Assembly (NCBI GenBank): GCA_000227505.4
Contig: AGIF02000001.1
Location: 888,035 to 952,034 of the forward strand
Reading direction: 5' to 3'
DNA length: 64,000 bases
Source: a gamma proteobacterium HIMB55
GTDB taxonomy: Bacteria; Pseudomonadota; Gammaproteobacteria; Pseudomonadales; Halieaceae
The position numbers and the translations under genes are program-made. The notes below the pieces were generated by a model. The model did no database searches and was not told the origin of the DNA. It saw nothing but the letters and a program-made list of their open reading frames with translations. Positions 1-64,000 of the stretch are shown piece by piece (the stretch's first letter is position 1; every line of letters starts with the position of its first letter).

Positions 1-1
1 G

Positions 2-883
<882 letters not shown>

Positions 884-1180
884 GTGCATCGCCCCATGCT
901 GTTCGCACTGCTGGGGCTTCTAATGCTTCTGCAATACCGTTTGTGGTTTGGGGAGGGTGGCATTAATGAGCGCCAATTGCTCGAAGTACAGGTGGCCAAC
1001 GATAGCGCAGAGAATCAGCGACTAACGCAGCGAAACGAAGCTCTGGCAGACCGCGTTATTGAGCTTCAAAACGGCCAGGAAATGCTTGAGGCTGTCGCTA
1101 GGGAAGATCTGGGCTTGGTGCGCGAAGGAGAGGAATTTATCCTCTTCATTGATGAGAAGAGCGAGGAAAAATCGCCGTGA
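884..1180 (+). CDS. ftsB: Cell division protein FtsB (DivIC/septum formation initiator family)
   Basis: This is a 98-residue bitopic membrane protein of the divisome FtsQ-FtsL-FtsB subcomplex. It has a short cytoplasmic start, one transmembrane helix at about residues 4-21, then a periplasmic coiled coil (about 28-70) with leucine/isoleucine heptads, and a C-terminal segment containing VAREDLGLVREGEEFILF, which resembles the conserved FtsB tail that contacts FtsQ. It begins with GTG directly after the eno stop codon. Its stop overlaps the ispD start in a GTGA arrangement, indicating translational coupling. Length and position match the family. Confidence 0.93.
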   Translation: MHRPMLFALLGLLMLLQYRLWFGEGGINERQLLEVQVANDSAENQRLTQRNEALADRVIELQNGQEMLEAVAREDLGLVREGEEFILFIDEKSEEKSP

Positions 1181-1884
1181 GTAGTGTTTGGGCTGTGGTG
1201 CCTGCTGCTGGAAGCGGGCGTCGCATGGCCGCAGAGATTCCGAAGCAGTATTTGAAACTGAATGGTGTGCCAATACTCGAGCACACGCTCAGAGCTTTAC
1301 TTGCCTGCCCAGATATCCGCGGTGTGGTTGTTGTGCTTGATCCCAGTGATCGGCGCGCCGATGCCATACCCAGCCTCTCTGACCCTCGTGTATCGACTGC
1401 TGCCGGCGGCGCTGAACGTGCAGATTCCGTATTGGCCGGTTTACAGGCGATAGCCCCTGATGCAGGTGATCACGATTGGGTGTTGGTTCACGATGCGGCG
1501 CGGCCGTGTATTTCGGTCGCAGTCTTGCATTCGTTGATTACCGCTTGCATCTCTGAAGGTGTTGGGACTGTCATGGCACAGGCTTCGGTTGACACATTGA
1601 AACGTATCGCCGATGACAACCGCGTCGTTGAAACACTGGATCGAAAAGTGATTTGGCGGGCACAGACACCACAGATGTTCAAGCTTACTGAGCTAACATC
1701 AGCATTGTCATCGGCGCTCGCCAACGGCACCGCTATTACTGACGAGTCTATGGCAATGGAGCTAGCCGGTTATCCTGTGTCGATTCTCGAGGGACCTTCG
1801 ACCAACATAAAGATAACAGTGCCCGCTGATCTCGAAGTCGCAGAGATCGTTTTACGGCAGCTCAGTGAGGAGTCAAGGGTATGA
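1177..1884 (+). CDS. ispD: 2-C-methyl-D-erythritol 4-phosphate cytidylyltransferase
   Basis: IspD transfers CMP from CTP to methylerythritol phosphate, the third step of the MEP isoprenoid pathway in the cytoplasm. The 235-residue product has the nucleotide-binding motif AAGSGRRM at about residues 10-17, followed by PKQY with the catalytic lysine at 23. The VHDAARP segment typical of the family follows, then [12 protein letters not shown] near the C terminus. It starts with GTG overlapping the ftsB stop (GTGA) and ends in an ATGA overlap with ispF. The next enzyme but one of the pathway is therefore made from the same transcript. Confidence 0.96.
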
Positions 1885-2375
1885 CTGGACGGATACGAAT
1901 TGGTCATGGTTACGATGTCCACGCCTTTGGCGATGGAGATGGCATCGTTTTAGGGGGTGTTCAGATCCCTCATAGCAAAGCGTTGCTCGCACATTCAGAT
2001 GGCGATGTCGCACTCCATGCGCTCAGTGACGCCATCCTTGGCGCTTTGGGCTTAGGCGATATTGGACACCATTTCCCAGACGATGATCCCGCCTTGAAGG
2101 GCGTGGACAGCCGTGTGTTGTTGCGAAAGGTGGTTGAGCACATGTACGCCAAGGGTTACGCGGTCGGCAACGTCGACGTCACGATCATCGCTCAACGGCC
2201 TAAACTCGCGCCTCACATTGAGGCTATGCGGGCCAATATTGCGTCGGATCTTGAGACAGATGCTTCAAACTGTAACGTCAAGGCGACAACGACCGAGAAG
2301 CTGGGGTTTGCTGGTCGAGAGGAAGGCATTGCTGTTCACGCGGTTGCGCTGTTAAACGAGATTAATCGGTCGTGA
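1881..2375 (+). CDS. ispF: 2-C-methyl-D-erythritol 2,4-cyclodiphosphate synthase
   Basis: IspF cyclises CDP-methylerythritol 2-phosphate to the cyclodiphosphate with loss of CMP in the MEP pathway. The 164-residue protein starts [11 protein letters not shown], giving the zinc-binding Asp12 and His14. [18 protein letters not shown] supplies the third zinc ligand (His46). The C-terminal [18 protein letters not shown] segment is the family's CMP-binding signature. It is coupled to ispD by an ATGA overlap and to pcm by GTGA. In many gammaproteobacteria truD and surE lie between ispF and pcm; neither is present here. Confidence 0.97.
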
Positions 2376-3028
2376 CAGATCTTCGCGGTATCGGAATGAC
2401 TTCGCAGCGGACGCGAATGCGCTTGTTGGATCGTCTGCGATCGCAGGGCATTACTAATCAAACGGTGCTCGATGCGATTGGAGAGATACCTCGCCATCTC
2501 TTTGTCGATGAAGCGCTGGCTCATCGTGCTTATGAAGATACGGCTTTACCCATTGGGTTTAATCAGACTCTCAGTCAGCCTTACATCGTGGCGAGGATGA
2601 CTGAGCTTGCTTTACAGAATGGAAAGCCGGGGAGGGTGCTTGAGTTAGGCACGGGGTCGGGTTACCAGAGCGCCGTTTTATCGAGGGTTGCCTCGGAGGT
2701 TTACTCCATCGAGCGAATCAAACCGCTTCTCGATAAAGCACGTCAACGGCTCAGAACCCTGAAGGCAAGAAATGTGCGCTGTAAACATGGCGACGGCTTT
2801 GAGGGCTGGTCTGAGTTTGCACCGTTTGATGTGATTCTTGGGGCGGCTGCGCCAGAGACGGTTCCCGAGAACCTGCTCGATCAACTGGCACCAGGCGGTG
2901 TTCTTCTCTTACCTGTCGGCGGGAGCTCCCAAAAACTGATTCAGGTCACACTAACCCCCGAGGGATTTGAGCAAACTATCGTCGAGGACGTGTTTTTCGT
3001 TCCCATGCTCGAAGGTGTGCAGCGATGA
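2372..3028 (+). CDS. pcm: Protein-L-isoaspartate O-methyltransferase
   Basis: Pcm uses S-adenosylmethionine to methylate L-isoaspartyl residues in aged proteins, starting their repair to aspartate. The 218-residue product has the characteristic [17 protein letters not shown] substrate-side motif near residues 60-76. The SAM-binding motif [12 protein letters not shown], is at 89-99, and [22 protein letters not shown] lies further on. The GTG start overlaps the ispF stop; a second possible start is Met9. It overlaps the following DUF368 gene by ATGA. An exported isoaspartyl peptidase lies about 6 kb downstream, so the region holds two enzymes acting on isoaspartate. Confidence 0.95.
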
Positions 3029-3954
3029 AACTCTCCGGTCTAGGGATTTATCTCCGAGGCATTGCGATGGGGGCGGCCGATCTGGTTCCCGGTGTCTCAG
3101 GTGGCACGATTGCTCTGATTACAGGTATTTATGCGCGGCTTATTGCAGCCATCGCAAGTATTGGCCCAAGCACACTTTCTTTGCTTCTGCGTGGAAAGCT
3201 GGTGGAAGCTTGGAAAGCCATAGATGGCCAGTTTTTATTCACCTTGGCCGCCGGTATAGCGACCGCCATTATCGGCTTGGCTGCCGTTCTTGATTGGCTG
3301 TTACAGCATTACCCTTTACCGCTGTGGGCCACCTTCTCGGGGTTGGTTCTGGCGAGCGCATTGTCATTGGTTCGCGATAATTATCGGCTATGGTCGTCGC
3401 AACAATGGTCGCTGTTTTTAATCGGTATTGGCGTAGCTGTCTTTGTTGGTTTAACGCAAGCGGTTCAAATGCCCGTGACACTATGGGGCATATTTTTGGC
3501 AGGCAGCGTGGCAATTTGCGCGATGATATTGCCCGGTATATCCGGCAGTTTCCTGTTGCTGCTAATGGGTATGTACCAAGTGGTCATTAGCGCAATCGTC
3601 AACCTCGAATTTACAACGCTCGCGCTGTTCGCACTTGGTTGTGGGGTAGGGATATTACTATTCTCGCGTTTGCTTCAACGGCTTTTGTCTGTCGCAGAAC
3701 AGTCGACGATGGCAACGCTGTTTGGATTTTTGCTGGGCTCGCTGATCATCCTATGGCCCTGGCAAGTCACGGTCAGCAGTGTGCTTGATCGCCATGGGGA
3801 GATGCGAGCTGTTCAAACACTCCCTGTTACCCCCGGACACTACGGTGAACACGTAGGAGATCCCATGTTGCTCCTTAGTGCCATGGGCTTCATTGGGGGC
3901 ACTGTTGCGGTGTTATTGCTCATGTCGATATCGCGTCGGCACGATCACGCGTAG
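3025..3954 (+). CDS. DUF368 membrane protein, probable polyprenyl-phosphate transporter (PopT family)
   Basis: A 309-residue polytopic membrane protein with about eight hydrophobic helices. The N-terminal GIAMGAADLVPGVSGGTIALITGIY and the internal ILPGISGSFLLLLMGMY are the paired inverted-repeat signatures of DUF368. Members of this family have been shown in Vibrio cholerae and Gram-positive bacteria to recycle undecaprenyl phosphate across the cytoplasmic membrane; assignment of that role here is by family. It is coupled to pcm by an ATGA overlap and lies 14 bases upstream of nlpD. The setting, with isoprenoid-precursor genes and a cell-wall regulator, fits a lipid-carrier role. Confidence 0.88.
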   Translation: MKLSGLGIYLRGIAMGAADLVPGVSGGTIALITGIYARLIAAIASIGPSTLSLLLRGKLVEAWKAIDGQFLFTLAAGIATAIIGLAAVLDWLLQHYPLPLWATFSGLVLASALSLVRDNYRLWSSQQWSLFLIGIGVAVFVGLTQAVQMPVTLWGIFLAGSVAICAMILPGISGSFLLLLMGMYQVVISAIVNLEFTTLALFALGCGVGILLFSRLLQRLLSVAEQSTMATLFGFLLGSLIILWPWQVTVSSVLDRHGEMRAVQTLPVTPGHYGEHVGDPMLLLSAMGFIGGTVAVLLLMSISRRHDHA

Positions 3955-3968
3955 AGGGTTCCAGCGCA

Positions 3969-4874
3969 ATGTGTTCCTTCAAGCACACCTCCGTAGCGCT
4001 GTTATTGGTCTCGCTAGTTGCATGCTCTGGAACCGCGCCACGCGACTTAAAGCCGTGGGAAAAAACGTCAGGTAGCGCCACCAGCCGACATACGTCATCC
4101 GATATGGGTTCTGCTAGACCCGATTACGGTCCGAAGCTCGCTGTTGGCAAACCGTATACGGTTAAACGCGGGGATACGCTCTATGCCATAGCCTTTCGCT
4201 TAGGCGTGGATTTTCGTGAGTTGGCGGCTCGAAACGGTATCAGAGCGCCTTATACGATCAACGTCGGCCAGGTTCTCCAAACGTCAAAGCCGAAAGCATC
4301 AACGTCGAATAGATCATCTATGACGTCAGACTCAGGGAAGTCGACAACAACCCGTACAGCTTCGTCTAAAACCAAAGCCTCGGTGGTTAAATCGAAGTCT
4401 TCCTCTGGAAAGGCGACTAAGTCGTCAACCACGTCTACTAGAGTAGCCAAGAAAACTCAGCCCTCCACGAAACCGTCTTCGAAAAAATCGGTCGAACCCA
4501 ATCGTCCCGTATCTCGATGGCGGTGGCCGTCTCGCGGGAAGGTGGTCAGAACCTTCGCCTCTAACGTGCACAAAGGGATTGATATCGCGGGCAATCGAGG
4601 GGACCCCGTCACCGCAACGGCTGCCGGTAAGGTTGTTTACGCAGGGGCGGGCGTCACAGGCTACGGCTCACTCATCATTGTGAAGCACAACGAGACGTAC
4701 CTGAGCGCCTACGGACATAACGAGCAGTTGCTTGTGTCTGAAGGAAGCGTTGTGAAAGTTGGTCAGCAAATTGCCACAATGGGGAGCAGCGGCACCAACG
4801 CGGTCAAGCTGCACTTCGAGCTGCGCCGGCTCGGGAAACCTGTCGACCCCCTGACGCTTTTACCCAAGCGCTAA
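3969..4874 (+). CDS. nlpD: NlpD-like murein hydrolase activator lipoprotein (LysM + degenerate M23)
   Basis: NlpD is an outer-membrane lipoprotein that activates amidase AmiC at the division septum. The 301-residue precursor has a signal peptide ending in the lipobox LVAC (Cys19). A LysM domain follows (about 63-105, YTVKRGDTLYAIAFRLGV). Residues 110-180 are a Ser/Thr/Lys-rich linker, and the rest is an M23 domain. HKGIDIAG and AYGHNEQ keep metal-ligand positions, but the last HxH motif is KLH, as in Escherichia coli NlpD, which is an activator and not an active peptidase. It is the last gene of the coupled operon. The usual downstream neighbour rpoS is absent. Confidence 0.92.
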   Translation: MCSFKHTSVALLLVSLVACSGTAPRDLKPWEKTSGSATSRHTSSDMGSARPDYGPKLAVGKPYTVKRGDTLYAIAFRLGVDFRELAARNGIRAPYTINVGQVLQTSKPKASTSNRSSMTSDSGKSTTTRTASSKTKASVVKSKSSSGKATKSSTTSTRVAKKTQPSTKPSSKKSVEPNRPVSRWRWPSRGKVVRTFASNVHKGIDIAGNRGDPVTATAAGKVVYAGAGVTGYGSLIIVKHNETYLSAYGHNEQLLVSEGSVVKVGQQIATMGSSGTNAVKLHFELRRLGKPVDPLTLLPKR

Positions 4875-4902
4875 TACTTTCAGCCCTAGAGCACTATAAC
4901 TT

Positions 4903-4925
4903 GCTGAGCTCGCTCAGTTTCTCTT
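4903..4925 (+). terminator. Candidate terminator of the eno-nlpD operon
   Basis: A short hairpin, CTGAG/CTCAG with loop CTCG (4904-4917), is followed by a T-rich stretch TTTCTCTT. It lies 29 bases after the nlpD stop. The stem is only five base pairs, so this is a moderate call. Confidence 0.45.
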
Positions 4926-4948
4926 AAGAGGACAGGTGCGCCAAACGA

Positions 4949-4972
4949 CAGTGGAGCCGGACGGCTCCACTG
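4949..4972. terminator. Strong inverted repeat between convergent nlpD and fdxA
   Basis: A perfect 10-bp stem (CAGTGGAGCC with GGCTCCACTG) closes a GGAC loop. There is no T-run on either side. It sits between the convergent ends of nlpD (+) and fdxA (-), so it may stop or stabilise transcripts from both sides. Confidence 0.5.
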
Positions 4973-5004
4973 GAATGATACGTATTGTGCAAGGTATGGG
5001 TGGC

Positions 5005-5328
5005 TTAGCGCTCGAGCAGTGCGAGCTTCCCAGGCTTGCCTTCCCAGTCAGCCGCATCGGCAGGGGCGTCCTTCTTCTCAGTGATATTGGGCCAAATCTC
5101 CGCGAGCTCTGCGTTGAGCTCTAGGAAGTTTTCCTGATCAGCAGGAAGCTCATCTTCTGAGAAGATCGCGTCAATAGGGCACTCTGGTTCGCAAAGTGCG
5201 CAATCGATGCACTCATCGGGATGAATCACGAGGAAGTTAGGGCCCTCGTAAAAGCAGTCTACTGGACACACTTCTACACAGTCAGTGTGTTTACATTTAA
5301 TGCAGTCTTCGCCGACGACGAATGTCAT
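5005..5328 (-). CDS. fdxA: Seven-iron ferredoxin FdxA (3Fe-4S/4Fe-4S)
   Basis: A 107-residue low-potential electron carrier of the Azotobacter FdI type. Cysteines at 9, 12, 17, 21 and 25 ([17 protein letters not shown]) and at 40, 43, 46 and 50 ([12 protein letters not shown]) match the set that binds one 3Fe-4S and one 4Fe-4S cluster. The acidic C-terminal tail is typical of this group. A clear ribosome site (GGGGA) precedes the ATG. It lies 67 bases downstream of mutS on the same strand, a common gammaproteobacterial arrangement, and could be read through from mutS. The physiological partner is not visible here. Confidence 0.94.
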
Positions 5329-5395
5329 AGTACTTCCCCTAAATACCCGCTTTTTCAGTTAGTTATCGCGGTAAGTGTCAAAATAATAAGTCGAT

Positions 5396-7975
5396 CTATG
5401 TGTCTAGTAAAGTTTTCAGTGTATAAAGCGCATCCAGCGCCTCTTTTGGCGTCATCTGATCAGGATCGATGTCAGACAATACATCTAACGCTGGGCTTTT
5501 CTGAGTTGGCTCTGAGAACAAATCTGTTTGTCCACCGGAGTTCTCTCCTGGCTGCGAAACCTGCTGGCTTTCGAGCTCAGCGAGCTTCTGTCGAGCATGG
5601 AGTAAAACGCCACTGGGAACACCCGCTAGTTTAGCAACTTCCAGCCCAAAACTGCGATTAGCGGGTCCTTCTTGGATATGATGCATGAACACAACATGGT
5701 CTTCGTGCTCGGTTGCATCAAGGTGCACATTCGCCATGGCTGAGTGATCTTCAGGTAGCGCCGTCAGTTCGAAATAATGCGTTGCGAAAAAGGTGAGTGC
5801 TCTGACCCTCTCTGCTAGCGCTACAGCCGCTGCCCAGGCGATACTCAAACCATCAAACGTGCTCGTGCCGCGACCTACTTCATCCATCAACACCAAACTT
5901 CGGTCAGTGGCATTGTGGAGGATATTCGCGGTCTCAGTCATTTCAACCATGAATGTCGATAGCCCGCTTGCGAGGTCGTCCGATGACCCAATGCGCGTGA
6001 AAATACGATCAACCAGCGATAGGGTGGCGCTTTGCGCCGGCACGAAGGCACCGCAGTGCGCCAGCAGTGTGATAAGGGCGTTTTGGCGCATGTAGGTCGA
6101 TTTGCCGCCCATATTTGGACCGGTAATCAGCAGCATGCGACGCGTGTCATTAAGCAAGGTGTTGTTTGCGATGAAGGGTCGATCGCTCACTTGCTCAACG
6201 ACTGGGTGTCGGCCCCCAGTGATATCTAATTGCACCTCGTTGCTAAAGTTGGGTCGAGTCAGCGTCAGCGCATCAGCGCGCTCGGCAAAGCAAGCAAGCA
6301 CATCGAGATCACAAAGCGCGTTGGAGGTTCTTTGAAGTGCGATTAGATCCTCTGCTACTCGTTCAACGAGTGCGTCGTACAAGTGTTTCTCGCGGGCCAA
6401 GGCTCGGCTCCGGCTCGAGAGCGCTTTGTCCTCGAACTGCTTGAGCTCTGGCGTAATAAATCGCTCTACGTTCTTGAGTGTTTGCCGGCGTTGGTAGGTT
6501 TCAGGCGCCTGATCTGATTGCTGGCGGCTGATTTCGATGTAGTAGCCGTGAACCCTGTTATAGCCTACTTTTAAGGTTGAGAGACCTGTGGCCTCCCGCT
6601 CGCGCCGTTCGATATCAACGAGGTACTCCCCGGCGTTCTCACTAATACCACGCAGTTCGTCGAGTTCGTCGTCATAGCCGGCGGCGAGGACACCACCGTC
6701 TCTAATGACAACGGGTGGCGACTCGATAAGCGCTTTACTTAGTAGCTCACACAACGCCGGATACTCACCGATGTCAGCTACGAGCGCTTCGAGCTTCTCA
6801 GACGCTCGAGGAACTGCGGATACTAACGCAGGAAGCGCCCATAAACTGTCACGCAAGCGAGTAAGATCACGCGGACGCGCAGAGCGAAGGGCAACGCGTG
6901 CGAGGATACGCTCCATATCGGAAATAGGCTTGAGATGCTGTCGTGTTCCCTCGTAGTTGTAATTGCTTTTCAGTGCCTCAACGGCCTCAAGGCGCGCTTC
7001 CAACTCATCACGGATACGCACGGGGCGATGGAACCACCGCTTTAAGTGGCGGGTGCCCATGGCCGTAACTGTCGAGTTGTAGACCGAGAACAGTGTGTTG
7101 TCCTCGTTACCGTGGACATTCTTATCGATCTCGAGGTTACGACGGGTCGCTGCATCCAAGACGACAGCATCGCTCTGTCGCTCGTACCGAATCGCGACGA
7201 GGTGAGGCAACTCGTTTCGTTGCGTATCTTTCACATAGTCCAATAAAGCACCTGCGGCGGATACTGCAAGCACGAGATCCTCACAGCCAAATCCACTTAA
7301 ATCACGGGTTTGAAACTGTTGGTTGAGTGCTCGACGCGCACTTTCCTCATCAAACTGCCAAGCCGCGAGACGCCTGACCGCCACGTGATCGCCAAGTGCC
7401 GGGAGTGTCGCATCTTCTGCAACAAGCACCTCGGCAGGTGAGAGTCGCTGGAGTTCTGCCGCAAGTGCTTCTTCGCCCGCCATCTCTGACACTAGAAAGC
7501 GGCCGCTGCTCACATCCATCCAGGCGACACCGCAGTTCATTTGCTGCCGATAGACCGAAACGATCAGCGAGTCGCCGCTGGCGTCGAGCAAGGATTCGTC
7601 CGTGAGTGTGCCCGGTGTGACAATGCGCACCACTTTTCGCTCGACAGGCCCCTTGGATTCCGCTGGGTCACCAATTTGCTCAGCTATGGCTACTGAGAAA
7701 CCTGCGCGCACTAATCTTGCGAGATAGCTCTCAGCCGCATGAAACGGGACGCCTGCCATAGGAATCGGCTCGCCCGCTGACTTTCCACGAGAGGTCAACG
7801 TGATGTCGAGCACAGGCGCCGCTATCTCTGCATCTTTGTAGAAAAGCTCGTAAAAATCGCCCATCCGATAGAACAACAACTCGTCCGGATGCTCCGACTT
7901 GATCGCCAAAAACTGGCGCATCATGGGGGTATGCTGAGCAGAGGTGTGCTGGCTTGTATCTGATGCTGAAGACAT
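5396..7975 (-). CDS. mutS: DNA mismatch repair protein MutS
   Basis: MutS recognises base mismatches and small loops and recruits MutL. From the ATG at 7975 it has 859 residues, close to the usual 850-860. The N-terminal mismatch-binding domain has [11 protein letters not shown] (the Phe-X-Glu type motif), and the ATPase domain has the Walker [26 protein letters not shown] and [14 protein letters not shown] follow, with a helix-turn-helix and dimerisation tail. The frame stays open upstream to 8077, but the extra 34 residues do not look conserved, so the internal Met was chosen. It is divergent from the amidohydrolase gene and upstream of fdxA. Confidence 0.96.
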
Positions 7976-8168
7976 GAACGTCGGTCGGGCCAAAAACGCA
8001 AAGCGAGAGAATAGGTCAAAAGGCGCCTGCTTTAAATCCCGAAAGGCAATATCGACAAGGTTTCTTTCGAGCGTCAAAGCCCGAGTTAAAAGACCCTTTT
8101 GTGCGTCTAGCCATTGGGGTCAATAATCGCTATCGTCGCTGACAATTACAGTTATAAGTGGTGTCGCC

Positions 8169-9476
8169 ATGCTCAAATTTCATGCGCCTTTGAGCGCCTT
8201 CTTTTTCGTCTTTAGTTTTACCTCGGCGCAGCTTGTTTCTGCCGCAACAGTGATTCACGCAGGCCATCTTTTTGATACTGCGAGCGGCAAAGTACTCGAT
8301 AAGCAATCGGTTGTTATAGAGGCAGGGCGTGTCACCAATGTTGAGCCTGGTTTTATCGGTGGTGAGGAAGACGACATCATTGATCTGAGCGGTTCTTATG
8401 TGTCGCCTGGATTCATGGACATGCACGTGCACTTGGATGGTGAACTCAATCCACCGGCGAGCTACTCGGAAGAATTCTTCATGAACTCCGCTGACATTGC
8501 GTTGCGCTCGAGCATATTCGCTAAGCGCACCCTCGACGCGGGTTTTACAACTGTGCGCGATCTTGGGGCGGGCGACATTCAGGCAATCTTTGCGCTGCGA
8601 GATGCGATTGCAAAGGGGTATATCGACGGACCTCGGATTTTTGCAGCGGGTAAAGCTATGGCCACGACGGGCGGACACGCGGATCCTACAAACGGGATTC
8701 GGGCTGATTTACGAGGTGATCCCGGTCCAAAACAGGGTGTCATCAACGGCCCCGACGATGCTTACAAAGCTGTGCGTCAGCGATACAAGGACGGCAGTGA
8801 CGTCGTGAAGCTCACTGTGACAGGTGGCGTTCTCTCGCTCGCCAAGAGCGGGGATAACCCGCAGTTCACAGACACAGAGCTGGAGGCCGTGGTCAGCGCG
8901 GCGAAAGACTACGATTTTGTTGTGGCTGTCCATGCACACGGAGCGACGGGCATGAAGCGGGCGATTCGAGCAGGGGTGGATTCCGTTGAACATGGCACGT
9001 ATATGGACAGCGAGGCTATGCGGCTTATGCGTAAGCAGGGCACTTGGTACGTCCCTACAATCTCAGCGGGTAAGTGGGTGGGTGACCTCGCCGAGCTTGA
9101 TGACAAGCTACCCCCCGTTGTTCGTCCCAAGGCCGCTGCTATTGGCCCGCAGATTCAGGATACGTTCGGCGCAGCCTACAAGGCAGGTGTCAAGATCGCT
9201 TTTGGTACGGATGCCGGTGTCTCACCGCACGGTGCGAACGGTAAAGAATTTAGATTTATGGTTGAGGCAGGCATGCCCATCATGGAGACAATTCAAGCTG
9301 CGACTGTGAACGCCGCCATGCTACTTCGTGTAGAAGACGAGTTGGGTCAGATTGCGCCGGGCTTCCACGCCGATATCGTTGCTTTTGATAACAACCCGCT
9401 CGAAGATGTTACGGTTCTTGAGCGCCCCAATTTTGTGATGAAGGCGGGCTCGGTATTTCGGAATGACGGCGTATGA
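8169..9476 (+). CDS. Exported amidohydrolase (imidazolonepropionase/Xaa-Pro dipeptidase-like)
   Basis: A 435-residue metal-dependent hydrolase with an N-terminal signal peptide (about residues 1-25, ending VSAA), so probably periplasmic. It carries the amidohydrolase metal motif HVH (His86, His88 in MDMHVHLDGE), TGGHAD, a VKLTVTGG segment likely to hold the carbamylated metal-bridging lysine, VHAHG, VEHGTYMD and FGTDAGVSPHG with the catalytic aspartate. The closest family known to me hydrolyses dipeptides with C-terminal proline or basic residues; the exact substrate cannot be read from sequence. Its stop overlaps the start of the isoaspartyl peptidase gene by ATGA, so the two are made together. 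Confidence 0.85.
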   Translation: MLKFHAPLSAFFFVFSFTSAQLVSAATVIHAGHLFDTASGKVLDKQSVVIEAGRVTNVEPGFIGGEEDDIIDLSGSYVSPGFMDMHVHLDGELNPPASYSEEFFMNSADIALRSSIFAKRTLDAGFTTVRDLGAGDIQAIFALRDAIAKGYIDGPRIFAAGKAMATTGGHADPTNGIRADLRGDPGPKQGVINGPDDAYKAVRQRYKDGSDVVKLTVTGGVLSLAKSGDNPQFTDTELEAVVSAAKDYDFVVAVHAHGATGMKRAIRAGVDSVEHGTYMDSEAMRLMRKQGTWYVPTISAGKWVGDLAELDDKLPPVVRPKAAAIGPQIQDTFGAAYKAGVKIAFGTDAGVSPHGANGKEFRFMVEAGMPIMETIQAATVNAAMLLRVEDELGQIAPGFHADIVAFDNNPLEDVTVLERPNFVMKAGSVFRNDGV

Positions 9477-10462
9477 AAGCGTGGGTGTGTCTGTTAGCGG
9501 CGGTTCTGTTAACGCTACCCGTTAATGCGGAGGAGGCTCGAGTCGCGATAGCGTTGCACGGCGGTGCCGGCACGATCGAGCGCGCGCGAATGACGAGCGA
9601 GCAGGAACTCATATACCGTAAGTTTCTGGATGCTGCGATTGAAGAGGGCTACCGCCAGTTGAAAGCAGGTGAGCCGGGCTTAGATGTGGTGGTGAGCATC
9701 ATTCAGCGCATGGAGGATTCGCCGCTGTTCAACGCAGGTCACGGTTCGGTCTACACATGGGAAGGCCATCATGAGCTCGATGCGTCGATTATGGATGGCC
9801 GAGAGCTCGATGCAGGCGCAGTAGCTGGCGTTAGGACGGTTAAGTCACCTATTGCGCTGGCGCGTGCCGTTATGGAGCGCTCCCATCATGTGATGTTGGC
9901 GTCAGAGGGGGCTGAGCGATTTGCGGCTGAGCGAGGCTTTGAAAAAGTACCCGAGGGCTACTTCGACACCGAGCGTCGGCAAAAATCATTGAAGGCTTAT
10001 AAGCGCGCTCGACAGGCAGGTGTCACGACTAATCCCGATTACAAATACGGGACTGTTGGTGTTGCCGTCCTTGATAGCGAGGGTAATCTCGCAGCAGGCA
10101 CATCAACCGGCGGTATGACCGGCAAACGCTGGGGCCGGATCGGTGACGCGCCCGTCATTGGTGCAGGTACCTATGCGAACAATGCGTCTTGTGCCGTATC
10201 AGCCACGGGCCATGGTGAATACTTTATTCGGTATACCGTTGCGAGAGATATCTGCGCCCGTATGGAGCTCGCCGGTGAGACGCTGACTGAAGCAGCCAAC
10301 GTTGTTGTACATGACACGCTGGTGAAGGCAGGCGGCGACGGCGGGATCATCGCGGTTGATGCTGAAGGAAACGTTGCGCTCACGTTCAATACTCCGGGGA
10401 TGTACCGCGCGAGTATTAATGCGTCAGGTGAAAAGGTAATCGGCATTTTTGGCGACGACTGA
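9473..10462 (+). CDS. Exported isoaspartyl peptidase / plant-type L-asparaginase (Ntn hydrolase)
   Basis: This enzyme cleaves isoaspartyl dipeptides and L-asparagine. The 329-residue precursor has a signal peptide (residues 1-19, VNAEE). It is made as a proenzyme that cuts itself before the nucleophile Thr194 in YKYGTVGVAVLD. Other family motifs are ALHGGAGT, NAGHGSVYT, DASIMDG, GTSTGGMTGKR and SATGHGEYFIR. Many bacterial homologues are cytoplasmic, so the signal peptide suggests periplasmic scavenging. It is coupled to the amidohydrolase. Pcm, which repairs isoaspartate in proteins, lies nearby. The function of the pair in peptide nitrogen recycling is inferred. Confidence 0.92.
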   Translation: MKAWVCLLAAVLLTLPVNAEEARVAIALHGGAGTIERARMTSEQELIYRKFLDAAIEEGYRQLKAGEPGLDVVVSIIQRMEDSPLFNAGHGSVYTWEGHHELDASIMDGRELDAGAVAGVRTVKSPIALARAVMERSHHVMLASEGAERFAAERGFEKVPEGYFDTERRQKSLKAYKRARQAGVTTNPDYKYGTVGVAVLDSEGNLAAGTSTGGMTGKRWGRIGDAPVIGAGTYANNASCAVSATGHGEYFIRYTVARDICARMELAGETLTEAANVVVHDTLVKAGGDGGIIAVDAEGNVALTFNTPGMYRASINASGEKVIGIFGDD

Positions 10463-10510
10463 TTATTGAATCTATCAATCAGTCAGTGGTCCGAGAGACG
10501 AATTTCTTTC

Positions 10511-10555
10511 CTCTGCCGCAAAACTTCCGCAGAGCCTGTCGCCTATGACGACAGG
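10511..10555. repeat. Two tandem inverted repeats upstream of recA
   Basis: CTCTGC (10511-10516) pairs with GCAGAG (10529-10534). Immediately after, CCTGTCG (10535-10541) pairs with CGACAGG (10549-10555) around a 7-base loop. No T-run follows directly. They could end transcription of the peptidase operon or form an RNA structure; I cannot tell which. Confidence 0.4.
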
Positions 10556-10601
10556 TGTTAGGCAATGATGTTTATTTTTGTCGGTTTCCCTCTAAACTCG
10601 A

Positions 10602-10630
10602 TTGCATTCAGTGAATAAAACACTGATTAT
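10602..10630 (+). promoter_or_regulatory. Probable recA sigma-70 promoter
   Basis: TTGCAT (10602-10607) and GATTAT (10625-10630) are separated by 17 bases, close to consensus -35 and -10 elements. The -10 lies inside the LexA operator, the usual way recA is repressed. Confidence 0.65.
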
Positions 10631-10640
10631 ATATACAGTA
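10621..10640. promoter_or_regulatory. LexA (SOS) box of recA
   Basis: CTG at 10623-10625 and CAG at 10636-10638 are separated by ten A/T bases (ATTATATATA). This matches the gammaproteobacterial LexA operator CTG-N10-CAG with an AT-rich alternating centre. It overlaps the predicted -10 element and lies 63 bases before the recA start codon. Confidence 0.92.
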
Positions 10641-10702
10641 TTTTATTGACGGCATTACTAACGGTGAAAAACGGCATCAAAGCGTGCCACAGGGAGAAAC
10701 TC

Positions 10703-11746
10703 ATGGATCCTAATAAGCAAAAAGCATTAGACGCGGCACTGGCCCAAATCGAGCGCCAGTTTGGTAAGGGCACCGTCATGCGCATGGGTGATCAAGAGCG
10801 CGTTGCCATTCCTGCAATTTCAACAGGATCGTTGGGGCTCGATATTGCCTTGGGCATTGGTGGTCTTCCACGTGGCCGTATTGTTGAAATCTACGGACCC
10901 GAATCTTCCGGTAAAACCACGCTGACACTACAGGTCATTGCAGAGGCCCAGAAGATGGGTGGCACAGCTGCGTTTGTGGACGCAGAGCACGCATTAGATC
11001 CGCAGTACGCTGAGAAGCTCGGTGTGCAAATGGACGACCTCATCGTGTCTCAGCCCGACACCGGTGAGCAGGCGCTCGAGGTTGCTGAGATGCTGGTTCG
11101 TTCGGGTGCAGTTGACGTCTTGGTCGTTGACTCGGTTGCAGCGTTGACCCCCAAGGCGGAGATCGAGGGCGACATGGGAGACTCGCACGTGGGTCTGCAG
11201 GCGCGTCTGTTAAGCCAGGCAATGCGCAAATTGACAGGTGCGATCAAGCAAACCAACTGCCTTGTCATCTTTATTAACCAAATCCGTATGAAGATCGGCG
11301 TCATGTTCGGTAGCCCTGAGACAACAACGGGCGGTAACGCACTCAAGTTCTACTCTTCAGTGCGTCTCGATATCCGCCGAATTGGTGCGATCAAAGAAGG
11401 CGACGAAATCGTCGGTAACGAGACGCGTGTGAAGGTGGTGAAAAATAAGGTCTCGCCACCCTTCAAGCAGGCTGAGTTTCAGATCATGTACGGCGCCGGT
11501 ATCTACCATATGGGCGAAGTACTCGACTGGGGCGTTAAGCTGAACCTCGTCGACAAATCAGGCGCTTGGTATGCCTACAAAGGCGACAAGATCGGTCAAG
11601 GTAAGGCCAATGCTGCGAAGTTCTTGGACGAGAATCCGGCCATCGCGAATGAGATTGAAGGTGAAATTCGTCGCCAGACAATGAACATTCCTTCGGATGA
11701 GCTCGAAGCTCCTGCCGAAACGGCTGAAGAAGCAACGGCTGAGTAA
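10703..11746 (+). CDS. recA: Recombinase RecA
   Basis: RecA forms ATP-dependent filaments on single-stranded DNA, carries out strand exchange and triggers LexA self-cleavage. The start chosen is the ATG at 10703, with an AGGGAG ribosome site six bases upstream and the conserved beginning [17 protein letters not shown]; the frame runs open to 10646 but that would encode non-conserved residues. The 347-residue product has Walker A GPESSGKT (65-72), the VDAEHALDP segment, [14 protein letters not shown] (loop L1/L2 region) and [17 protein letters not shown]. The C-terminal tail is acidic, as expected. The gene is SOS-controlled and followed by recX. Confidence 0.98.
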
Positions 11747-11754
11747 ACCACTCG

Positions 11755-12237
11755 GTGGAGGTTAAGCCTTCAGATATTCGCCTCGCGGGCATGGATTTGC
11801 TCGCGAGGCGTGAACATTCCTCTAAAGAGATCGTTACTAAACTCAAGCGCCGGTTTGGTAAGCGCCTTGAAGGCGACGATCTCATCCACGATGTGGTTGA
11901 TCAGCTGGTAAACGAGGGCTTATTGAGCGACGAGCGCTACGCTGAATCGATGGCTCGCCAGCTGGTGAATCGAGGGAGCGGCCCATCAAAAGTAGCCTAC
12001 GAGCTTCGCCAAAAAGGCTGCGACCCCGATGTTGCCCTGAGTGATGCTTTCCCCGATGGTGTCGATTGGTTCGCTGTCGCCGAAGAAGTGTTCGACCGCA
12101 AGTTCGGTGCCAGGGCAATGCCAGAGGAGTGGGACTTAAGACAGAAAGAGCGGGCCAAGCGCGGGCGTTTTATGGCCTCACGCGGATTTGCGCCTTCTCA
12201 CTTTATGCACTTACTAGAGGCTTCGAGCGAAGAATAA
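11755..12237 (+). CDS. recX: Regulatory protein RecX
   Basis: RecX binds and limits RecA filaments. The 160-residue protein is built of three-helix RecX modules: LARREHSSKEIVTKLKRRFG near the start, VVDQLVNEGLLSDERYAESMARQLVNRGSGPSKVAYELRQKG in the middle, and a basic tail. A GTG start eight bases after the recA stop is the only start near the gene boundary; no clear ribosome site is seen, which fits low translation by coupling to recA. It should share the LexA-controlled recA transcript. The alaS gene that often follows recX is absent here. Confidence 0.9.
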   Translation: MEVKPSDIRLAGMDLLARREHSSKEIVTKLKRRFGKRLEGDDLIHDVVDQLVNEGLLSDERYAESMARQLVNRGSGPSKVAYELRQKGCDPDVALSDAFPDGVDWFAVAEEVFDRKFGARAMPEEWDLRQKERAKRGRFMASRGFAPSHFMHLLEASSEE

Positions 12238-12243
12238 GCCCAC

Positions 12244-12267
12244 GGGTCGGCGAACTCTGCCGATCCC
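12244..12267. terminator. Imperfect hairpin after recX
   Basis: GGGTCGGC pairs with GCCGATCCC with one bulged base around a seven-base loop. It lies just after the recX stop in the short gap between convergent genes. No T-run follows, so its role as a terminator is uncertain. Confidence 0.35.
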
Positions 12268-12324
12268 ACTGTCGGATATGGTCTTGATTTTGTAGGTGCT
12301 AATTGAAGAGTGCCTTGGTCTAAT

Positions 12325-13155
12325 TCAAGCGCCATCACCGAGAAGGGCACCGCGCAATTCGCGCGCTTTCTGTTGAACGAGCTCTGCGTTTTCTGGACCC
12401 ATGCGAAGTACTTGTTTTTGAAGTGCTGACAACGATTCCAGTTCTGGGTCCATATACACCCAATTCGCCTCGTTGCGCATGAGCTCCGTGCCTTCAGTTA
12501 GGCTAGGGGTGGCTAGTATTTGCGTTGTTGCCGCAAGCGCGGCTCCACGGATATCAAAGTCATTGACGCCCATATTTGCCAGGGCAGCCGTGGCGAGTGA
12601 CTCGTAGTCGTTAAAAGCAGCGATGATGGCATCGATATCGAGGCTATTTACCCAGTTTGCGAAGGCGTCGTAGCGCGCAAAGCCTGCCGGATCCATGGTT
12701 ACACGCAGGCCATCATCTGAAATCGGAAAGGCGCTCGCGGGTTTGCCAACGGGCAGTAATTTATACGGAACCTCGCCTCGACGAAGTGCATCGACAATAG
12801 CTACAGTGCGCTCAACCACATAGTTACCAGCAACGAACTGCTTCAGGGCTTTACCCCCGTTGATGGAATCGATAATTTCCCGCGCGTAGCTATCTGCAGT
12901 CGCTTCGGTTACGACCGGAGGCGGCGGCTCGACGGGTTCGGGAATAAATACTGGAATAGGCTCGGGTTCGGGCTCCGCCTCAATGACCACGGGTTCAGCG
13001 ATCTCTACCGGCTGAACAACGGTCAAATCGTCCATTGGCGTGGACTCACCGTAGTCGCCAGTAGCAAGGATGAAAACTAATGTCGCCAATAACAGGGCGA
13101 CAATGATACCCAAGATAATTGGCTGAACTTTTGAGTCTGATGGATCTTCTGACAT
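12325..13155 (-). CDS. DUF3014 domain membrane-anchored protein
   Basis: A 276-residue protein with a short cytoplasmic start, one transmembrane helix (about residues 12-32), a Pro/Glu-rich spacer (about 50-85) and a globular domain. The domain matches my recollection of DUF3014: it carries AGNYVVERTVAIVDALRRGEVPYKLLPVG, the ISDDG... segment, and a C-terminal LESLSALQKQVLRMGPENAELVQQKARELR helix. The function of the family is not known. Topology suggests a periplasmic domain tethered to the inner membrane. It is convergent to recX and upstream of no obvious partner. Confidence 0.8.
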   Translation of the reverse strand: MSEDPSDSKVQPIILGIIVALLLATLVFILATGDYGESTPMDDLTVVQPVEIAEPVVIEAEPEPEPIPVFIPEPVEPPPPVVTEATADSYAREIIDSINGGKALKQFVAGNYVVERTVAIVDALRRGEVPYKLLPVGKPASAFPISDDGLRVTMDPAGFARYDAFANWVNSLDIDAIIAAFNDYESLATAALANMGVNDFDIRGAALAATTQILATPSLTEGTELMRNEANWVYMDPELESLSALQKQVLRMGPENAELVQQKARELRGALLGDGA

Positions 13156-13243
13156 TGGTTTACCCCCGTGTTTTTCTTGTAGACAAGAGGGTACCCAAGA
13201 AAGTTCACCGGGGCGATATCAGGAATGAAAATATCCGGCTGTT

Positions 13244-13879
13244 TTACAGGGCTTTTGGGGAGTGGTCGGGTTTTGCGTAGGTGTAGCGCTGTCCCGCATC
13301 GACGCTGTGATACGCGTCGAGGCCTACCGCAGCAACGAGGTCAAGCGCGTGTAAATCAAGGGTGCCGTCTTCCCGATAGGCTGTCTCATTAAATTCGAGC
13401 GTTTCAACCGAGCCAATGAGAAGCTGCGTGCCGTTTATTTGAAGCGGATGGTGCTCTGCAAGTTTGAGCCCAATTTTTAGTGGCGATTCCGCTACGAAAG
13501 GTGCCTTAACTGGCGCCTGCCACAGAGCTTCAAAGCCGCATTCTTCGAATTCAGACTGTTCCCGCGTAAACCGCGCTGATGTGTGATGACCGCGCTGAGT
13601 CATGTCGGGTGTCATCGCGTTCAGGGTGTACCAGCCCGTCTCGAGGATATTGTCTAATGTGTGCCGCTCAGTGCCCTCTGGAGCAGGTCGGATGATCATC
13701 CCGAGCAGCGCCGGTGCCGCACCAATATGAAAACACGAGTTAATAACGGAAAGGTTGGTTTGCCCCTTTTTGCTCGCCGTGCCCACCAGAACAACGGGCT
13801 TGTAGCCAGGAATGCTATTGATGAGGGCGGCGCGCTGACGCTGAGGCAGTGCCACTATCTCTGCTTTTTGAAGGATCAT
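13244..13879 (-). CDS. Flavin reductase-like FMN-binding protein
   Basis: A 211-residue protein of the flavin reductase-like / DIM6-NTAB fold (split-barrel FMN binding). Recognisable stretches are PVVLVGTASKKGQTNLSVINSCFHIGAAPALLGMIIRP, which forms the flavin pocket in relatives, TGWYTLNAMTPDM and LKIGLKLAEHHPLQINGTQLLIGSVE. The substrate is unknown; relatives reduce flavins or act as small oxygenase components. It overlaps the upstream DUF393 gene by four bases (ATGA), so the two are co-translated and may cooperate in redox chemistry, which is inference. Confidence 0.75.
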   Translation of the reverse strand: MILQKAEIVALPQRQRAALINSIPGYKPVVLVGTASKKGQTNLSVINSCFHIGAAPALLGMIIRPAPEGTERHTLDNILETGWYTLNAMTPDMTQRGHHTSARFTREQSEFEECGFEALWQAPVKAPFVAESPLKIGLKLAEHHPLQINGTQLLIGSVETLEFNETAYREDGTLDLHALDLVAAVGLDAYHSVDAGQRYTYAKPDHSPKAL

Positions 13880-14256
13880 TCGGCTGTCTGGGTGTCCGTG
13901 ATGTCTGATTTTGCCGGAAGGTCTCCGTAGAGCCCTTCATAGCGGCGCTTTGCCCAGAATGCATAGACAGGGTCGACGATCTGCTTGATGACGGGCCAGC
14001 GTAACCACGCCCAGAGTGCACCGAAGCGTGTGTGTTGCCAGGCAGCGACGTTCGCATCCGCACCGACAACCCATTCCTCGCCACGTTTGAGATGCAGATT
14101 TAATAGAAGGTTTTCCTTACTCGGCATCTCATCGGTTATCTCAAGGCCGTGAATATCGACCAAGTCGAGGCTCTCACGCTTGAGCTTGGCGAGATGCTTC
14201 ATTTCTCGCGCACACAGCGGGCAGGCGCCATCGTAATAAAGCGTTTCTTTCGTCAT
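13876..14256 (-). CDS. DUF393 (DCC family) thiol-disulfide oxidoreductase-like protein
   Basis: A 126-residue protein with the family-defining start LYYDGACPLCAREM, giving DxxCxxC (Asp9, Cys12, Cys15). This is a thioredoxin-like redox motif. A conserved VVGADANVAAW segment in the middle and a Trp/Arg-rich stretch with YAFWAKRRY near the end also fit the family. The partner and substrate are unknown. It is upstream of and overlaps the flavin-reductase-like gene. A TlpA-like thioredoxin gene lies on the same strand just upstream, so three redox genes are grouped. Confidence 0.82.
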   Translation of the reverse strand: MTKETLYYDGACPLCAREMKHLAKLKRESLDLVDIHGLEITDEMPSKENLLLNLHLKRGEEWVVGADANVAAWQHTRFGALWAWLRWPVIKQIVDPVYAFWAKRRYEGLYGDLPAKSDITDTQTAE

Positions 14257-14320
14257 GGAAACTACCGGTCGTTAGAGTCCCACAATGCTAGACATCTAGG
14301 GGAATAAAAACTGCGCTTGC

Positions 14321-14851
14321 TCAACTCGCGTCCATTTCTGCGAGCATTTTTTTGATGCTCTCGGCGAGTTTCAGCTCATCACCCCGCTTGAATCCGATGT
14401 GTATCTCCCTTACGCGTCCTTCGGCGTCCAGTAGATAACCTGAAGGCATCCCATCGACCGCAAACATGCGGGCTATGTCGCCCTCAGTGTCAATAACAAC
14501 AGGATAATCAACGGAGTAGCGCTTCAAGAAATCCCAAGCATCCTCCTCAACGACATCGATACTGATCGCTAGAAATTGAACAGGCGCCTCAGCAAATTGC
14601 TCATTGAGGGAATTGAGGGCAGGGAGTGAAAGACGACAGGGACCACACCAAGACGCCCAAAAATCGACGTAGGTGATTTTTCCACGGAAGTCGGACATCG
14701 ACAGATTGCCCTCAGCGTTCTCAATCGCTGGAAGCGTCCAGTCGGGAGCCGGTATGGGAGGGTCGACGTTGACAACGGAGTTGCCACCTGCGCCGTGACT
14801 CGCGGTTGACAGTGTTAGAAGTATGCCGAGCAGTAGAGCACGTAGTTTCAT
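14321..14851 (-). CDS. TlpA-like exported thioredoxin-fold protein
   Basis: The start at 14851 was chosen because AAGGAG lies nine bases upstream and a signal peptide (about residues 1-21) follows; the frame is open further to 14932. The mature part is a thioredoxin-like domain with the WCGPC active site (Cys69, Cys72), the preceding YVDFWAS, and the cis-proline-type VDGMPSGYLLD loop. Proteins of this type reduce or exchange disulfides in the periplasm, for example in cytochrome c or envelope protein maturation. No specific client is evident, though the pilins encoded next door contain paired cysteines. Confidence 0.85.
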   Translation of the reverse strand: MKLRALLLGILLTLSTASHGAGGNSVVNVDPPIPAPDWTLPAIENAEGNLSMSDFRGKITYVDFWASWCGPCRLSLPALNSLNEQFAEAPVQFLAISIDVVEEDAWDFLKRYSVDYPVVIDTEGDIARMFAVDGMPSGYLLDAEGRVREIHIGFKRGDELKLAESIKKMLAEMDAS

Positions 14852-15160
14852 TAAATAAGACTCCTTAATGTTGCTTTCTACGGTCGTTAAAGCGGATTCG
14901 TTCAGCATCGTCCACACATTTTCGTTGTGCATATACTGATATTCGCGGGGTAGTGTAGCGGAGGTCTACCAGTGTTTTTGTTAAAAGGGTTTCATTTACC
15001 AAGAGGCTTATTAAGGTTGATTAAATGACGCCTTGTGAAGCCACGTTACGCGCCTATAAAAAGCCAATGACAGTGAAGTTTAAAGGCGCTACCTTTATCT
15101 TGTTACATACGCAGTGTGCTTTTGTGATGAAGTTTTAGTTTTCGCCGTTGGGGGTAGGTA
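14852..15160. other. Intergenic region between tlpA-like gene and pilin gene
   Basis: About 310 bases with no credible coding sequence. It must hold the divergent promoters. A weak -35/-10 pair on the plus strand can be drawn in the last 60 bases (TTGTTA, 17 bases, TGTGAT), and a small hairpin AAAGG/CCTTT lies near 15080. I see no sigma-54 type site, tRNA or small RNA. A G-rich ribosome site precedes the pilin ATG. Confidence 0.4.
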
Positions 15161-15586
15161 ATGGCTTTTAGCAAGAGTCGTCAACAAGGCATGACGCTTT
15201 TAGAACTCATGATTGTGATTGCCATAATAGGTATCTTGGCGAGCGTTGCTATTCCGTCTTTTAACGATTCTGTGATCAAGGCAAGACGGGCAGATGCGCG
15301 TAACTCGCTCTTTGATTGGCAATTACGCGAAGAAGGGTATTTTGCCGATAATATGAGCTACGCCAGCGTATCAACGATTAATGGCAGCGGCGCCGACACC
15401 GTGGACTCTAGCGAGGGCTATTACGACATTACGGTAGTAAGCTCTAGTGCGACAGCTTTTCAGTTAACGGCCACGCCAAAGTCAGGAACGACACAAGCTG
15501 GTGATAGTGACTGCGCCAGTTATTTTTGCATTAATCAAGACGGTCCACTGTACTCGGGTAGTTGCGCTCCTCAAACGTGCTGGTGA
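15161..15586 (+). CDS. PilE-like type IV pilin
   Basis: A 141-residue type IV prepilin. The leader is MAFSKSRQQG, cleaved before Met11, followed by MTLLELMIVIAIIGILASVAIP with Glu at mature position 5 and the long hydrophobic assembly helix. The next segment, RADARNSLFDWQLREEGYFADN, is typical of PilE-type minor pilins. Four cysteines lie in the last 26 residues, likely forming the D-region disulfide. Short length and sequence suggest a minor rather than the major pilin. It lies apart from, and convergent with, the other minor-pilin genes at 16.5-19.5 kb; in Pseudomonas these genes form one operon. Confidence 0.88.
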   Translation: MAFSKSRQQGMTLLELMIVIAIIGILASVAIPSFNDSVIKARRADARNSLFDWQLREEGYFADNMSYASVSTINGSGADTVDSSEGYYDITVVSSSATAFQLTATPKSGTTQAGDSDCASYFCINQDGPLYSGSCAPQTCW

Positions 15587-15663
15587 TGCTTAATCAGGCC
15601 ACATTTTTTGAATAGATCAGAGGTAACTGGGCTCGCCGAAACCGGTCATGGGAAAAGGTCGTT

Positions 15664-16426
15664 ATGGTAAACATCACCGTTAACCCAGAATCCTTCCCTC
15701 AAAAGCTGAGCTGGTACCTGTGGTTAGTTTGTTGTGGGTTGGTCATCTGCGATTCCGTACTCACGTTTCACGATATTACGGGCTACTACGTTTTCAATCG
15801 CGTTTTCGATATGACGAGAGAGGAGAGCATCCCCAACTGGTATGCCTCGATACTTTTATTCTGTATTGCGCTTACTTGCGCAATGACCTATGCGATTCAA
15901 AGACGTCGTGTAGAAGAGCAAGATGCGGTCCCATGGTTGTTGTTTGCCGGCTTTTTTCACCTTTCTTTCGATGGATGACGGGGCAAAGATTCATGAGCGC
16001 CTAGGCAGTTTTTTCCGAGAGCTTGCCGAGGAGGGCGACGGCGTTTTCACTGTTTTTCAGCCCGTGCTGGAGGCAGCATCTACTTACTCGTGGCAAATAT
16101 TCGTATTACCGGTTTTTCTGTTCTTCGCGTTTTTTATTTTGCTGTGGGGCTTCAACAATATTTCGGTGCGTGAAACACACCGATGGATACTGTTGGGTGG
16201 ATTTTTTATCGCGATTGGTTTGGGTCTCGATTATTTCGAGGGGCTTGTTGATAACGGGGTAATCGACCTCGAGGGCAGGCCTTTATCAGTGAATACCATA
16301 GAGCACTATCAGCGCGTCCTCGAGGAATTTTTGGAAATGACGGGTTTCATATGCATTTTACGTGGATTGTGGGTAAACCTTATGAGTTTGGAGTCGCAAA
16401 TACGTCTGTCGCTACACAGGTCCTAG
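15664..16426 (+). pseudogene. Multi-pass membrane protein with a single-base frameshift
   Basis: Two reading frames form one protein. Frame one runs from the ATG at 15664 (AAGG ribosome site) through helices LVCCGLVICDSVLTF and ASILLFCIALTCAMTY to WLLFAGFF. It then fails at a run of six T (15952-15957) and stops at 15976-15978. Frame two continues with TFLSMDDGAKIHERLGSFF, then WQIFVLPVFLFFAFFILLWGF and WILLGGFFIAIGLGLDYF, ending at 16426. Removing one T gives an uninterrupted 253-residue protein with four or more helices. The joined motif LSMDDGAKIHERLG is typical of a family of uncharacterised membrane proteins. It could be a true pseudogene, a sequencing error or a slippage site. Confidence 0.75.
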
Positions 16427-16500
16427 CGTAACTTCTGCACCCAAGCCAAGCGATATGGTCCGAATATGACGGATGCGCCATGTTGGTGGCTCTATTGTTT

Positions 16501-17523
16501 CTAACTACTGCTGCTACTGCTGCTACTGCTGCTGCTACTACTGCTACTGCTCCCTCCACTGCTCGAGTTACAGCTTTTACTGCTGACACCACTGTTGTTG
16601 CTGTTGCTACTGCTACTGCCACCACCGTTCTTGTCCCATGATGGACCTCGCGTGCACTGGCTCGCGTCGCTGGTTAGCTGAATATAGAATTTTTGCTTAT
16701 AGTCGCTAGCGGTCAAATTGAAGGTGACCGAGCACATCCCGGAGCTTGCTGTGCCATTACCCGTGCAGTACATATTGGTTGGGTTTAACGTGACAACGGC
16801 TGTTGTGTTTTGCGAGATCTTATCGCGCTTACATTTTGCTTTGGAGTCACGACTATTTTTCCTTTCAAAATCGCAAAAAGAAGTGGATACCGTCGCAACG
16901 AACTGTCCATTGTTGGGGCAAGTCATGTCGGTGCCGTAGATTTTCAATTCTGCTTTTTTACCCTTGCTACCCCAAGACGCACTGCTACTGCTACTGCTAT
17001 TGCTACCGCTTCCGCTTCCGCCACCACCGGTATAAGCCACAGTGGTACAGGCAGGGATCGAATCGTCGGTACCCATGAATACTGATAGGGCCTCGTTGCT
17101 GCCTGCAATAGCGGTCTTTAGGGCGATTTTGTTAGTGCCATCTAGAATCGCGTAGTTACCGCTAGTCTTAATCGACAGTTTTGCCCCGTCCTGTTCATAC
17201 ATCGCTTTTAGCGCTGTGAGCTTGGCCTTGTCTGCATCAAGTAGTCTTTGCCGATCAACAGTACGCCCCGCCTCGTTATTGGCTGTCGTTAGGTTGAAGC
17301 TTTCGCCGTCAGCGTATCTATCATGTCTAGCCTTCTCTATAGACGCGACGTTTTCAGAGAGCATTGCGACCCTCGCATCTCCCTTCGTCTTAGACTTGAT
17401 GGTATCTGTGGCAACTGTCAGACCCGTCACGACGACTACCGACAGCGCGGCGGACGCAAAGAGCGTCTCGATCAAACTCATGCCTCTGACGTACTTTAAA
17501 TACCGCTGGATATGTCTGCTCAT
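16501..17523 (-). CDS. Large atypical type IV pilin-like protein with poly-serine tail
   Basis: The start at 17523 follows a GGAG ribosome site and gives 340 residues; the frame stays open a further 17 codons upstream. The prepilin leader ends RG, cleaved before Met15, and MSLIETLFASAALSVVVVTGLTVA follows with Glu at mature position 5. This looks PilV-like. The rest is unusual: a helical region (about 35-110), a Gly/Ser tract (about residues 165-185), a Cys-rich beta-looking domain (about 190-300), another Ser/Asn-rich stretch and finally 16 consecutive serines up to the stop codon. It is the last gene of the fimT-pilW-pilX-like operon, a place where pilY1 might be expected. I do not recognise the central domain. 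Confidence 0.75.
   Translation of the reverse strand: MSRHIQRYLKYVRGMSLIETLFASAALSVVVVTGLTVATDTIKSKTKGDARVAMLSENVASIEKARHDRYADGESFNLTTANNEAGRTVDRQRLLDADKAKLTALKAMYEQDGAKLSIKTSGNYAILDGTNKIALKTAIAGSNEALSVFMGTDDSIPACTTVAYTGGGGSGSGSNSSSSSSASWGSKGKKAELKIYGTDMTCPNNGQFVATVSTSFCDFERKNSRDSKAKCKRDKISQNTTAVVTLNPTNMYCTGNGTASSGMCSVTFNLTASDYKQKFYIQLTSDASQCTRGPSWDKNGGGSSSSNSNNSGVSSKSCNSSSGGSSSSSSSSSSSSSSSS
16504..16551. repeat. AGC/AGT trinucleotide microsatellite encoding 16 serines
   Basis: Read on the minus strand, 16 consecutive AGY codons run straight into a TAG stop. Shorter AGY-rich stretches occur in the same gene near 16593-16620 and 16978-17012. Repeats of three bases keep the frame when they change copy number, so tract length could vary between strains without inactivating the gene. 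Confidence 0.85.
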
Positions 17524-17537
17524 TGAATAAACTCCTA

Positions 17538-18191
17538 TTAAGGGAGGGCACAGGGCGCCAAGCGATCGGTCCAAGTGGCGGGCAACAAATATACGGCGTT
17601 TGTGCTGTCTACTTCGACACTTACTATTTGCGATACTGTTGCTGAGGCTAGACGATAGAGAGCTGTAGCGTAAACTCGATACAAGTAACGAGTTTCGCTA
17701 CCTATGGTTGTGCCACCGAGTGGCTCAGCTCGATAACTCGCGGTGGCTTCAAGATCTGTATCAATCACCACATTGTTGAGCGAAATCTCGAAGCAGTTTG
17801 ACTGCGTATCGAGGCCACCTCGATTTTCCATGTCCGTAACTGCGTCTTGCAGTGCTACCTCTGCTGCATACAAAGATGTTGTTAATGCTTGTGAGTAGCC
17901 CGCTGATCGATAATTGTCGACCGTTGCAATGATCATATTCCTCGTCGCAAACAGCGATAAGATCGCGAGTATGCTCACAACAGCAGTTGTCACGTAACCT
18001 TGAGAAGAGTAGGTGGTGGGGCGACTGGTTTTTGCGTTGTATGGCGCATGTTTGAAATTTAAGGGTCCAATTATCTGAGTCTCGACACCCTCTCGAGGAT
18101 CGTCTTTTCCCGTTTTTGTGGAGACTCGTTGGATGACTGGAAAGTTCTTATTTCCCGCCATGTCGTTGTTCGCTGAATCCGAGGACATCAC
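17538..18191 (-). CDS. PilX-like minor pilin assembly protein
   Basis: A 217-residue protein with one transmembrane helix at about 67-85 (VTTAVVSILAILSLFATRN), preceded by SSQG, a plausible prepilin-type boundary at Gly65. The following SAGYSQALTTSLYAAEVALQDAV matches the PilX N-terminal pattern (AAEAALRDA in relatives). The usual Glu at mature position 5 is missing, as is common in PilX. The N-terminal extension of about 65 polar residues before the helix is far longer than a normal leader. The gene overlaps pilW by four bases, and its order fimT-pilW-pilX supports the call. Confidence 0.75.
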   Translation of the reverse strand: MMSSDSANNDMAGNKNFPVIQRVSTKTGKDDPREGVETQIIGPLNFKHAPYNAKTSRPTTYSSQGYVTTAVVSILAILSLFATRNMIIATVDNYRSAGYSQALTTSLYAAEVALQDAVTDMENRGGLDTQSNCFEISLNNVVIDTDLEATASYRAEPLGGTTIGSETRYLYRVYATALYRLASATVSQIVSVEVDSTNAVYLLPATWTDRLAPCALP

Positions 18192-18946
18192 GGCGTGGCT
18201 CCGGTCAAGAGCGGGTTTCGTGGTGTCACTAATGTCTGGCTAAAGTAGGCTGAGGTGGTGTCGTCGCAGGTCGCAGCACTGGAGCTTGGCGGCAGCGCGC
18301 AAAGCTCCAACTGCCACAATTGTTCAATAAGACAGTTGTTTGCCCGGCTTGAGTTGTAACAATCTGCTTCGGTTAAGGCGGAAAGTGTCGGGCTATCGGC
18401 ATTAACGAACGCATCACTACCGTCTTGCGTCACTTTTAGAGACTTAAACGCTAAAACATCAGATACGGTAAGATCAGACCAGGTGCCGGTATTGCAGGCC
18501 ACGCTAGTTCCTCTCGTTGATTGGACCGTGTCGTTACTAATTCTAAAACCGTACTGATAGTAGGCCTCATTTATGGTCGATGGATTGGCGCCGGTAGCGG
18601 TGCCTATCTCTACAATGACGCAGTCAAGTGATGTGTCTGGATGAACCGCCGCCGCATAGGCCGCTGCCGTGGGACTTGACGAATTACTGTAGCCTCCCGT
18701 CGTCGTCAGGTGCGTCGTTACATTTGACAGTGAACCTAAATAACCCGACTCCCTTATCGCGGAGCTGACGATGTGCTCGGTGGTTGCAAACTGTTGTGTT
18801 CTGAGTGCACTGGTCTGCGCATTTAGGGTTGTCCGGTAGGTAATGGTGTAATGCGTGGCTGCAGCAAGGACGATAAAGCTACTGACCGCCAATGACACCA
18901 TAAGCTCCGTAAGGGTGAGGCCTGTTTGTCTCGTCGATATCAACAT
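18188..18946 (-). CDS. PilW-like minor pilin
   Basis: A 252-residue prepilin with leader MLISTRQTG, cleaved before Leu10, then LTLTELMVSLAVSSFIVLAAATHY with Glu at mature position 5. The sequence after the helix (QTSALRTQQFATTEHIVSSAIRESGYLGS) is PilW-like. Paired cysteines occur near the C terminus (DCYNSSRANNCLIEQLWQLELC). Minor pilins of this kind form the priming complex at the pilus tip. It overlaps both neighbours: the fimT-like stop lies within its start region, and it ends in an ATGA overlap with the pilX-like gene. Confidence 0.82.
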   Translation of the reverse strand: MLISTRQTGLTLTELMVSLAVSSFIVLAAATHYTITYRTTLNAQTSALRTQQFATTEHIVSSAIRESGYLGSLSNVTTHLTTTGGYSNSSSPTAAAYAAAVHPDTSLDCVIVEIGTATGANPSTINEAYYQYGFRISNDTVQSTRGTSVACNTGTWSDLTVSDVLAFKSLKVTQDGSDAFVNADSPTLSALTEADCYNSSRANNCLIEQLWQLELCALPPSSSAATCDDTTSAYFSQTLVTPRNPLLTGATP

Positions 18947-19443
18947 GCGGCACTCGAGTCTAATGCTCCAATACTCCAGATGCCGGTGGTGCTATGACTA
19001 ATAGTGACCATGCCAACCGAATTGCAAAAACCAATACTCCCCGTCGTAGCGTCGGTAAATTGCCGGAGGTTCGCCTGCGACAAAGAAAGCTCTGCGGGGT
19101 TAAAGGAGGTTGATAGCTCAATGCCATTGGCAAATTCGGCGTAGCTTCTCGATAATTCATTTGTGCCATCTGCTTCAAGGTCTTTCTCGACTGACCACTG
19201 ATCGCCTGTCGTAAATGCAATGGTTGCGATCCCCGTAGCGCCCATGGCAAGTACATCCCTCTGAGCCTGTCTGAGGTCCGTGACAATCGTCTCCACCACA
19301 AGGCGAAGCCGCGCTTGTTCGATGGAGCTGGTAAACGATGGGACGGCGATGCTTGCCAGAATCGCAATAATGGCAACGACCACCATCAGCTCTAAAAGCG
19401 TAAAGCCTCGTTGATTTGTATCGACTAAAGCGTCTCTTTTCAT
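18940..19443 (-). CDS. FimT/GspH-like minor pseudopilin
   Basis: The product of the ATG at 19443 is 167 residues. The leader ends QRG, and FTLLELMVVVAIIAILASIAVPSF follows with Glu at mature position 5. The next helix, RLRLVVETIVTDLRQAQRDVLAMG, is the FimT/GspH signature. Two cysteines near the C terminus (FCNS and AAC at the end) may pair. The frame remains open to a TTG at 19500, but neither start has a good ribosome site; the ATG gives a leader of normal length. It is the first gene of the minor-pilin operon, upstream of pilW and pilX. Confidence 0.8.
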   Translation of the reverse strand: MKRDALVDTNQRGFTLLELMVVVAIIAILASIAVPSFTSSIEQARLRLVVETIVTDLRQAQRDVLAMGATGIATIAFTTGDQWSVEKDLEADGTNELSRSYAEFANGIELSTSFNPAELSLSQANLRQFTDATTGSIGFCNSVGMVTISHSTTGIWSIGALDSSAAC

Positions 19444-19561
19444 CCGCGCACGCACTGATCGAAGATGTACAAAGTGTGTCTGTTTATGCCGCAGAAGCAA
19501 GCAAACGGTGTCAAAAATGTGACGTTTGCGATGGTTTCAGTGCCCTTTAAGGGTTTTAGGC

Positions 19562-21724
19562 TTAGTTGGCTGAGCGGGTCTTGCTCCGTATTGCAATCAT
19601 CTGATTAAACGCAGCACCCGCTATGTCGTGTGCCGGCTTGATATAGGGCGCTGTGGTTACGTGGTCGTAGTGATGCCGCATGGCAGGATTCGCTTCAAAA
19701 ATGACGAGCGTCCCGTCGGGGTCAACAGCAAAGTCGACGCCGCAAAAGTCGAGGCCTATTTCAGCCATGAAGTCGAGTAATGCGGTGTGGTTGGTTGCAC
19801 CCAGATAGTCAGGTAAATCATTCAGACAATGAGCTTCGTCCTCTCGCATCCACGACTGTTCATGCATGATTTTCAGCCGATCGCCGCGCCGTCCTACCTC
19901 CCAATGCTCGCCTCGCAGCAAGTGGATAGGGTAGAGGTCTCCGTCGATGTAAAAGGCACGTATTTTTTGGAATACGCCTGAATCGTCCGCGACGTCAATA
20001 AACTCTGTCACATAGAGGTCTCTCATTTTAGACAGGCCTTGCAGCGCATTCCGCAAACTCTTTTCGTTGTCACACTTACTCAATGTCGATCCCGTGTGTG
20101 TGCCGACGGACCTTACGAGGAGCGGATACCTTAAATCAGATAAAATTTGCCTGGTGAGCGTCGGTATATCCAATAGAGCCATACCAGAGTAGCGCTGTGT
20201 TTTTCCTGATCGCAAATGAGTCGAGACATTGGCAAGTCTCGCAATCGAATCGCGCGTTGTCCGCCTGAGTGCATCCGGACGATTGATAACGTTTTCGATA
20301 CCATTGTTTGCGATAAAGGCCTCCAGCCCCATGAGTGCATTAGGGGACGCGTCGATATCGCTGATGGCATTAAAAAGTACATCAAAATGGGGTGCCTGAG
20401 CCTCGGCAAAGATGTGATTTGCAGCGTTACCAAGCGTGATGTGGAAGCGCTCCTTGTCAATCCAATATTTTGTCGATATTTGCCCACCTACCAACCGGGT
20501 TTTGACGCTGCCGTCGTCAGCGAATCGGAATTTCACTTTGGTTCCTTCAAAGGCGCGAACTTTCAAGACCACGGGTTTTATATGTTGCCGGCTTTTCTTG
20601 AGGAAGGGGCGAGAAGCGGCGGCGCTGGCCAAAACCTGCGCCGCTTTAGAATCTTCCTCTCGTCTGGTCGCAAGTGCACTCAAAAAATACGGCACATCAA
20701 AACTATCCTCGTTTTTTTGTGCCATTTGCTCGAGCGTTTGTTGAGCTTCGCTGAATTTTTTCTCCCTTAAGGCCTTTCTTACATCAGCCATCGACGTTGC
20801 CAAGCCCGAGGGTGCGAGATTTAAAGGCTTGGACTCAGACTTTGCACTCGCCGTCATATCTCCAAATAGCTCCTTGTCGCTCCTTAAAATACGTGCCTGG
20901 GTTTTGCGGCCTTGTTCTTCAAGACGAGATGCGGCACGAATTAGGCGTTCGGTAATACTAGGCGTCAGTGACCGCTCGGGTATGAGGGCTTGGCTGCAGG
21001 TAGCGAAATCTGCTCTCAACCGATAGCGGATCATCAACCGGTTACTTTCTTCAGCCAACGCAGTGCGGCCGTGAAGCACCTTATGATTATTGATCAGTAG
21101 CGTTTCACCCTTCTCTAGACGAAACGAGCGCTTCGCGGCGAGACGAGTAATGGTCGCGTCGAAGGCCGATAAGGCAGCGTACTGCTGCTGTGACAGTGAG
21201 GCGCCAAGCTCGAGACTGCGCTCCAGCTGTTTACGGTAATAACTGATGCGAGTTTCATCCGAATCGGGGCGGGTCTCTACAATGGGCTTCGGCTGTTTAC
21301 CCAAGGGCCAGACGGGTTGGCGCAGAAGGTCGGTTGTATCGCTGTCGAGCGACGCTATAAGCTCATCGACAACCACCATTTGCGTCTCGCCACCCATTTC
21401 ATCGGGCCGAGACATACCAAAAATAACAATAGAATGCGGATGGTTTTGTTGACTAGAGTCGGTGTGAGGCTCCAATGCAATTGTGGTGCGACTGTAGCGT
21501 GTAACAGCATCTTCGACGGAGGAGGCTTTCGGGTTGACAGTTACCCGCGTGGCACCCAGCCGAGAGGGGAGGTCTAAACTACTCGATCCGATGCATTCCA
21601 ATGCAAAGGCGATGGCGCTGGCCTCTTGCCATGAGGCGTGACCCGTAGCTGGCGGCATGACCACGTAATAGGGGAAAGTGGTTAGAGCAGTCAGCATTTC
21701 CCGTGATTTTGCGAGAACGTCCAT
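19562..21724 (-). CDS. Fusion of TauD/TfdA-like Fe(II)/2-oxoglutarate dioxygenase, TPR-like segment and ATP-grasp ligase
   Basis: A 720-residue cytoplasmic-looking protein with three parts. Residues 1-240 resemble TauD/TfdA or clavaminate-synthase-like dioxygenases: His87-x-Asp89 (LEPHTDS) and His218 (NNHKVLHGR) form the iron-binding triad, and arginines at 220-235 could hold 2-oxoglutarate. Residues 310-375 are helical and TPR-like. Residues 380-720 look like an ATP-grasp ligase: a pre-ATP-grasp region with VINRPDALRRTTRD, a glycine-rich loop RSVGTHTG (538-545), YVTEFIDV, and the Mg-binding FEANPAM (Glu677, Asn679). The combination suggests hydroxylation of an amino acid or peptide followed by ATP-dependent ligation. 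The substrate is unknown. It lies directly upstream of the minor-pilin operon on the same strand, with a 118-base gap to the TTG. Confidence 0.8.
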   Translation of the reverse strand: MDVLAKSREMLTALTTFPYYVVMPPATGHASWQEASAIAFALECIGSSSLDLPSRLGATRVTVNPKASSVEDAVTRYSRTTIALEPHTDSSQQNHPHSIVIFGMSRPDEMGGETQMVVVDELIASLDSDTTDLLRQPVWPLGKQPKPIVETRPDSDETRISYYRKQLERSLELGASLSQQQYAALSAFDATITRLAAKRSFRLEKGETLLINNHKVLHGRTALAEESNRLMIRYRLRADFATCSQALIPERSLTPSITERLIRAASRLEEQGRKTQARILRSDKELFGDMTASAKSESKPLNLAPSGLATSMADVRKALREKKFSEAQQTLEQMAQKNEDSFDVPYFLSALATRREEDSKAAQVLASAAASRPFLKKSRQHIKPVVLKVRAFEGTKVKFRFADDGSVKTRLVGGQISTKYWIDKERFHITLGNAANHIFAEAQAPHFDVLFNAISDIDASPNALMGLEAFIANNGIENVINRPDALRRTTRDSIARLANVSTHLRSGKTQRYSGMALLDIPTLTRQILSDLRYPLLVRSVGTHTGSTLSKCDNEKSLRNALQGLSKMRDLYVTEFIDVADDSGVFQKIRAFYIDGDLYPIHLLRGEHWEVGRRGDRLKIMHEQSWMREDEAHCLNDLPDYLGATNHTALLDFMAEIGLDFCGVDFAVDPDGTLVIFEANPAMRHHYDHVTTAPYIKPAHDIAGAAFNQMIAIRSKTRSAN

Positions 21725-21842
21725 GCCTTTAGCCTAGCCCAGGCTTAACGCAATTTGTATAGATCGTTTTCACCTAGGGCCGACGCTATGCGCGCCTTTT
21801 AGAATTTGCAGCGACAAACGTGACGGCCATAAAGAAGGCCAC

Positions 21843-21872
21843 AAAAAAGCCGGCGTCTTACGAGGCCGGCTT
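21843..21872 (-). terminator. Rho-independent terminator of the HMG-CoA reductase gene
   Basis: On the minus strand AAGCCGGC (21872-21865), a ten-base loop and GCCGGCTT are followed by a run of six T (plus-strand A at 21843-21848). It lies 19 bases beyond the reductase stop codon. Confidence 0.85.
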
Positions 21873-21890
21873 CTCGATCAGTTACATGCC

Positions 21891-23087
21891 TTACCGGTTA
21901 CGCCCCAACCTCTCGTGCGCATCAACCCACTCGTTAGTACGCGTTGCCTTGTCGACACGCGTTGCCGCCGCGAGCGACAACTCACCCGCAACCACAAGAC
22001 CTGCCGCAATTTCACAGAGCTTGAGCGCCCGGTCTTTGCCGAAGCAATCCATCATCTCTAAGCACTCGCGCTGTGTTGGCAGGTTCGTACCTCCGCCGTA
22101 GCTCGCCATGATGATCGAGGGCAGGGTGATCGAGAAATAGTGATCACCCTCACGTGTCATACGCTGATAAACGGTGCACTGATTGGACTCGCCAATGTTG
22201 GCAAGGTCTTGACCGGTCGCTGCATACAAGGCCGCCAAGCCGTTAGCGGGGTGGCTTGCGTTGTTCGAGCTTGAGGTCGTAAGTGCAGACAACGTGGTGA
22301 TTTGATAGCCGTACTGCATCTGCTCGGGCGTAATGCGCAGGTTATCCATCAGTACCTTGCGAGGGATGGTGACCTCAGCGGTGACGCGTCGGCCACGGCC
22401 TTTGAGCATATTGACTGCAGAGGTCTTCTTTTCCGTATCCCAGTTGCCTGACAGCATGTAGTTCTTAAGTGCGCCTGGGTAGTTCTTACGAATCCACTCA
22501 CAGGCAAAGAACGTGGCGCGGCTGGTCATATTCTGACCGGCAGCATCACCGGTTGAGTAGTCGAAACGGCAGGCGACAAAGTTGTGGGTATGGTAGTTCT
22601 CGATTTCGAGAAGCTTACCCACGGACGTCGTGCTTTCAGCCTGTCCTTTGATAGCCTCGAAGTTGGCTCGGAGCCAGAGCTGAAAATCACGAGCTTCGCG
22701 GGCGTCATTGAAAATGAACAGCGGAGCGCGTTGCATAGACTCAGCAGACACGGTGGTCTTAACGCCACCCGACTCGCGAATCACCTTCATTCCGCGGTTG
22801 TAGCTCGCGAGCATGGTGCCCTCTACGGTCGCCATGGGTACGAAGAACTCGCCCTTGGCATACTCACCGTCTACTAACAGCGGACCGGCAATACCGATCG
22901 GTATCTGAGAAACACCCCAAATATTCTCGATGTTTCCGGACATAACATGCGGGTCATACGAGAACTGCTTGGTGTGGTTTAACTTGGCACCGGTCTGAGC
23001 TTCGATGAACGCTTGACGTTCAGCGATGATTTCCGGGCTGTAATCGTCCTCGCGCGAGCGCGGGATCCGTGCGCGTTCGTCGCTCAT
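21891..23087 (-). CDS. Hydroxymethylglutaryl-CoA reductase, class I type
   Basis: The family reduces HMG-CoA to mevalonate with two NAD(P)H. The 398-residue protein is a soluble catalytic domain without membrane anchor. All catalytic positions are present: Glu89 (ATVEGTMLAS), Lys220/Lys221 (SGNWDTEKKTSAVN, matching the eukaryotic GNYCTDKKPAA), Asp294 (ATGQDLAN) and a C-terminal His391 (DAHERLGRNR). ENIWGVSQIPIGIAGP and GGGTNLPTQ are also diagnostic. The alignment with the human-type sequence, including the GRG segment and ASHPANGLAALYAATGQD, favours class I over class II. It is unexpected beside the MEP genes ispD and ispF. It follows the nitronate-monooxygenase-like gene by two bases. Confidence 0.9.
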   Translation of the reverse strand: MSDERARIPRSREDDYSPEIIAERQAFIEAQTGAKLNHTKQFSYDPHVMSGNIENIWGVSQIPIGIAGPLLVDGEYAKGEFFVPMATVEGTMLASYNRGMKVIRESGGVKTTVSAESMQRAPLFIFNDAREARDFQLWLRANFEAIKGQAESTTSVGKLLEIENYHTHNFVACRFDYSTGDAAGQNMTSRATFFACEWIRKNYPGALKNYMLSGNWDTEKKTSAVNMLKGRGRRVTAEVTIPRKVLMDNLRITPEQMQYGYQITTLSALTTSSSNNASHPANGLAALYAATGQDLANIGESNQCTVYQRMTREGDHYFSITLPSIIMASYGGGTNLPTQRECLEMMDCFGKDRALKLCEIAAGLVVAGELSLAAATRVDKATRTNEWVDAHERLGRNR

Positions 23088-23089
23088 AG

Positions 23090-24049
23090 TTAGAGAATCC
23101 GTGCTTTAGCTGCGTTGTATTGCTCAACCAACGTGGCGATGTATTCGCCTGCGGTCTCACGGGCCTTTACTGCACCGATGCCCTGGCCAGAGCCCCAAAT
23201 GTCTTTCCATGCTTTCGCGTCAGTATTACCGCCTGAGCCGAAGTCCATTTTGGTGGGATCGCTCTCGGGAAGGTTATGGGGGTCAAGACCAGCGTTCTCG
23301 ATAGAAGGCTTTAGGTAGTTACCGTGAACGCCGGTGAACAAGTTACTGTAGATGATGTCGTCAGCGCCGCAGTCAACAATAGCCTGCTTGTAGCCTTCGT
23401 CGGCGTTTGCCTCTTCCGTCGCGATGAATGCAGAGCCGATGTAGCCCATGTCAGCGCCCATGGCTTGAGCAGCTAAGACTGAGTCGCCGGTTGCCATAGA
23501 ACCTGATAGGAGAAGAGGGCCATCAAACCACTCACGAATTTCCTGAATCAAGGCGAACGGTGAAAGCTGACCCGCGTGGCCGCCAGCACCCGCCGCGACT
23601 GCGATAAGGCCGTCGGCGCCTTTACTGATCGCACTTTTTGCGAAACGGTTGTTGATGATGTCGTGAAGCACGATGCCGCCCCAGCCGTGAACCTGGTCGT
23701 TTACCCACTGCTTCGCACCGAGTGACGTGATGACGACAGGCACTTCGTACTTCTCGCACATGTCCATGTCGTGCTTTAAGCGCGCGTTTGAGCCGTGCAC
23801 GATCTGGTTAACGGCGAAAGGCGCTGCCTTGTTGTCAGGGTTGTTTTTGTCGTGATCTTTGAGCTCAGAGGTGATGCGATCGAGCCACTCTTCAAGGACA
23901 GGCTCCGGACGCGCGTTCAGTGCCGGGAAGGAACCAATCACGCCCGCTTTACATTGCGCGATCACAAGATCGGGATTTGAGATGATGAAGAGCGGTGAGC
24001 CAATCACGGGGATCGATAGGTTGTCTTTGAGAATTGCTGGTACGGCCAT
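23090..24049 (-). CDS. Nitronate monooxygenase-like FMN protein
   Basis: A 319-residue TIM-barrel flavoprotein of the nitronate monooxygenase / enoyl-reductase-like family. The ATG at 24049 was chosen over an in-frame TTG at 24061 because a GGAG ribosome site lies six bases before it. Motifs include PVIGSPLFIISNPDLVIAQCKAGVIGSFPALNAR at the start, the FMN-binding AAGAGGHAGQLSPFALI with the conserved His, LLLSGSMATGDSVLAAQAMGADMGYIGSAFIAT and the phosphate-binding region. Natural substrates of many members are unknown. It is two bases upstream of the HMG-CoA reductase gene, a tight operon suggesting a shared pathway that I cannot name. Confidence 0.82.
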   Translation of the reverse strand: MAVPAILKDNLSIPVIGSPLFIISNPDLVIAQCKAGVIGSFPALNARPEPVLEEWLDRITSELKDHDKNNPDNKAAPFAVNQIVHGSNARLKHDMDMCEKYEVPVVITSLGAKQWVNDQVHGWGGIVLHDIINNRFAKSAISKGADGLIAVAAGAGGHAGQLSPFALIQEIREWFDGPLLLSGSMATGDSVLAAQAMGADMGYIGSAFIATEEANADEGYKQAIVDCGADDIIYSNLFTGVHGNYLKPSIENAGLDPHNLPESDPTKMDFGSGGNTDAKAWKDIWGSGQGIGAVKARETAGEYIATLVEQYNAAKARIL

Positions 24050-24076
24050 GTGAGTCTCCAAATAACGCTGGATTGG

Positions 24077-24092
24077 CTGTCGGTGGCGACAG
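24077..24092. repeat. Small hairpin in the nitronate monooxygenase-gspA divergent region
   Basis: CTGTCG and CGACAG close a GTGG loop. It falls in the 5' leader of the minus-strand operon, about 30 bases before its start codon. A structured leader or an operator is possible; nothing more can be said. Confidence 0.35.
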
Positions 24093-24220
24093 ACGTAAAT
24101 TTTTCGGATTTGAACTTACAGTATGTTTTTTTTGCCAGCAAGCAAACACGATATGATTCCTCGTGTTCATGACCATTTTGCCCGTGCATAATGTTGTCAA
24201 CCAGCGAGCAGTGAGCATCT

Positions 24221-26026
24221 ATGTATCACCAACACTTCGGACTCAACGAGGCGCCGTTCTCTATTGCCGTGAATCCGCGCTACTTATTTATGAGTCAGCG
24301 TCACAGGGATGCACTGGCGCACTTGCTCTATGGCGTAAGCGGTGGCGGTGGCTTTATTCTGCTAACCGGAGAGGTAGGTACCGGCAAAACGACGGTAAAT
24401 CGGTGCTTGTTGGAGCAGCTGCCCGATACCACTGACCTCGCAATTATCCTCAATCCGGCACTCAGCGCCGTTGAGCTGTTGGCGACCGCTTGCGATGAGC
24501 TAAAGATTGACTATCCGCAGGGAACCGAGAGTCTCAAAGCACTCACCGACGCGCTGCATCGCTATCTACTCGATAACCATGAGCGGGGTCGCAAGACCGT
24601 CTTGATGATCGACGAGGCTCAGCATTTGGATTTCGATGTGCTCGAGCAGATTCGTCTGCTCACGAATTTGGAGACCAATGACGAGAAACTGCTTCAGATT
24701 ATTCTCATTGGTCAGCCTGAGCTCACAGAGAAGCTATCGCGGCCCGAGTTACGGCAGTTAAATCAGCGCATCACAGCGCGATACAACTTGCAGCCACTGA
24801 ATCTGCAGGAGACAACAGCCTACATTAGGCATCGGTTGGAGGTTGCAGGCTTGCGGAGCGGCGGTAGTCTTTTCGAGTCGGCGGCGGTTAAGCAAATTCA
24901 CACCCTAACGCGCGGTATCCCGCGTTTGATCAATGTGTTGTGTGATAGAGCACTCTTAGGTGCCTACGGGCAGCAGCGCAGTAGGGTCAATAAGAAGTTA
25001 ATCGCCGAGGCGGCAGCGGAGGTATTCGGTGAGAAGGCGGCCGTACCATCAGTGCAGAGCAACGTCGGTAAGCGCGCTTTGCTCGCACTGCTTGTTTCAG
25101 CGGTGAGTGCCGTAGCAGGGTATTGGGTTAGTCAGTCGGACGTATCCGAAAGCGATATCTTGGCACGTGGTCCCGCTTCTGATCTCTCGACCGGACTCGA
25201 TGCGAGTGTCTCCAATGCTGATGATGTTTTGTTAGGGGGTAGCAGCAGGCAACCGTCACAGCAATCGGCAGTGATTTCCCGCAATAAGCTGGGTACGGAG
25301 GTTAATGCCGGGATTGGTGACGGTGGTTTCAGTCAACCTCGAGGCAACGCCGACTTTGGACAGGGCGTCACACCAGCGGCTCCAGCTTGGGAGTTGCGCA
25401 TTCAAGAGGCTAACGAGCGCTTTTGGCAGGCCGCGAGCAGCACGCCAGTGCCATCGACGGTGTGTCCACCTCCCAAAATCACAGGTCTTAGCTGCTCCAA
25501 ACAAGCAGTGAATGTTTGGAATGACGTTATGAGCCTTAATAGGCCGGTGCTGCTAGAGATGGTGACCAAGGATAAATTTGCAGCCGCCGCTCTGGTGTTA
25601 GCGTTTGGAGACGCCACGGCGCTAACTTGGACAAGGCAGGGAATTCTCGAAGTTCCTCTGGGCGAGCTGGCGGACAGTTGGACGGGCGGTGTTCAGTACC
25701 TTTGGCAAGCGCCGCAGGGATGGATAGGCAGTGTGGGGCTGGGTAATACATCACCTGTGGTAAATGTTATTGCGCAGATGTTTGCAACGCTCGACGGCAT
25801 GGCAGCGCCAAACGTTGCGTCTTTCGGACCCGCGTTAGAGGCACGGGTTAGGCTTTTCCAAGAGAGCGAGGGCATTGCCGCTGATGGCGTTGTGGGTGAG
25901 CAGACCATTCTCCGACTAAACGATCGGCTCGGTATCGGATTAACCTCCCAGCGCGCTTTGGAGCGCAGTTCAATGTGGGTAACGCAAGTCTCAGCGGCTG
26001 GTGGTTATCCGAGGGGACAACGCTAA
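24221..26026 (+). CDS. gspA: GspA/ExeA-type ATPase with C-terminal peptidoglycan-binding domain
   Basis: ExeA (GspA) acts with ExeB (GspB) to help assemble the type II secretion secretin through the peptidoglycan. The 601-residue protein begins MYHQHFGLNEAPFSI, usual for this family. It has an AAA ATPase with Walker A GEVGTGKTT (50-58) and Walker B VLMIDEAQHL, sensor-like GQPEL, and an RGIPRLINVLCDRALL helix. A transmembrane helix follows at about 282-300. The periplasmic part ends in a peptidoglycan-binding type 1 domain (LEARVRLFQESEGIAADGVVGEQTILRLN). MshM-like ATPases are related but usually lack this domain. Its stop codon overlaps the gspB start by one base. Other type II secretion genes are not in the window. 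Confidence 0.88.
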   Translation: MYHQHFGLNEAPFSIAVNPRYLFMSQRHRDALAHLLYGVSGGGGFILLTGEVGTGKTTVNRCLLEQLPDTTDLAIILNPALSAVELLATACDELKIDYPQGTESLKALTDALHRYLLDNHERGRKTVLMIDEAQHLDFDVLEQIRLLTNLETNDEKLLQIILIGQPELTEKLSRPELRQLNQRITARYNLQPLNLQETTAYIRHRLEVAGLRSGGSLFESAAVKQIHTLTRGIPRLINVLCDRALLGAYGQQRSRVNKKLIAEAAAEVFGEKAAVPSVQSNVGKRALLALLVSAVSAVAGYWVSQSDVSESDILARGPASDLSTGLDASVSNADDVLLGGSSRQPSQQSAVISRNKLGTEVNAGIGDGGFSQPRGNADFGQGVTPAAPAWELRIQEANERFWQAASSTPVPSTVCPPPKITGLSCSKQAVNVWNDVMSLNRPVLLEMVTKDKFAAAALVLAFGDATALTWTRQGILEVPLGELADSWTGGVQYLWQAPQGWIGSVGLGNTSPVVNVIAQMFATLDGMAAPNVASFGPALEARVRLFQESEGIAADGVVGEQTILRLNDRLGIGLTSQRALERSSMWVTQVSAAGGYPRGQR

Positions 26027-27033
26027 TGTCGATGATCCTTGAGGCAATGAAGCGGTCAAAGGAGGGTGAAACAAAGACCTCGGACGTGCCGACAGTCGAT
26101 ACGGTGCACTACGTACCGGAACCTGAGTCACGTTTTTCGCGATGGCAAGTGGGTGGGATGCTTGCTGGCGTCGTCGTTATTAGCGCTGTGGCGTTGACTG
26201 CAATGTGGCCTTCAGAGCCCATATCGGGCACCGCAGCTGCGTCGACAACTTCCTCAGCAACCCCCTCGGCTGAGCTTGTTAAAACACCAGCTTCAATCTC
26301 TCAAGAGGCTGATCCGCCAGCTGAGAGAGGGCAAGCGCCGCAACTAAAGGCCGTAAAATCGGTAACAGCTAAAGTGCCACCGAGCTATGCAAGAGAACAG
26401 CCATTAAGTGAGGCGGCTGCTACACAGACGTCTGCCCTGAAAACAAGCCAAGATGTGACACCCACGGCCGCGCCTGTATCCGTGCCTGCGCAACGGGAAG
26501 GCCCGATTGTTACGAAATCGACGCCACCTAGCGGTCGAGTGATGCCGCAGGCTACTCAACCCGTAACAAGTCCAGACGAACTCCGGGCGATCTATCAAGC
26601 GCTCAACGAGGAGGCGAGCCAAACTGCAGTCACAGACGAGTCCAGTGCCTCAAGCGATGGAGGCGAGTCAGGTGCGGATAATAGTGTTAGTTCCATATCT
26701 CAGGCGTCGGATGAAGCACCGCCGATTGACTTTGCAGACATTCTGGCAGCAGCTCAAGAAGAGTTGGGTGTCAAACCGCTGGTGGAGAGTTCTGAGCCAT
26801 TGCTAGAGACACTTTCACAGCAGATCAAAGACGACATTCCGTCGCTGATCTACAGCGAGCATCGTTATGACCCTGCTGGCAGCTCTTCAGTAAAATTAAA
26901 TGGTAAAACCGTTAAAGAGCGTCAGCGCGTGGGTGCGTTCACTGTCATCGAAATACTCCCCGATAGCGTGGTAATCCGATGGCGTGAAACGCAATTTAGA
27001 GTTCGAGCTCGAAACAGCTGGGTCAATATGTAG
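26026..27033 (+). CDS. gspB: GspB/ExeB-like secretin assembly partner
   Basis: A 335-residue inner-membrane protein. The ATG at 26026 overlaps the gspA stop (TAATG) and begins MSMILEAMKRSKEGE, the usual GspB opening. The frame is open upstream inside gspA but has no conserved residues there. One transmembrane helix lies at about 44-62 (VGGMLAGVVVISAVALTAMW). A long Pro/Ala/Thr-rich periplasmic spacer follows. The C-terminal domain, about 250-335, has DDIPSLIYSEHRYDPAGSSSVKLNGKTVKERQRVGAFTVIEILPDSVVIRWRETQFRV, matching the T2SSB domain. With GspA it forms the complex that remodels peptidoglycan for the secretin. Confidence 0.87.
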   Translation: MSMILEAMKRSKEGETKTSDVPTVDTVHYVPEPESRFSRWQVGGMLAGVVVISAVALTAMWPSEPISGTAAASTTSSATPSAELVKTPASISQEADPPAERGQAPQLKAVKSVTAKVPPSYAREQPLSEAAATQTSALKTSQDVTPTAAPVSVPAQREGPIVTKSTPPSGRVMPQATQPVTSPDELRAIYQALNEEASQTAVTDESSASSDGGESGADNSVSSISQASDEAPPIDFADILAAAQEELGVKPLVESSEPLLETLSQQIKDDIPSLIYSEHRYDPAGSSSVKLNGKTVKERQRVGAFTVIEILPDSVVIRWRETQFRVRARNSWVNM

Positions 27034-27035
27034 GC

Positions 27036-27049
27036 CAGCCTGTTGGCTG
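27036..27049. terminator. Short hairpin immediately after gspB
   Basis: CAGCC and GGCTG close a TGTT tetraloop three bases beyond the gspB stop. The T-run is weak, so terminator function is possible but unproven. Confidence 0.3.
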
Positions 27050-27240
27050 TTACTCTGAAGGGTCAAGGGTTGTCAGCGCTAAGATTATTGGAACATGGCC
27101 CAGGTTTGGTGGGTTCATCCCCAGAGAGGGCTCATCATCACAAACCACACAAGTCCATCTTCAAACGATCAGTGGATTAAAGACGAAAGTGTGCTGGATG
27201 AGAGCGCACCGCAGAGCTGGTTTTTGTTTGTTCGTGTGCT

Positions 27241-27276
27241 GGTCGGAAACATCCTCGGGATAGGACATTTCCGACC
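27241..27276. terminator. Long inverted repeat between gspB and the aldo/keto reductase gene
   Basis: GGTCGGAAA (27241-27249) and TTTCCGACC (27268-27276) form a nine-base-pair stem. The loop holds a further inner pairing TCCT/AGGA. It lies between convergent genes, 10 bases beyond the reductase stop. The rest of the gap (27050-27240) shows no credible gene. Confidence 0.5.
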
Positions 27277-27286
27277 AAATCAATGG

Positions 27287-28315
27287 TCATGGCGCAGGGT
27301 TTGGCAACCGCTGTTGAATCGCTTCAATGCCTTTCAATACGTCCTTGGAGAGATTTACGTCGAGGCTGTCGATGTTCATTTTCAACTGTTCCATGGTGGT
27401 CGCACCAATAATGTTTGAGAGTACGAACGGACGCGTATTTACGAAGGCGAGTGCCATGTGCGTTGGGTTCAAGCCGTGTTCATCGGCAAGCTGAAGGTAT
27501 TGTTCAGTCGCCTCGAGCGTCTCTGCACCGTCATAGCGTGTAAAACGCTCGAAGACGGCCATTCGCGAACCCTCGGGTTTGGCACCGTGCCGGTATTTAC
27601 CTGTTAACAGCCCCATACCTAACGGGGAATAGGCGAGTAGGCCCACATCCTCTCGGTGCGAGACTTCAGCCATGGCAATTTCATAAGTTCGATTAAGCAG
27701 GCCGTAGGGGTTTTGAATACTCTCGACGCGGGGCAAGCCCTCACGATCAGCAAGCTCTAAAAACTTCATTGTCCCCCAAGGCGTCTCGTTCGATAGACCG
27801 ATCGTTTTGATTTTTCCCGCTGCAACCAGTTCCTGTAGCGCGCGTAGCGTCTCATCTATCGGCGTCTCTGGCTGTTCACGGTGGAAATAACCACGCTGCC
27901 CGAAGAAGTTTGTGTAGCGATCGGGCCAGTGGAGCTGATAAAGATCGATGCAGTCCGTCTGAAGCCGTCTCAGTGAGCCATCGACCGCCTCCATAAGCTG
28001 CTCCCGAGTAAAGCGCGGACCACCTCTCAGGTAGTGAAACTCAGGGTTGGGACCCGCTGCTTTGGTGGCGAGTATGTATTTGTCTCGCAATCCGGTCTTT
28101 TTGAACCATGTGCCGATGTATTCCTCGGTACGTCCCTGTGTCTCTGCCCGCGGAGGAACCGGATACATTTCGGCCGCGTCTAGCATGTTGATCCCACGGT
28201 CCAAGGCATAGGAAATTTGCTCATGCGCCTCGGCCTCGGTGTTCTGCTGACCCCATGTCATGGTTCCAAGGCAGATTTTCGAGACTTCTTTTCCATCGAT
28301 CGTTCTTAAGGTCAT
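27287..28315 (-). CDS. Aldo/keto reductase, Tas-like
   Basis: An NADPH-dependent oxidoreductase of 342 residues, close to Escherichia coli Tas (346). Features are LGTMTWG at the start, GINMLDAAEMYPVPPRAETQGRTEEYIGTW with the catalytic Asp and Tyr, LATKAAGP with the Lys, and DLYQLHWPDR with the His. The C terminus has NTRPFVLSNIIGATTMEQLKMNI, the NADP-binding part. The insertion before the active-site Tyr is typical of the Tas branch. It is two bases downstream of the alkaline phosphatase gene on the same strand. The physiological substrate is unknown. Confidence 0.88.
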   Translation of the reverse strand: MTLRTIDGKEVSKICLGTMTWGQQNTEAEAHEQISYALDRGINMLDAAEMYPVPPRAETQGRTEEYIGTWFKKTGLRDKYILATKAAGPNPEFHYLRGGPRFTREQLMEAVDGSLRRLQTDCIDLYQLHWPDRYTNFFGQRGYFHREQPETPIDETLRALQELVAAGKIKTIGLSNETPWGTMKFLELADREGLPRVESIQNPYGLLNRTYEIAMAEVSHREDVGLLAYSPLGMGLLTGKYRHGAKPEGSRMAVFERFTRYDGAETLEATEQYLQLADEHGLNPTHMALAFVNTRPFVLSNIIGATTMEQLKMNIDSLDVNLSKDVLKGIEAIQQRLPNPAP

Positions 28316-28317
28316 GG

Positions 28318-29688
28318 TTACAACTCCAGGTATTGCATCATTGCTTGATAAATTTCGCGCTGGCGCATGAAGGGGCTCAGCACTTTATTGCCCTCAGCAT
28401 TGGCGAAGAGTGGCACGTTAGCGCCGGTATGTTCTTCCGATTGAATATTATTCGTCGCGTAGTTAATGCGCATGACTGAACCTTCAGGAGTCTCGACGCG
28501 AGCAACTTTTCCTGGGCTGAAAACAGGGATAGGCAGACCTGTGTACAAAGTTGGCTCTGGCACAATTTGGGCGGCCTGAGCGTGATCTGCAGTTACAATA
28601 ATTAAGGTGTCTGGGTTGTTAGCCGCGTGTTCAAGGGCAGCGGCTAGAGCCTGTTCTAATTGCGCTATTTCACCAATCGAGCCGCAGGGGTCGCGTACGT
28701 GGCTTTTCTTGTCGATCGATGCCGACTCGATGGTCAAGAAAAAGCCTCTCTCATTTTCCTTATCCAAATGACGGAGGGCAAAGCGCGTCATCGCATTTAA
28801 CGACGGCATGTCCTCGAAAGCTGGGTTGTCAACGCAGGAAATCGTCTCGGGGGGCGTAATCGAGCCGATCATTTCATGAGCGAGATTTAGCCAGCTGCGC
28901 TCGATATCTTCAGCTGATCTCCCGTCCGAACCCTGCCATTGCACGGGCATCGTATCTTCAGAGAAAAGGCCTATCACTCGGCCGCTGTAGTTTGCGTTTA
29001 GCTGAGCTGCGGAGGTGAGCACGGTGGCGCCTGACTCGGTTGCTTTGTCGAGGGCCGTAGGTTGGGTTTCATATTGAGCGGCGAAATGCTCCATGCCACC
29101 ACCCAAAATGACGTCAACATCGGCCGTTGCAAGTTGCTCTGAGATGGAACCGGCTCCACCGTTCTCCTCGAGATCTTTGGGACATCCGGGGAAGGTAACG
29201 CCGTACTTCTCGCCACCACGAATAGTCACAGGGTTCTCGCAGGCTCTAATGCCAACGTGTGCGGCAAACGCTGCAGGCGTTGCATCAGTCACGGAGGCAG
29301 TGCTTACGATGCCTGTTTTATAGCCCGCTGCTGCCGCTGCTTCGAGAACCGTTGTTACCGATTCATCATCGCGATCCTTACCAACACGACCAATACGCGT
29401 CACGGAACCCGTGGCCAGCGTAGTGGCCGTATTTGCAGAGTCTGCGACGTAAATAGGTGTGCCGTTATCGTCCACGGTTTCGACTTGGACAGCCCCTCTA
29501 AAGGGCATGGTGTCTAGCGTTAAGGTGCCCCCTTGGCCTGATAGGTAGTTACGACCCATAGTGACGTGAACGTCGTCAAACCCGTCTCCGATGATCAAGA
29601 TGACGGACTTCGGGTCTGCGTATGCTGACTGAGCGGAGAAGATACCGAGAAGAGTAGTTAACAGGGTAGGCGCGTTGAAAAATCTCAT
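28318..29688 (-). CDS. Exported alkaline phosphatase (PhoA family)
   Basis: A 456-residue phosphomonoesterase with an N-terminal signal peptide (about residues 1-24, ending AYA), so periplasmic or secreted. ILIIGDGF holds a metal-binding Asp35. The catalytic Ser84 lies in VADSANTATTLATG. LTIESASIDKKSH, VTADHAQ and EEHTGANVPLFA provide the other metal ligands. The gene pairs tightly with an aldo/keto reductase, an odd combination. No Pho box could be identified with confidence in the 198-base gap shared with the divergent ammonium transporter gene. Confidence 0.9.
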   Translation of the reverse strand: MRFFNAPTLLTTLLGIFSAQSAYADPKSVILIIGDGFDDVHVTMGRNYLSGQGGTLTLDTMPFRGAVQVETVDDNGTPIYVADSANTATTLATGSVTRIGRVGKDRDDESVTTVLEAAAAAGYKTGIVSTASVTDATPAAFAAHVGIRACENPVTIRGGEKYGVTFPGCPKDLEENGGAGSISEQLATADVDVILGGGMEHFAAQYETQPTALDKATESGATVLTSAAQLNANYSGRVIGLFSEDTMPVQWQGSDGRSAEDIERSWLNLAHEMIGSITPPETISCVDNPAFEDMPSLNAMTRFALRHLDKENERGFFLTIESASIDKKSHVRDPCGSIGEIAQLEQALAAALEHAANNPDTLIIVTADHAQAAQIVPEPTLYTGLPIPVFSPGKVARVETPEGSVMRINYATNNIQSEEHTGANVPLFANAEGNKVLSPFMRQREIYQAMMQYLEL

Positions 29689-29796
29689 GCGTGAACAATC
29701 CGCTTGCTGAAATACGACGCGTCAGAGCATAAACCCATCATTCAAGGATAAAAACCCTGACTGGAGGCCTGTCCTACAGCTCCGGTTGAAAAGTTT

Positions 29797-29827
29797 GACA
29801 AGGTGGACGAAGTTCAAGACAAGGTGG
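29797..29827. promoter_or_regulatory. Direct repeats GACAAGGTGG, 21 bases apart, upstream of amt
   Basis: Two identical 10-base copies (29797-29806 and 29818-29827) are spaced by exactly two DNA turns in the divergent region between the alkaline phosphatase and amt genes. This is the geometry of a dimeric or tandem regulator site. The regulator is unknown. Confidence 0.5.
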
Positions 29828-29886
29828 TCGCATGGTCAGCCTGGTTGTGACATCATCCGGCGCTGGTTTAAACGGAGATCTATCTG

Positions 29887-31194
29887 GTGAATAAAACTAA
29901 CTCAATCACCGCAGCTACGATTGCACTTCCAATTATTGCAGTTGCACAGCCGAGCTTTGCCTCAGACACGGGCCATACAGCGTGGATGCTGACCGCTACA
30001 GCACTTGTCTTGTTCATGACGATCCCCGGGCTCTCGCTCTTCTATGCAGGGCTTGTCCGCGCGAAAAATGTTCTTTCTGTATTGATGCAGTGTTTCGCGA
30101 TCACCGGTTTGATGTCGCTCCTTTGGTTTGTCGCCGGATACTCCATTGCCTTTGGTACCGATGGTGTTGAGCCGGGTGCTTACATGGGCGATATGGGCAA
30201 CCTTTTCCTCGCTAACGTTTCCATGGACTCTATGCGTAACGGTATTCCCGAGACGCTGTTTGTGATGTTCCAGATGACATTTGCGGTCATCACACCGGCA
30301 CTCATTGTCGGCGGTTTTGCGGAACGAATGAAGTTTTCGGCCATGTTGCTCTTTAGTGCCGCTTGGATGCTGCTCGTCTACGCGCCAGTCTGTCACTGGG
30401 TATGGGGCGGTGGTTGGCTCGGCAACATGGGGCTACAGGATTTTGCGGGCGGCACCGTTGTTCACATCACAGCAGGTGTTGCGGCCCTTGTCGCCGCCGT
30501 GATGATGGGATCGCGACGCGGTTTTGGCCAAACTGCCATGCCACCACACAACCTTACTATGACGGTTACCGGTGCGGGTATGCTTTGGGTAGGCTGGTTC
30601 GGTTTCAATGCGGGCTCAGCGCTCGCTGCAGACAACAGCGCTGCGATGGCGATGTTGGTAACGCATCTTTCCGCCGCTTGTGGTTCTCTTGCATGGATGG
30701 CCATGGAATGGCTCCGCCACGGAAAGCCATCTGTCCTCGGTATTGTCACTGGCATGGTTGCTGGTTTGGGTACGATTACACCTGCCTCGGGCTCGGTAGG
30801 ACCAGCGGCGGCCGTCGTGATTGGCCTATCGGCTGGCGTCGTTTGTTATTTCGCGACTATCACACTGAAAAACACGCTCAAGATCGACGATAGCCTCGAC
30901 GTATTCCCAGTACACGGTGTGGGCGGTATGTTGGGCACCATCCTGATCGCTGTATTTGCATCGCCTTCGATTGGTATCTTCAGCGGTAATGGCTTCTCTG
31001 ACGGCGTTTCGTCTATGGGTGGCCAGCTCTATATACAAGTCTTCGGTGTTGTCGTGACCTTTGCCTTTGCGCTGATCGGAAGCTGGGTGTTATTAAAAGT
31101 AGTTGATAGCCTGGTGGGTCTGCGTGTAGACGATGATGAAGAGACTGAAGGCTTGGATCTCGTCTTGCACGATGAGAGAGGTTACGACCTGTAA
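29887..31194 (+). CDS. amt: Ammonium transporter (Amt/MEP/Rh family)
   Basis: A 435-residue inner-membrane channel with a cleavable signal-like N terminus (ending SFAS) and eleven predicted helices. Family landmarks are FYAGLVRAKNVLSVLMQC, the GGFAERMKFSAMLLF segment, VCHWVWGGGWLGNMGLQDFAGGTVVHITAG with the twin-histidine neighbourhood, WFGFNAGSALAAD and VHGVGGMLGTI with the second pore histidine. It begins with GTG and has a GGAG ribosome site. The usual glnK partner gene is not next to it. A strong terminator ends the transcript. Confidence 0.94.
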   Translation: MNKTNSITAATIALPIIAVAQPSFASDTGHTAWMLTATALVLFMTIPGLSLFYAGLVRAKNVLSVLMQCFAITGLMSLLWFVAGYSIAFGTDGVEPGAYMGDMGNLFLANVSMDSMRNGIPETLFVMFQMTFAVITPALIVGGFAERMKFSAMLLFSAAWMLLVYAPVCHWVWGGGWLGNMGLQDFAGGTVVHITAGVAALVAAVMMGSRRGFGQTAMPPHNLTMTVTGAGMLWVGWFGFNAGSALAADNSAAMAMLVTHLSAACGSLAWMAMEWLRHGKPSVLGIVTGMVAGLGTITPASGSVGPAAAVVIGLSAGVVCYFATITLKNTLKIDDSLDVFPVHGVGGMLGTILIAVFASPSIGIFSGNGFSDGVSSMGGQLYIQVFGVVVTFAFALIGSWVLLKVVDSLVGLRVDDDEETEGLDLVLHDERGYDL

Positions 31195-31225
31195 ACAACT
31201 TGCTTGCAGAGAAAACAACTTCAGA

Positions 31226-31255
31226 AAAACGCCACTTCCACGTGGCGTTTTTTTT
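31226..31255 (+). terminator. Rho-independent terminator of amt
   Basis: AAAACGCCAC (31226-31235) pairs with GTGGCGTTTT (31242-31251) around a six-base loop, followed by further T up to 31255. This is a textbook terminator 31 bases after the amt stop. Confidence 0.93.
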
Positions 31256-31401
31256 GGGGAGAAGTGGAGGAATAACCAAGTCTGACCGAAGCCCGGATGT
31301 GTCAATCAAAAATTTTAGATAAGTCTTGGGCGGGAGTATTATTTTGGCCGGAATTTAACTAGTACTTGGGTGCAGCAAATCCTAGGGTCCACTGGGGTTC
31401 G

Positions 31402-32928
31402 TCAATCTGAAGGTAACGCCAAACTGACCCCAAGTTTTTTGAAAATAGCAATCGACTCGGCAACCTCCCAGACGGTCAGTGGATGAGCGTTCTTCCAATC
31501 ATCATTGAAGTTAACTTCAAGACTATCGCCCTCGGCTTTTGCGTAAAATTCAGGACTGATGGGTGGGACCTCTGCGTGCTTTAAGGTAACGGCTAATCGC
31601 AGTAGCACCAGCATGCGGGCGAATTTCTGTTGCTTACTCGTTGGTATGCTGTCAAACAGATAATTCGGCAACTTCCCTCTGTGCCCTCGCAATAGACGGC
31701 TAATAAAGAGCTGATCGCCTTGTGAGAACCCCGGCATGTCCGAATTCTCAATGAGATAGGCTGAGTGTCGGTTGTAGTGCTTCTGTGAAATAGCGATCCC
31801 TATCTCGTGAAGTCGGCCAGACCAAGATAAGAGATCGATATCATCGTCTGTTAGGTCCCAGGCGTTTGCTGTTTCGATGCCCAGTTGTTTAGCGTAAACA
31901 CCCACTGAATCCGAATTTGCCATCTCTGCGGAATACCGTTGAAGCATGGCCTGAACGGTTCTCTCTCGCACGTCTTCGTGGCTGCGTCGGCCAATGAGGT
32001 CATAAATGACACCTTCTCGAAGGGCGCCTGAAGAGGTCCGCATAACCTCTACTTGCAACACATCGAAGATAGCCAGTGTGATTGCGACGCCTGCAGTGAT
32101 GACACCGCGGCGGCGCTCATTGAGTCCCTCGAGATCGATTTCATCCACTGACTCGAACTTCAAAAGCGCTTTTTTGAGTTTCTTCAGGGATTTGTGATCG
32201 ATACCGTCGCCACGCCAGCCAGCGGCCGAAATAAGTAGCTCCACAGCTTGCAGGGTGCCGGACGAGCCAACTGCCTCCACCCAATGCGCGTGTTTGAAAT
32301 GGCGGCGGATATGAGAGACCTCAATGCAAGCTTGATCGTAGGCGGTTCTAAATCGCTTCTTATCGATTATCCCATCAGGGAAGAAGCGCTCGCTGTAACT
32401 AACGCAACCTAGTTGGAGACTTTCAAGTCGCTTTGGCTCGAACTGGTGTCCGAGAATGAACTCGGTGCTACCACCGCCGATATCGACGACCAAGCGGCTG
32501 TTTTTGTCGTCCGCAAGGGTATGCGCTACACCCAGATACACAAGTCGCGCTTCCTCGCGACCGTAGATGACATCAACAGGAACCCCAAGAATGGCTTCTG
32601 CAGGTTCTGTGAACACCTCTCGGTTATGCGCTTGTCGCAATGCATTGGTGCCAACCGCGCGGATTTTGTCGGGCTTTACCGATGCCAAAAGCTGTTGAAA
32701 TCGTTCGAGGCAAGCAAGACCACGTGCTACGGCGTCCTCCGCCAGTTGGTGATTTTTAAGACCTTTGCCGAGTTGTACTTTCTCAGCGAGGACATGAAGT
32801 GGGCGGATCTCACCATGCTCCAGGCGCGCTACGATCAAGTGAAAAGAATTGCTGCCAATATCTATCGCCGCATAAATGGGATCATGATGGGAGGTATCGG
32901 GCGCGGATCGCGTCGGCTCGGTGTTCAA
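31402..32928 (-). CDS. ppx: Exopolyphosphatase / guanosine pentaphosphatase (Ppx/GppA)
   Basis: A 508-residue phosphatase that removes terminal phosphate from polyphosphate or pppGpp. The actin-like fold is shown by AAIDIGSNSFHLIVAR at the start (phosphate 1 loop), RAVGTNALRQA, YGREEARLVYLGV, LVVDIGGGSTEFI (phosphate 2) and EAVGSSGTLQA. The C-terminal half contains an HD-like region (RLHEIGIAISQKHYNRHSAYLIENSDMPGFS). Length fits Ppx better than GppA, but separation by eye is uncertain. The only plausible start is TTG. Ppx acts with polyphosphate kinase, which is not in the window. Confidence 0.9.
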   Translation of the reverse strand: MNTEPTRSAPDTSHHDPIYAAIDIGSNSFHLIVARLEHGEIRPLHVLAEKVQLGKGLKNHQLAEDAVARGLACLERFQQLLASVKPDKIRAVGTNALRQAHNREVFTEPAEAILGVPVDVIYGREEARLVYLGVAHTLADDKNSRLVVDIGGGSTEFILGHQFEPKRLESLQLGCVSYSERFFPDGIIDKKRFRTAYDQACIEVSHIRRHFKHAHWVEAVGSSGTLQAVELLISAAGWRGDGIDHKSLKKLKKALLKFESVDEIDLEGLNERRRGVITAGVAITLAIFDVLQVEVMRTSSGALREGVIYDLIGRRSHEDVRERTVQAMLQRYSAEMANSDSVGVYAKQLGIETANAWDLTDDDIDLLSWSGRLHEIGIAISQKHYNRHSAYLIENSDMPGFSQGDQLFISRLLRGHRGKLPNYLFDSIPTSKQQKFARMLVLLRLAVTLKHAEVPPISPEFYAKAEGDSLEVNFNDDWKNAHPLTVWEVAESIAIFKKLGVSLALPSD

Positions 32929-33012
32929 ATTATCTACTCAAGGCGCGTGTCACTGAGAGGATATAGCAATCTTAGATGAAGCGGTGTGCCGGGACTTCAT
33001 TAAGGGCCAAAT

Positions 33013-34098
33013 TTAACGACTAAACTGTCGCGGTGTGCGCGCGGTGATACGGGTGCATAGTTCATAGCCAATGGTGTTGCAATGCGTGGCAACCTCATCC
33101 ACGCTCGGCGTCCCACCCCAAAGCGTAACCTTGGTACCAAAATCAATGTCGGGGATGTCTGTGACGTCTGCGGTGATCATATCCATAGATACCTTACCGG
33201 CGAGCGGGATCGTACCGTAGGGCGTTCCAATGGGTGTTCCATCTGCGGCAGCTCGAGGATAGCCATCGCCGTAGCCCACGGGGATGGTCGCGATTCGGCT
33301 CCGTCTTTGGGCCACCCATCGCCCGCCATAACCAACGGTCTCGCCAGCCTCTATCCAGCGTGTCGCAGCCACTTTCGAGGTAAAGGTCATAACGGGGCTT
33401 AGCTGCAACCCTACTGGCAGGTCGATCAGGGAGCCTCCGTAAAGCGAATAACCAAGTCGTACCCATGACTCAGGGGGAGAGAGTGCGCCGACCGTGCTTG
33501 CTGAATTGGAGAAGCTTGCCTGCTTATCGCTCTCTGCCCCGTCGTTTTGGTCCTTTAACAGGTCATTCCAGCGCGCCGCCTGCCGATGGGTCAAGGCTGA
33601 TTCAGCATCTTCAGCGTCAGCGAGATGGCTCATCAATGTGGTATTTCGGATGCCCGCGGCGTTTAGCGCTGACCTTGCGTCAGCAACATCATTCGGGTCA
33701 AAACCTAAGCGATGCATGCCTGTATCGACCTTTAGCCATACCTGATCAGGTTTATCGGTCTGGGCAATCAACCAGTTTAGTTGATGGTGATTCGATACCG
33801 CCGGCCACAGTGAGTGAGCAGAAATAGTGTCAAGGTCGTCGGAAGAGTGGGGTCCTTGCAACACCAGTATTGGTTTGTCGATGCCTGCTTCCCTGAGCTC
33901 GATGGCTTCTTCTGTAATTGCCACCGCAAATGCATCTACTGAGTGTTCTAATACCCGTGCACAGGCAAGGGCACCGTGTCCATAGGCATTGGCCTTGACG
34001 ACTGCCATCTTTCGGCGCGATCCGGCTAGGCGACTTAGTGCTTCAAAGTTTTGAGCGAGCGCATCGAGATCAATATTGAAGTGGCTGGGCCGTGGCAC
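33013..34098 (-). CDS. alr: Alanine racemase
   Basis: A pyridoxal-phosphate enzyme that interconverts L- and D-alanine for peptidoglycan. The 361-residue protein has the PLP lysine at 35 in AVVKANAYGHG and the opposite-face tyrosine in the VGYGDGYPR region. VWLKVDTGMHRLGF, RLGYSLYGG and GKVSMDMITADVTD also match. It starts with GTG. A D-amino-acid aminotransferase gene lies 57 bases upstream on the same strand, so the two D-amino-acid enzymes probably share a transcript. Confidence 0.95.
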   Translation of the reverse strand: MPRPSHFNIDLDALAQNFEALSRLAGSRRKMAVVKANAYGHGALACARVLEHSVDAFAVAITEEAIELREAGIDKPILVLQGPHSSDDLDTISAHSLWPAVSNHHQLNWLIAQTDKPDQVWLKVDTGMHRLGFDPNDVADARSALNAAGIRNTTLMSHLADAEDAESALTHRQAARWNDLLKDQNDGAESDKQASFSNSASTVGALSPPESWVRLGYSLYGGSLIDLPVGLQLSPVMTFTSKVAATRWIEAGETVGYGGRWVAQRRSRIATIPVGYGDGYPRAAADGTPIGTPYGTIPLAGKVSMDMITADVTDIPDIDFGTKVTLWGGTPSVDEVATHCNTIGYELCTRITARTPRQFSR

Positions 34099-34155
34099 GT
34101 TGGCTGTTCTCTCTTAACGGGGCATCACGACCGTGAGTCCGGCGTCCCTGTCGTT

Positions 34156-35019
34156 TTATGCGAAATGATCGAAGCGGTGTTCGGCGAACAACGCTTGTGC
34201 TTGAGACCAAACGGGCCCGGGTTCGCCGTTACCCACTGCGGTGCCGTCAATAGCCACAACAGGCTCGAGCTCTTTCGTTGAACTGCTCAACCACACTTCA
34301 TCTGCAGACATCACCTCTTGTCGGGAGATAGGCTCTTCTCGCACCTCTAGTGTGCTGTGTTGTCTCAGTATTTCGATCGCCATATCTCGCGTGACGCCAG
34401 CCAGTTTATGGTTGTCGAGTTGGGGGGTTCGAACAATGCCGTTGGTGACCACAAACACATTGCAAGCAGCAGCTTCCGTGAGATTGTCCTCAGCGTCGAA
34501 AAGGATGATCTCACCCGCACCCGAACCCACGCCTTCCATCATGTGTAGCACATTACCCAGAAGCGACGTGCTCTTAATGTGACATCTCTTCCACCTCAAA
34601 TCCTGACCAGACGAAACTTCCCACTGCGTCACTGTTTCTCGATTTCCGTTATCCGGTTCAGGGATGTCAAAGGTGTAGGCAAATATTGTGGGCTTTGGCT
34701 GTTGTGGGAAGGCATGGTTACGTTTCATCGTAACGCCGCGGGTGACTTGTAAGTAGATGCCTAAGTTCCCGTTGCCATTTTGCTCGAGCAATTCACCGAA
34801 CATCTGATTCAGATCCGCGCGACTCCATGGAACGTCTATGCCAATTTCGCGCAACCCATTTTCGAAGCGAACCATGTGAAGTTCTGTTCCTATCGTTTTG
34901 CCACCGTATGAGGGGATGACCTCATAGATGCCGTCGCCAAATAAAAAGCCGCGATCCATCGGCGAGATTTTCGCTTCCTCGAGTGGAACGTAGTCACCGT
35001 TTAAGTAAGCGATTGCCAT
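34156..35019 (-). CDS. dat: D-amino-acid aminotransferase (class IV PLP enzyme)
   Basis: Fold-type IV aminotransferase of 287 residues. The ATG at 35019 is preceded by AGGA at a good distance; an in-frame GTG at 35034 is less likely. RGFLFGDGIYEVIPSYGG, TRGVTMKRNHAFP and RCHIKSTSLLGNVL (PLP lysine 149) match D-alanine aminotransferases better than branched-chain enzymes. The reaction expected is D-alanine plus 2-oxoglutarate to pyruvate plus D-glutamate. With alr just downstream, the pair links L-alanine to D-glutamate, both needed for the peptidoglycan stem. 4-amino-4-deoxychorismate lyase is a related but less likely alternative. Confidence 0.85.
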   Translation of the reverse strand: MAIAYLNGDYVPLEEAKISPMDRGFLFGDGIYEVIPSYGGKTIGTELHMVRFENGLREIGIDVPWSRADLNQMFGELLEQNGNGNLGIYLQVTRGVTMKRNHAFPQQPKPTIFAYTFDIPEPDNGNRETVTQWEVSSGQDLRWKRCHIKSTSLLGNVLHMMEGVGSGAGEIILFDAEDNLTEAAACNVFVVTNGIVRTPQLDNHKLAGVTRDMAIEILRQHSTLEVREEPISRQEVMSADEVWLSSSTKELEPVVAIDGTAVGNGEPGPVWSQAQALFAEHRFDHFA

Positions 35020-35110
35020 TATAAGATCCTTCACTGCTTGGGGCTTTTGTCAGCTAACCGAACGCCTTATATTAGTTCAGCACAGCGTTATATAAAAAGG
35101 ATAAAAGAGA

Positions 35111-36628
35111 ATGCCGACAATTACAGACCACGCGATTGCTACGCCTGATAAGCCTGCCTTCATTATGGGGTCGTCGGGGGAGATGGTTACTTTTGCAGAA
35201 CTAGATGCTAGGGCCAACCAAATCGCGCAGTTGCTCCGGGCTTCGGGGGTTCAGACCGGCGAGCACATCGCCATGATGCTGAAGAACTGCCGAGAATTTT
35301 TCGAAGTCGTGTTTGGCTGTGCTCGTGCGGGCGTTGTCTTTACGCCTATCAGCACGCACCTCAAGCAAGATGAAACGGCTTACATCATCAATAATTGTAA
35401 TGCGCGCTTGTTTATCGCGTCTGCTTCACTTGGAGACGTAGCCGCGGAGGCCGCGCAACATGCACCAGACCTCGTGAGGAAGTTCATCATTGGTGGCGAG
35501 GCCGCGGGCTTCGACGACTGGCAGACCGCAGTTTCTGAACAGTCAACGGACCCAATCGCTGACCAGAGTCTTGGCGTGCCCATGCTTTATTCGTCGGGCA
35601 CCACGGGAAAACCAAAGGGTATCTTCCGAGCACCGGAGAACACTTCCCTCGACGCACCGCATCCTCTCAAACTCGCTGGAATGTATTTCGGCTTTAATGA
35701 CTCGACGGTGTATTTGTCACCAGCGCCGCTCTATCACTCCGCGCCGTTGTTCTACAACACGCTCAACATGACCGGTGGTGGCACATCAGTCATCATGGAA
35801 CGCTTTGATCCAGAGCAAGCCTTGGCCCTAATTGAACGACATAGCGCGACGCACAGCCAATGGGTACCGTCGATGTTTATTCGAATGTTGAAACTCCCTG
35901 AGGAAGCGCGAAGCAGCTACGATGTATCCAGCATGCGTTGTGCGATTCACGCCGCAGCACCATGTCCCATCGATATCAAACATCAGATGATTGAGTGGTG
36001 GGGACCGGTAATCTACGAGTACTACTCATCGACTGAGGGGGTGGGCTTTACCATCATTGATTCAGAGGGTTGGCTTGCACACCCGGGGTCAGTCGGTCGA
36101 CCGCTCACTGGCGTGCCTAAAATTCTCGACGATGAAATGAATGTTTTGCCTCCCGGCGAAGTAGGGCAAATCTATTTCGACGAAATCGCTCGTTTCGAGT
36201 ATTTCGATGAGCCAGGAAAAACCGAGGAAGCCTTTGACACACGTGGCTGGGGCACTGTCGGAGATATGGGGTACCTCGATGAGGAAGGGTATCTTTACCT
36301 GACTGACCGAAAGAACTTCATGATCATTACGGGAGGCGTCAATGTTTATCCCGCGGAGATAGAAGGGCTTCTGGTGACGCACCCGCAAGTCGCCGACGTT
36401 GCGGTATTTGGTATCCCGAACGAAGAGTTTGGGGAAGAGGTGAAGGCCGTAGTGCAGTTGCTGAACCACGCCGAAGCGGGTGATGAACTGGCTTTCGATC
36501 TTATACAGTGGTCAAAGGAGCGGCTCTCCTCCGTGAAAGTGCCCAAGAGTATCGACTTTATGGAGCAACTGCCTCGAATGGAGAACGGCAAGCTTTATAA
36601 GCGTCACTTAATGGATGCCTATAAATAA
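35111..36628 (+). CDS. AMP-dependent acyl-CoA synthetase
   Basis: A 505-residue adenylate-forming enzyme that activates a carboxylic acid with ATP and loads it onto CoA. The P-loop YSSGTTGKPKG lies at 160-170, YEYYSSTEG carries the adenine-contact motif, GWGTVGDMGYLDEEGYLYLTDRKNFMIITGGVNVYPAEIE covers motifs A8 and the hinge, and the catalytic lysine lies in MENGKLYKRHL. The substrate could be a medium- or long-chain fatty acid or a ring-cleavage product; sequence alone does not tell. It is divergent from the D-amino-acid aminotransferase gene and ends in a strong bidirectional terminator. Confidence 0.88.
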   Translation: MPTITDHAIATPDKPAFIMGSSGEMVTFAELDARANQIAQLLRASGVQTGEHIAMMLKNCREFFEVVFGCARAGVVFTPISTHLKQDETAYIINNCNARLFIASASLGDVAAEAAQHAPDLVRKFIIGGEAAGFDDWQTAVSEQSTDPIADQSLGVPMLYSSGTTGKPKGIFRAPENTSLDAPHPLKLAGMYFGFNDSTVYLSPAPLYHSAPLFYNTLNMTGGGTSVIMERFDPEQALALIERHSATHSQWVPSMFIRMLKLPEEARSSYDVSSMRCAIHAAAPCPIDIKHQMIEWWGPVIYEYYSSTEGVGFTIIDSEGWLAHPGSVGRPLTGVPKILDDEMNVLPPGEVGQIYFDEIARFEYFDEPGKTEEAFDTRGWGTVGDMGYLDEEGYLYLTDRKNFMIITGGVNVYPAEIEGLLVTHPQVADVAVFGIPNEEFGEEVKAVVQLLNHAEAGDELAFDLIQWSKERLSSVKVPKSIDFMEQLPRMENGKLYKRHLMDAYK

Positions 36629-36711
36629 TCTGATGCGTGGGAGTGCTGCTACATTGTGGGCAGCAGAATTTCTGAATCATCGGGCACCTGCCATTACTTT
36701 CGCTAGTCATG

Positions 36712-36739
36712 AAAAAAGGCGGCCTAGGCCGCCTTTTTT
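36712..36739. terminator. Bidirectional rho-independent terminator
   Basis: A perfect palindrome, six A, GGCGGCC, TA, GGCCGCC and six T, sits between the convergent acyl-CoA synthetase (+) and GntP permease (-) genes. It provides a stem plus T-run on both strands. Confidence 0.95.
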
Positions 36740-36768
36740 GTTGATAGAAGCGATAAGACTCTCGGACG

Positions 36769-38133
36769 TTACCTAACCCCCATGGTAGCTGCAGCCATAA
36801 TGGTGAAGGTCGCGATAACCGGTATCACGACGGTTATCACCGCTGTATCCCGATAAGCTTCTTTGTGCGTCAACTGCGTGATGGTCAGCATGGTGATGAC
36901 TGCACCGCAGTGGGGTAGCGAATCAAAACCACCCGCAGCGACGGTAGCTACACGGTGCACAACTTCGGGGTCCAAGCCCATCGCGATGTAGTCCTGCGCC
37001 ATTGTTTGCATGAAAATCTGCAGACCACCCGATGCTGAGCCCGTAATTGCTGAGATGATACTGATTGAACTAAATAGCGAGAGAAGCGGTGGGAGACCTG
37101 AAGTCATGACGAGATCCCCGAACTGCTGAAACCCCGCTGTCTGCACGACCACACCACCGTAGCCAATGATGGCCGCGCTGTTCAGCATGGGCATAAGCGA
37201 GTCGTTGGTGCCGTTTCCCAGCGTCGTAAAGGCAGTCTCTCGGATGTTGCTGAACAGTGCGAGACACAAAATGGTGCCGATGCCCAAAGCGATACTCGGC
37301 CACATGATGGGCTGACTACCTGCAAACGCCATTAGCTCGCCTAATTGACCATCGCCACCGGGGAGTAAACGCGGAGAGATAATCAAGCCGATAACAATCA
37401 CGAGAGGTAATACCGCTGCTGGCCATGACGGTAGATTGTCATCGGATGCCTCTTGAAGCACGTCTCGGGGCCCAGGTACAAAACCTTCGCCTGCGGCTTT
37501 TGCGAGGACACGCTGATGCTCTAAATACCAGATACCGAGGCCGATCATGACCGCAGCGGCAAGAAGGCTCAGTGTTGGCGCAGCTGTCAGTGAAGTACCC
37601 AAGGCTGAGGCGGAGATAGCGTTATGAATCGAGGGTGTGCCGGGGAGGGCGGTCAAGGTGAAGGTACCTGCTCCCAGCGCAAGTGCCGCGCAAAAGAGAC
37701 GCTTTGGAATATCCGCTTCACGAAGTAATTGAAGGCCCAGTGGATACACGGCAAAGATAACCACGAACACAACAACGCCGCCGTAAGTCAGTGCTGCGCA
37801 AGCAAGTGTCGTGATTATCAGCGCTCGGTCTGCACCTAACTTGCGGACCAAGGCCATCGCAATACTGGCAGCAGCACCGCTATCACCCATGGCACGCCCA
37901 AAGATGGCGCCCGCCGCGAATAGAAAGAAAAATTTTCCGGCAAAGGTAAACGCACCTAGTGGGCCCGCCGCGAAGCCCGTTAACAGCGAATCCGCCAGAG
38001 GCATGGCATTGGTGATGATTACGAACAGCGCGCTAAGTATCGCGGCAAACATAATGTCGACACCACGCAGTGCCATCCAAATGAGTAGCGCAACGCTACC
38101 AATAAGACCGAGGTAGCCTATGATCTCCATCAT
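36769..38133 (-). CDS. GntP-family permease (gluconate/organic acid:H+ symporter-like)
   Basis: A 454-residue inner-membrane transporter with about twelve hydrophobic helices. GAIFGRAMGDSGAAASIA, the TYGGVVVFVVIFAVYPL segment, TALPGTPSIHNAI, the two-half arrangement and the C-terminal FDSLPHCGAVITMLTITQLTHKEAY match GntP-type carriers. The substrate may be gluconate, hydroxybutyrate or another hydroxy acid. The first two codons are both ATG; the second (38130) is better spaced from AGGA. Direct repeats and a palindrome in its upstream region suggest a dedicated regulator. Confidence 0.85.
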   Translation of the reverse strand: MMEIIGYLGLIGSVALLIWMALRGVDIMFAAILSALFVIITNAMPLADSLLTGFAAGPLGAFTFAGKFFFLFAAGAIFGRAMGDSGAAASIAMALVRKLGADRALIITTLACAALTYGGVVVFVVIFAVYPLGLQLLREADIPKRLFCAALALGAGTFTLTALPGTPSIHNAISASALGTSLTAAPTLSLLAAAVMIGLGIWYLEHQRVLAKAAGEGFVPGPRDVLQEASDDNLPSWPAAVLPLVIVIGLIISPRLLPGGDGQLGELMAFAGSQPIMWPSIALGIGTILCLALFSNIRETAFTTLGNGTNDSLMPMLNSAAIIGYGGVVVQTAGFQQFGDLVMTSGLPPLLSLFSSISIISAITGSASGGLQIFMQTMAQDYIAMGLDPEVVHRVATVAAGGFDSLPHCGAVITMLTITQLTHKEAYRDTAVITVVIPVIATFTIMAAATMGVR

Positions 38134-38146
38134 TCGTCCTTAAGTT

Positions 38147-38176
38147 GTTTTGTTAGAATATTTATCGTTTTGTTAG
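38147..38176. promoter_or_regulatory. Direct repeats GTTTTGTTAG, 20 bases apart, upstream of the GntP gene
   Basis: Identical 10-base copies lie at 38147-38156 and 38167-38176, 14 bases and more before the permease start. Exact repetition at a two-turn spacing suggests a protein-binding site or a duplicated promoter element. Confidence 0.45.
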
Positions 38177-38181
38177 CCCCG

Positions 38182-38200
38182 CTAGTTCGAATTGAACTAG
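38182..38200. promoter_or_regulatory. Palindromic operator candidate CTAGTTC-N5-GAACTAG
   Basis: A perfect 7-base inverted repeat around a GAATT centre lies midway between the divergent GntP permease and hybrid kinase genes. A third, partial CTAG follows. The size and symmetry fit a homodimeric repressor site (GntR, TetR or LysR type). The regulator is not identified. Confidence 0.55.
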
Positions 38201-38250
38201 AGCTAGGGCTGACCATACACTAGTCTCAAAAGGCAATCAGCAGGCAGTTC

Positions 38251-40014
38251 GTGGATACAAAAGAGCAGTCCTACAACGCGACGGGTATCCAACGTCACCG
38301 ATATCTTGAAGTCCTTCATGAGTTTGCGATGCGTCAAGCCTCACTGCGGTTGGTAGACGATATTTGTTGGAATATCGCTAAAACCGCCATTGGCGAGCTG
38401 GGTTTTGTCGATTGTGTTGTCTATTTGGTAGATGAGACGCGTTCAAACTTGGTCCAGCGAGCTGCTCATGGCGATAAAAACCCTGAAGAGAGAGAAATCC
38501 TAGACCCGATCGTCATTCCGGTGGGAGAGGGTATTGTTGGGTCAGTTGCGGCGACCGGGAAGCTCGAATGGGTGAACGATACTCGAGTCGATAAACGATA
38601 CATCCTCGATGATTCTTTTCGATGCGCTGAGTTAGCTGTCCCCATCCTCTTGGAAGGAGAGGTCATAGGTGTACTCGACTCGGAACACCCTGAGGCGCAC
38701 TTTTTCTCCGATGAAGACGTCAAGCTATTCACTACGATTGCGTCCCTCGCATCAACTAGAATCCACACAGCGCTCGCGCTGGAACGGCTTGAACAGCAAG
38801 CCGAGGAGCTTATTCAGGCTCGGCGCGACGCTGAGATTGCGTCTGAGGCTAAGTCTCGATTTTTAGCCAGTATCTCGCACGATATGCGAACACCACTTAC
38901 CGCAATACTTGGTTACTCCAAGCTACTAGAAGAGGGTAGTGGTAGTCAGGAGGAAATATCCTCGTGGCAGCGAGCGATTGTTGCCAACTCTGAATACATG
39001 GCGAATATGGTAGGGAATGTCCTGGATCTGACTGCGCTCGAGAGTGGCCAGCTCCATATCTCTTCAGATCGTATTGAAGTGAAGAGCTGGGCTTCAGATC
39101 TTGAATCCTTAGTATCCCAGAGAGCCGCAAAAAAGGGGTTAGCCTTTTCCTGCGTCGTTGATGGCGATGCGCGAAGCGAAATTTTTACCGATCGAGCCAA
39201 ACTCACGGAACTGGTAATGAACCTGCTGACCAACGCGGTTAAGTACACGTTCACCGGCTCGATAGAGTTAAGAATATCGGGTACACATATCGAAGGCGCA
39301 CCTGGCATAGAGTTATGCGTATGCGACACGGGCATTGGCATTGCTCCAGATGTTCAGCATCGCATCTTCGACCCCTTCACACGTGTGCACGATACCGAGC
39401 GCTTTCCACATATTGAAGGGACAGGACTTGGTCTCAGCATTGTTAGGCAATTTGTTGAGGCGCTCAGAGGATCGATCTCAGTAGAGTCCGTTGGTGGAAA
39501 AGGCACCTCAATTACCCTCGTTATTCCCGACTTATCCGAGCAGCCAAAGGACGAGCTAGCATCAGTCAGTAATGCTTCGCAAGGCGCGGAAGTACAAGGC
39601 CAAGAAGTTTCGGAGTCTGCGTCTTTGGAGGGGGTCAGTATTCTTTTCTGTGAGGACAGCGATACTGTAGCAACGCTCGTAAGGCTCGTTTTGGAGCGCG
39701 AGGGTGCGACTGTGACTCACGCAGAAAACGGGAAGAAAGGCATCGAGATTTTTTCAGAGTCGGGCGCCGACTTTGACTTAGTGATTACCGATATACAGAT
39801 GCCAGTAATGGACGGTTTTAGTGTTGCTGAGGCGCTTCGTACAGCCGGATGGGCCAAACCGATCATTGCTCTTACTGCTTTTGCTACGGAGCATGACGCG
39901 GATAAATGCTTTGTATCTGGCTGTAGCCACTACATCACGAAGCCGATCGACGTAGCTACTTTTTCCGCTCGCGTTGCAAGCTGCCTCAACGAGCCTGCTG
40001 TTCAATCAGTGTAG
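38251..40014 (+). CDS. Hybrid sensor histidine kinase: GAF-HisKA-HATPase-receiver
   Basis: A 587-residue cytoplasmic sensor without transmembrane helices. Domains in order: GAF (about 25-178), coiled linker (175-200), HisKA with phospho-accepting His210 in FLASISHDMRTPLTAILGYSKLL, HATPase with N box MNLLTNAVKYT, G1 CDTGIGIAP and G2 GTGLGLSIV, a 30-residue linker, and a receiver (462-580) with Asp514 in VITDIQMPVMDGF and Lys564. It starts with GTG. No cognate response regulator or Hpt protein is nearby. The GAF domain could bind a small molecule or sense redox state. Its 3' end overlaps the convergent kinase-like gene by 13 bases. Confidence 0.92.
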   Translation: MDTKEQSYNATGIQRHRYLEVLHEFAMRQASLRLVDDICWNIAKTAIGELGFVDCVVYLVDETRSNLVQRAAHGDKNPEEREILDPIVIPVGEGIVGSVAATGKLEWVNDTRVDKRYILDDSFRCAELAVPILLEGEVIGVLDSEHPEAHFFSDEDVKLFTTIASLASTRIHTALALERLEQQAEELIQARRDAEIASEAKSRFLASISHDMRTPLTAILGYSKLLEEGSGSQEEISSWQRAIVANSEYMANMVGNVLDLTALESGQLHISSDRIEVKSWASDLESLVSQRAAKKGLAFSCVVDGDARSEIFTDRAKLTELVMNLLTNAVKYTFTGSIELRISGTHIEGAPGIELCVCDTGIGIAPDVQHRIFDPFTRVHDTERFPHIEGTGLGLSIVRQFVEALRGSISVESVGGKGTSITLVIPDLSEQPKDELASVSNASQGAEVQGQEVSESASLEGVSILFCEDSDTVATLVRLVLEREGATVTHAENGKKGIEIFSESGADFDLVITDIQMPVMDGFSVAEALRTAGWAKPIIALTAFATEHDADKCFVSGCSHYITKPIDVATFSARVASCLNEPAVQSV

Positions 40015-41015
40015 GCGGCCCCCATCGTTGACAGCGGCTCCACCATTGCCGCTTTGGCTGCAGCTTCCGGACTCGATGCTGTTCCGATTTGCGCGCGCTT
40101 CCGAATACCCTGGGTGATCGAGGCAAGACGGAAGAAACAGAAGGCCATATAGAAGTTCCAGTCCTCGATACCGGGCTGACCCGTGCGCTCGCAATAGGTT
40201 TTGATGTAGCTCGCGTCGTCAGGAATATTGAGCTCCTCACGCGATAAGCCCGCAAGACCATTAATGCCGGCCTCGCGAGGGAATTGCCAAGCCATCAGCT
40301 GGTAGGCCAGGTCTGCCAGCGGGTGACCAAGTGTGGAGAGCTCCCAATCGAGGATGGCAATGATCCTCGGTTCTGTGGGATGGAAGATCATGTTGTCCAG
40401 TCGGTAGTCACCGTGAACGAGAGAGACGCGTCCGTCATCCTCTGGCATATTCTTGGGTAGCCAGTCGATGAGCTTTTCCATCTCCCGAATCGTCTCAGTC
40501 TCTGCTGCTCGGTATTGCTTAGTCCATCGCCCAATTTGACGCTCGAAGTAGTTGCCGGGTTTGCCGTAATCGCCGAGCCCCACCTCGTTGATATCCACCA
40601 TGTGCATATCAGCCATGACACGGTTCATCTGGTCGTATATCGCGGCTCGGTCTTCATCGCTGACTTCGGGTAGAGCGGGATCCCAAAAAATTCGGCCCTC
40701 GAGGTATTCCATGATGTAAAACATGGAGCCTATAACCGATTCATCCTCACAGAGTGCAACGGGTGTGGGCACAGGTACATTGGTTGGGGCCAGGGCCGAT
40801 AGCACCCTGAATTCGCGGTCAACAGCGTGCGCAGAGGCGAGAAGAGTGCCCTGTGGCTTGCGGCGTAACACGTACTGATTGTCACCAGCAGTGAGCCTAA
40901 ACGTCGGGTTTGACTGGCCGCCGGCAAATTTCTCGGCTTTAAGTGGTCCGTCAAAGGGAGGAACGTGAGCCCTTATCCAAGTGTCAAGATGCGTTAGGTC
41001 GAGTCCCTGCGCCAT
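40002..41015 (-). CDS. APH-family phosphotransferase, acyl-CoA-metabolism type
   Basis: A 337-residue protein with the aminoglycoside phosphotransferase/choline kinase fold. The glycine-rich GGQSNPTFRL, the ATP lysine in YVLRRKP, the catalytic loop LVHGDYRLDNMIF and the metal-binding AILDWELSTLGHPLADLAY are clear. This branch resembles the kinase part of the eukaryotic ACAD10/11 proteins and is often found with acyl-CoA dehydrogenases. Here acyl-CoA ligase and enoyl-CoA hydratase genes are adjacent, so a role in phosphorylating hydroxylated fatty acids is plausible. Antibiotic resistance is not implied. Confidence 0.85.
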   Translation of the reverse strand: MAQGLDLTHLDTWIRAHVPPFDGPLKAEKFAGGQSNPTFRLTAGDNQYVLRRKPQGTLLASAHAVDREFRVLSALAPTNVPVPTPVALCEDESVIGSMFYIMEYLEGRIFWDPALPEVSDEDRAAIYDQMNRVMADMHMVDINEVGLGDYGKPGNYFERQIGRWTKQYRAAETETIREMEKLIDWLPKNMPEDDGRVSLVHGDYRLDNMIFHPTEPRIIAILDWELSTLGHPLADLAYQLMAWQFPREAGINGLAGLSREELNIPDDASYIKTYCERTGQPGIEDWNFYMAFCFFRLASITQGIRKRAQIGTASSPEAAAKAAMVEPLSTMGAAYTD

Positions 41016-41175
41016 TTTTTGCTCCCCAATCTAGCTAACTGCGGCGTGATTAAGTATTGTTCTTGAGCGCGTTATACACCCCGCGATGAAGACTCGCAAT
41101 TGAGGCTCCGCGACGTGCATCACCGAGCAATCGGTTAATAATGATAACCACGAGTTGTATGGAGATAGTTTCGTA

Positions 41176-42885
41176 ATGTCAGTTGTAGCTAATTTTAAAG
41201 AAGCCCTCGCCATGACTACGGCAGATGGCGGTTTGCTGGAGATCACCACCGTAGAGCGCGACGGCGTTCCGGTAAAGGCATTTGCGCAAGCGCCGGGATC
41301 GATGCGTGATCTGTGGGCACTCTCCACCGGCCACGGCGACGCAGAGTACCTGATTTACAACGATGAGCGCTGGACCTACGCGCAAACGGCAAAGATTGTT
41401 GCCGAGTTTGGTGGCTGGTTGATGGCGCAGGGCGTTGAGCCGGGCGACCACGTTGCTATCGCGATGCGTAACTATCCCGAGTGGATGATGGCGCACTGGG
41501 CGGTCAACAGCATTGGCGCGGCAATCGTTGGCATGAATGCGTGGTGGGTGGCTGATGAGATGGACTACGCGCTTAACGATTCCAAGCCAAAGGTATTAAT
41601 CGCGGACGATCGTCGGCTCGAGGCTTTCGCAAAAATCCAAGACAAATATTCCGACATCAAAGTTGTCTCCGTTCGAGAGCCGAATTCGCCAGTCGAAGCG
41701 ACCGATTTCCACTCGGCAATGGTCGAGGGGGCGCAGTTACCGGATATCGAAATCGATCCTGACAGCGTGGCGTGCATTTTCTACACCTCAGGTACAACAG
41801 GACGACCCAAGGGCGCGCAACTGACCAACCGCGGTTGTATCACCAATGTGTTGAACGTGGTTGCCATGGGTAGAGCGTTTGCAACTGCATCGGCGCTGGC
41901 GAAGTCTAGTGGCGATAAAGAGGTTGATGTCCAGTCACCTCCTGCGGCTACATCACTTATTGCCACGCCGCTTTTCCACGTGACTGCGAATAATTGCGCA
42001 CTTCAAGCCGGAACACTCGCCGGTAACCGATTTGTGTTGATGTACAAGTGGGACACGGTCGAAGCGCTCAAGCTCATCGAAGCGGAGGGTGTTAACACCT
42101 TAAGCGCGGTACCTATGATGACACGTGAGCTTTTAACACACCCGGATTTTGAGGATTACGACACTTCGAGTCTTTCTAGTATGGGCGGCGGCGGTGCTGC
42201 GGTTCAGCCTGATCTTGTAAAAAAGGTAGATACCGTCACTAAAAAAGCGCGACCTGCTCAGGGTTACGGCATGACCGAAGTTTGTGGAATCATCACCTAT
42301 ATCGCAGGCGATGTATTCGTAGAACGGCCGTCTAGCTGTGGTTATCTTGCGCCGACCTTTGATGGAAAAGTGGTCGATAAGTCTGGGAAAGAATTGCCTG
42401 TCGGAGAGCTCGGAGAGATTTGCGTGAAAGGCGCAGCCGTTATCAAGGGCTACTTGAATCGTCCTGAGGCAACTGCTGACACCATCGTAGACGGATGGTT
42501 GCACACGGGTGACCTTGGCTACTTTGACGAAGAAGGCTTCCTCTACCTCGTGGATCGCGCGAAGGACATGATTCTGCGCGGTGGTGAGAACATCTATGGT
42601 GCTGAAGTGGAGTTTGCGGTCTTTGATCACCCCGCTGTACTAGAGTGCGTTGCCTTTGCCGTACCTGACGAGCGACTGGGCGAAGAGGTAGGCGTAGCCA
42701 TTCACCTGAAGGATGGCGCAATGTTGGATGCGTCCGGACTCCGAGAGCACCTCTCTACGCGTCTCGCAGCGTTTAAAGTGCCTAAGTACATTTGGTTCCT
42801 CGCCGAGCCGCTTCCTCGAAACGCCAACGGCAAGTTCTTGAAGCGTGAGCTACGTGAAGTACTCGATCCTGCATCTGCAGACTGA
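41176..42885 (+). CDS. AMP-dependent acyl-CoA synthetase (FadD-like)
   Basis: A 569-residue adenylate-forming enzyme. The ATG at 41176 is used, with GGAG eleven bases upstream; the frame opens at a TTG seven codons earlier. P-loop FYTSGTTGRPKGAQLT, QGYGMTEVCG, HTGDLGYFDEEGFLYLVDRAKDMILRGGENIYGAEVE and the catalytic lysine in NANGKFLKREL are all present. It probably activates fatty or aromatic acids. It lies upstream of an enoyl-CoA hydratase gene with a 114-base gap, consistent with a beta-oxidation-type set. It is only distantly similar to the other ligase in the window (505 residues), so the two are not a recent duplication. Confidence 0.9.
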   Translation: MSVVANFKEALAMTTADGGLLEITTVERDGVPVKAFAQAPGSMRDLWALSTGHGDAEYLIYNDERWTYAQTAKIVAEFGGWLMAQGVEPGDHVAIAMRNYPEWMMAHWAVNSIGAAIVGMNAWWVADEMDYALNDSKPKVLIADDRRLEAFAKIQDKYSDIKVVSVREPNSPVEATDFHSAMVEGAQLPDIEIDPDSVACIFYTSGTTGRPKGAQLTNRGCITNVLNVVAMGRAFATASALAKSSGDKEVDVQSPPAATSLIATPLFHVTANNCALQAGTLAGNRFVLMYKWDTVEALKLIEAEGVNTLSAVPMMTRELLTHPDFEDYDTSSLSSMGGGGAAVQPDLVKKVDTVTKKARPAQGYGMTEVCGIITYIAGDVFVERPSSCGYLAPTFDGKVVDKSGKELPVGELGEICVKGAAVIKGYLNRPEATADTIVDGWLHTGDLGYFDEEGFLYLVDRAKDMILRGGENIYGAEVEFAVFDHPAVLECVAFAVPDERLGEEVGVAIHLKDGAMLDASGLREHLSTRLAAFKVPKYIWFLAEPLPRNANGKFLKRELREVLDPASAD

Positions 42886-42999
42886 GTAATACGCAAGGAC
42901 TTAAAAACTGCATAAGGCAGTGCCTGCATCCAGTGATAGGCCTGCCTGGCGTTTAGCGCTGTTCTTCGGCGCGAACACTACAACTTTGAGGCAGAGAAA

Positions 43000-43788
43000 A
43001 TGAGTGACTACGAAACCCTAGAAATCACGCGTGATGGCTCGGTGATGACGATCGCCTTAAACCGGCCAGAGAAAATGAATACGTTTAACACGGTGCTCCG
43101 ACGCGAGATTGCAAGAGCGGCGATCGAAGCTGATCTCGATAAATCAGTCCGGGCTGTGATCCTAACCGGTAATGGGCGAGCCTTCAGTGCCGGTGCCGAC
43201 CTCTCAGACGGCGATGGCATGGCTGACGGTAAGGCCGTCGAGAGTGATCTGAACTTTGAGTACAAGCCAGGCGTGCTGGCCATTCACAACAGCTCAAAAC
43301 CTTGGATCGCTGTCATCAACGGCCCTTGTGCGGGTATTGCATACTCCTATGCCATGGCCTGCGATCTCGCTTGCATGGGCGAGAGCAGCTACCTCTATCA
43401 GCCATTCTCGGCAATCGGTCTGGTGCCCGATGGTGGCGCGACTTGGTTGATACCTAGGCTGGTGGGAACCAAGCGTGCTTACGAATTGATGGCGTTGGGG
43501 GAAAAACTGAGCGCTGAAAAGGCGATGGCAATGGGAATGGTCAATCGTGTATTCCCCGATGAAACCTTACGTGAGGACGGTCTCGCCTATGCGCAAGAGG
43601 TGGCTGAGAGATCGCCGCTGGCGCTTAGTTATACGAAGACTGCAGTGAACTTTGGGCAAACGCATAATCTCGATGAGACTATTAGCAAGGAGGCGGCACT
43701 ACAGTCGATTTGTATCGACAGTGAAGATGCAAAAAATGCCGTGATCTCATTTTTTAATAAGCAAAAGCCAGTCTGGAAAGGCCGATAG
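43000..43788 (+). CDS. Enoyl-CoA hydratase/isomerase family protein
   Basis: A 262-residue crotonase-fold protein that hydrates or isomerises enoyl-CoA. ALNRPEKMNTFN at the start, the oxyanion-hole segment GNGRAFSAGADLSDGDG, NGPCAGIAYSYAMACDLACMGES and FSAIGLVPDGGATWLIPRLVG fit the family. The catalytic glutamate position near GLVPDGG appears to be Asp, as in isomerase- or PaaG-like members, so the precise reaction is open. It follows the acyl-CoA ligase and precedes a DUF3604 gene. Confidence 0.88.
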   Translation: MSDYETLEITRDGSVMTIALNRPEKMNTFNTVLRREIARAAIEADLDKSVRAVILTGNGRAFSAGADLSDGDGMADGKAVESDLNFEYKPGVLAIHNSSKPWIAVINGPCAGIAYSYAMACDLACMGESSYLYQPFSAIGLVPDGGATWLIPRLVGTKRAYELMALGEKLSAEKAMAMGMVNRVFPDETLREDGLAYAQEVAERSPLALSYTKTAVNFGQTHNLDETISKEAALQSICIDSEDAKNAVISFFNKQKPVWKGR

Positions 43789-43855
43789 GCACAAACGACG
43801 ATAGTTGAAGATAGTGAGCCGTTGCACGACCTGCGCGTCCACTCTCGGGGGAAGC

Positions 43856-45718
43856 ATGAAAAAAACACTCATCTCGGTTGCCTTAGGTACCCTGTTGGCT
43901 ACCTCAGCATATGCGGCTGAAAAGCAAATATATTGGGGTGACACGCACCTTCACACCAATCGCTCGTTTGATGCCTTCACTAACAGGAATTTTTCCATAG
44001 GACCCGATGAGGCTTATCGGTTTGCTCGCGGCTTGCCTGTGGAGCACCCCGGACACAAAGCGCGTGTCCAACTCGAAACACCGTTAGACTTTCTTGTTGT
44101 GTCTGACCATGCCGAGTTCTTGGGGAACATTCGACAGCTCTACAACGTCGGGTTGCCCTCGGAGGGCTTGGGCTTCATTCAAAAATTGAAGCTGTGGTAT
44201 GCCGAGTATCTAATTCGAGATGCAATCAGCACGGGGAATGGCCGCGAATTTTTCTATAACCAACTGCCTGATCCCTACGATACCCCGCAAGAAGCGGTGT
44301 CTGACTGGGAGGAGAATATCGGTAACTCGGTTTTCCCCAAATTGCCTGCGATTGAAGATCAAGCATGGAGTGATATTGCTGATGCGGCCGAGGCAAATAA
44401 CCGACCGGGTGAGTTTTCAGCCATTCTGGGTTGGGAGTACAGCTTGATTCCTGGAGGAGCTAACTTACACCGTGTCGTAATGACCGATCTGGATGGAGAG
44501 TCTGCAAAGGTTTTCCAGCCTTTTGGCTCTGATGACAGTCTTTACCCAGAGGACTTATGGGCGTGGTTGGAAAAGACGAGTGAGCAAACTGGCGGTAATT
44601 TTATTGCGATACCGCACAATTCGAATATCTCAAAAGGGTCTATGTTCGACACCATAACTATGCGTAACGAACCGGTAGGACCGGCTTACGCGGAGATACG
44701 CAAGCGTTGGGAGCCCATCGTTGAGATCACCCAGTACAAAGGGGACTCTGAGACTCACCCAAGCTTGTCACCGAACGATCCCTTCGCCGATTTCGAGGAC
44801 TACCCGTTTTACATTCAGAAAGGTTGGACCGAATACAAGCCGGAGAAGGGCGACTTTATTCGCTCAGCATTGCTCCGCGGTATGCAGCTCGAGCAAGAAA
44901 TCGGGATTAACCCTTATCAGTTTGGCGTCATTGGCTCTACGGATGCGCACACAGGGCTTGCTGCAGCGGAGGAAAAGAACTTCCATGGGAAGTTTGCGAC
45001 CGATAGTACACCGGCTCGGAAACTAGATGGTTGGTCTGACAACGCCAATAGCTCCTTTGGGTGGGCCATGGGCGCACAGGGTCTGGCAGCCGTGTGGGCG
45101 GAAGAAAACACACGGGAGGGTATCCTTGCTGCCATGAAACGGCGTGAGACCTACGCAACCACAGGGCCTCGTATTGGTCTACGCTTTTACGGAGGCTTTG
45201 GTATCGACGAATCATTATTGAACGCTCAATTACCAGTCAGCGCCACAGGTGCCGTACCCATGGGTGGTGAGCTTGTAGCTAGTGATGCGCAGCCTCCAGT
45301 GTTCGTCGTGCACGCCATGGCTGATCCCAAGTCCGGGACTCTCGATCGTATCCAGATCGTAAAAGGTTGGGTGGACGCGTCTGGGGATTCCTTTGAGAAG
45401 GTATTCGATGTGGCTTGGTCATCAGACGAGCGACTTCAAGAAGATGGTTCGCTGACGCCGGTTCCCAATACGGTAAATCTTGAGACTGGGACCTGGAGTA
45501 ATGCAGCTGGTGCAGCGGATTTATCAGCCGCGTGGACGGATCCAGAGTTTGATCCAACAATGCGCGCGTTTTACTACGTGCGTGTACTCGAGGTGCCGAC
45601 ACCGCGTCATAGCCTGCTAGACAAGATTGCTCTGGGTGGGGATGTCGATACGCGACGTCCCGATGTCATTCAAGAGCGCGCTTATTCATCAGCGATCTGG
45701 TATCAACCAGCCCGCTGA
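43856..45718 (+). CDS. Exported DUF3604 protein
   Basis: A 620-residue protein with a signal peptide (residues 1-20, ending AYA) from the ATG at 43856, which has a GGGGGA ribosome site; the frame is open to 43805. The mature protein starts QIYWGDTHLHTNRSFDAF, a PHP-like metal-binding HxH motif, and continues with VVSDHAEFLGN, IPHNSNIS and IGSTDAHTG, which supply further His/Asp ligands. These motifs suggest a metal-dependent phosphoesterase-like barrel in the periplasm. The function of DUF3604 is not established. Multiple copies are common in marine proteobacteria. It follows fatty-acid genes, but the link may be chance. Confidence 0.85.
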   Translation: MKKTLISVALGTLLATSAYAAEKQIYWGDTHLHTNRSFDAFTNRNFSIGPDEAYRFARGLPVEHPGHKARVQLETPLDFLVVSDHAEFLGNIRQLYNVGLPSEGLGFIQKLKLWYAEYLIRDAISTGNGREFFYNQLPDPYDTPQEAVSDWEENIGNSVFPKLPAIEDQAWSDIADAAEANNRPGEFSAILGWEYSLIPGGANLHRVVMTDLDGESAKVFQPFGSDDSLYPEDLWAWLEKTSEQTGGNFIAIPHNSNISKGSMFDTITMRNEPVGPAYAEIRKRWEPIVEITQYKGDSETHPSLSPNDPFADFEDYPFYIQKGWTEYKPEKGDFIRSALLRGMQLEQEIGINPYQFGVIGSTDAHTGLAAAEEKNFHGKFATDSTPARKLDGWSDNANSSFGWAMGAQGLAAVWAEENTREGILAAMKRRETYATTGPRIGLRFYGGFGIDESLLNAQLPVSATGAVPMGGELVASDAQPPVFVVHAMADPKSGTLDRIQIVKGWVDASGDSFEKVFDVAWSSDERLQEDGSLTPVPNTVNLETGTWSNAAGAADLSAAWTDPEFDPTMRAFYYVRVLEVPTPRHSLLDKIALGGDVDTRRPDVIQERAYSSAIWYQPAR

Positions 45719-45803
45719 TGCAGGCGAGTTGGCGTGAGATCTCGAGTCTAAGGCCTTTGGTATTAGCTCTCAGGGCTCAGGTTTCGGGTCGTAGGAGCGA
45801 AGT

Positions 45804-45830
45804 CTCAGTTCTTATGTCTAAGAACCTGAG
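45804..45830. terminator. Long hairpin between DUF3604 and rapA
   Basis: CTCAGTTCTTA (45804-45814) pairs with TAAGAACCTGAG (45819-45830) with one bulged C around a TGTC loop. It lies in the 259-base gap between convergent genes. No long T-run is present. The rest of the gap shows nothing else convincing. Confidence 0.5.
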
Positions 45831-45977
45831 TTGCTGACCTCAGATAAACGGGGGATCGGATGGGGGGGCTATCTCTTGTGCCCCATTCTAAGCCGCGATA
45901 GCTGCAGGGTTTTGCACACGCCGCCCACCTCAGTGTTGCCCGCCGATTCAGAGATGCCACAAAAGCGTGGTATGAAT

Positions 45978-48680
45978 CTACGTTGCTACGACTACGCGGA
46001 TACCTTGCAGCCGCGGCTCTGCGCGCAAAACGGCTTCCGTTGTCTCGGTTAACAACTGCTCCACTGCCGAGACTTCATCCTCTCTGACCGAGCCATTGCG
46101 CTCGCCAAGCGAGCGTAATCGATGTGCTTCGGCACGGAGTGAGGTTTCAGCAGTAACTTGTGCCGTTTCCTGTAGGTGTTTCACATGCGCCTCGGCGCGC
46201 TTATCTAATTCGGCGAGAGCAGCGACGAGTTTGGGTCGCAGTTCGCGAATGACACCGGCACTCTGCGTAATGCTGACGGGTTTGATCAGTTTGGTCAGAT
46301 TTTCACAGGAGATCGCTTTGCCGAGATCACGGCCATCGAGTGTGATCAGCGACCGCAAGGGTGATTGGTCGAGGTAACGTCCGATCTCTAGACGTTTTGG
46401 AGCAGGACAGTCCGCGGTATGGAGGGTTTCGACCATGACAGTCCCGGGCTTGATACTTTTGGCCTTTATCATCGCCACCGAGGCATTGCCGAGCTCAGAG
46501 TTATAGACGATATCAATGGTTTCCCTCACCAATGGGTGTTCCCATGTCAGGAAATGGAGATCGTCTCTGGCAAGGGCGGTGTCACGCTCGAAGGTACAGG
46601 TAATCCCGCCGTCATCGAGGAAGGGTAATTCACCCGTGACGAGATTCTCTGAGGGCTTGAGAATTAAGCTGTTCTCTGGGCCTTCTTCAGTGTAGATGCC
46701 GAGTCGGTCAAACAGGTTGTCGGTAAACCGTTGCAACTCTGAGGTTCTCTCGTTGCTCTCGATCTCACCGATCAACTCACGAGCGAGGTCTGGTTTATGT
46801 GAGGTGAGCTCAAGCAATCGATCGCGCCCTCGATCCATTTGCTGATTCAGTTGGTTTCTGAGCGTAATGGTTTGCTGCAAAAGCTCAGGGGAGAGCTGGC
46901 CTTGTACTTCGCTCGCTTGCAACGCGTCGCCAAGCTCGTCGTAGATAAGGTGTCCGATGGAGCAGCTCGTCTCAAAGCTATTTAGTCCCTCGTGGAACCA
47001 TGTGAAGCGCACCGATTCAGTGGAATTCGGCGCAATGGGGACATGAATATTGACGTCACCGCGCTGCCCTATACGATCCAGTCGTCCTATCCGTTGTTCG
47101 AGTAAGTCAGGATGGTGTGGCAGGTCGAAACACACGAGATGCTGGCTAAATTGGAAATTTCTTCCCTCACTACCTATCTCTGAGCAGATGAGGGCCCGAG
47201 CTCCGCTTTCTTCATCCGCAAAGTAGGCTGCCGCGCGATCGCGCTCTAGTAGCGACAGATCCTCGTGGAAGGATGCGCAACGAATACCGGCTTGTAGGTG
47301 GAGGTAGTGTTCAAGCTCCATGGCTGTTGCTTTGTCTCGGCAAATAACAAGCACTTTTTGCGGTTTGAGACTCTTTAATAAGGTCGCAAGCCATTTTGTT
47401 CTATGGCTATCAGCAACAGATAGTGCAGCATCATCTTGATGTAGCTCGTATTGGTGCAAAATGCGTTGCGGGAAGCCTGACACCGATTTTCGCGAATTAC
47501 GGAACAACACACGTCCCGTGCCGTATTGATCGACCAGCGACTGGACGATGTCATCGGCTGATTGCGTTGGGTCAATGCCCGCGGGGAGGTTGGACACATC
47601 CTCTCCAGCACGAAGTCTTTCTATGAGTTCGTAGGTTTGCTCGAATTGACGCTGCTCCTCGGTGAATTTGTCGAGATCAGAGAAACGGTCAGGATCGAGT
47701 AACTGGAGTCGTGAGAAGTGGCTGTCGACGCCAGATTGTCCAGGCGTAGCCGTTAGTAGAAGCAAACCACGGCTTTTGCGTGCCAACTGCGTTAGGGTGA
47801 CATCAAGCTCATCTTGCGCCTCTTCTCCCAGGTTGAGGTGGTGGGCTTCATCGACAATGACAAAATCCCAATCTGATTCGAGCAACAACATCCGCGCCGT
47901 GACGTTGTGCTTGATGAAGGACCAAGGCGAGAGCACCAGTTGATCGTTTCCGAAGTCAAAAGCGCCTTCTTCTGCCTCGAAGCGCGCGTCATCATAGATA
48001 GAAAATTGCAGATTAAAGCGGCGCAGCATCTCGACCAGCCATTGGTGCAGCAGGGGATCGGGAACCGCGACGAAAACGCGCTGTGCGCGGCCGCGTAAAA
48101 ACTGCTGCGAGAGTATGAGTCCTGCCTCAATGGTCTTTCCAAGGCCAACCTCGTCAGCAAGAAGTACTCTTGGTGCCAAACGACGTCCTACCTCGCTTGC
48201 CACGAAGAGCTGATGTGATAATAGCGAGGTGCGTGCGCCAATAAGTCCGGATGTGTTGCTTGCTTGATAACGAGCGCGCTCCGTTAGTGTCTCAAAGCGC
48301 AGCTGGAAATCCCCAATTTTATCGAGCTGATTGTTGAGCAGGCGATCTTGGGGCGTGTTGACAGAGACCTCTGGCGCAATGAACTGCTCGTGAACCGAAA
48401 ATGTCTCGCCGCTCTCTGGTTCGATAGCTTCGTAGCTCAGCGTATTTCCAAGAGGGCACACTTCTGTTACCTCGAGTGTGCGTCCATCGATGTGGGTCAA
48501 CTTATCGCCGGCTTTAAGCTCATAGCGCGTCAGTGGTGCGCGATCGAGTGCGTAAGTGCGCTCTTCTTCAGCTGAGGGGTACAGTAAGGTGACACGTCGC
48601 GCATCGACCTCAACACAAATGCCCAAACCAAGCTCGAGATCAGCATGGCTGATCCACCGTTGTCCGATATCAAAGGTCAT
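45978..48680 (-). CDS. rapA: RNA polymerase-associated ATPase RapA
   Basis: RapA is a Swi2/Snf2-type translocase that recycles RNA polymerase. The 900-residue protein has the N-terminal Tudor-like barrels (GQRWISHADLELGLGICVEVDARRVTLLYPSAEEERTYA), then the ATPase core with LLADEVGLGKTIEAGLIL (motif I), VDEAHHLN (motif II), LLLTATPGQ (motif III), and the second lobe with SEIGSEGRNFQFSQHLVCFDLPHHPDLLEQRIGRLDRIGQ (motifs V and VI). The C-terminal RapA-specific domain follows. It is somewhat shorter than the Escherichia coli protein (968). It lies just upstream of no same-strand gene and follows tatD by eight bases. Confidence 0.95.
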   Translation of the reverse strand: MTFDIGQRWISHADLELGLGICVEVDARRVTLLYPSAEEERTYALDRAPLTRYELKAGDKLTHIDGRTLEVTEVCPLGNTLSYEAIEPESGETFSVHEQFIAPEVSVNTPQDRLLNNQLDKIGDFQLRFETLTERARYQASNTSGLIGARTSLLSHQLFVASEVGRRLAPRVLLADEVGLGKTIEAGLILSQQFLRGRAQRVFVAVPDPLLHQWLVEMLRRFNLQFSIYDDARFEAEEGAFDFGNDQLVLSPWSFIKHNVTARMLLLESDWDFVIVDEAHHLNLGEEAQDELDVTLTQLARKSRGLLLLTATPGQSGVDSHFSRLQLLDPDRFSDLDKFTEEQRQFEQTYELIERLRAGEDVSNLPAGIDPTQSADDIVQSLVDQYGTGRVLFRNSRKSVSGFPQRILHQYELHQDDAALSVADSHRTKWLATLLKSLKPQKVLVICRDKATAMELEHYLHLQAGIRCASFHEDLSLLERDRAAAYFADEESGARALICSEIGSEGRNFQFSQHLVCFDLPHHPDLLEQRIGRLDRIGQRGDVNIHVPIAPNSTESVRFTWFHEGLNSFETSCSIGHLIYDELGDALQASEVQGQLSPELLQQTITLRNQLNQQMDRGRDRLLELTSHKPDLARELIGEIESNERTSELQRFTDNLFDRLGIYTEEGPENSLILKPSENLVTGELPFLDDGGITCTFERDTALARDDLHFLTWEHPLVRETIDIVYNSELGNASVAMIKAKSIKPGTVMVETLHTADCPAPKRLEIGRYLDQSPLRSLITLDGRDLGKAISCENLTKLIKPVSITQSAGVIRELRPKLVAALAELDKRAEAHVKHLQETAQVTAETSLRAEAHRLRSLGERNGSVREDEVSAVEQLLTETTEAVLRAEPRLQGIRVVVAT

Positions 48681-48688
48681 AGTAAATC

Positions 48689-49492
48689 TTAAAAAAAGCA
48701 GTCCAGACTGTTCTGGTAGGTCACCGACAGTAGTTCTTCTACGCTTACATGCTTCAGATCAGCCACTGTTTGCGCAATAAAAGGCAGATAAAAAGGCGCA
48801 TTGGGCACGCCGCGGTAGGGCACAGGTGTCAGATAGGGTGCATCGGTCTCAAGGAGGATGCGCTCTAATGGCGTTGCTCTGATAACCTCACGAACGTTCT
48901 CTGCGTTCTTGAATGTAGCGATTCCATTGAACCCCAGATAGAAGCCCTCACCGAGACAAAACTCAGCAAGATCGAGGCTACTCGTGAAGCTGTGAATGAC
49001 GCCTTTTTTCGTTAATGAATTAGAGACACTTCTAAGCACAGCCTTGGTGTCTTCCTCCGCCTCGCGGGTATGAATGACAACAGGCTTATCGTGCTCAACG
49101 GCCACCCCGAGTTGGCCTTCGAAGGCGGCAATTTGGGTTTTGGGGTCTGCGTGCTCGTAATAGTAATCGAGACCAATCTCACCGACCGCAAGTACCTTAG
49201 GATGAGTTGCGTTTGACCGAAGACCATCGCCAAAAGACTCGCTCCAAGACGCTGCTTCATGGGGATGCAGGCCTTGTGTGCACCAAATATTTGGGTCTGA
49301 TTCAGCGATATCTCGAACCACTGCCTGATTATCTTCTGACACAGCAATGGTGATGATTTTCTCCACACCAACATCTCGAGATTTGCTGATAGTGCTAACC
49401 AGCTCTTCGCCACTGAGGTAGTCAAGGTGACAGTGAGTCTCAATGATCTTACCGCTTAGCAGCGGAATTGGCGGTCTGGCTTTTTTACCCAT
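48689..49492 (-). CDS. TatD-family metal-dependent hydrolase
   Basis: A 267-residue TIM-barrel nuclease-like protein. ETHCHLD supplies the first metal pair; GEIGLDYYYEHADPKTQIAAFEGQL, PVVIHTREAEEDT, VIHSFTSSLDLAEFCLGEGFYLGFNG and LLETDAPYLTPVPYRG complete the active site. Relatives are 3'-5' exonucleases or D-aminoacyl-tRNA deacylases. Which TatD paralogue this is (TatD, YcfH or YjjV type) cannot be settled by eye; YcfH-like is likely from length. It is upstream of rapA with an eight-base gap, so probably co-transcribed. Confidence 0.9.
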   Translation of the reverse strand: MGKKARPPIPLLSGKIIETHCHLDYLSGEELVSTISKSRDVGVEKIITIAVSEDNQAVVRDIAESDPNIWCTQGLHPHEAASWSESFGDGLRSNATHPKVLAVGEIGLDYYYEHADPKTQIAAFEGQLGVAVEHDKPVVIHTREAEEDTKAVLRSVSNSLTKKGVIHSFTSSLDLAEFCLGEGFYLGFNGIATFKNAENVREVIRATPLERILLETDAPYLTPVPYRGVPNAPFYLPFIAQTVADLKHVSVEELLSVTYQNSLDCFF

Positions 49493-49552
49493 GCTGGACT
49501 CCGAGGAAATCGGCGCGGATTATGGCACAGCTGAACACGAATAGGGTGATGA

Positions 49553-50494
49553 TTAGCCGCGATGTACCGTTCGGACACGCAGGGCTCGCACGGCGTCAAT
49601 CACTTCGTTCCAAAACCATTGGTGAATAGGTGACCGCTCTGTTCGTTGATGGGCAACGAGTGAGTATTCGATCGTTCTTCCAAGATGTTCCGGTATGGGC
49701 AGGGTCACTAGATCCTTCGTAGCGCCATCGTTACGCGCCATGTAGGAGGGACATACTAAGGTGTAGTTGGTGCTGCGTAATATTTCAAACGCGGTCAGTA
49801 GGTGGGACGTTTCTAAGCTACCCTTCGCGCTCCCCAGAATGTCTGAAGCGGATTGGTCCACCTCCGCAACTTCATTTCTATCTGCAACATACAGATTGAT
49901 CTGCGGGAATAGCCCAAGACTGTTTTCATCAATGGGCTGTTTGGTCAGAGGATGGTCTCTTCGGACAAAAACTGCGAGGGGAGAGCTTGCGAGCTCATGG
50001 TGCCTAAATTCCCGTGGGTAAGAAGGTCGACTCAGCTGTATCGCAAAATCCAAAGAGCCATCAGCTAATAGATCAAGTTGATGCTCGGCTCGCGTAATGG
50101 TGCGCAGCTTTAGTTTAGGAGCGCGTGTCTCAAGCCGAGAAGTCAGGGAGGGGAGTAAGGTGAAACCCACATATTCGGAGATGGCTATCACGATTTCACC
50201 CCGGAAAGCGTTGGGGCTGAATTCGCCCGCATCGAGTAACGATTCGATATCGCTTAGGACATTTACTAGCTGACTGGAGAGCGCTTCAGCGCGAGGTGTT
50301 GGTTGAATACCGCGCTTGCTCCTTGCAAAGAGCGGGTCGTCAAAGGTCTCCCGCAAGCGATTCAGCGTTTTTGACATGGCAGGTTGTGTCACATGCAGTC
50401 GCTCTGCTGCACGAGACACGCTTTTTTCTTCCAAAAGGACGTGTAGTGCAACAAGAAGGTTAAGATCTACCCGAGAAAGTTGGCTGGTATCCAT
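49553..50494 (-). CDS. LysR-family transcriptional regulator
   Basis: A 313-residue regulator. The N-terminal winged helix-turn-helix (about 8-68) reads VDLNLLVALHVLLEEKSVSRAAERLHVTQPAMSKTLNRLRETFDDPLFAR, followed by the linker helix (70-95) and a periplasmic-binding-fold effector domain (95-300). The opening DLNLLVAL and the MARNDG segment place it in the NodD/NahR/LeuO-like branch. The effector is unknown. The divergent gene at 50650 has its own promoter in the shared region, so it is the first candidate target. Autoregulation is also usual for the family. Confidence 0.92.
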   Translation of the reverse strand: MDTSQLSRVDLNLLVALHVLLEEKSVSRAAERLHVTQPAMSKTLNRLRETFDDPLFARSKRGIQPTPRAEALSSQLVNVLSDIESLLDAGEFSPNAFRGEIVIAISEYVGFTLLPSLTSRLETRAPKLKLRTITRAEHQLDLLADGSLDFAIQLSRPSYPREFRHHELASSPLAVFVRRDHPLTKQPIDENSLGLFPQINLYVADRNEVAEVDQSASDILGSAKGSLETSHLLTAFEILRSTNYTLVCPSYMARNDGATKDLVTLPIPEHLGRTIEYSLVAHQRTERSPIHQWFWNEVIDAVRALRVRTVHRG

Positions 50495-50536
50495 AAGATA
50501 TAACCCTAGAGAATGCTTTCGATGATAATAATAAAT

Positions 50537-50564
50537 TTGAACTAATATCCCGGCAACCTATAAT
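50537..50564 (+). promoter_or_regulatory. Strong sigma-70 promoter in the LysR-50650 divergent region
   Basis: TTGAAC (50537-50542) and a perfect TATAAT (50559-50564) are separated by 16 bases. Transcription would start at about 50571, only about 38 bases before a terminator hairpin. Confidence 0.7.
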
Positions 50565-50570
50565 TCAGCT

Positions 50571-50633
50571 GCGTTGATGATTCATTCGTAACGCCCAGGT
50601 TTTTTTTGCCCGCCATCGTGCGGGCTTTTTTTT
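50571..50633 (+). ncRNA. Short terminated leader or small RNA
   Basis: Between the strong promoter and the gene at 50650 lies a complete short unit: GCGTT/AACGC (50571-50575 with 50590-50594) as a first hairpin, then GCCCGC/GCGGGC (50608-50625) followed by eight T. The product would be about 60 bases. It could be a separate small RNA or an attenuator controlling the downstream gene. No known riboswitch consensus is recognised. Confidence 0.5.
50608..50633 (+). terminator. Rho-independent terminator upstream of the gene at 50650
   Basis: GCCCGC (50608-50613), loop CATCGT and GCGGGC (50620-50625) are followed by T at 50626-50633. The orientation is plus, but the nearest upstream gene is on the minus strand and starts at 50494, so this terminator has no ordinary gene to end. 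Confidence 0.88.
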
Positions 50634-50649
50634 AAGTTATATTCGTGGA

Positions 50650-51870
50650 ATGAAATATCAAAACGCGATACTGGGCTGTCTTCTATGGGGTTTACTGCAA
50701 TCGCTGCCAGCCTTCGCAGTACTTGTGCCTCAGCCGATTGGTATGTACGTCGAAGAGGTTGACGGGCTAAGTATTGAAGATGACTTAATCGTTGACTCAG
50801 CAGCACTTCTGTCCCATGAGCGGCGCGTGCAGGAGGTCCTCGAGCTTCAATCCAGACTTGGTGCATACGAACAATCGCTCGGACAAAAATGGATTGATCT
50901 CGCACATGATGCTGTAAAGCTAAACCAGCCAGAATCAGCGGCAAGACTGTTTCAACAAGGTCTCCACAACTTGCGGCTGAATGCAGGCTTAACGACGGAT
51001 AAGCAAGTCATTGCACTTTCTGAATGGATCGCCGTGTTAAAACGCCTGGGCGATACCGAAAGCCTCGGAGAGCAGTTGCAATATCGTTACAGAATCACGG
51101 GTTTCGGCGCCGGCGATTGGAGCGAGGAGAGTCTCGGTTACGCGCTGGAGCACTTTGACAATGAGCTTGCGCGATTCGCCACCAGCGACTGGCTTGCCAA
51201 TGAAAATAAGGTCGTTCGATTTGAGCGTCATTTGGATGGTGTCATCGAGCGCAGCTGCGAGGGCGAATCGGCTTCTGCAGCTTGGTGCGGTCCACTCGTA
51301 AAACGACGACTCCAGTTACTGTATCTGATTGCTTTTGCGGTAGAGCCGTTCGTGGAAGACCGGCAGACACGCAATAGTTTGCCGCCCAAATTTTTGGGAG
51401 ATCGCTCGCTTTATGATGAGCAATTGGTGGCGCTCGAGCGAAATGCCTATCAGTCAGGCGTGCGTATGCTGGAAAAAGCCATTGCCCTTGCGGAAGATCA
51501 GATCGATTTGGAGCTGGCATTAGCAGATTGGCGCTGGTATTTCGGGCGTCGCGGCGCCGCGAAGGATGTGTATCGAGAGTTGTACGAGTCACATCCAGAG
51601 TTATTTTCTGTCGCGCAGGCATTGCCTCAGGGCTTAACCGCTGCAGTCACCTCACGCGCTGATCCTGAGGCACAAAGTTCAAGCTACCGGTTCACTGTCA
51701 ACAAATTAGGCAAAGCCCGAGATTTGTCTCTGCAGGCAGGGAGCGGTGAAGGCACTGACCCCAATCGAGTCCGTAAGGCGCTGAGAGATATTCGGTTTCG
51801 TCCATCACTGGATAGCAGAGGCGAGGTTGTTGAGAGTGAGGTTGTCGGAAGTTTCCGCTATCTCCGCTAG
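50650..51870 (+). CDS. Hypothetical exported protein with TPR-like region and TonB-like C-terminal segment
   Basis: A 406-residue protein I do not recognise. It has a signal peptide (about residues 1-23, ending AFA). Residues 60-150 are helical with TPR-like spacing (GQKWIDLAHDAVKLNQPESAARLFQQGLHNLR). A Cys pair (CEGESASAAWC) lies near 205-217. Residues 260-320 are again helical. The last 70 residues end VRKALRDIRFRPSLDSRGEVVESEVVGSFRYL, resembling the C-terminal strand of TonB-type domains (FRPAL-DG-V). It is probably periplasmic. It follows a terminated leader and is divergent from a LysR regulator. Confidence 0.65.
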   Translation: MKYQNAILGCLLWGLLQSLPAFAVLVPQPIGMYVEEVDGLSIEDDLIVDSAALLSHERRVQEVLELQSRLGAYEQSLGQKWIDLAHDAVKLNQPESAARLFQQGLHNLRLNAGLTTDKQVIALSEWIAVLKRLGDTESLGEQLQYRYRITGFGAGDWSEESLGYALEHFDNELARFATSDWLANENKVVRFERHLDGVIERSCEGESASAAWCGPLVKRRLQLLYLIAFAVEPFVEDRQTRNSLPPKFLGDRSLYDEQLVALERNAYQSGVRMLEKAIALAEDQIDLELALADWRWYFGRRGAAKDVYRELYESHPELFSVAQALPQGLTAAVTSRADPEAQSSSYRFTVNKLGKARDLSLQAGSGEGTDPNRVRKALRDIRFRPSLDSRGEVVESEVVGSFRYLR

Positions 51871-51901
51871 GCGCCCTGTTTTGCACGGTTTGAGACTATT
51901 G

Positions 51902-52516
51902 CTAGGCGTTTTCAATGATGAGCAGAGCTCCAACCGTTTTTGTGCCCTCAGCTCGCCACTCCAAAAGGTCACCACCGAAGTCCTCTAAAATCCGTTCGCA
52001 CACACTAAGGAAGGGTGCGCGTTGAGGGTCTGCTATGACGATCTGTTTGGTGCCACTCTCGATGGCGGTAGAGATCATGTTGACAACAGGCTCGACCAGT
52101 TCATCCCAGAAACAGATATCAGCGCCGATCAGCAGGTCAGTTGCAGACAAGATACCTGCGTTTAAATCTTCGAATCGGCCGACTATGGGTGTGACAGCAG
52201 TATTGTTTAGCTCTGCGGTCAGCTCTAGATACGGCATGACGTCGGGGTCTGCATCGAGCGACCCGACAGCTGCATTGAATTCTTTAGCGCACCAAATCCC
52301 CGCGAGGCCCCAGCCACAACCTGCATCGATCACGGTCTTGGGACTCACTGTGGTGGTCGATGACAAATAGTCGATGAGAATTTGGCTTGAACCCCAGAGT
52401 TTTGTTCCGTGGATGGAGGGGGAATGACCTCGGCGCTTAAGCGCTCGGATGGCTGGATGTGACGCATAGGGCACATCCAGACCTGCAATCGATCTCAAGT
52501 GTTTTGTGTTTGCCAA
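51902..52516 (-). CDS. SAM-dependent methyltransferase
   Basis: A 204-residue class I methyltransferase. Motif I, VIDAGCGWGLAGIWCAK, is followed by SLDADPD (acidic residue contacting SAM) and LLIGADICFWDELVEPV in place of the usual DLxxPY catalytic motif. The latter resembles the lysine methyltransferase METTL21/METTL23-type families. The substrate is unknown. A TTG start was chosen because AAGGAG lies five to six bases upstream and no ATG is near. It is downstream of the cold-shock gene on the same strand, 43 bases apart. Confidence 0.8.
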   Translation of the reverse strand: MANTKHLRSIAGLDVPYASHPAIRALKRRGHSPSIHGTKLWGSSQILIDYLSSTTTVSPKTVIDAGCGWGLAGIWCAKEFNAAVGSLDADPDVMPYLELTAELNNTAVTPIVGRFEDLNAGILSATDLLIGADICFWDELVEPVVNMISTAIESGTKQIVIADPQRAPFLSVCERILEDFGGDLLEWRAEGTKTVGALLIIENA

Positions 52517-52559
52517 TTTGGCTCCTTTTAAGACAATTACCGGAGCCTAGGGCGGATAC

Positions 52560-52775
52560 TTAGCTGCGTTTTTTTACCGCTTCAGCTTGAAGTCCTTTCG
52601 GCCCCTCGGCCAGCTCGAACTCAACTTCCTCACCTTCAGCAAGACTTTTAAAGCCTTCACCTTCAATAGCACGAAAGTGGACGAAGATATCTTCGGTGCG
52701 ATCCGGCATCGTGATGAAGCCAAATCCCTTTGCATTGTTGAACCACTTTACGGTGCCGACACATCTATCTGACAT
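52560..52775 (-). CDS. Cold-shock domain protein
   Basis: A 71-residue single-stranded nucleic-acid-binding protein. [16 protein letters not shown] carries RNP1 (KGFGFI) and DIFVHFRAI carries RNP2. The loop [24 protein letters not shown] is normal for CspA relatives. Such proteins act as RNA chaperones; some are cold-induced and others constitutive. The upstream gap to valS is 55 bases and A/T-rich, and may hold its own promoter. A long CspA-type leader is not present, which argues against classic cold-shock control. Confidence 0.94.
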
Positions 52776-52830
52776 CAGACGCTCCGCTTATAAATTATTA
52801 TGTAAGCGTAGCTATAACAGCGCTCAGCCG

Positions 52831-55593
52831 TTAACGCAACTCTTCGATCTTCGATTTTTGTGCTGCAATGGACGCTATTCCGGCTTCTAACTCTTCGAGT
52901 TTCTGCTTTTCTTTCGCGACAACAGCTTCGGGTGCACGATCGACAAAGTTTTTATTTTGGAGCTTTGCTGACGTCCTCGCCTGGTCTGCCATCATTCTCT
53001 CGAGCTCTTTATCAAGTCGTGCTAGCTCTTTATCGACATCAACGACACCAGCCATCGGCACCATGACCTCTAGTGTTCCCGCGAGCGCAGTAAGGGCAGG
53101 GGGCTGCTCTTCTGCGTCTGTTAGAACGCGGGCACTTTTCACTTTTGCGAGCTTTTCGAGCGACTGACGATGTTTCTCGAGGTTTTCCTCGTCACTTGGT
53201 GATGCTTTACCTAACAGGACTTCGAGTGTTTCACCTGGGGCGATATTTGCCTCACTTCGAATCGTTCTGATGGCAGAGATAACTGTCTTGAGCCACTCGA
53301 TGTCATTCTCTGCATCAGCATCGCTCTGGTCCTGATGGGCGTTAGGCCATGCAGCTAGCATGAGCGTATCTCCCTGCCGACCCAGACGTGGCGCCACGTT
53401 TTGCCAGATTTCCTCGGTAATGAAAGGCATCATTGGATGCAACAATCGCAAGACAGTCTCTAGGACCTCAAGAAGCGTCAGTAGCGTCCCCTGTTTTTCA
53501 GAGGCCGAGGCTTCGTCATTCCAGAGCACGGGTTTCGAGAGCTCGAGATACCAATCGCAATATTCATTCCACACAAAGTCATAAAGCGTCTGTGCCGCGT
53601 GATCAAAGCGATATTGCTCGATACTTCGACTCGTCTCGGTGATAGCTGTTTGCAGGCGACTACGGATCCATCGATCGGCAAGGCTATACGTTGGCGACGC
53701 AGTGTCGGAAGCAAACGTTTCGGTGTTCATTAACACATAGCGCGAGGCGTTCCATAGCTTGTTGCAGAAATTTCTGAATCCTTCCATTCGACCAAGGTCG
53801 AATTTGATATCGCGCCCTGTGGAGGCCAGTGAGTAGAAAGTGAAGCGGAGGGCGTCGGTCCCGTACCCGGGGATTCCGTCTGGGAACTGTTTACGCGTCG
53901 CTTTTTCGACTTTCTGCGCTTGTTTGGGCTGCATCATGCTCGAGGTGCGTTTAGCCACAAGTGCCTCGAGATCTATTCCGTCAATGAGATCAATGGGGTC
54001 TAGGACATTGCCTTTGGACTTGGACATTTTTTGTCCTTCACCATCACGCACCAAGCCATGGACATAAACCTGCTTGAAAGGCACTTCACCCTTGAGGTGA
54101 AGCGTCATCATGATCATTCGGGCTACCCAGAAGAAGATAATGTCGAAACCAGTCACCAGTACTGATGCGGGGTGAAATTTTGCTAGCTCTTCCGTCTCCT
54201 CAGGCCATCCAAGTGTCGAAAAGGTCCACAGCGCAGAAGAAAACCATGTGTCGAGAACATCATCATCTTGTCGGAGTGCTGTTGCCTCGGTGAGATTGTT
54301 GTCGCGTCTGACTGCGGCCTCATCTTCACCCACGTAGACGTTATCGTCTTCGTCGTACCAGGCAGGGATTCGATGCCCCCACCACAACTGGCGACTGATA
54401 CACCAATCTTGAATATCCCGCATCCACGCGTAATACGTGTTCTCCCATTGCTTAGGCACAAACTCGATTGCCCCGGACTCCACCGCCTCAATAGCGGGGC
54501 CTGCAAGTTTCTTCGCGTCGACGTACCACTGAAGCGTCAACCAGGGCTCTATAACGACGCCTGATCGATCGCCTCGCGGTACCTTTAGCGTGTGGTCTTC
54601 AATTTTCTCCAGTAGACCAATCTCGTCCATGGCTGAAACAATCGCTTTACGCGCGTCGAAGCGGTCCATTCCTCTGAAGGCTTCAGGAGCGTTTTCATTG
54701 ATCTGCGCATCCGCCGTCAGAATATTAATCACGGGTAGGTCATGACGCTCGCCCATGGCGTAATCGTTGAAGTCGTGAGCGGGTGTGATCTTGACGCAAC
54801 CTGATCCGAATTCAGCATCTACGTAATCGTCGGCGATGATGGGGATTTGGCGGTCACACAGCGGCAGTGCAATGTGTTTGCCAACGAGATGCTGGTATCG
54901 CTCATCACTTGGATTAACAGCCACGGCGGTATCACCGAGCATAGTCTCGGGACGGGTTGTGGCAACAACGATCACCTCATCGGAATCGATTACGGGGTAG
55001 CGTAAATGCCACAGCGATCCGGACTCTTCCTCCTGCACGACCTCGAGATCCGAAATGGCGGTGTGTAATTTTGGATCCCAGTTAACAAGGCGTTGTCCGC
55101 GATAGATCAATCCTTCGTTGTAAAGTCGGACGAAGACCTCTTTAACGACCGCAGATAAATCGGGGTCCATTGTGAAGCGTTCACGTGTCCAGTCGACAGA
55201 TGCACCGAGCCGACGCAGTTGCTGGGTGATGGTTCCACCTGACTCGGCTTTCCACTCCCAAACCTTGTCAATGAAGGCGTCTCGTCCCAAGTCGTGACGT
55301 GACACGCCTTTTGCTTCAAGTTGTCGCTCGACCAACATCTGCGTGGCGATGCCCGCATGATCGGTGCCCACCTGCCAGAGCGTGCTCTTTCCTTTCATGC
55401 GGTTGTAGCGAATGAGGGCATCCATGATGGCTTGCTGGAACCCATGTCCCATGTGCAATGTGCCGGTCACATTAGGCGGCGGGATAGGTATGCAGTAAGC
55501 GCCGTCACCATCCTTGGGTGCGAAGTAGTTCTTCGATTCCCACTCGGCATACCATTGCGCTTCGATTGCCGCCGGCGAAAACGTTTTATCCAT
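52831..55593 (-). CDS. valS: Valyl-tRNA synthetase
   Basis: A 920-residue class I synthetase that charges tRNA-Val and edits threonine. The HIGH-type motif is in [16 protein letters not shown] and the KMSKS motif in [14 protein letters not shown]. The editing domain has [15 protein letters not shown]. The anticodon-binding region is followed by a C-terminal coiled coil ([49 protein letters not shown]). It lies 97 bases downstream of holC, in the widespread pepA-holC-valS order. Confidence 0.98.
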
Positions 55594-55690
55594 GATGTTT
55601 CATTACCTTATCGCCATCGGCGATCACTCTTTTCTCTAAGCGCTTGAAATCATTTGCCGCGCGCAGAGACGTATTTAAAAAACCGCCGAT

Positions 55691-56113
55691 CTATGGCAGC
55701 TCATGTTTCTGAAGCGGATAGCCCCGGTCGCGATAGTGTCGCCAGGCGCTTCTCAACGCCTCAAGCGACGCCTCGTCCTGCGTAACAACCTCTGCCACAC
55801 GCTCAAACCGCGCGAAGTAGGGGGGTGGAGACAATGCGAGGTTGATAAGTACATCATTGTGCGATTCAGGGCCTTGCTCATACCCCAGAACAACCTGTTC
55901 ATCTGGATTATTGCTGACCGTCTCATGCGGTACAAAACTGGTGGGCTTAAACTCCCAGAGGTAGTTATCCAACGCCGCCAATTGTTCAGCCGACTCGCAA
56001 TTAATAAAAATCTTGTGTCCGCGACCCAAAGCCTTTTCAGTCAGTCTGGCGGCCACGCTGAGGCGAGCCTCAGCACCGGCCGTTTTGACAACATAGAAAT
56101 CTACCCGAGTCAT
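55691..56113 (-). CDS. holC: DNA polymerase III chi subunit
   Basis: A 140-residue protein of the clamp-loader complex that links it to single-strand-binding protein. The start RVDFYVVKTAGAEARLSVAARLTEKALGRGHKIFINCESAEQLAALDNYLWEFKPTSFVPHE is typical of chi. The C-terminal half ends YRDRGYPLQKHEL. It lies 17 bases after pepA and upstream of valS, the conserved context that makes the assignment firm. Confidence 0.95.
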   Translation of the reverse strand: MTRVDFYVVKTAGAEARLSVAARLTEKALGRGHKIFINCESAEQLAALDNYLWEFKPTSFVPHETVSNNPDEQVVLGYEQGPESHNDVLINLALSPPPYFARFERVAEVVTQDEASLEALRSAWRHYRDRGYPLQKHELP

Positions 56114-56130
56114 TCTAGATCGCGTCGAGA

Positions 56131-57615
56131 TTACTTTTGGCGCAAATATTCGACGAGAAGCGGAACGGGTCTACCCGTGGCACCTTTTTGCATGCTCACA
56201 AACGCTGTACCCGCCACATCTAAGTGGGCCCACTTGTACTTTTCAGCGAATCTTGCGAGGAAACAAGCTGCTGTAATACTGCCTGCTGAGCCCGTTCCTA
56301 TGTTCTGCATATCTGCATACTTGCTGTTAAGTTGCTTGTCGTAATGCTTATTGATCGGCAGTCGCCATGCTTCGTCTCCTGATGCTAGCCCCGCCTCTGT
56401 TAGCGAGGCCGCAAGACCGTCATCATTCGAAAATAGCCCCGTCGCTTCATGACCCAGTGCGACGATAATAGCGCCGGTAAGGGTTGCGATATCGACGACC
56501 TCAGCGGGCTTGAAGCGTTCAACATAGGTCAGGGCATCACAGAGCACCAAGCGGCCTTCAGCATCCGTATTCAAGATCTCGATGGTTTTTCCTGACATGG
56601 AGGTAACCACATCGCCAGGCTTGGTCGCACAACCGCTTGGCATATTCTCGGCGGCCGCTACGACGCCGATAACATTAATTTTCAGGTCAAGCTCAGCGAC
56701 GGCTTGCATAACGCCAAATACCGATCCCGCGCCCCCCATATCGAATTTCATCGACTCCATGCCTTTTGCAGGTTTCAGCGAGATGCCACCTGTATCGAAA
56801 GTAATGCCTTTACCGACCAAGCAATAAGGCGCGTCTTTTGCCTTGCCGCCTTGGTACTTGATAACAATAAGTTTCGAGGGCTCATCGCTACCGTTGCCCA
56901 CAGACAGTAAGGAACCCATGCCCATGGACGCCATTTTCTTCTCATCGAGCACAGAGACGGACAGGGCGTCGTATTTACGGCCCAATGCTTTCGCTTCCTT
57001 GGCAAGGTAGCTGGGTGTGCAAACGTTGCCGGGTAGATTGACCAATTCTTTTGTGACATTGGCACCCTGGCCAATTGCGAGCCCGTTCTGCAGAGACTTT
57101 TTGGCTTTTGCAGCGCTGATCGTCTCACCAATTGCAACAGTGAGTTTTGTAAACACAGGGCCGGGTTTTGGTGAGCCGACAGTTGCCGTGTAGTGATAAC
57201 AGCTCATCGCCGTATCTCTCGCAAGAAACTCCATGAAAGACGCCATCGAATCTCCATCGGCGCAAATACTGTCAGCAACGAACGTCGCAGCCCTCGCTTT
57301 GCTTGCCGCTAGGATTCGTCCAATAGCGGAACTGACCGTGCGCTGGGTCTCGCCTGTGAAGCTGTCGGAGTCCCCACACCCCACCGCAACAATGCGTGCA
57401 ACCGAGTCACTGCCGATCATGGTTGTTACCTTTCCGAGCTTGGCTTCGGCCTCACCCAAATCCATGGCGCGCTGCAAGACACCGCCTGCCGCAACATCCA
57501 CTGCTGCTGACTGACCCGACAATGCTTGATCCGTGAAAAGCGGAACTACCACCAGTTCGTGCTTTGTACCTGGAGCTTTGATGGCCTTGGTTGCAGTTAC
57601 CGTGAGTTTTGTCAT
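56131..57615 (-). CDS. pepA: Leucyl aminopeptidase (M17, PepA)
   Basis: A 494-residue cytosolic aminopeptidase with two metal ions. The metal-binding core includes VGKGITFDTGGISLKPAKGMESMKFDMGGA and the family signature NTDAEGRLVLCDAL, with the catalytic lysine and arginine in these segments. In Escherichia coli PepA also binds DNA and aids plasmid resolution. It is the first gene of the pepA-holC-valS set and is divergent from lptF, a conserved arrangement. Confidence 0.97.
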   Translation of the reverse strand: MTKLTVTATKAIKAPGTKHELVVVPLFTDQALSGQSAAVDVAAGGVLQRAMDLGEAEAKLGKVTTMIGSDSVARIVAVGCGDSDSFTGETQRTVSSAIGRILAASKARAATFVADSICADGDSMASFMEFLARDTAMSCYHYTATVGSPKPGPVFTKLTVAIGETISAAKAKKSLQNGLAIGQGANVTKELVNLPGNVCTPSYLAKEAKALGRKYDALSVSVLDEKKMASMGMGSLLSVGNGSDEPSKLIVIKYQGGKAKDAPYCLVGKGITFDTGGISLKPAKGMESMKFDMGGAGSVFGVMQAVAELDLKINVIGVVAAAENMPSGCATKPGDVVTSMSGKTIEILNTDAEGRLVLCDALTYVERFKPAEVVDIATLTGAIIVALGHEATGLFSNDDGLAASLTEAGLASGDEAWRLPINKHYDKQLNSKYADMQNIGTGSAGSITAACFLARFAEKYKWAHLDVAGTAFVSMQKGATGRPVPLLVEYLRQK

Positions 57616-57736
57616 GGTATTTCCTTACGTAAATCAAGCTAGTCATTCGGGCGCGTAGTGTATGATGATGCGCGATAGAACTAAACCTCGCAGCGGGTAT
57701 TTGCCTGCGGAATCTGGGATTAATTGCCGGTATAAA

Positions 57737-58852
57737 ATGAGAGCAGCGCGGTACCTAACCTACGATGTAATGACACACACTGGCGCCGTGTCTTTGGTGC
57801 TTTTCTTAGTGGTGTTCAGTGGGCGTTTTATTAAATATCTCGCCGAGGCAGCCATCGGCGATTTGTCGGCTGGCATCCTGTTGCCAATCATGCTGTACAA
57901 GCTTCCTGCTTTTTTCGAATTGATCTTGCCACTGGGTTTTTACATCGGCGTGCTTTTGTCGTTCGGTCGTCTGTACGCCGATAGCGAGATGGTGATTTTT
58001 CGTGCGAGTGGTACAAGTCAATGGCAATTACTCGGCCGCATCGCAACAGCAACGATTGCAACGACCTTGCTCGTAGCCATGCTTGCACTCGTGCTGGGAC
58101 CCAATGGGGCTGCAAGGGCAAATGCGCTCTTAGCGGAGCCGAGATCTGCTGAGGGTATGCACGTGCTTGCTGAAGGACGCTTTAAAAAGCAGCGATCAGG
58201 CGACTACGTGACTTACGTTGAACAGATCGATGAAGACGGAAGTATGAGCACTGTATTCGTGGCCGAGCGGCAGCGCTCTGCAACCGGTACAGTCTTGTCA
58301 ACGACGTTAGCACAGAGTGGCGCTATTGAAATTGACCCTGATTCAGGTCGTCGATATCTGCAGTTGTCCAACGGTCATCGTTACAGTGTTAGCCCTGGGA
58401 AGGCCGAATTAACGCAGGCGCGATTCAGCGGATACCGCTCGCTTATTCCGGAAATTGAGGGTGGCTTGCGATCGCAGGCGCAAGTAGAGACTTTACCCAC
58501 ATCGGCACTTATCGGCAGCGATAATTCTGAGCATATGGCCATTCTGGGGTGGCGAATTTCCCTCGCGTTCATTGTTCCCGTGATGGTGTTGTTTGCTATA
58601 CCGCTGAGTCAAACAGATAGCCGGCGAGGGCGTTACGCCAAGCTCGGGCCTGCGCTTATCGTTTTTTTATTGTATTTCGTTGCGCTCTCGCAAGCCCGCT
58701 CAATGGCTGAGGAGGGGAGTTCGCTCTTTGTGTTTGCAGCTGTACATAGCCTTTTCGCGTTTGTCGGTTTAGCTCTGATGATGAGCGATGAGCTACGGCG
58801 CGTTTTGAGAAGTAGTCGAAGGAGCAGCACACAGGCAGAGGGTGCTTTGTGA
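57737..58852 (+). CDS. lptF: Lipopolysaccharide export permease LptF
   Basis: LptF pairs with LptG and the ATPase LptB to extract lipopolysaccharide from the inner membrane. The ATG at 57737 gives 371 residues, near the family size. The frame is open to 57662 but those 25 residues are not conserved, and no strong ribosome site marks either start. Helices lie at about 17-40, 50-75, and 95-115; a periplasmic beta-jellyroll occupies the middle, and three helices follow near the C terminus (LAFIVPVMVLFAIPLSQTDSRRGRYAKLGPAL). Its stop overlaps the lptG start by four bases (GTGA). Confidence 0.93.
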   Translation: MRAARYLTYDVMTHTGAVSLVLFLVVFSGRFIKYLAEAAIGDLSAGILLPIMLYKLPAFFELILPLGFYIGVLLSFGRLYADSEMVIFRASGTSQWQLLGRIATATIATTLLVAMLALVLGPNGAARANALLAEPRSAEGMHVLAEGRFKKQRSGDYVTYVEQIDEDGSMSTVFVAERQRSATGTVLSTTLAQSGAIEIDPDSGRRYLQLSNGHRYSVSPGKAELTQARFSGYRSLIPEIEGGLRSQAQVETLPTSALIGSDNSEHMAILGWRISLAFIVPVMVLFAIPLSQTDSRRGRYAKLGPALIVFLLYFVALSQARSMAEEGSSLFVFAAVHSLFAFVGLALMMSDELRRVLRSSRRSSTQAEGAL

Positions 58853-59910
58853 AACAGCTCGATCGCTACCTGATGAATACCCTGTTCTGGTCAATCCTTG
58901 GTGTGTTGGCGGTTCTCGTGGGTTTGGACGCTCTGAGTCAGCTAATCGATGATTTGGGAGACTTGAGTGATACCTATCACTTTAGTGATCTGCTGGTTTT
59001 TATCGGTTTAACGATCCCAAGAAGAATTCAGGAATTTGTCCCTTACGCCACGCTCATTGGTGCTCTTTTCGGACTGGGTAGATTGGCGACAACGAGTGAA
59101 TTGACAGTCATGAGAACAGCGGGCCTGTCATTGAGAAAGCTTGCCTGGATGGCAATAAAACCCGCGCTTTTGATTGCCCTAGGTGGCTTTCTTGTCGGCG
59201 AATACGTTGCCCCCGTTTCAGAGCAAATGGCTATCAGTCAGCGTGCGCTCGCACAGCGGGACGATCCAAACATGGCGGGGCGCTACGGAGCTTGGAATCG
59301 TGATGGCAATACCTTTATCAATGTCGAGGCTGTCCAGCGAGGCGGCTTAATTTTCGGCGTGATTTTGATCGAATTCGATGACGACGGCACCCTGAAGCGG
59401 ACAGTTAGCGCCGATCGAGGTACCTATCAAAATGAGCAATGGTTGCTCGAGGGTGTGTCTACCACTGAGGTAACTGAGACGGGCACTCGTGTTGAGCGTC
59501 TTACGACTCGGATTTGGGAGTCTGAAATCACACCCAACCTGCTTACGTTGGATGCGGTCAAGCCCGAGAGTCTGCCAGCCACACAGTTGTGGCAGTACGC
59601 GAGTTATCTTCGTGGGCAAGGGCTCTTGGCAAATGACATCGAGTTAGCGTTCTGGAATAAGGTACTGCAGCCACTTTCATGCGCAGGGCTCGTGGTTTTG
59701 GCGATGTCCTTTATTTTTGGTCCCTTGCGAGAGGGAAATATGAGTACTCGCATCTTTGTTGGTGTACTCGCCGGTGTGATATTTAGGATCAGTCAGGACT
59801 TTTTTGGCCCCGTGAGTTTATTGTTGGGGCTGGGCGGGGGAGTGGCAGCGTTGCTCACCGTGCTGTTGTGTTGGGTCGTGGGTATTTTACTCTTGAGACG
59901 CGAGCAATAG
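58849..59910 (+). CDS. lptG: Lipopolysaccharide export permease LptG
   Basis: The second transmembrane subunit of the LptBFG exporter, 353 residues. It begins with GTG overlapping lptF, and MKQLDRYLMNTLFWSILGVLAVLVGLDALSQLIDDLGD is the conserved first helix. VPYATLIGALFGLGRLATTSELTVMRTAGLS is the coupling-helix region that contacts LptB. The jellyroll (about 130-245) and C-terminal helices with FIFGPLREGNMSTRIFVG follow. Six helices in all. The LptB gene is elsewhere. Confidence 0.95.
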   Translation: MKQLDRYLMNTLFWSILGVLAVLVGLDALSQLIDDLGDLSDTYHFSDLLVFIGLTIPRRIQEFVPYATLIGALFGLGRLATTSELTVMRTAGLSLRKLAWMAIKPALLIALGGFLVGEYVAPVSEQMAISQRALAQRDDPNMAGRYGAWNRDGNTFINVEAVQRGGLIFGVILIEFDDDGTLKRTVSADRGTYQNEQWLLEGVSTTEVTETGTRVERLTTRIWESEITPNLLTLDAVKPESLPATQLWQYASYLRGQGLLANDIELAFWNKVLQPLSCAGLVVLAMSFIFGPLREGNMSTRIFVGVLAGVIFRISQDFFGPVSLLLGLGGGVAALLTVLLCWVVGILLLRREQ

Positions 59911-59956
59911 GTCTAATTAGCTCAAGCGTCTTTTGACAGGAAGACGATGTTTGCAA

Positions 59957-59976
59957 CTGGCACTTCGAGATGCCAG
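59957..59976. terminator. Candidate terminator after lptG
   Basis: CTGGCA and TGCCAG close an eight-base loop that can pair further (CT/AG), followed by ATTT. It lies in the 145-base gap between convergent lptG and the RDD-family gene. The T-run is short. Confidence 0.45.
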
Positions 59977-60055
59977 ATTTCCCATGCGGCATAGGCTGCT
60001 GACGCATTAAAATTTTAGCCAAGCGAGTTCATGAAAGAATCTGCGGTTCTGGGAC

Positions 60056-60610
60056 CTAGGACTTCTTTCGTTTTGGTGTCTGCAGGAGTTCTGTGCCCGA
60101 AAGCATGTCATGCAGATAGTGCCGCGATGCATTCGTGAAACGCCAGAGGACCCCTGCTACCGCGAGTAAGGCTGACAAAACGTAAATGACACTCGGTGCG
60201 TCATTCACATCAAAGAACACAAACGGCAGAAGGGCTGTTAGAGGCGGGAGGCATGCAACCGCAACTCGAATTATCACTTGGTGCCAGCTGACTCGTTTGC
60301 TTGGATCCTCCTGCGCAACAAGTTTTACACGCCAGGCCTGCATGCCGAGTGTCTGGCCTTGCTGACGCCAGAAGACGCCAAAAAACACGATGAGTGCCGC
60401 CAAAGCTAGAACCCACTGTTGCCATGCGGGAACCGCACGCACTGCAGCTGTTTCGACGGGCCCATATATCCATACCAAAAGGGCAGAGGTAACCATCAAA
60501 AGGGGAATGACGAGAAAAAGGTCGTACACCATTGCCAGTGAATGACGCCAAACAGGTGCTCTGGGATAGCTGACTAGATTGTCGGGGGTATCAATGGGTG
60601 TGGCGCTCAC
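60056..60610 (-). CDS. RDD-family membrane protein
   Basis: A 184-residue inner-membrane protein with three or four hydrophobic helices. The family motif is seen in APVWRHSLAMVYDLFLVIPLL near the start (with Asp in the first helix, though the first Arg-Asp pair is altered to His/Tyr-Asp), and a second conserved stretch is FWRQQGQTLGMQAWRVKLV. The function of RDD proteins is not settled; some relate to Na+/H+ exchange. It begins with GTG. A small unknown gene lies 20 bases upstream on the same strand. Confidence 0.82.
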   Translation of the reverse strand: MSATPIDTPDNLVSYPRAPVWRHSLAMVYDLFLVIPLLMVTSALLVWIYGPVETAAVRAVPAWQQWVLALAALIVFFGVFWRQQGQTLGMQAWRVKLVAQEDPSKRVSWHQVIIRVAVACLPPLTALLPFVFFDVNDAPSVIYVLSALLAVAGVLWRFTNASRHYLHDMLSGTELLQTPKRKKS

Positions 60611-60630
60611 ACTTGCATCCGGATCGTGAA

Positions 60631-61038
60631 TTACTCGTCGCGCAAGTGTAAATGATCTGTCATCACATTGGGCGGTGTTTTGTCGCGCAACAGATTGGGT
60701 ATCGGTGCGCCCTGCGGTGCAAGTGAGAATGTCGCACTTGTTGATATCTGCTCGGTCTCCTTCTTACTGGCCGCGGACGCATTCGGTGAACCAACCTCTC
60801 CCGTGGGTATAACCTCGACACGAAGGTCGATACCCCAAGCTCCGAACTGCTGTACCAGCTTTTCAGCTTCTTCAATGGTGCATGACCGTTTGATTCTGTG
60901 AGAGTTGCCATTGATTAAAACGGCGGCCTGGTTTGCGGGTAAGTTGAAGGCCTGCACTAAATTTTCGCGCAATGTTGCCAGGGTTTCCCCGTCGTATCGT
61001 GCTGAATCCAGCCAAATATCCATCGCCGCGTCCGTCAT
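60631..61038 (-). CDS. Small hypothetical protein
   Basis: A 135-residue protein I do not recognise. The first 75 residues look like a small alpha/beta domain with the pattern AEKLVQQFGAWGIDLRVEVIPTG, resembling short domains where a helix and strand are followed by a Val/Glu-rich segment. The rest is low complexity with Ser, Thr and Pro. No signal peptide or transmembrane helix is apparent. It is 20 bases upstream of the RDD gene and divergent from bolA, so it probably shares a transcript with the RDD protein. A membrane-adaptor role is only a guess. Confidence 0.6.
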   Translation of the reverse strand: MTDAAMDIWLDSARYDGETLATLRENLVQAFNLPANQAAVLINGNSHRIKRSCTIEEAEKLVQQFGAWGIDLRVEVIPTGEVGSPNASAASKKETEQISTSATFSLAPQGAPIPNLLRDKTPPNVMTDHLHLRDE

Positions 61039-61099
61039 TGATACTCGCTCGGTTTTATGTCTGTCTGGTATCCTTCGCTCACTTCCAGGAGTCTAGCCC

Positions 61100-61411
61100 A
61101 TGCAAAGTATTCAGCATCAACTTGAAGACCGTCTTGAGACCCATTTCTCACCAGTTTTTTCTGAAATTGTGAACGAGAGCCACATGCACAACGTGCCACC
61201 CGGCTCAGAAAGTCATTTCAAAGTCACTCTGGTCTCGGATAAGTTTGATGGCCTGCGTCTTGTAAAACGCCATCAGGAAGTCTACGGGTTGGTGGCTGAC
61301 CTAATGAGTGGCCCTATCCATGCATTGGCACTTCACACAATGACAGCCGCGGAGTGGGATGCTAAAGGCGCTGTGCCGGACTCACCCGATTGCCGTGGCG
61401 GAGGTCGTTGA
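61100..61411 (+). CDS. bolA: BolA-family protein
   Basis: A 103-residue protein of the BolA fold, which with monothiol glutaredoxins handles Fe-S clusters and can influence cell shape. [45 protein letters not shown] is the conserved core with His residues in cluster-binding positions. AGGAG lies eight bases before the ATG. Its stop codon overlaps the trhO start (TGATG). BolA1 type is favoured by the length and the tail. The glutaredoxin partner is not in the window. Confidence 0.92.
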
Positions 61412-62355
61412 TGTCACTGGACGCTCCGAGCACGCAGGTTGCAGCGCTTTACCGGTTTGTTCGTCTAGAGGACTACGAAAACCTCAGAGGCCCGTTGCTA
61501 GCGTTTTGCGAAGCGCGAGGTATTCGCGGAACGTTGTTGTTAGCCGAGGAGGGGATTAACGGAACCATTGCAGGAACCGCGCAAGCGATTTCAGAGGTGC
61601 TCGCGTATCTCAAGAAGGATGATCGCCTCGCCGATTTAGAATGTAAGTTTTCATACAATACAGACCGGCCTTTCTTGCGCATGAAGGTCAAATTGAAAAA
61701 AGAGATCGTTACCATGGGGCGCCCCGGTATCGATCCAAATCAATGTGTTGGTCGTTACGCCTCGCCCGAGCAATGGAATACGTTGGTTGATGATCCTGAG
61801 TGTCTGGTTATCGATACGCGAAATGATTACGAAGTTGAGATTGGGACCTTTCAAGGCGCTATTAACCCGAATACGACCAGCTTCAGGGAGTTTCCTGCAT
61901 GGGTTGAGAAAAATCTTGACCCAAGCAAGCACAAAAAGGTGGCGATGTTCTGTACCGGAGGCATTCGCTGCGAAAAATCAACCTCGCTCCTTGTATCCAT
62001 GGGGTTCGAGGACGTGTGGCATTTGCAGGGTGGCATTTTGAACTACCTTGAAAAGACGCCAGTCGAGCAAACTCGATGGGACGGGGAGTGCTTTGTTTTT
62101 GACAGTCGCGTGTCAGTTGATCACGACCTCGAGAAGGGGAGCTACGATCAGTGTTACGCGTGTCGATTCCCCATAGATGATGCACAAAAGGCATCAGACT
62201 TGTATGTGCCAGGTGTTTCCTGCCCGCGATGTCACGATGCACACAGTGACCAGCAGAAAGAACGATTCACCGAGCGACAGAAGCAGATTGCATTGGCTAA
62301 AGCGCGTGGCGAGGCCCACATAGGCGCTGACGCTGCCGCGCGTTTGGCTGACTGA
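61411..62355 (+). CDS. trhO: tRNA uridine(34) hydroxylase TrhO (rhodanese-like, YceA)
   Basis: TrhO oxidises uridine 34 of certain tRNAs to 5-hydroxyuridine with oxygen. The ATG at 61411 overlaps the bolA stop and is preceded by GGAGG at six bases, so the upstream Met at 61390 is not used. The 314-residue protein has an acylphosphatase-like N domain (about 10-95), a rhodanese domain with the active-site Cys in [12 protein letters not shown], and a C-terminal zinc-type CYACRFPI...CPRCHD cysteine set. It is coupled to bolA. Confidence 0.93.
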
Positions 62356-62356
62356 T

Positions 62357-63202
62357 TTAATCGTTCATTGTCAGTAGCCGAGAGCTCACGCTCGTAGGCA
62401 AGGCGGACACCGGATAGGCATAGGTAACGGTGGATGAGTCGCCTGCAGAGATAATACCTACAGCTTCGTAACCGCTATTAGTTCTTCTTGCAATGAGGCC
62501 GCCTGAGTCACCTTTGGAGAAGCCGCAGTCCAGCGTCAACCTGCGTCCCACCTCCATCGCTTGGCAGGTGAGAACCTTTAGCGAAGATCGCGAACTCTGG
62601 GCGTGCCCACCCCAGCCAAATCCGTACAGTATTTCACCGATCTCAACAGGTTGAGATGCCAGAGGCGTGGGTGCAAGGGAGTTGTCAAAAGCAAGTTGTG
62701 GCGCTGTTAGAAGGAGCCAGTCTTGCTTCATATTGCCGCCTGATTCGCCTAGCGTAGGCCGCGCGCTTCGGCCCGCATGCTTCACGACGGGCGTATTTCG
62801 AGTGTGTTGGTAACCATCGATACAGTGCCATGAGGAAAGGAATAGGTAGTATTCAGATGTTTTTTGTACTGCGTAGGCACTGCAATTCTCGATAAAGTTA
62901 CGGCGCCTGCCGTCCTCAATCCGTCGGATTGGAACTTCAAATTTAACGACACTACGGGGAGTGGTAAGTTCTTGCTCAGCTTTCCATCGTTTTGCTGTTT
63001 TTGAGAAATGGGTATCGGTACCAAAGGCATTTTGACGATCAGGTGTTATGGCTTTGGTGCTGCGAGGCTCAGCTTCCGAGTTGGCAATCAAAAAAAGTAG
63101 TGAAGCGCCGACGACAATTACAAACAGTTTGCGCCAGATAAGGGCCGATAAGTGCACGATAGGACAAGGTGTGTTCGATTTAATGTGTGATGAATCTTGC
63201 AC
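62357..63202 (-). CDS. Membrane-anchored or exported trypsin-like serine protease
   Basis: A 281-residue protein with a hydrophobic segment at about 25-42 that could be a signal peptide or anchor. The chymotrypsin-fold triad is visible: His126 in LSSWHCIDG, Asp161 in KQDWLLL and Ser233 in CGFSKGDSGGLI. Cysteines at 107/127 and 213/226 may form disulfides. The protein is small and lacks PDZ domains, so it is not a DegP/DegS type. A GTG start was chosen as the only one near. It is convergent with trhO. The target is unknown. Confidence 0.78.
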   Translation of the reverse strand: MQDSSHIKSNTPCPIVHLSALIWRKLFVIVVGASLLFLIANSEAEPRSTKAITPDRQNAFGTDTHFSKTAKRWKAEQELTTPRSVVKFEVPIRRIEDGRRRNFIENCSAYAVQKTSEYYLFLSSWHCIDGYQHTRNTPVVKHAGRSARPTLGESGGNMKQDWLLLTAPQLAFDNSLAPTPLASQPVEIGEILYGFGWGGHAQSSRSSLKVLTCQAMEVGRRLTLDCGFSKGDSGGLIARRTNSGYEAVGIISAGDSSTVTYAYPVSALPTSVSSRLLTMND

Positions 63203-63266
63203 CCGGAGCGTCTCGATGGTTAATTACTGCGGCTTCCTCAACATTGCGCGCAAGTAGGTTATTAAG

Positions 63267-64000
63267 GTGACTCAAGCCGATACAATCCGGGGCATACTAC
63301 TTGCTCTCACCGCCAATTTCATCTGGGGAATTGCGGCGCTTTATTGGATTCAAACCAAGCCCATCGGTCCTGTTGATGTGATGGCGCATCGGGCGCTTTG
63401 GACCTTGCCGGTCACTTTCCTCATCGTTGCTTATTTTGGTCGTCTGGGCGAGACGCTTGCTTTGATGCGAGCGTTTAAGTTCTGTTTTTGGATAGCGTTG
63501 GCGGCGCTGATGCTGACAATTAACTGGGGCGTTTATGTGTTTGCGGTGACCAATGAGCGGGCGACTGAAGCCAGTCTTGGCTATTTTATGTTGCCCTTAC
63601 TCACCATCGCTTTGGGTGTCTTTGTCTTTGGTGAGCGCCCCAAGCCGGTCCATGTCCTAGCAATCTTATTGGCTGTCATCGCAGTATTGGTACAACTATT
63701 TGCCTACGGCAGCTTGCCCTGGGTGTCGTTAACCTTAGCGCTTAGCTTTGCTCTGTATGGCGCCATTAGGAAACAGATCAACGCAGACTCCATGCAGGGA
63801 TTATTTCTTGAATCGCTTTGTATGGCACCTTTTGCCGCCTTGTGGATTTTGACTCACGATGGCTCGGGTATGGGTGAGCACGGCCTTAAAGTGGATTTAT
63901 TTTTACTCTGCGCAGGTGCCTTTACGGCGGCACCTCTACTGACATATGTGGCCGCAACGCGTGTGCTACCTCTTTCTACGATTGGATTACTCACTTACGT
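63267..64000 (+). CDS. rarD: EamA-family transporter RarD (3' end beyond window)
   Basis: A drug/metabolite exporter-type membrane protein. The GTG at 63267 follows TAGG at eight bases. The visible 244 residues show at least seven helices. RGILLALTANFIWGIAALYWIQTKPIGPVDVMAHRALWTLPVTF is the classic RarD opening, and INWGVYVFAVTNERATEASLGYFMLPLLTIALGVFVFGERP is diagnostic. The last visible residues are in the second EamA repeat, near STIGLLTY. The substrate of RarD proteins is not firmly known. Confidence 0.92.
   Translation, partial: MTQADTIRGILLALTANFIWGIAALYWIQTKPIGPVDVMAHRALWTLPVTFLIVAYFGRLGETLALMRAFKFCFWIALAALMLTINWGVYVFAVTNERATEASLGYFMLPLLTIALGVFVFGERPKPVHVLAILLAVIAVLVQLFAYGSLPWVSLTLALSFALYGAIRKQINADSMQGLFLESLCMAPFAALWILTHDGSGMGEHGLKVDLFLLCAGAFTAAPLLTYVAATRVLPLSTIGLLTY

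What the first reader, a model, noticed from the sequence alone, without database searches (positions are those of the whole stretch)
19562..21724. Three-part enzyme: Fe(II)/2OG dioxygenase + TPR-like + ATP-grasp ligase in one chain
The N-terminal third has a complete iron triad (His87, Asp89, His218). The C-terminal half has an ATP-grasp glycine-rich loop and metal-binding Glu677/Asn679. Both halves look intact. The fusion implies consecutive hydroxylation and ATP-dependent ligation of an amino acid or peptide, as in small peptide or RiPP-like biosynthesis. No such pathway with this architecture is known to me. The gene is upstream of, and on the same strand as, the atypical minor-pilin operon. 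The substrate could be a metabolite or a pilin terminus; the latter is only inference.
Basis: partly seen in the sequence, partly recalled or inferred. Interest (0 to 1): 0.78.

Follow-up and report, generated by a model that had tools for sequence, protein, structure and literature searches.

The report
Fused dioxygenase-TPR-ligase enzyme beside pilins
A marine bacterium carries one long enzyme that joins an iron-dependent oxygenase, a peptide-binding repeat and an ATP-driven ligase; distant relatives of it sit beside genes for exported or surface proteins and peptides, often with runs of aspartate, so it probably makes an unstudied chemical modification on such proteins.

Summary
ORF 19562-21724 (minus strand, 720 aa, genus Luminiphilus) is an intact fusion: a TauD/clavaminate-synthase-like Fe(II)/2OG oxygenase, a short TPR, and a RimK/LysX-like ATP-grasp ligase. 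The structure model is confident, and every catalytic residue is invariant across homologues. It is no assembly error: full-length fusions occur in three Luminiphilus species, about 13 cyanobacteria and an alphaproteobacterium, and adjacent split genes occur in both orders. Relatives beyond the genus lie near RTX metalloprotease/lectins, two-partner secretion, C39-ABC/HlyD exporters and small Asp/Gly-rich peptides. Gly-Asp5 sites are rare in these genomes, yet in 9 of 11 testable fusion genomes one lies within about 8 kb of the fusion. In Luminiphilus the intact gene accompanies one type of minor-pilin operon, and both decay together. No Asp-run target was found there; the best candidate is PilV, whose Ser/Gly tail was seen only in fusion genomes. 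Best reading: a peptide/protein-modifying enzyme (hydroxylation plus amide ligation) for exported proteins. The chemistry and the Luminiphilus substrate remain inferred. The nearest characterised concept is corallotide CorB/CorC (ATP-grasp plus 2OG oxygenase complex). The pilin-substrate idea is plausible, not shown.

The parts
19562..21724 (-). Fusion gene, 720 aa: TauD-like oxygenase + TPR + RimK-like ATP-grasp
20990..21724 (-). Residues 1-245: Fe(II)/2OG oxygenase domain; Fe ligands H87 (21464-21466), D89 (21458-21460), H218 (21071-21073); invariant R229/R233/R235
20600..20977 (-). Residues 250-375: helical TPR region (residues 295-306 low confidence)
   Evidence: Pfam TPR_19 weak; family profile matches OGT/SPINDLY and designed TPRs; helical in model
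19565..20581 (-). Residues 382-720: RimK/LysX-like ATP-grasp domain; K587, R589, D664, E677 (19694-19696), N679 (19688-19690), signature E-x-N-x-A-M-R-H-x3-H
21842..21872 (-). Likely terminator of the upstream HMGR gene (8-bp GC-rich stem, 10-nt loop, T run), suggesting that the fusion has its own promoter
   Evidence: read directly from sequence; missed by the scan, whose loop limit is 8
18940..19500 (-). FimT/GspH-like minor pilin, directly downstream of the fusion
18188..18946 (-). PilW-like minor pilin; close orthologues (81-82%) only in the intact-fusion genomes
17538..18191 (-). PilX-like protein
16501..17574 (-). PilV-like pilin with Ser/Gly-rich C-terminal tail; candidate substrate
   Evidence: inference
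16504..16629 (-). Ser/Gly/Asn tail of PilV (residues about 316-357), present in window and G247, absent from the PilV of five non-fusion relatives examined

Best explanation
The gene encodes a cytoplasmic bifunctional peptide/protein-modifying enzyme. The TPR holds an exported protein or peptide before secretion. The TauD domain hydroxylates an amino acid, either the free building block, as AsnO/KDO1/VioC do, or a residue of the bound peptide. The RimK/LysX-like ATP-grasp domain activates a carboxylate with ATP and forms an amide bond, decorating or cross-linking a low-complexity segment of the target. In cyanobacterial and alphaproteobacterial relatives the target is probably a Gly-Asp(5+) segment of exported peptides, RTX/lectin metalloproteases or a Tad pilus protein. 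In Luminiphilus it is most likely a minor pilin of the adjoining operon, PilV first. Shown: domain architecture, invariant active sites, fusion/split conservation, linkage to exported proteins and Asp runs, co-decay with the pilin operon. Inferred: the reactions, their order, the bond formed and the Luminiphilus substrate.
For: Domains and residues. Confident models and fold matches to amino-acid hydroxylases and to RimK/LysX/ArgX, which add amino acids to protein C-termini (what LysX and RimK do is established knowledge). Fused and split forms in both gene orders. In L211 a peptide-ABC-HlyD-fusion run, all on one strand with gaps under 80 bp; in L152 a peptide-C39 ABC-HlyD run beside the fusion; in L137 and L144 the peptide lies upstream of the fusion. 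Gly-Asp5 DNA sites are rare; one lies near the fusion in 9 of 11 genomes with enough flank, and in 4 of them it is the genome's only site (naive Poisson-binomial P about 6e-21 for 9 of 11, about 6e-10 for at least 5 of 11). Luminiphilus: pilin type and intact fusion co-occur in 3 of 3; both are gone or decaying in G252 and G256. Purifying selection on both catalytic domains (dN 0.11 and 0.16 against G247, dS near or beyond saturation).
Against: No Gly-Asp5 segment in an ORF near the Luminiphilus gene. In some fusion genomes D5-bearing proteins lie elsewhere, and one has no site at all. The Asp-run motif was chosen after seeing the loci. PilV tails are low complexity, and a PilV without the fusion is also Ser/Lys-rich internally (G248). 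Relatives without TauD sit with metabolite enzymes (PEP mutase, PLP decarboxylase). AsnO/KDO1/VioC act on free amino acids, not on peptides (established knowledge).
Confidence: 0.55

Rival explanations
1. Small-molecule synthetase: TauD hydroxylates a free amino acid (or an aminophosphonate) and ATP-grasp joins it to another small acid, giving a dipeptide-like metabolite; the TPR is only a linker and the neighbours are incidental.
For: The best TauD fold matches are free-amino-acid hydroxylases and the best sequence hits include TmpA/GBBH. TauD-less TPR-ATP-grasp relatives sit beside PEP mutase/TPP decarboxylase (Kordiimonas) or PLP decarboxylase genes.
Against: Asp-run peptides/proteins and exporters beside the fused forms; presence and decay together with a pilin operon; no further recognisable biosynthetic genes in a run with the Luminiphilus gene.
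Confidence: 0.2
2. Graspetide-like maturase: ATP-grasp makes intramolecular Asp-Lys/Ser amide or ester rings in the peptide and TauD hydroxylates the product, as CorB/CorC do for corallotide.
For: Precursors in L137, L144 and L152 have a leader-like N-terminus, and L144, L152 and L211 have Asp-rich/Lys-rich cores; an ATP-grasp/2OG pair that co-purifies is known (PMC13097080).
Against: Graspetide-synthetase models score 15-21 bits against cut-offs of 350-475. No graspetide synthetase among the best 50 folds. The RTX targets have one Asp run rather than a repeated core.
Confidence: 0.12
3. Passenger gene: the fusion was carried into Luminiphilus together with the pilin operon as one cassette and has no functional tie to the pilins.
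For: The locus is variable in the genus (inverted divergent pilin operon, PilA only, or nothing); the fusion evolves faster than its neighbours (54% identity in G276 against 81% for PilW).
Against: Active sites and purifying selection retained; decay of the gene coincides with absence of the operon; distant relatives also sit with surface proteins.
Confidence: 0.13

Closest known systems
Corallotide CorB (graspetide synthetase) + CorC (2OG oxygenase), PMC13097080
   Same: ATP-grasp ligase and Fe(II)/2OG oxygenase act on one ribosomal peptide and form a complex; precursor with repeated Lys/Asp motifs
   Different: Separate proteins; a true graspetide synthetase, unlike this RimK-like one; no TPR or TauD named in the paper (term search); product is an Asp-Lys isopeptide then Lys delta-hydroxylation
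RimK and LysX/ArgX ATP-grasp ligases
   Same: Among the best fold and HMM matches; metal-binding D/E/N; ligases that attach amino acids to the C-terminal carboxylate of a protein (S6, LysW)
   Different: 33 bits against a rimK_fam cut-off of 143; own signature E-x-N-x-A-M-R-H-x3-H; fused to TPR and TauD
Clavaminate-synthase-like hydroxylases (AsnO, KDO1, VioC) and TmpA/GBBH
   Same: TauD fold, HxD...H triad, sequence profile hits
   Different: Stand-alone enzymes on free small molecules; here fused to or adjacent to a TPR-ATP-grasp
AspH (TPR + 2OG oxygenase) and OGT/SPINDLY (TPR + transferase)
   Same: TPR next to a catalytic domain that modifies proteins; AspH hydroxylates Asp/Asn residues (PMC6817910)
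   Different: Different oxygenase type in AspH; no ATP-grasp in any of them (established knowledge)

Membership tests
Fe(II)/2OG oxygenase, TauD family | Profile above Pfam cut-off | tested here: met
   61.4 bits against 27
Fe(II)/2OG oxygenase, TauD family | HxD...H iron triad and a 2OG-binding Arg conserved | tested here: met
   H87/D89/H218 and R229/R233/R235 invariant; which Arg binds 2OG was not tested
Fe(II)/2OG oxygenase, TauD family | 2OG- and Fe-dependent turnover | not testable with these tools
   needs enzymology
RimK family (TIGR00768) | Score above curated cut-off | tested here: not met
   33 bits against 143.4; 33 of 35 relatives match at E up to 0.1: related, not a member
ATP-grasp superfamily | Fold and metal-binding Asp/Glu/Asn | tested here: met
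   pTM 0.88 model, Foldseek to RimK/LysX/Ddl; D664/E677/N679 35 of 35
Graspetide synthetase (TIGR04184/04185/04187) | Score above curated cut-off | tested here: not met
   15.8/15.3/20.6 bits against 475/425/350
RiPP pathway | Short precursor gene with leader and core beside the modifying enzyme | tested here: inconclusive
   Candidate precursors beside relatives L137, L144, L152, L211; none recognised beside the window gene
TPR domain | TPR profile match and helical hairpins | tested here: met
   Family profile matches OGT/CTPR chains; the window protein alone is below the Pfam cut-off, 19.8 against 25 bits

The most novel reading that the evidence does not exclude
A new bacterial post-translational modification class: a single TauD-TPR-ATP-grasp enzyme installs a hydroxylated, amide-linked group on Asp-run or Ser/Gly-rich segments of exported proteins and peptides (pili, RTX/lectin proteins, T1SS-type peptides), shared by cyanobacteria, alphaproteobacteria and marine gammaproteobacteria.
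Probability: 0.35. Interest if true: 0.85.

Novelty: new variant of a known kind. Interest (0 to 1): 0.7.

Why it matters
No paper in the searched library describes this architecture. The relatives come with an unusually clear candidate substrate mark (Gly-Asp5), sometimes the only such site in the genome and next to the enzyme, so an unknown modification of surface proteins and exported peptides becomes directly testable by mass spectrometry, with peptide, exporter and enzyme in one operon in one case (L211).

Tried and rejected
Assembly artefact: rejected (fusion in a single-contig relative G247, in G276, in the isolate genome of Mastigocoleus testarum, and in many others). Recently acquired foreign gene by composition: no signal (GC 0.52, GC3 0.55, like neighbours). 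Operon with upstream HMGR: unlikely (terminator-like hairpin between them). Asp-run peptide hidden in the window or elsewhere in the Luminiphilus genome: none found. Small ORF at 16380-16625: only an alternative frame of the PilV Ser tail. Mixed alignment A1 as query for genome contigs: too diverse. Independent new cyanobacterial fusion genomes as a held-out test: the class search returned the same contigs for all fused forms. Second fusion copy of the alphaproteobacterium: no Asp4 protein within its 20-kb stretch. PDB relatives of the ATP-grasp by sequence: none. Plasmids: only distant ATP-grasp halves. Model coordinates are not readable here, so active-site geometry was not measured. The split genes (ATP-grasp then TauD) in Leptolyngbya/Halomicronema have no conserved neighbours or Asp-run peptide in the loci read.

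Full report
OBSERVATION. The ORF 19562-21724 is on the minus strand, 720 codons, ATG start. Pfam finds TauD at 75-233 (61 bits), TPR_19 weakly at 318-373 and RimK/ATP-grasp weakly at 530-596; NCBIfam finds rimK_fam at E 3.5e-7. In an alignment of 42 family members, H87/D89/H218 and R229/R233/R235 are invariant in the TauD domains (the few other letters in the H87 and D89 columns I take to be misaligned residues of rows that lack TauD; the TauD-only alignment has none), and K587/R589/D664/E677/N679 plus a signature E-x-N-x-A-M-R-H-x3-H are invariant in all 35 ATP-grasp rows. AlphaFold2 gives mean pLDDT 89 for the chain (pTM 0.62: domain arrangement unsure) and pLDDT 90/pTM 0.88 for the ATP-grasp half. 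Foldseek against the PDB gives asparagine oxygenase AsnO, lysine 3-hydroxylase KDO1, VioC and gamma-butyrobetaine hydroxylase for the first domain, and D-Ala-D-Ala ligase, LysX/ArgX and RimK for the last. A family profile recognises the TPR segment in OGT, SPINDLY and designed TPR chains.

NOT AN ARTEFACT. The genome is one 2.74-Mb contig of the genus Luminiphilus (record title of L133, which is the same 6349-base contig as G276:C178). Full-length fusions at 75% and 54% identity are in G247 (single contig) and G276. Beyond the genus the whole chain recurs at about 30% identity in cyanobacteria (Mastigocoleus, Xenococcaceae, Nostocaceae, Rivularia, Richelia, Leptolyngbyaceae, Oculatellaceae, Cyanothece) and in an alphaproteobacterium that has two copies. 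The same two proteins occur as adjacent genes, ATP-grasp then TauD in Leptolyngbya/Halomicronema and TauD then ATP-grasp in alphaproteobacteria, which is Rosetta-stone evidence that the parts work together. A tree of the ATP-grasp domain puts the Luminiphilus trio on a long branch apart from the other fusions (the fusion label needs 3 changes; well-supported branches force at least 2), so fusion may have happened more than once. TPR-ATP-grasp proteins without TauD are widespread in Pseudomonadota.

LUMINIPHILUS CONTEXT. The gene lies downstream of an HMG-CoA reductase gene, separated by a probable terminator, and about 60 bp upstream of FimT-PilW-PilX-PilV on the same strand. Only 5 of 57 genus genomes have any trace of it. 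In the other genomes examined at this locus there is a divergent pilin operon in the opposite orientation, only PilA, or nothing between HMGR and TlpA. The window-type PilW (81-82%) is in exactly the three intact-fusion genomes. In G252 the reading frame has a stop near residue 82 and most of the ATP-grasp domain is missing; in G256 only residues about 7-125 remain; in both, the pilin operon is absent from the locus. These two are draft genomes, so sequencing error cannot be wholly excluded. dN against G247 is 0.11 (TauD) and 0.16 (ATP-grasp), with dS 1.8 for TauD and not computable (saturated) for ATP-grasp: purifying selection, with a faster linker/TPR (dN 0.37). PilV of the window and of G247 carries a Ser/Gly-rich C-terminal tail that PilV of G259, G272, G263, G250 and G293 lacks; G248 PilV, without a fusion, is Ser/Lys-rich internally.

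CONTEXT OF RELATIVES. Neighbours of cyanobacterial and alphaproteobacterial fusions are often exported proteins: RTX metalloproteases with C-type lectin domains, TPS secretion proteins with ShlB-type transporters, C39-ABC and HlyD exporters, and small Asp/Gly-rich peptides. L211 is a one-strand run: peptide (4181-4510), ABC (4588-6339), HlyD (6314-7885), fusion (7914-10217). L152 has peptide, C39-ABC and HlyD in one run convergent with the fusion; its ABC has a C39 domain, that of L211 does not. In L137 and L144 the peptide lies about 220 and 600 bp upstream of the fusion. The peptides have a leader-like N-terminus in L137, L144 and L152, and units such as GGDDDDDGGRGKKGG are repeated in L211. 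DNA sites that could code Gly-Asp5 are rare: 0-5 per genome of 4-13 Mb except where they repeat in tandem in one gene. In 9 of the 11 fusion genomes that have enough flanking sequence, one lies within about 8 kb of the fusion; in G1051, G1348, G1266 and G1350 it is the only one. A naive Poisson-binomial gives P about 6e-21, and at least 5 of 11 gives about 6e-10. The motif was chosen after inspection, and the five RTX-type cases are one orthologous neighbourhood, so I count about five independent cases. In the alphaproteobacterium a further Gly-Asp5 site, about 10 kb away, is in a Tad pilus protein. In cyanobacteria whose fusion contig is short or lacks a near site, Asp5-bearing RTX proteins and small secreted proteins exist elsewhere in the genome. 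Split-pair genomes show no such adjacency in the loci read.

TauD-less relatives give a contrary hint: Kordiimonas-type loci have PEP mutase and a TPP-dependent decarboxylase, others a PLP decarboxylase or class-V aminotransferase, i.e. enzymes that could supply an amine; others again lie beside giant RTX proteins, and Solemya symbiont loci beside porins, one with a TauD gene in the run. One unifying reading is that the ATP-grasp attaches an amine building block, made or trimmed by the accessory enzyme, to carboxylates of surface proteins; this is inference.

MECHANISM. Most likely (0.55) the enzyme modifies exported peptides/proteins: TPR-bound substrate, hydroxylation by the TauD domain, ATP-dependent amide formation by the ATP-grasp domain. 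Whether the TauD acts on a free amino acid, as its closest folds do, or on a residue is open. Rivals: small-molecule synthetase (0.20), passenger gene (0.13), graspetide-type ring formation (0.12). Luminiphilus itself has a single Asp5-Gly DNA site in the genome and it lies in no listed ORF, so the Asp-run target does not carry over; PilV is only the best candidate.

KNOWN SYSTEMS. Corallotide biosynthesis pairs a graspetide synthetase with a 2OG oxygenase that binds and activates it (PMC13097080), the nearest functional precedent; but graspetide models are far from met here. RimK/LysX are among the nearest folds but the RimK cut-off is not met. The graspetide survey PMC8939145 mentions TPR proteins encoded near some ATP-grasp genes and does not mention TauD or hydroxylase. 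No held paper was found that describes the fusion; absence from this library is not proof of absence.

VERDICT. A real, conserved, uncharacterised enzyme architecture with intact active sites and an unusually strong neighbour signal in relatives. New variant of a known kind (ATP-grasp plus oxygenase peptide/protein modification).

Noticed in passing
L211 4181-4510 (+); L152 13694-13930 (-); L144 7073-7315 (+); L137 7369-7668 (+): Small Asp/Gly-rich peptides without Pfam match, in L211 with repeated GGDDDDDGGRGKKG units; those of L152 and L211 start a run with ABC and HlyD exporter genes.
   Followed up: partly
L249, L250, L267, L236: A family of small signal-peptide-like proteins (122-138 aa) in Xenococcaceae with a Tyr...Gly-Asp5+...Tyr segment; no Pfam match for L249 and L236.
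   Followed up: no
L155, L157, L159, L160, L162, L163, L169: Kordiimonas-type TPR-ATP-grasp gene beside a PEP mutase and a TPP-dependent decarboxylase-like gene (Pfam-confirmed in L159 only) and an aminotransferase-like gene: possible aminophosphonate ligation system.
   Followed up: no
L180 6661-11245 (+): Solemya velum symbiont: porin, two ATP-grasp genes of this family and a TauD gene in one run.
   Followed up: partly
window 14000-21900 and L113-L132: The HMGR-TlpA interval is a variable pilin locus in Luminiphilus: operon in either orientation, PilA only, or empty.
   Followed up: partly
window 16380-16625 (-): ORF of Ala/Val repeats is an alternative frame of the PilV poly-Ser tail (AGC/AGT repeats), a possible slippage hotspot.
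   Followed up: partly
L136 10255-10656 (+); L211 10312-11097 (+): Glyoxalase/bleomycin-resistance-fold gene directly downstream of the fusion in a cyanobacterium and in an alphaproteobacterium.
   Followed up: no
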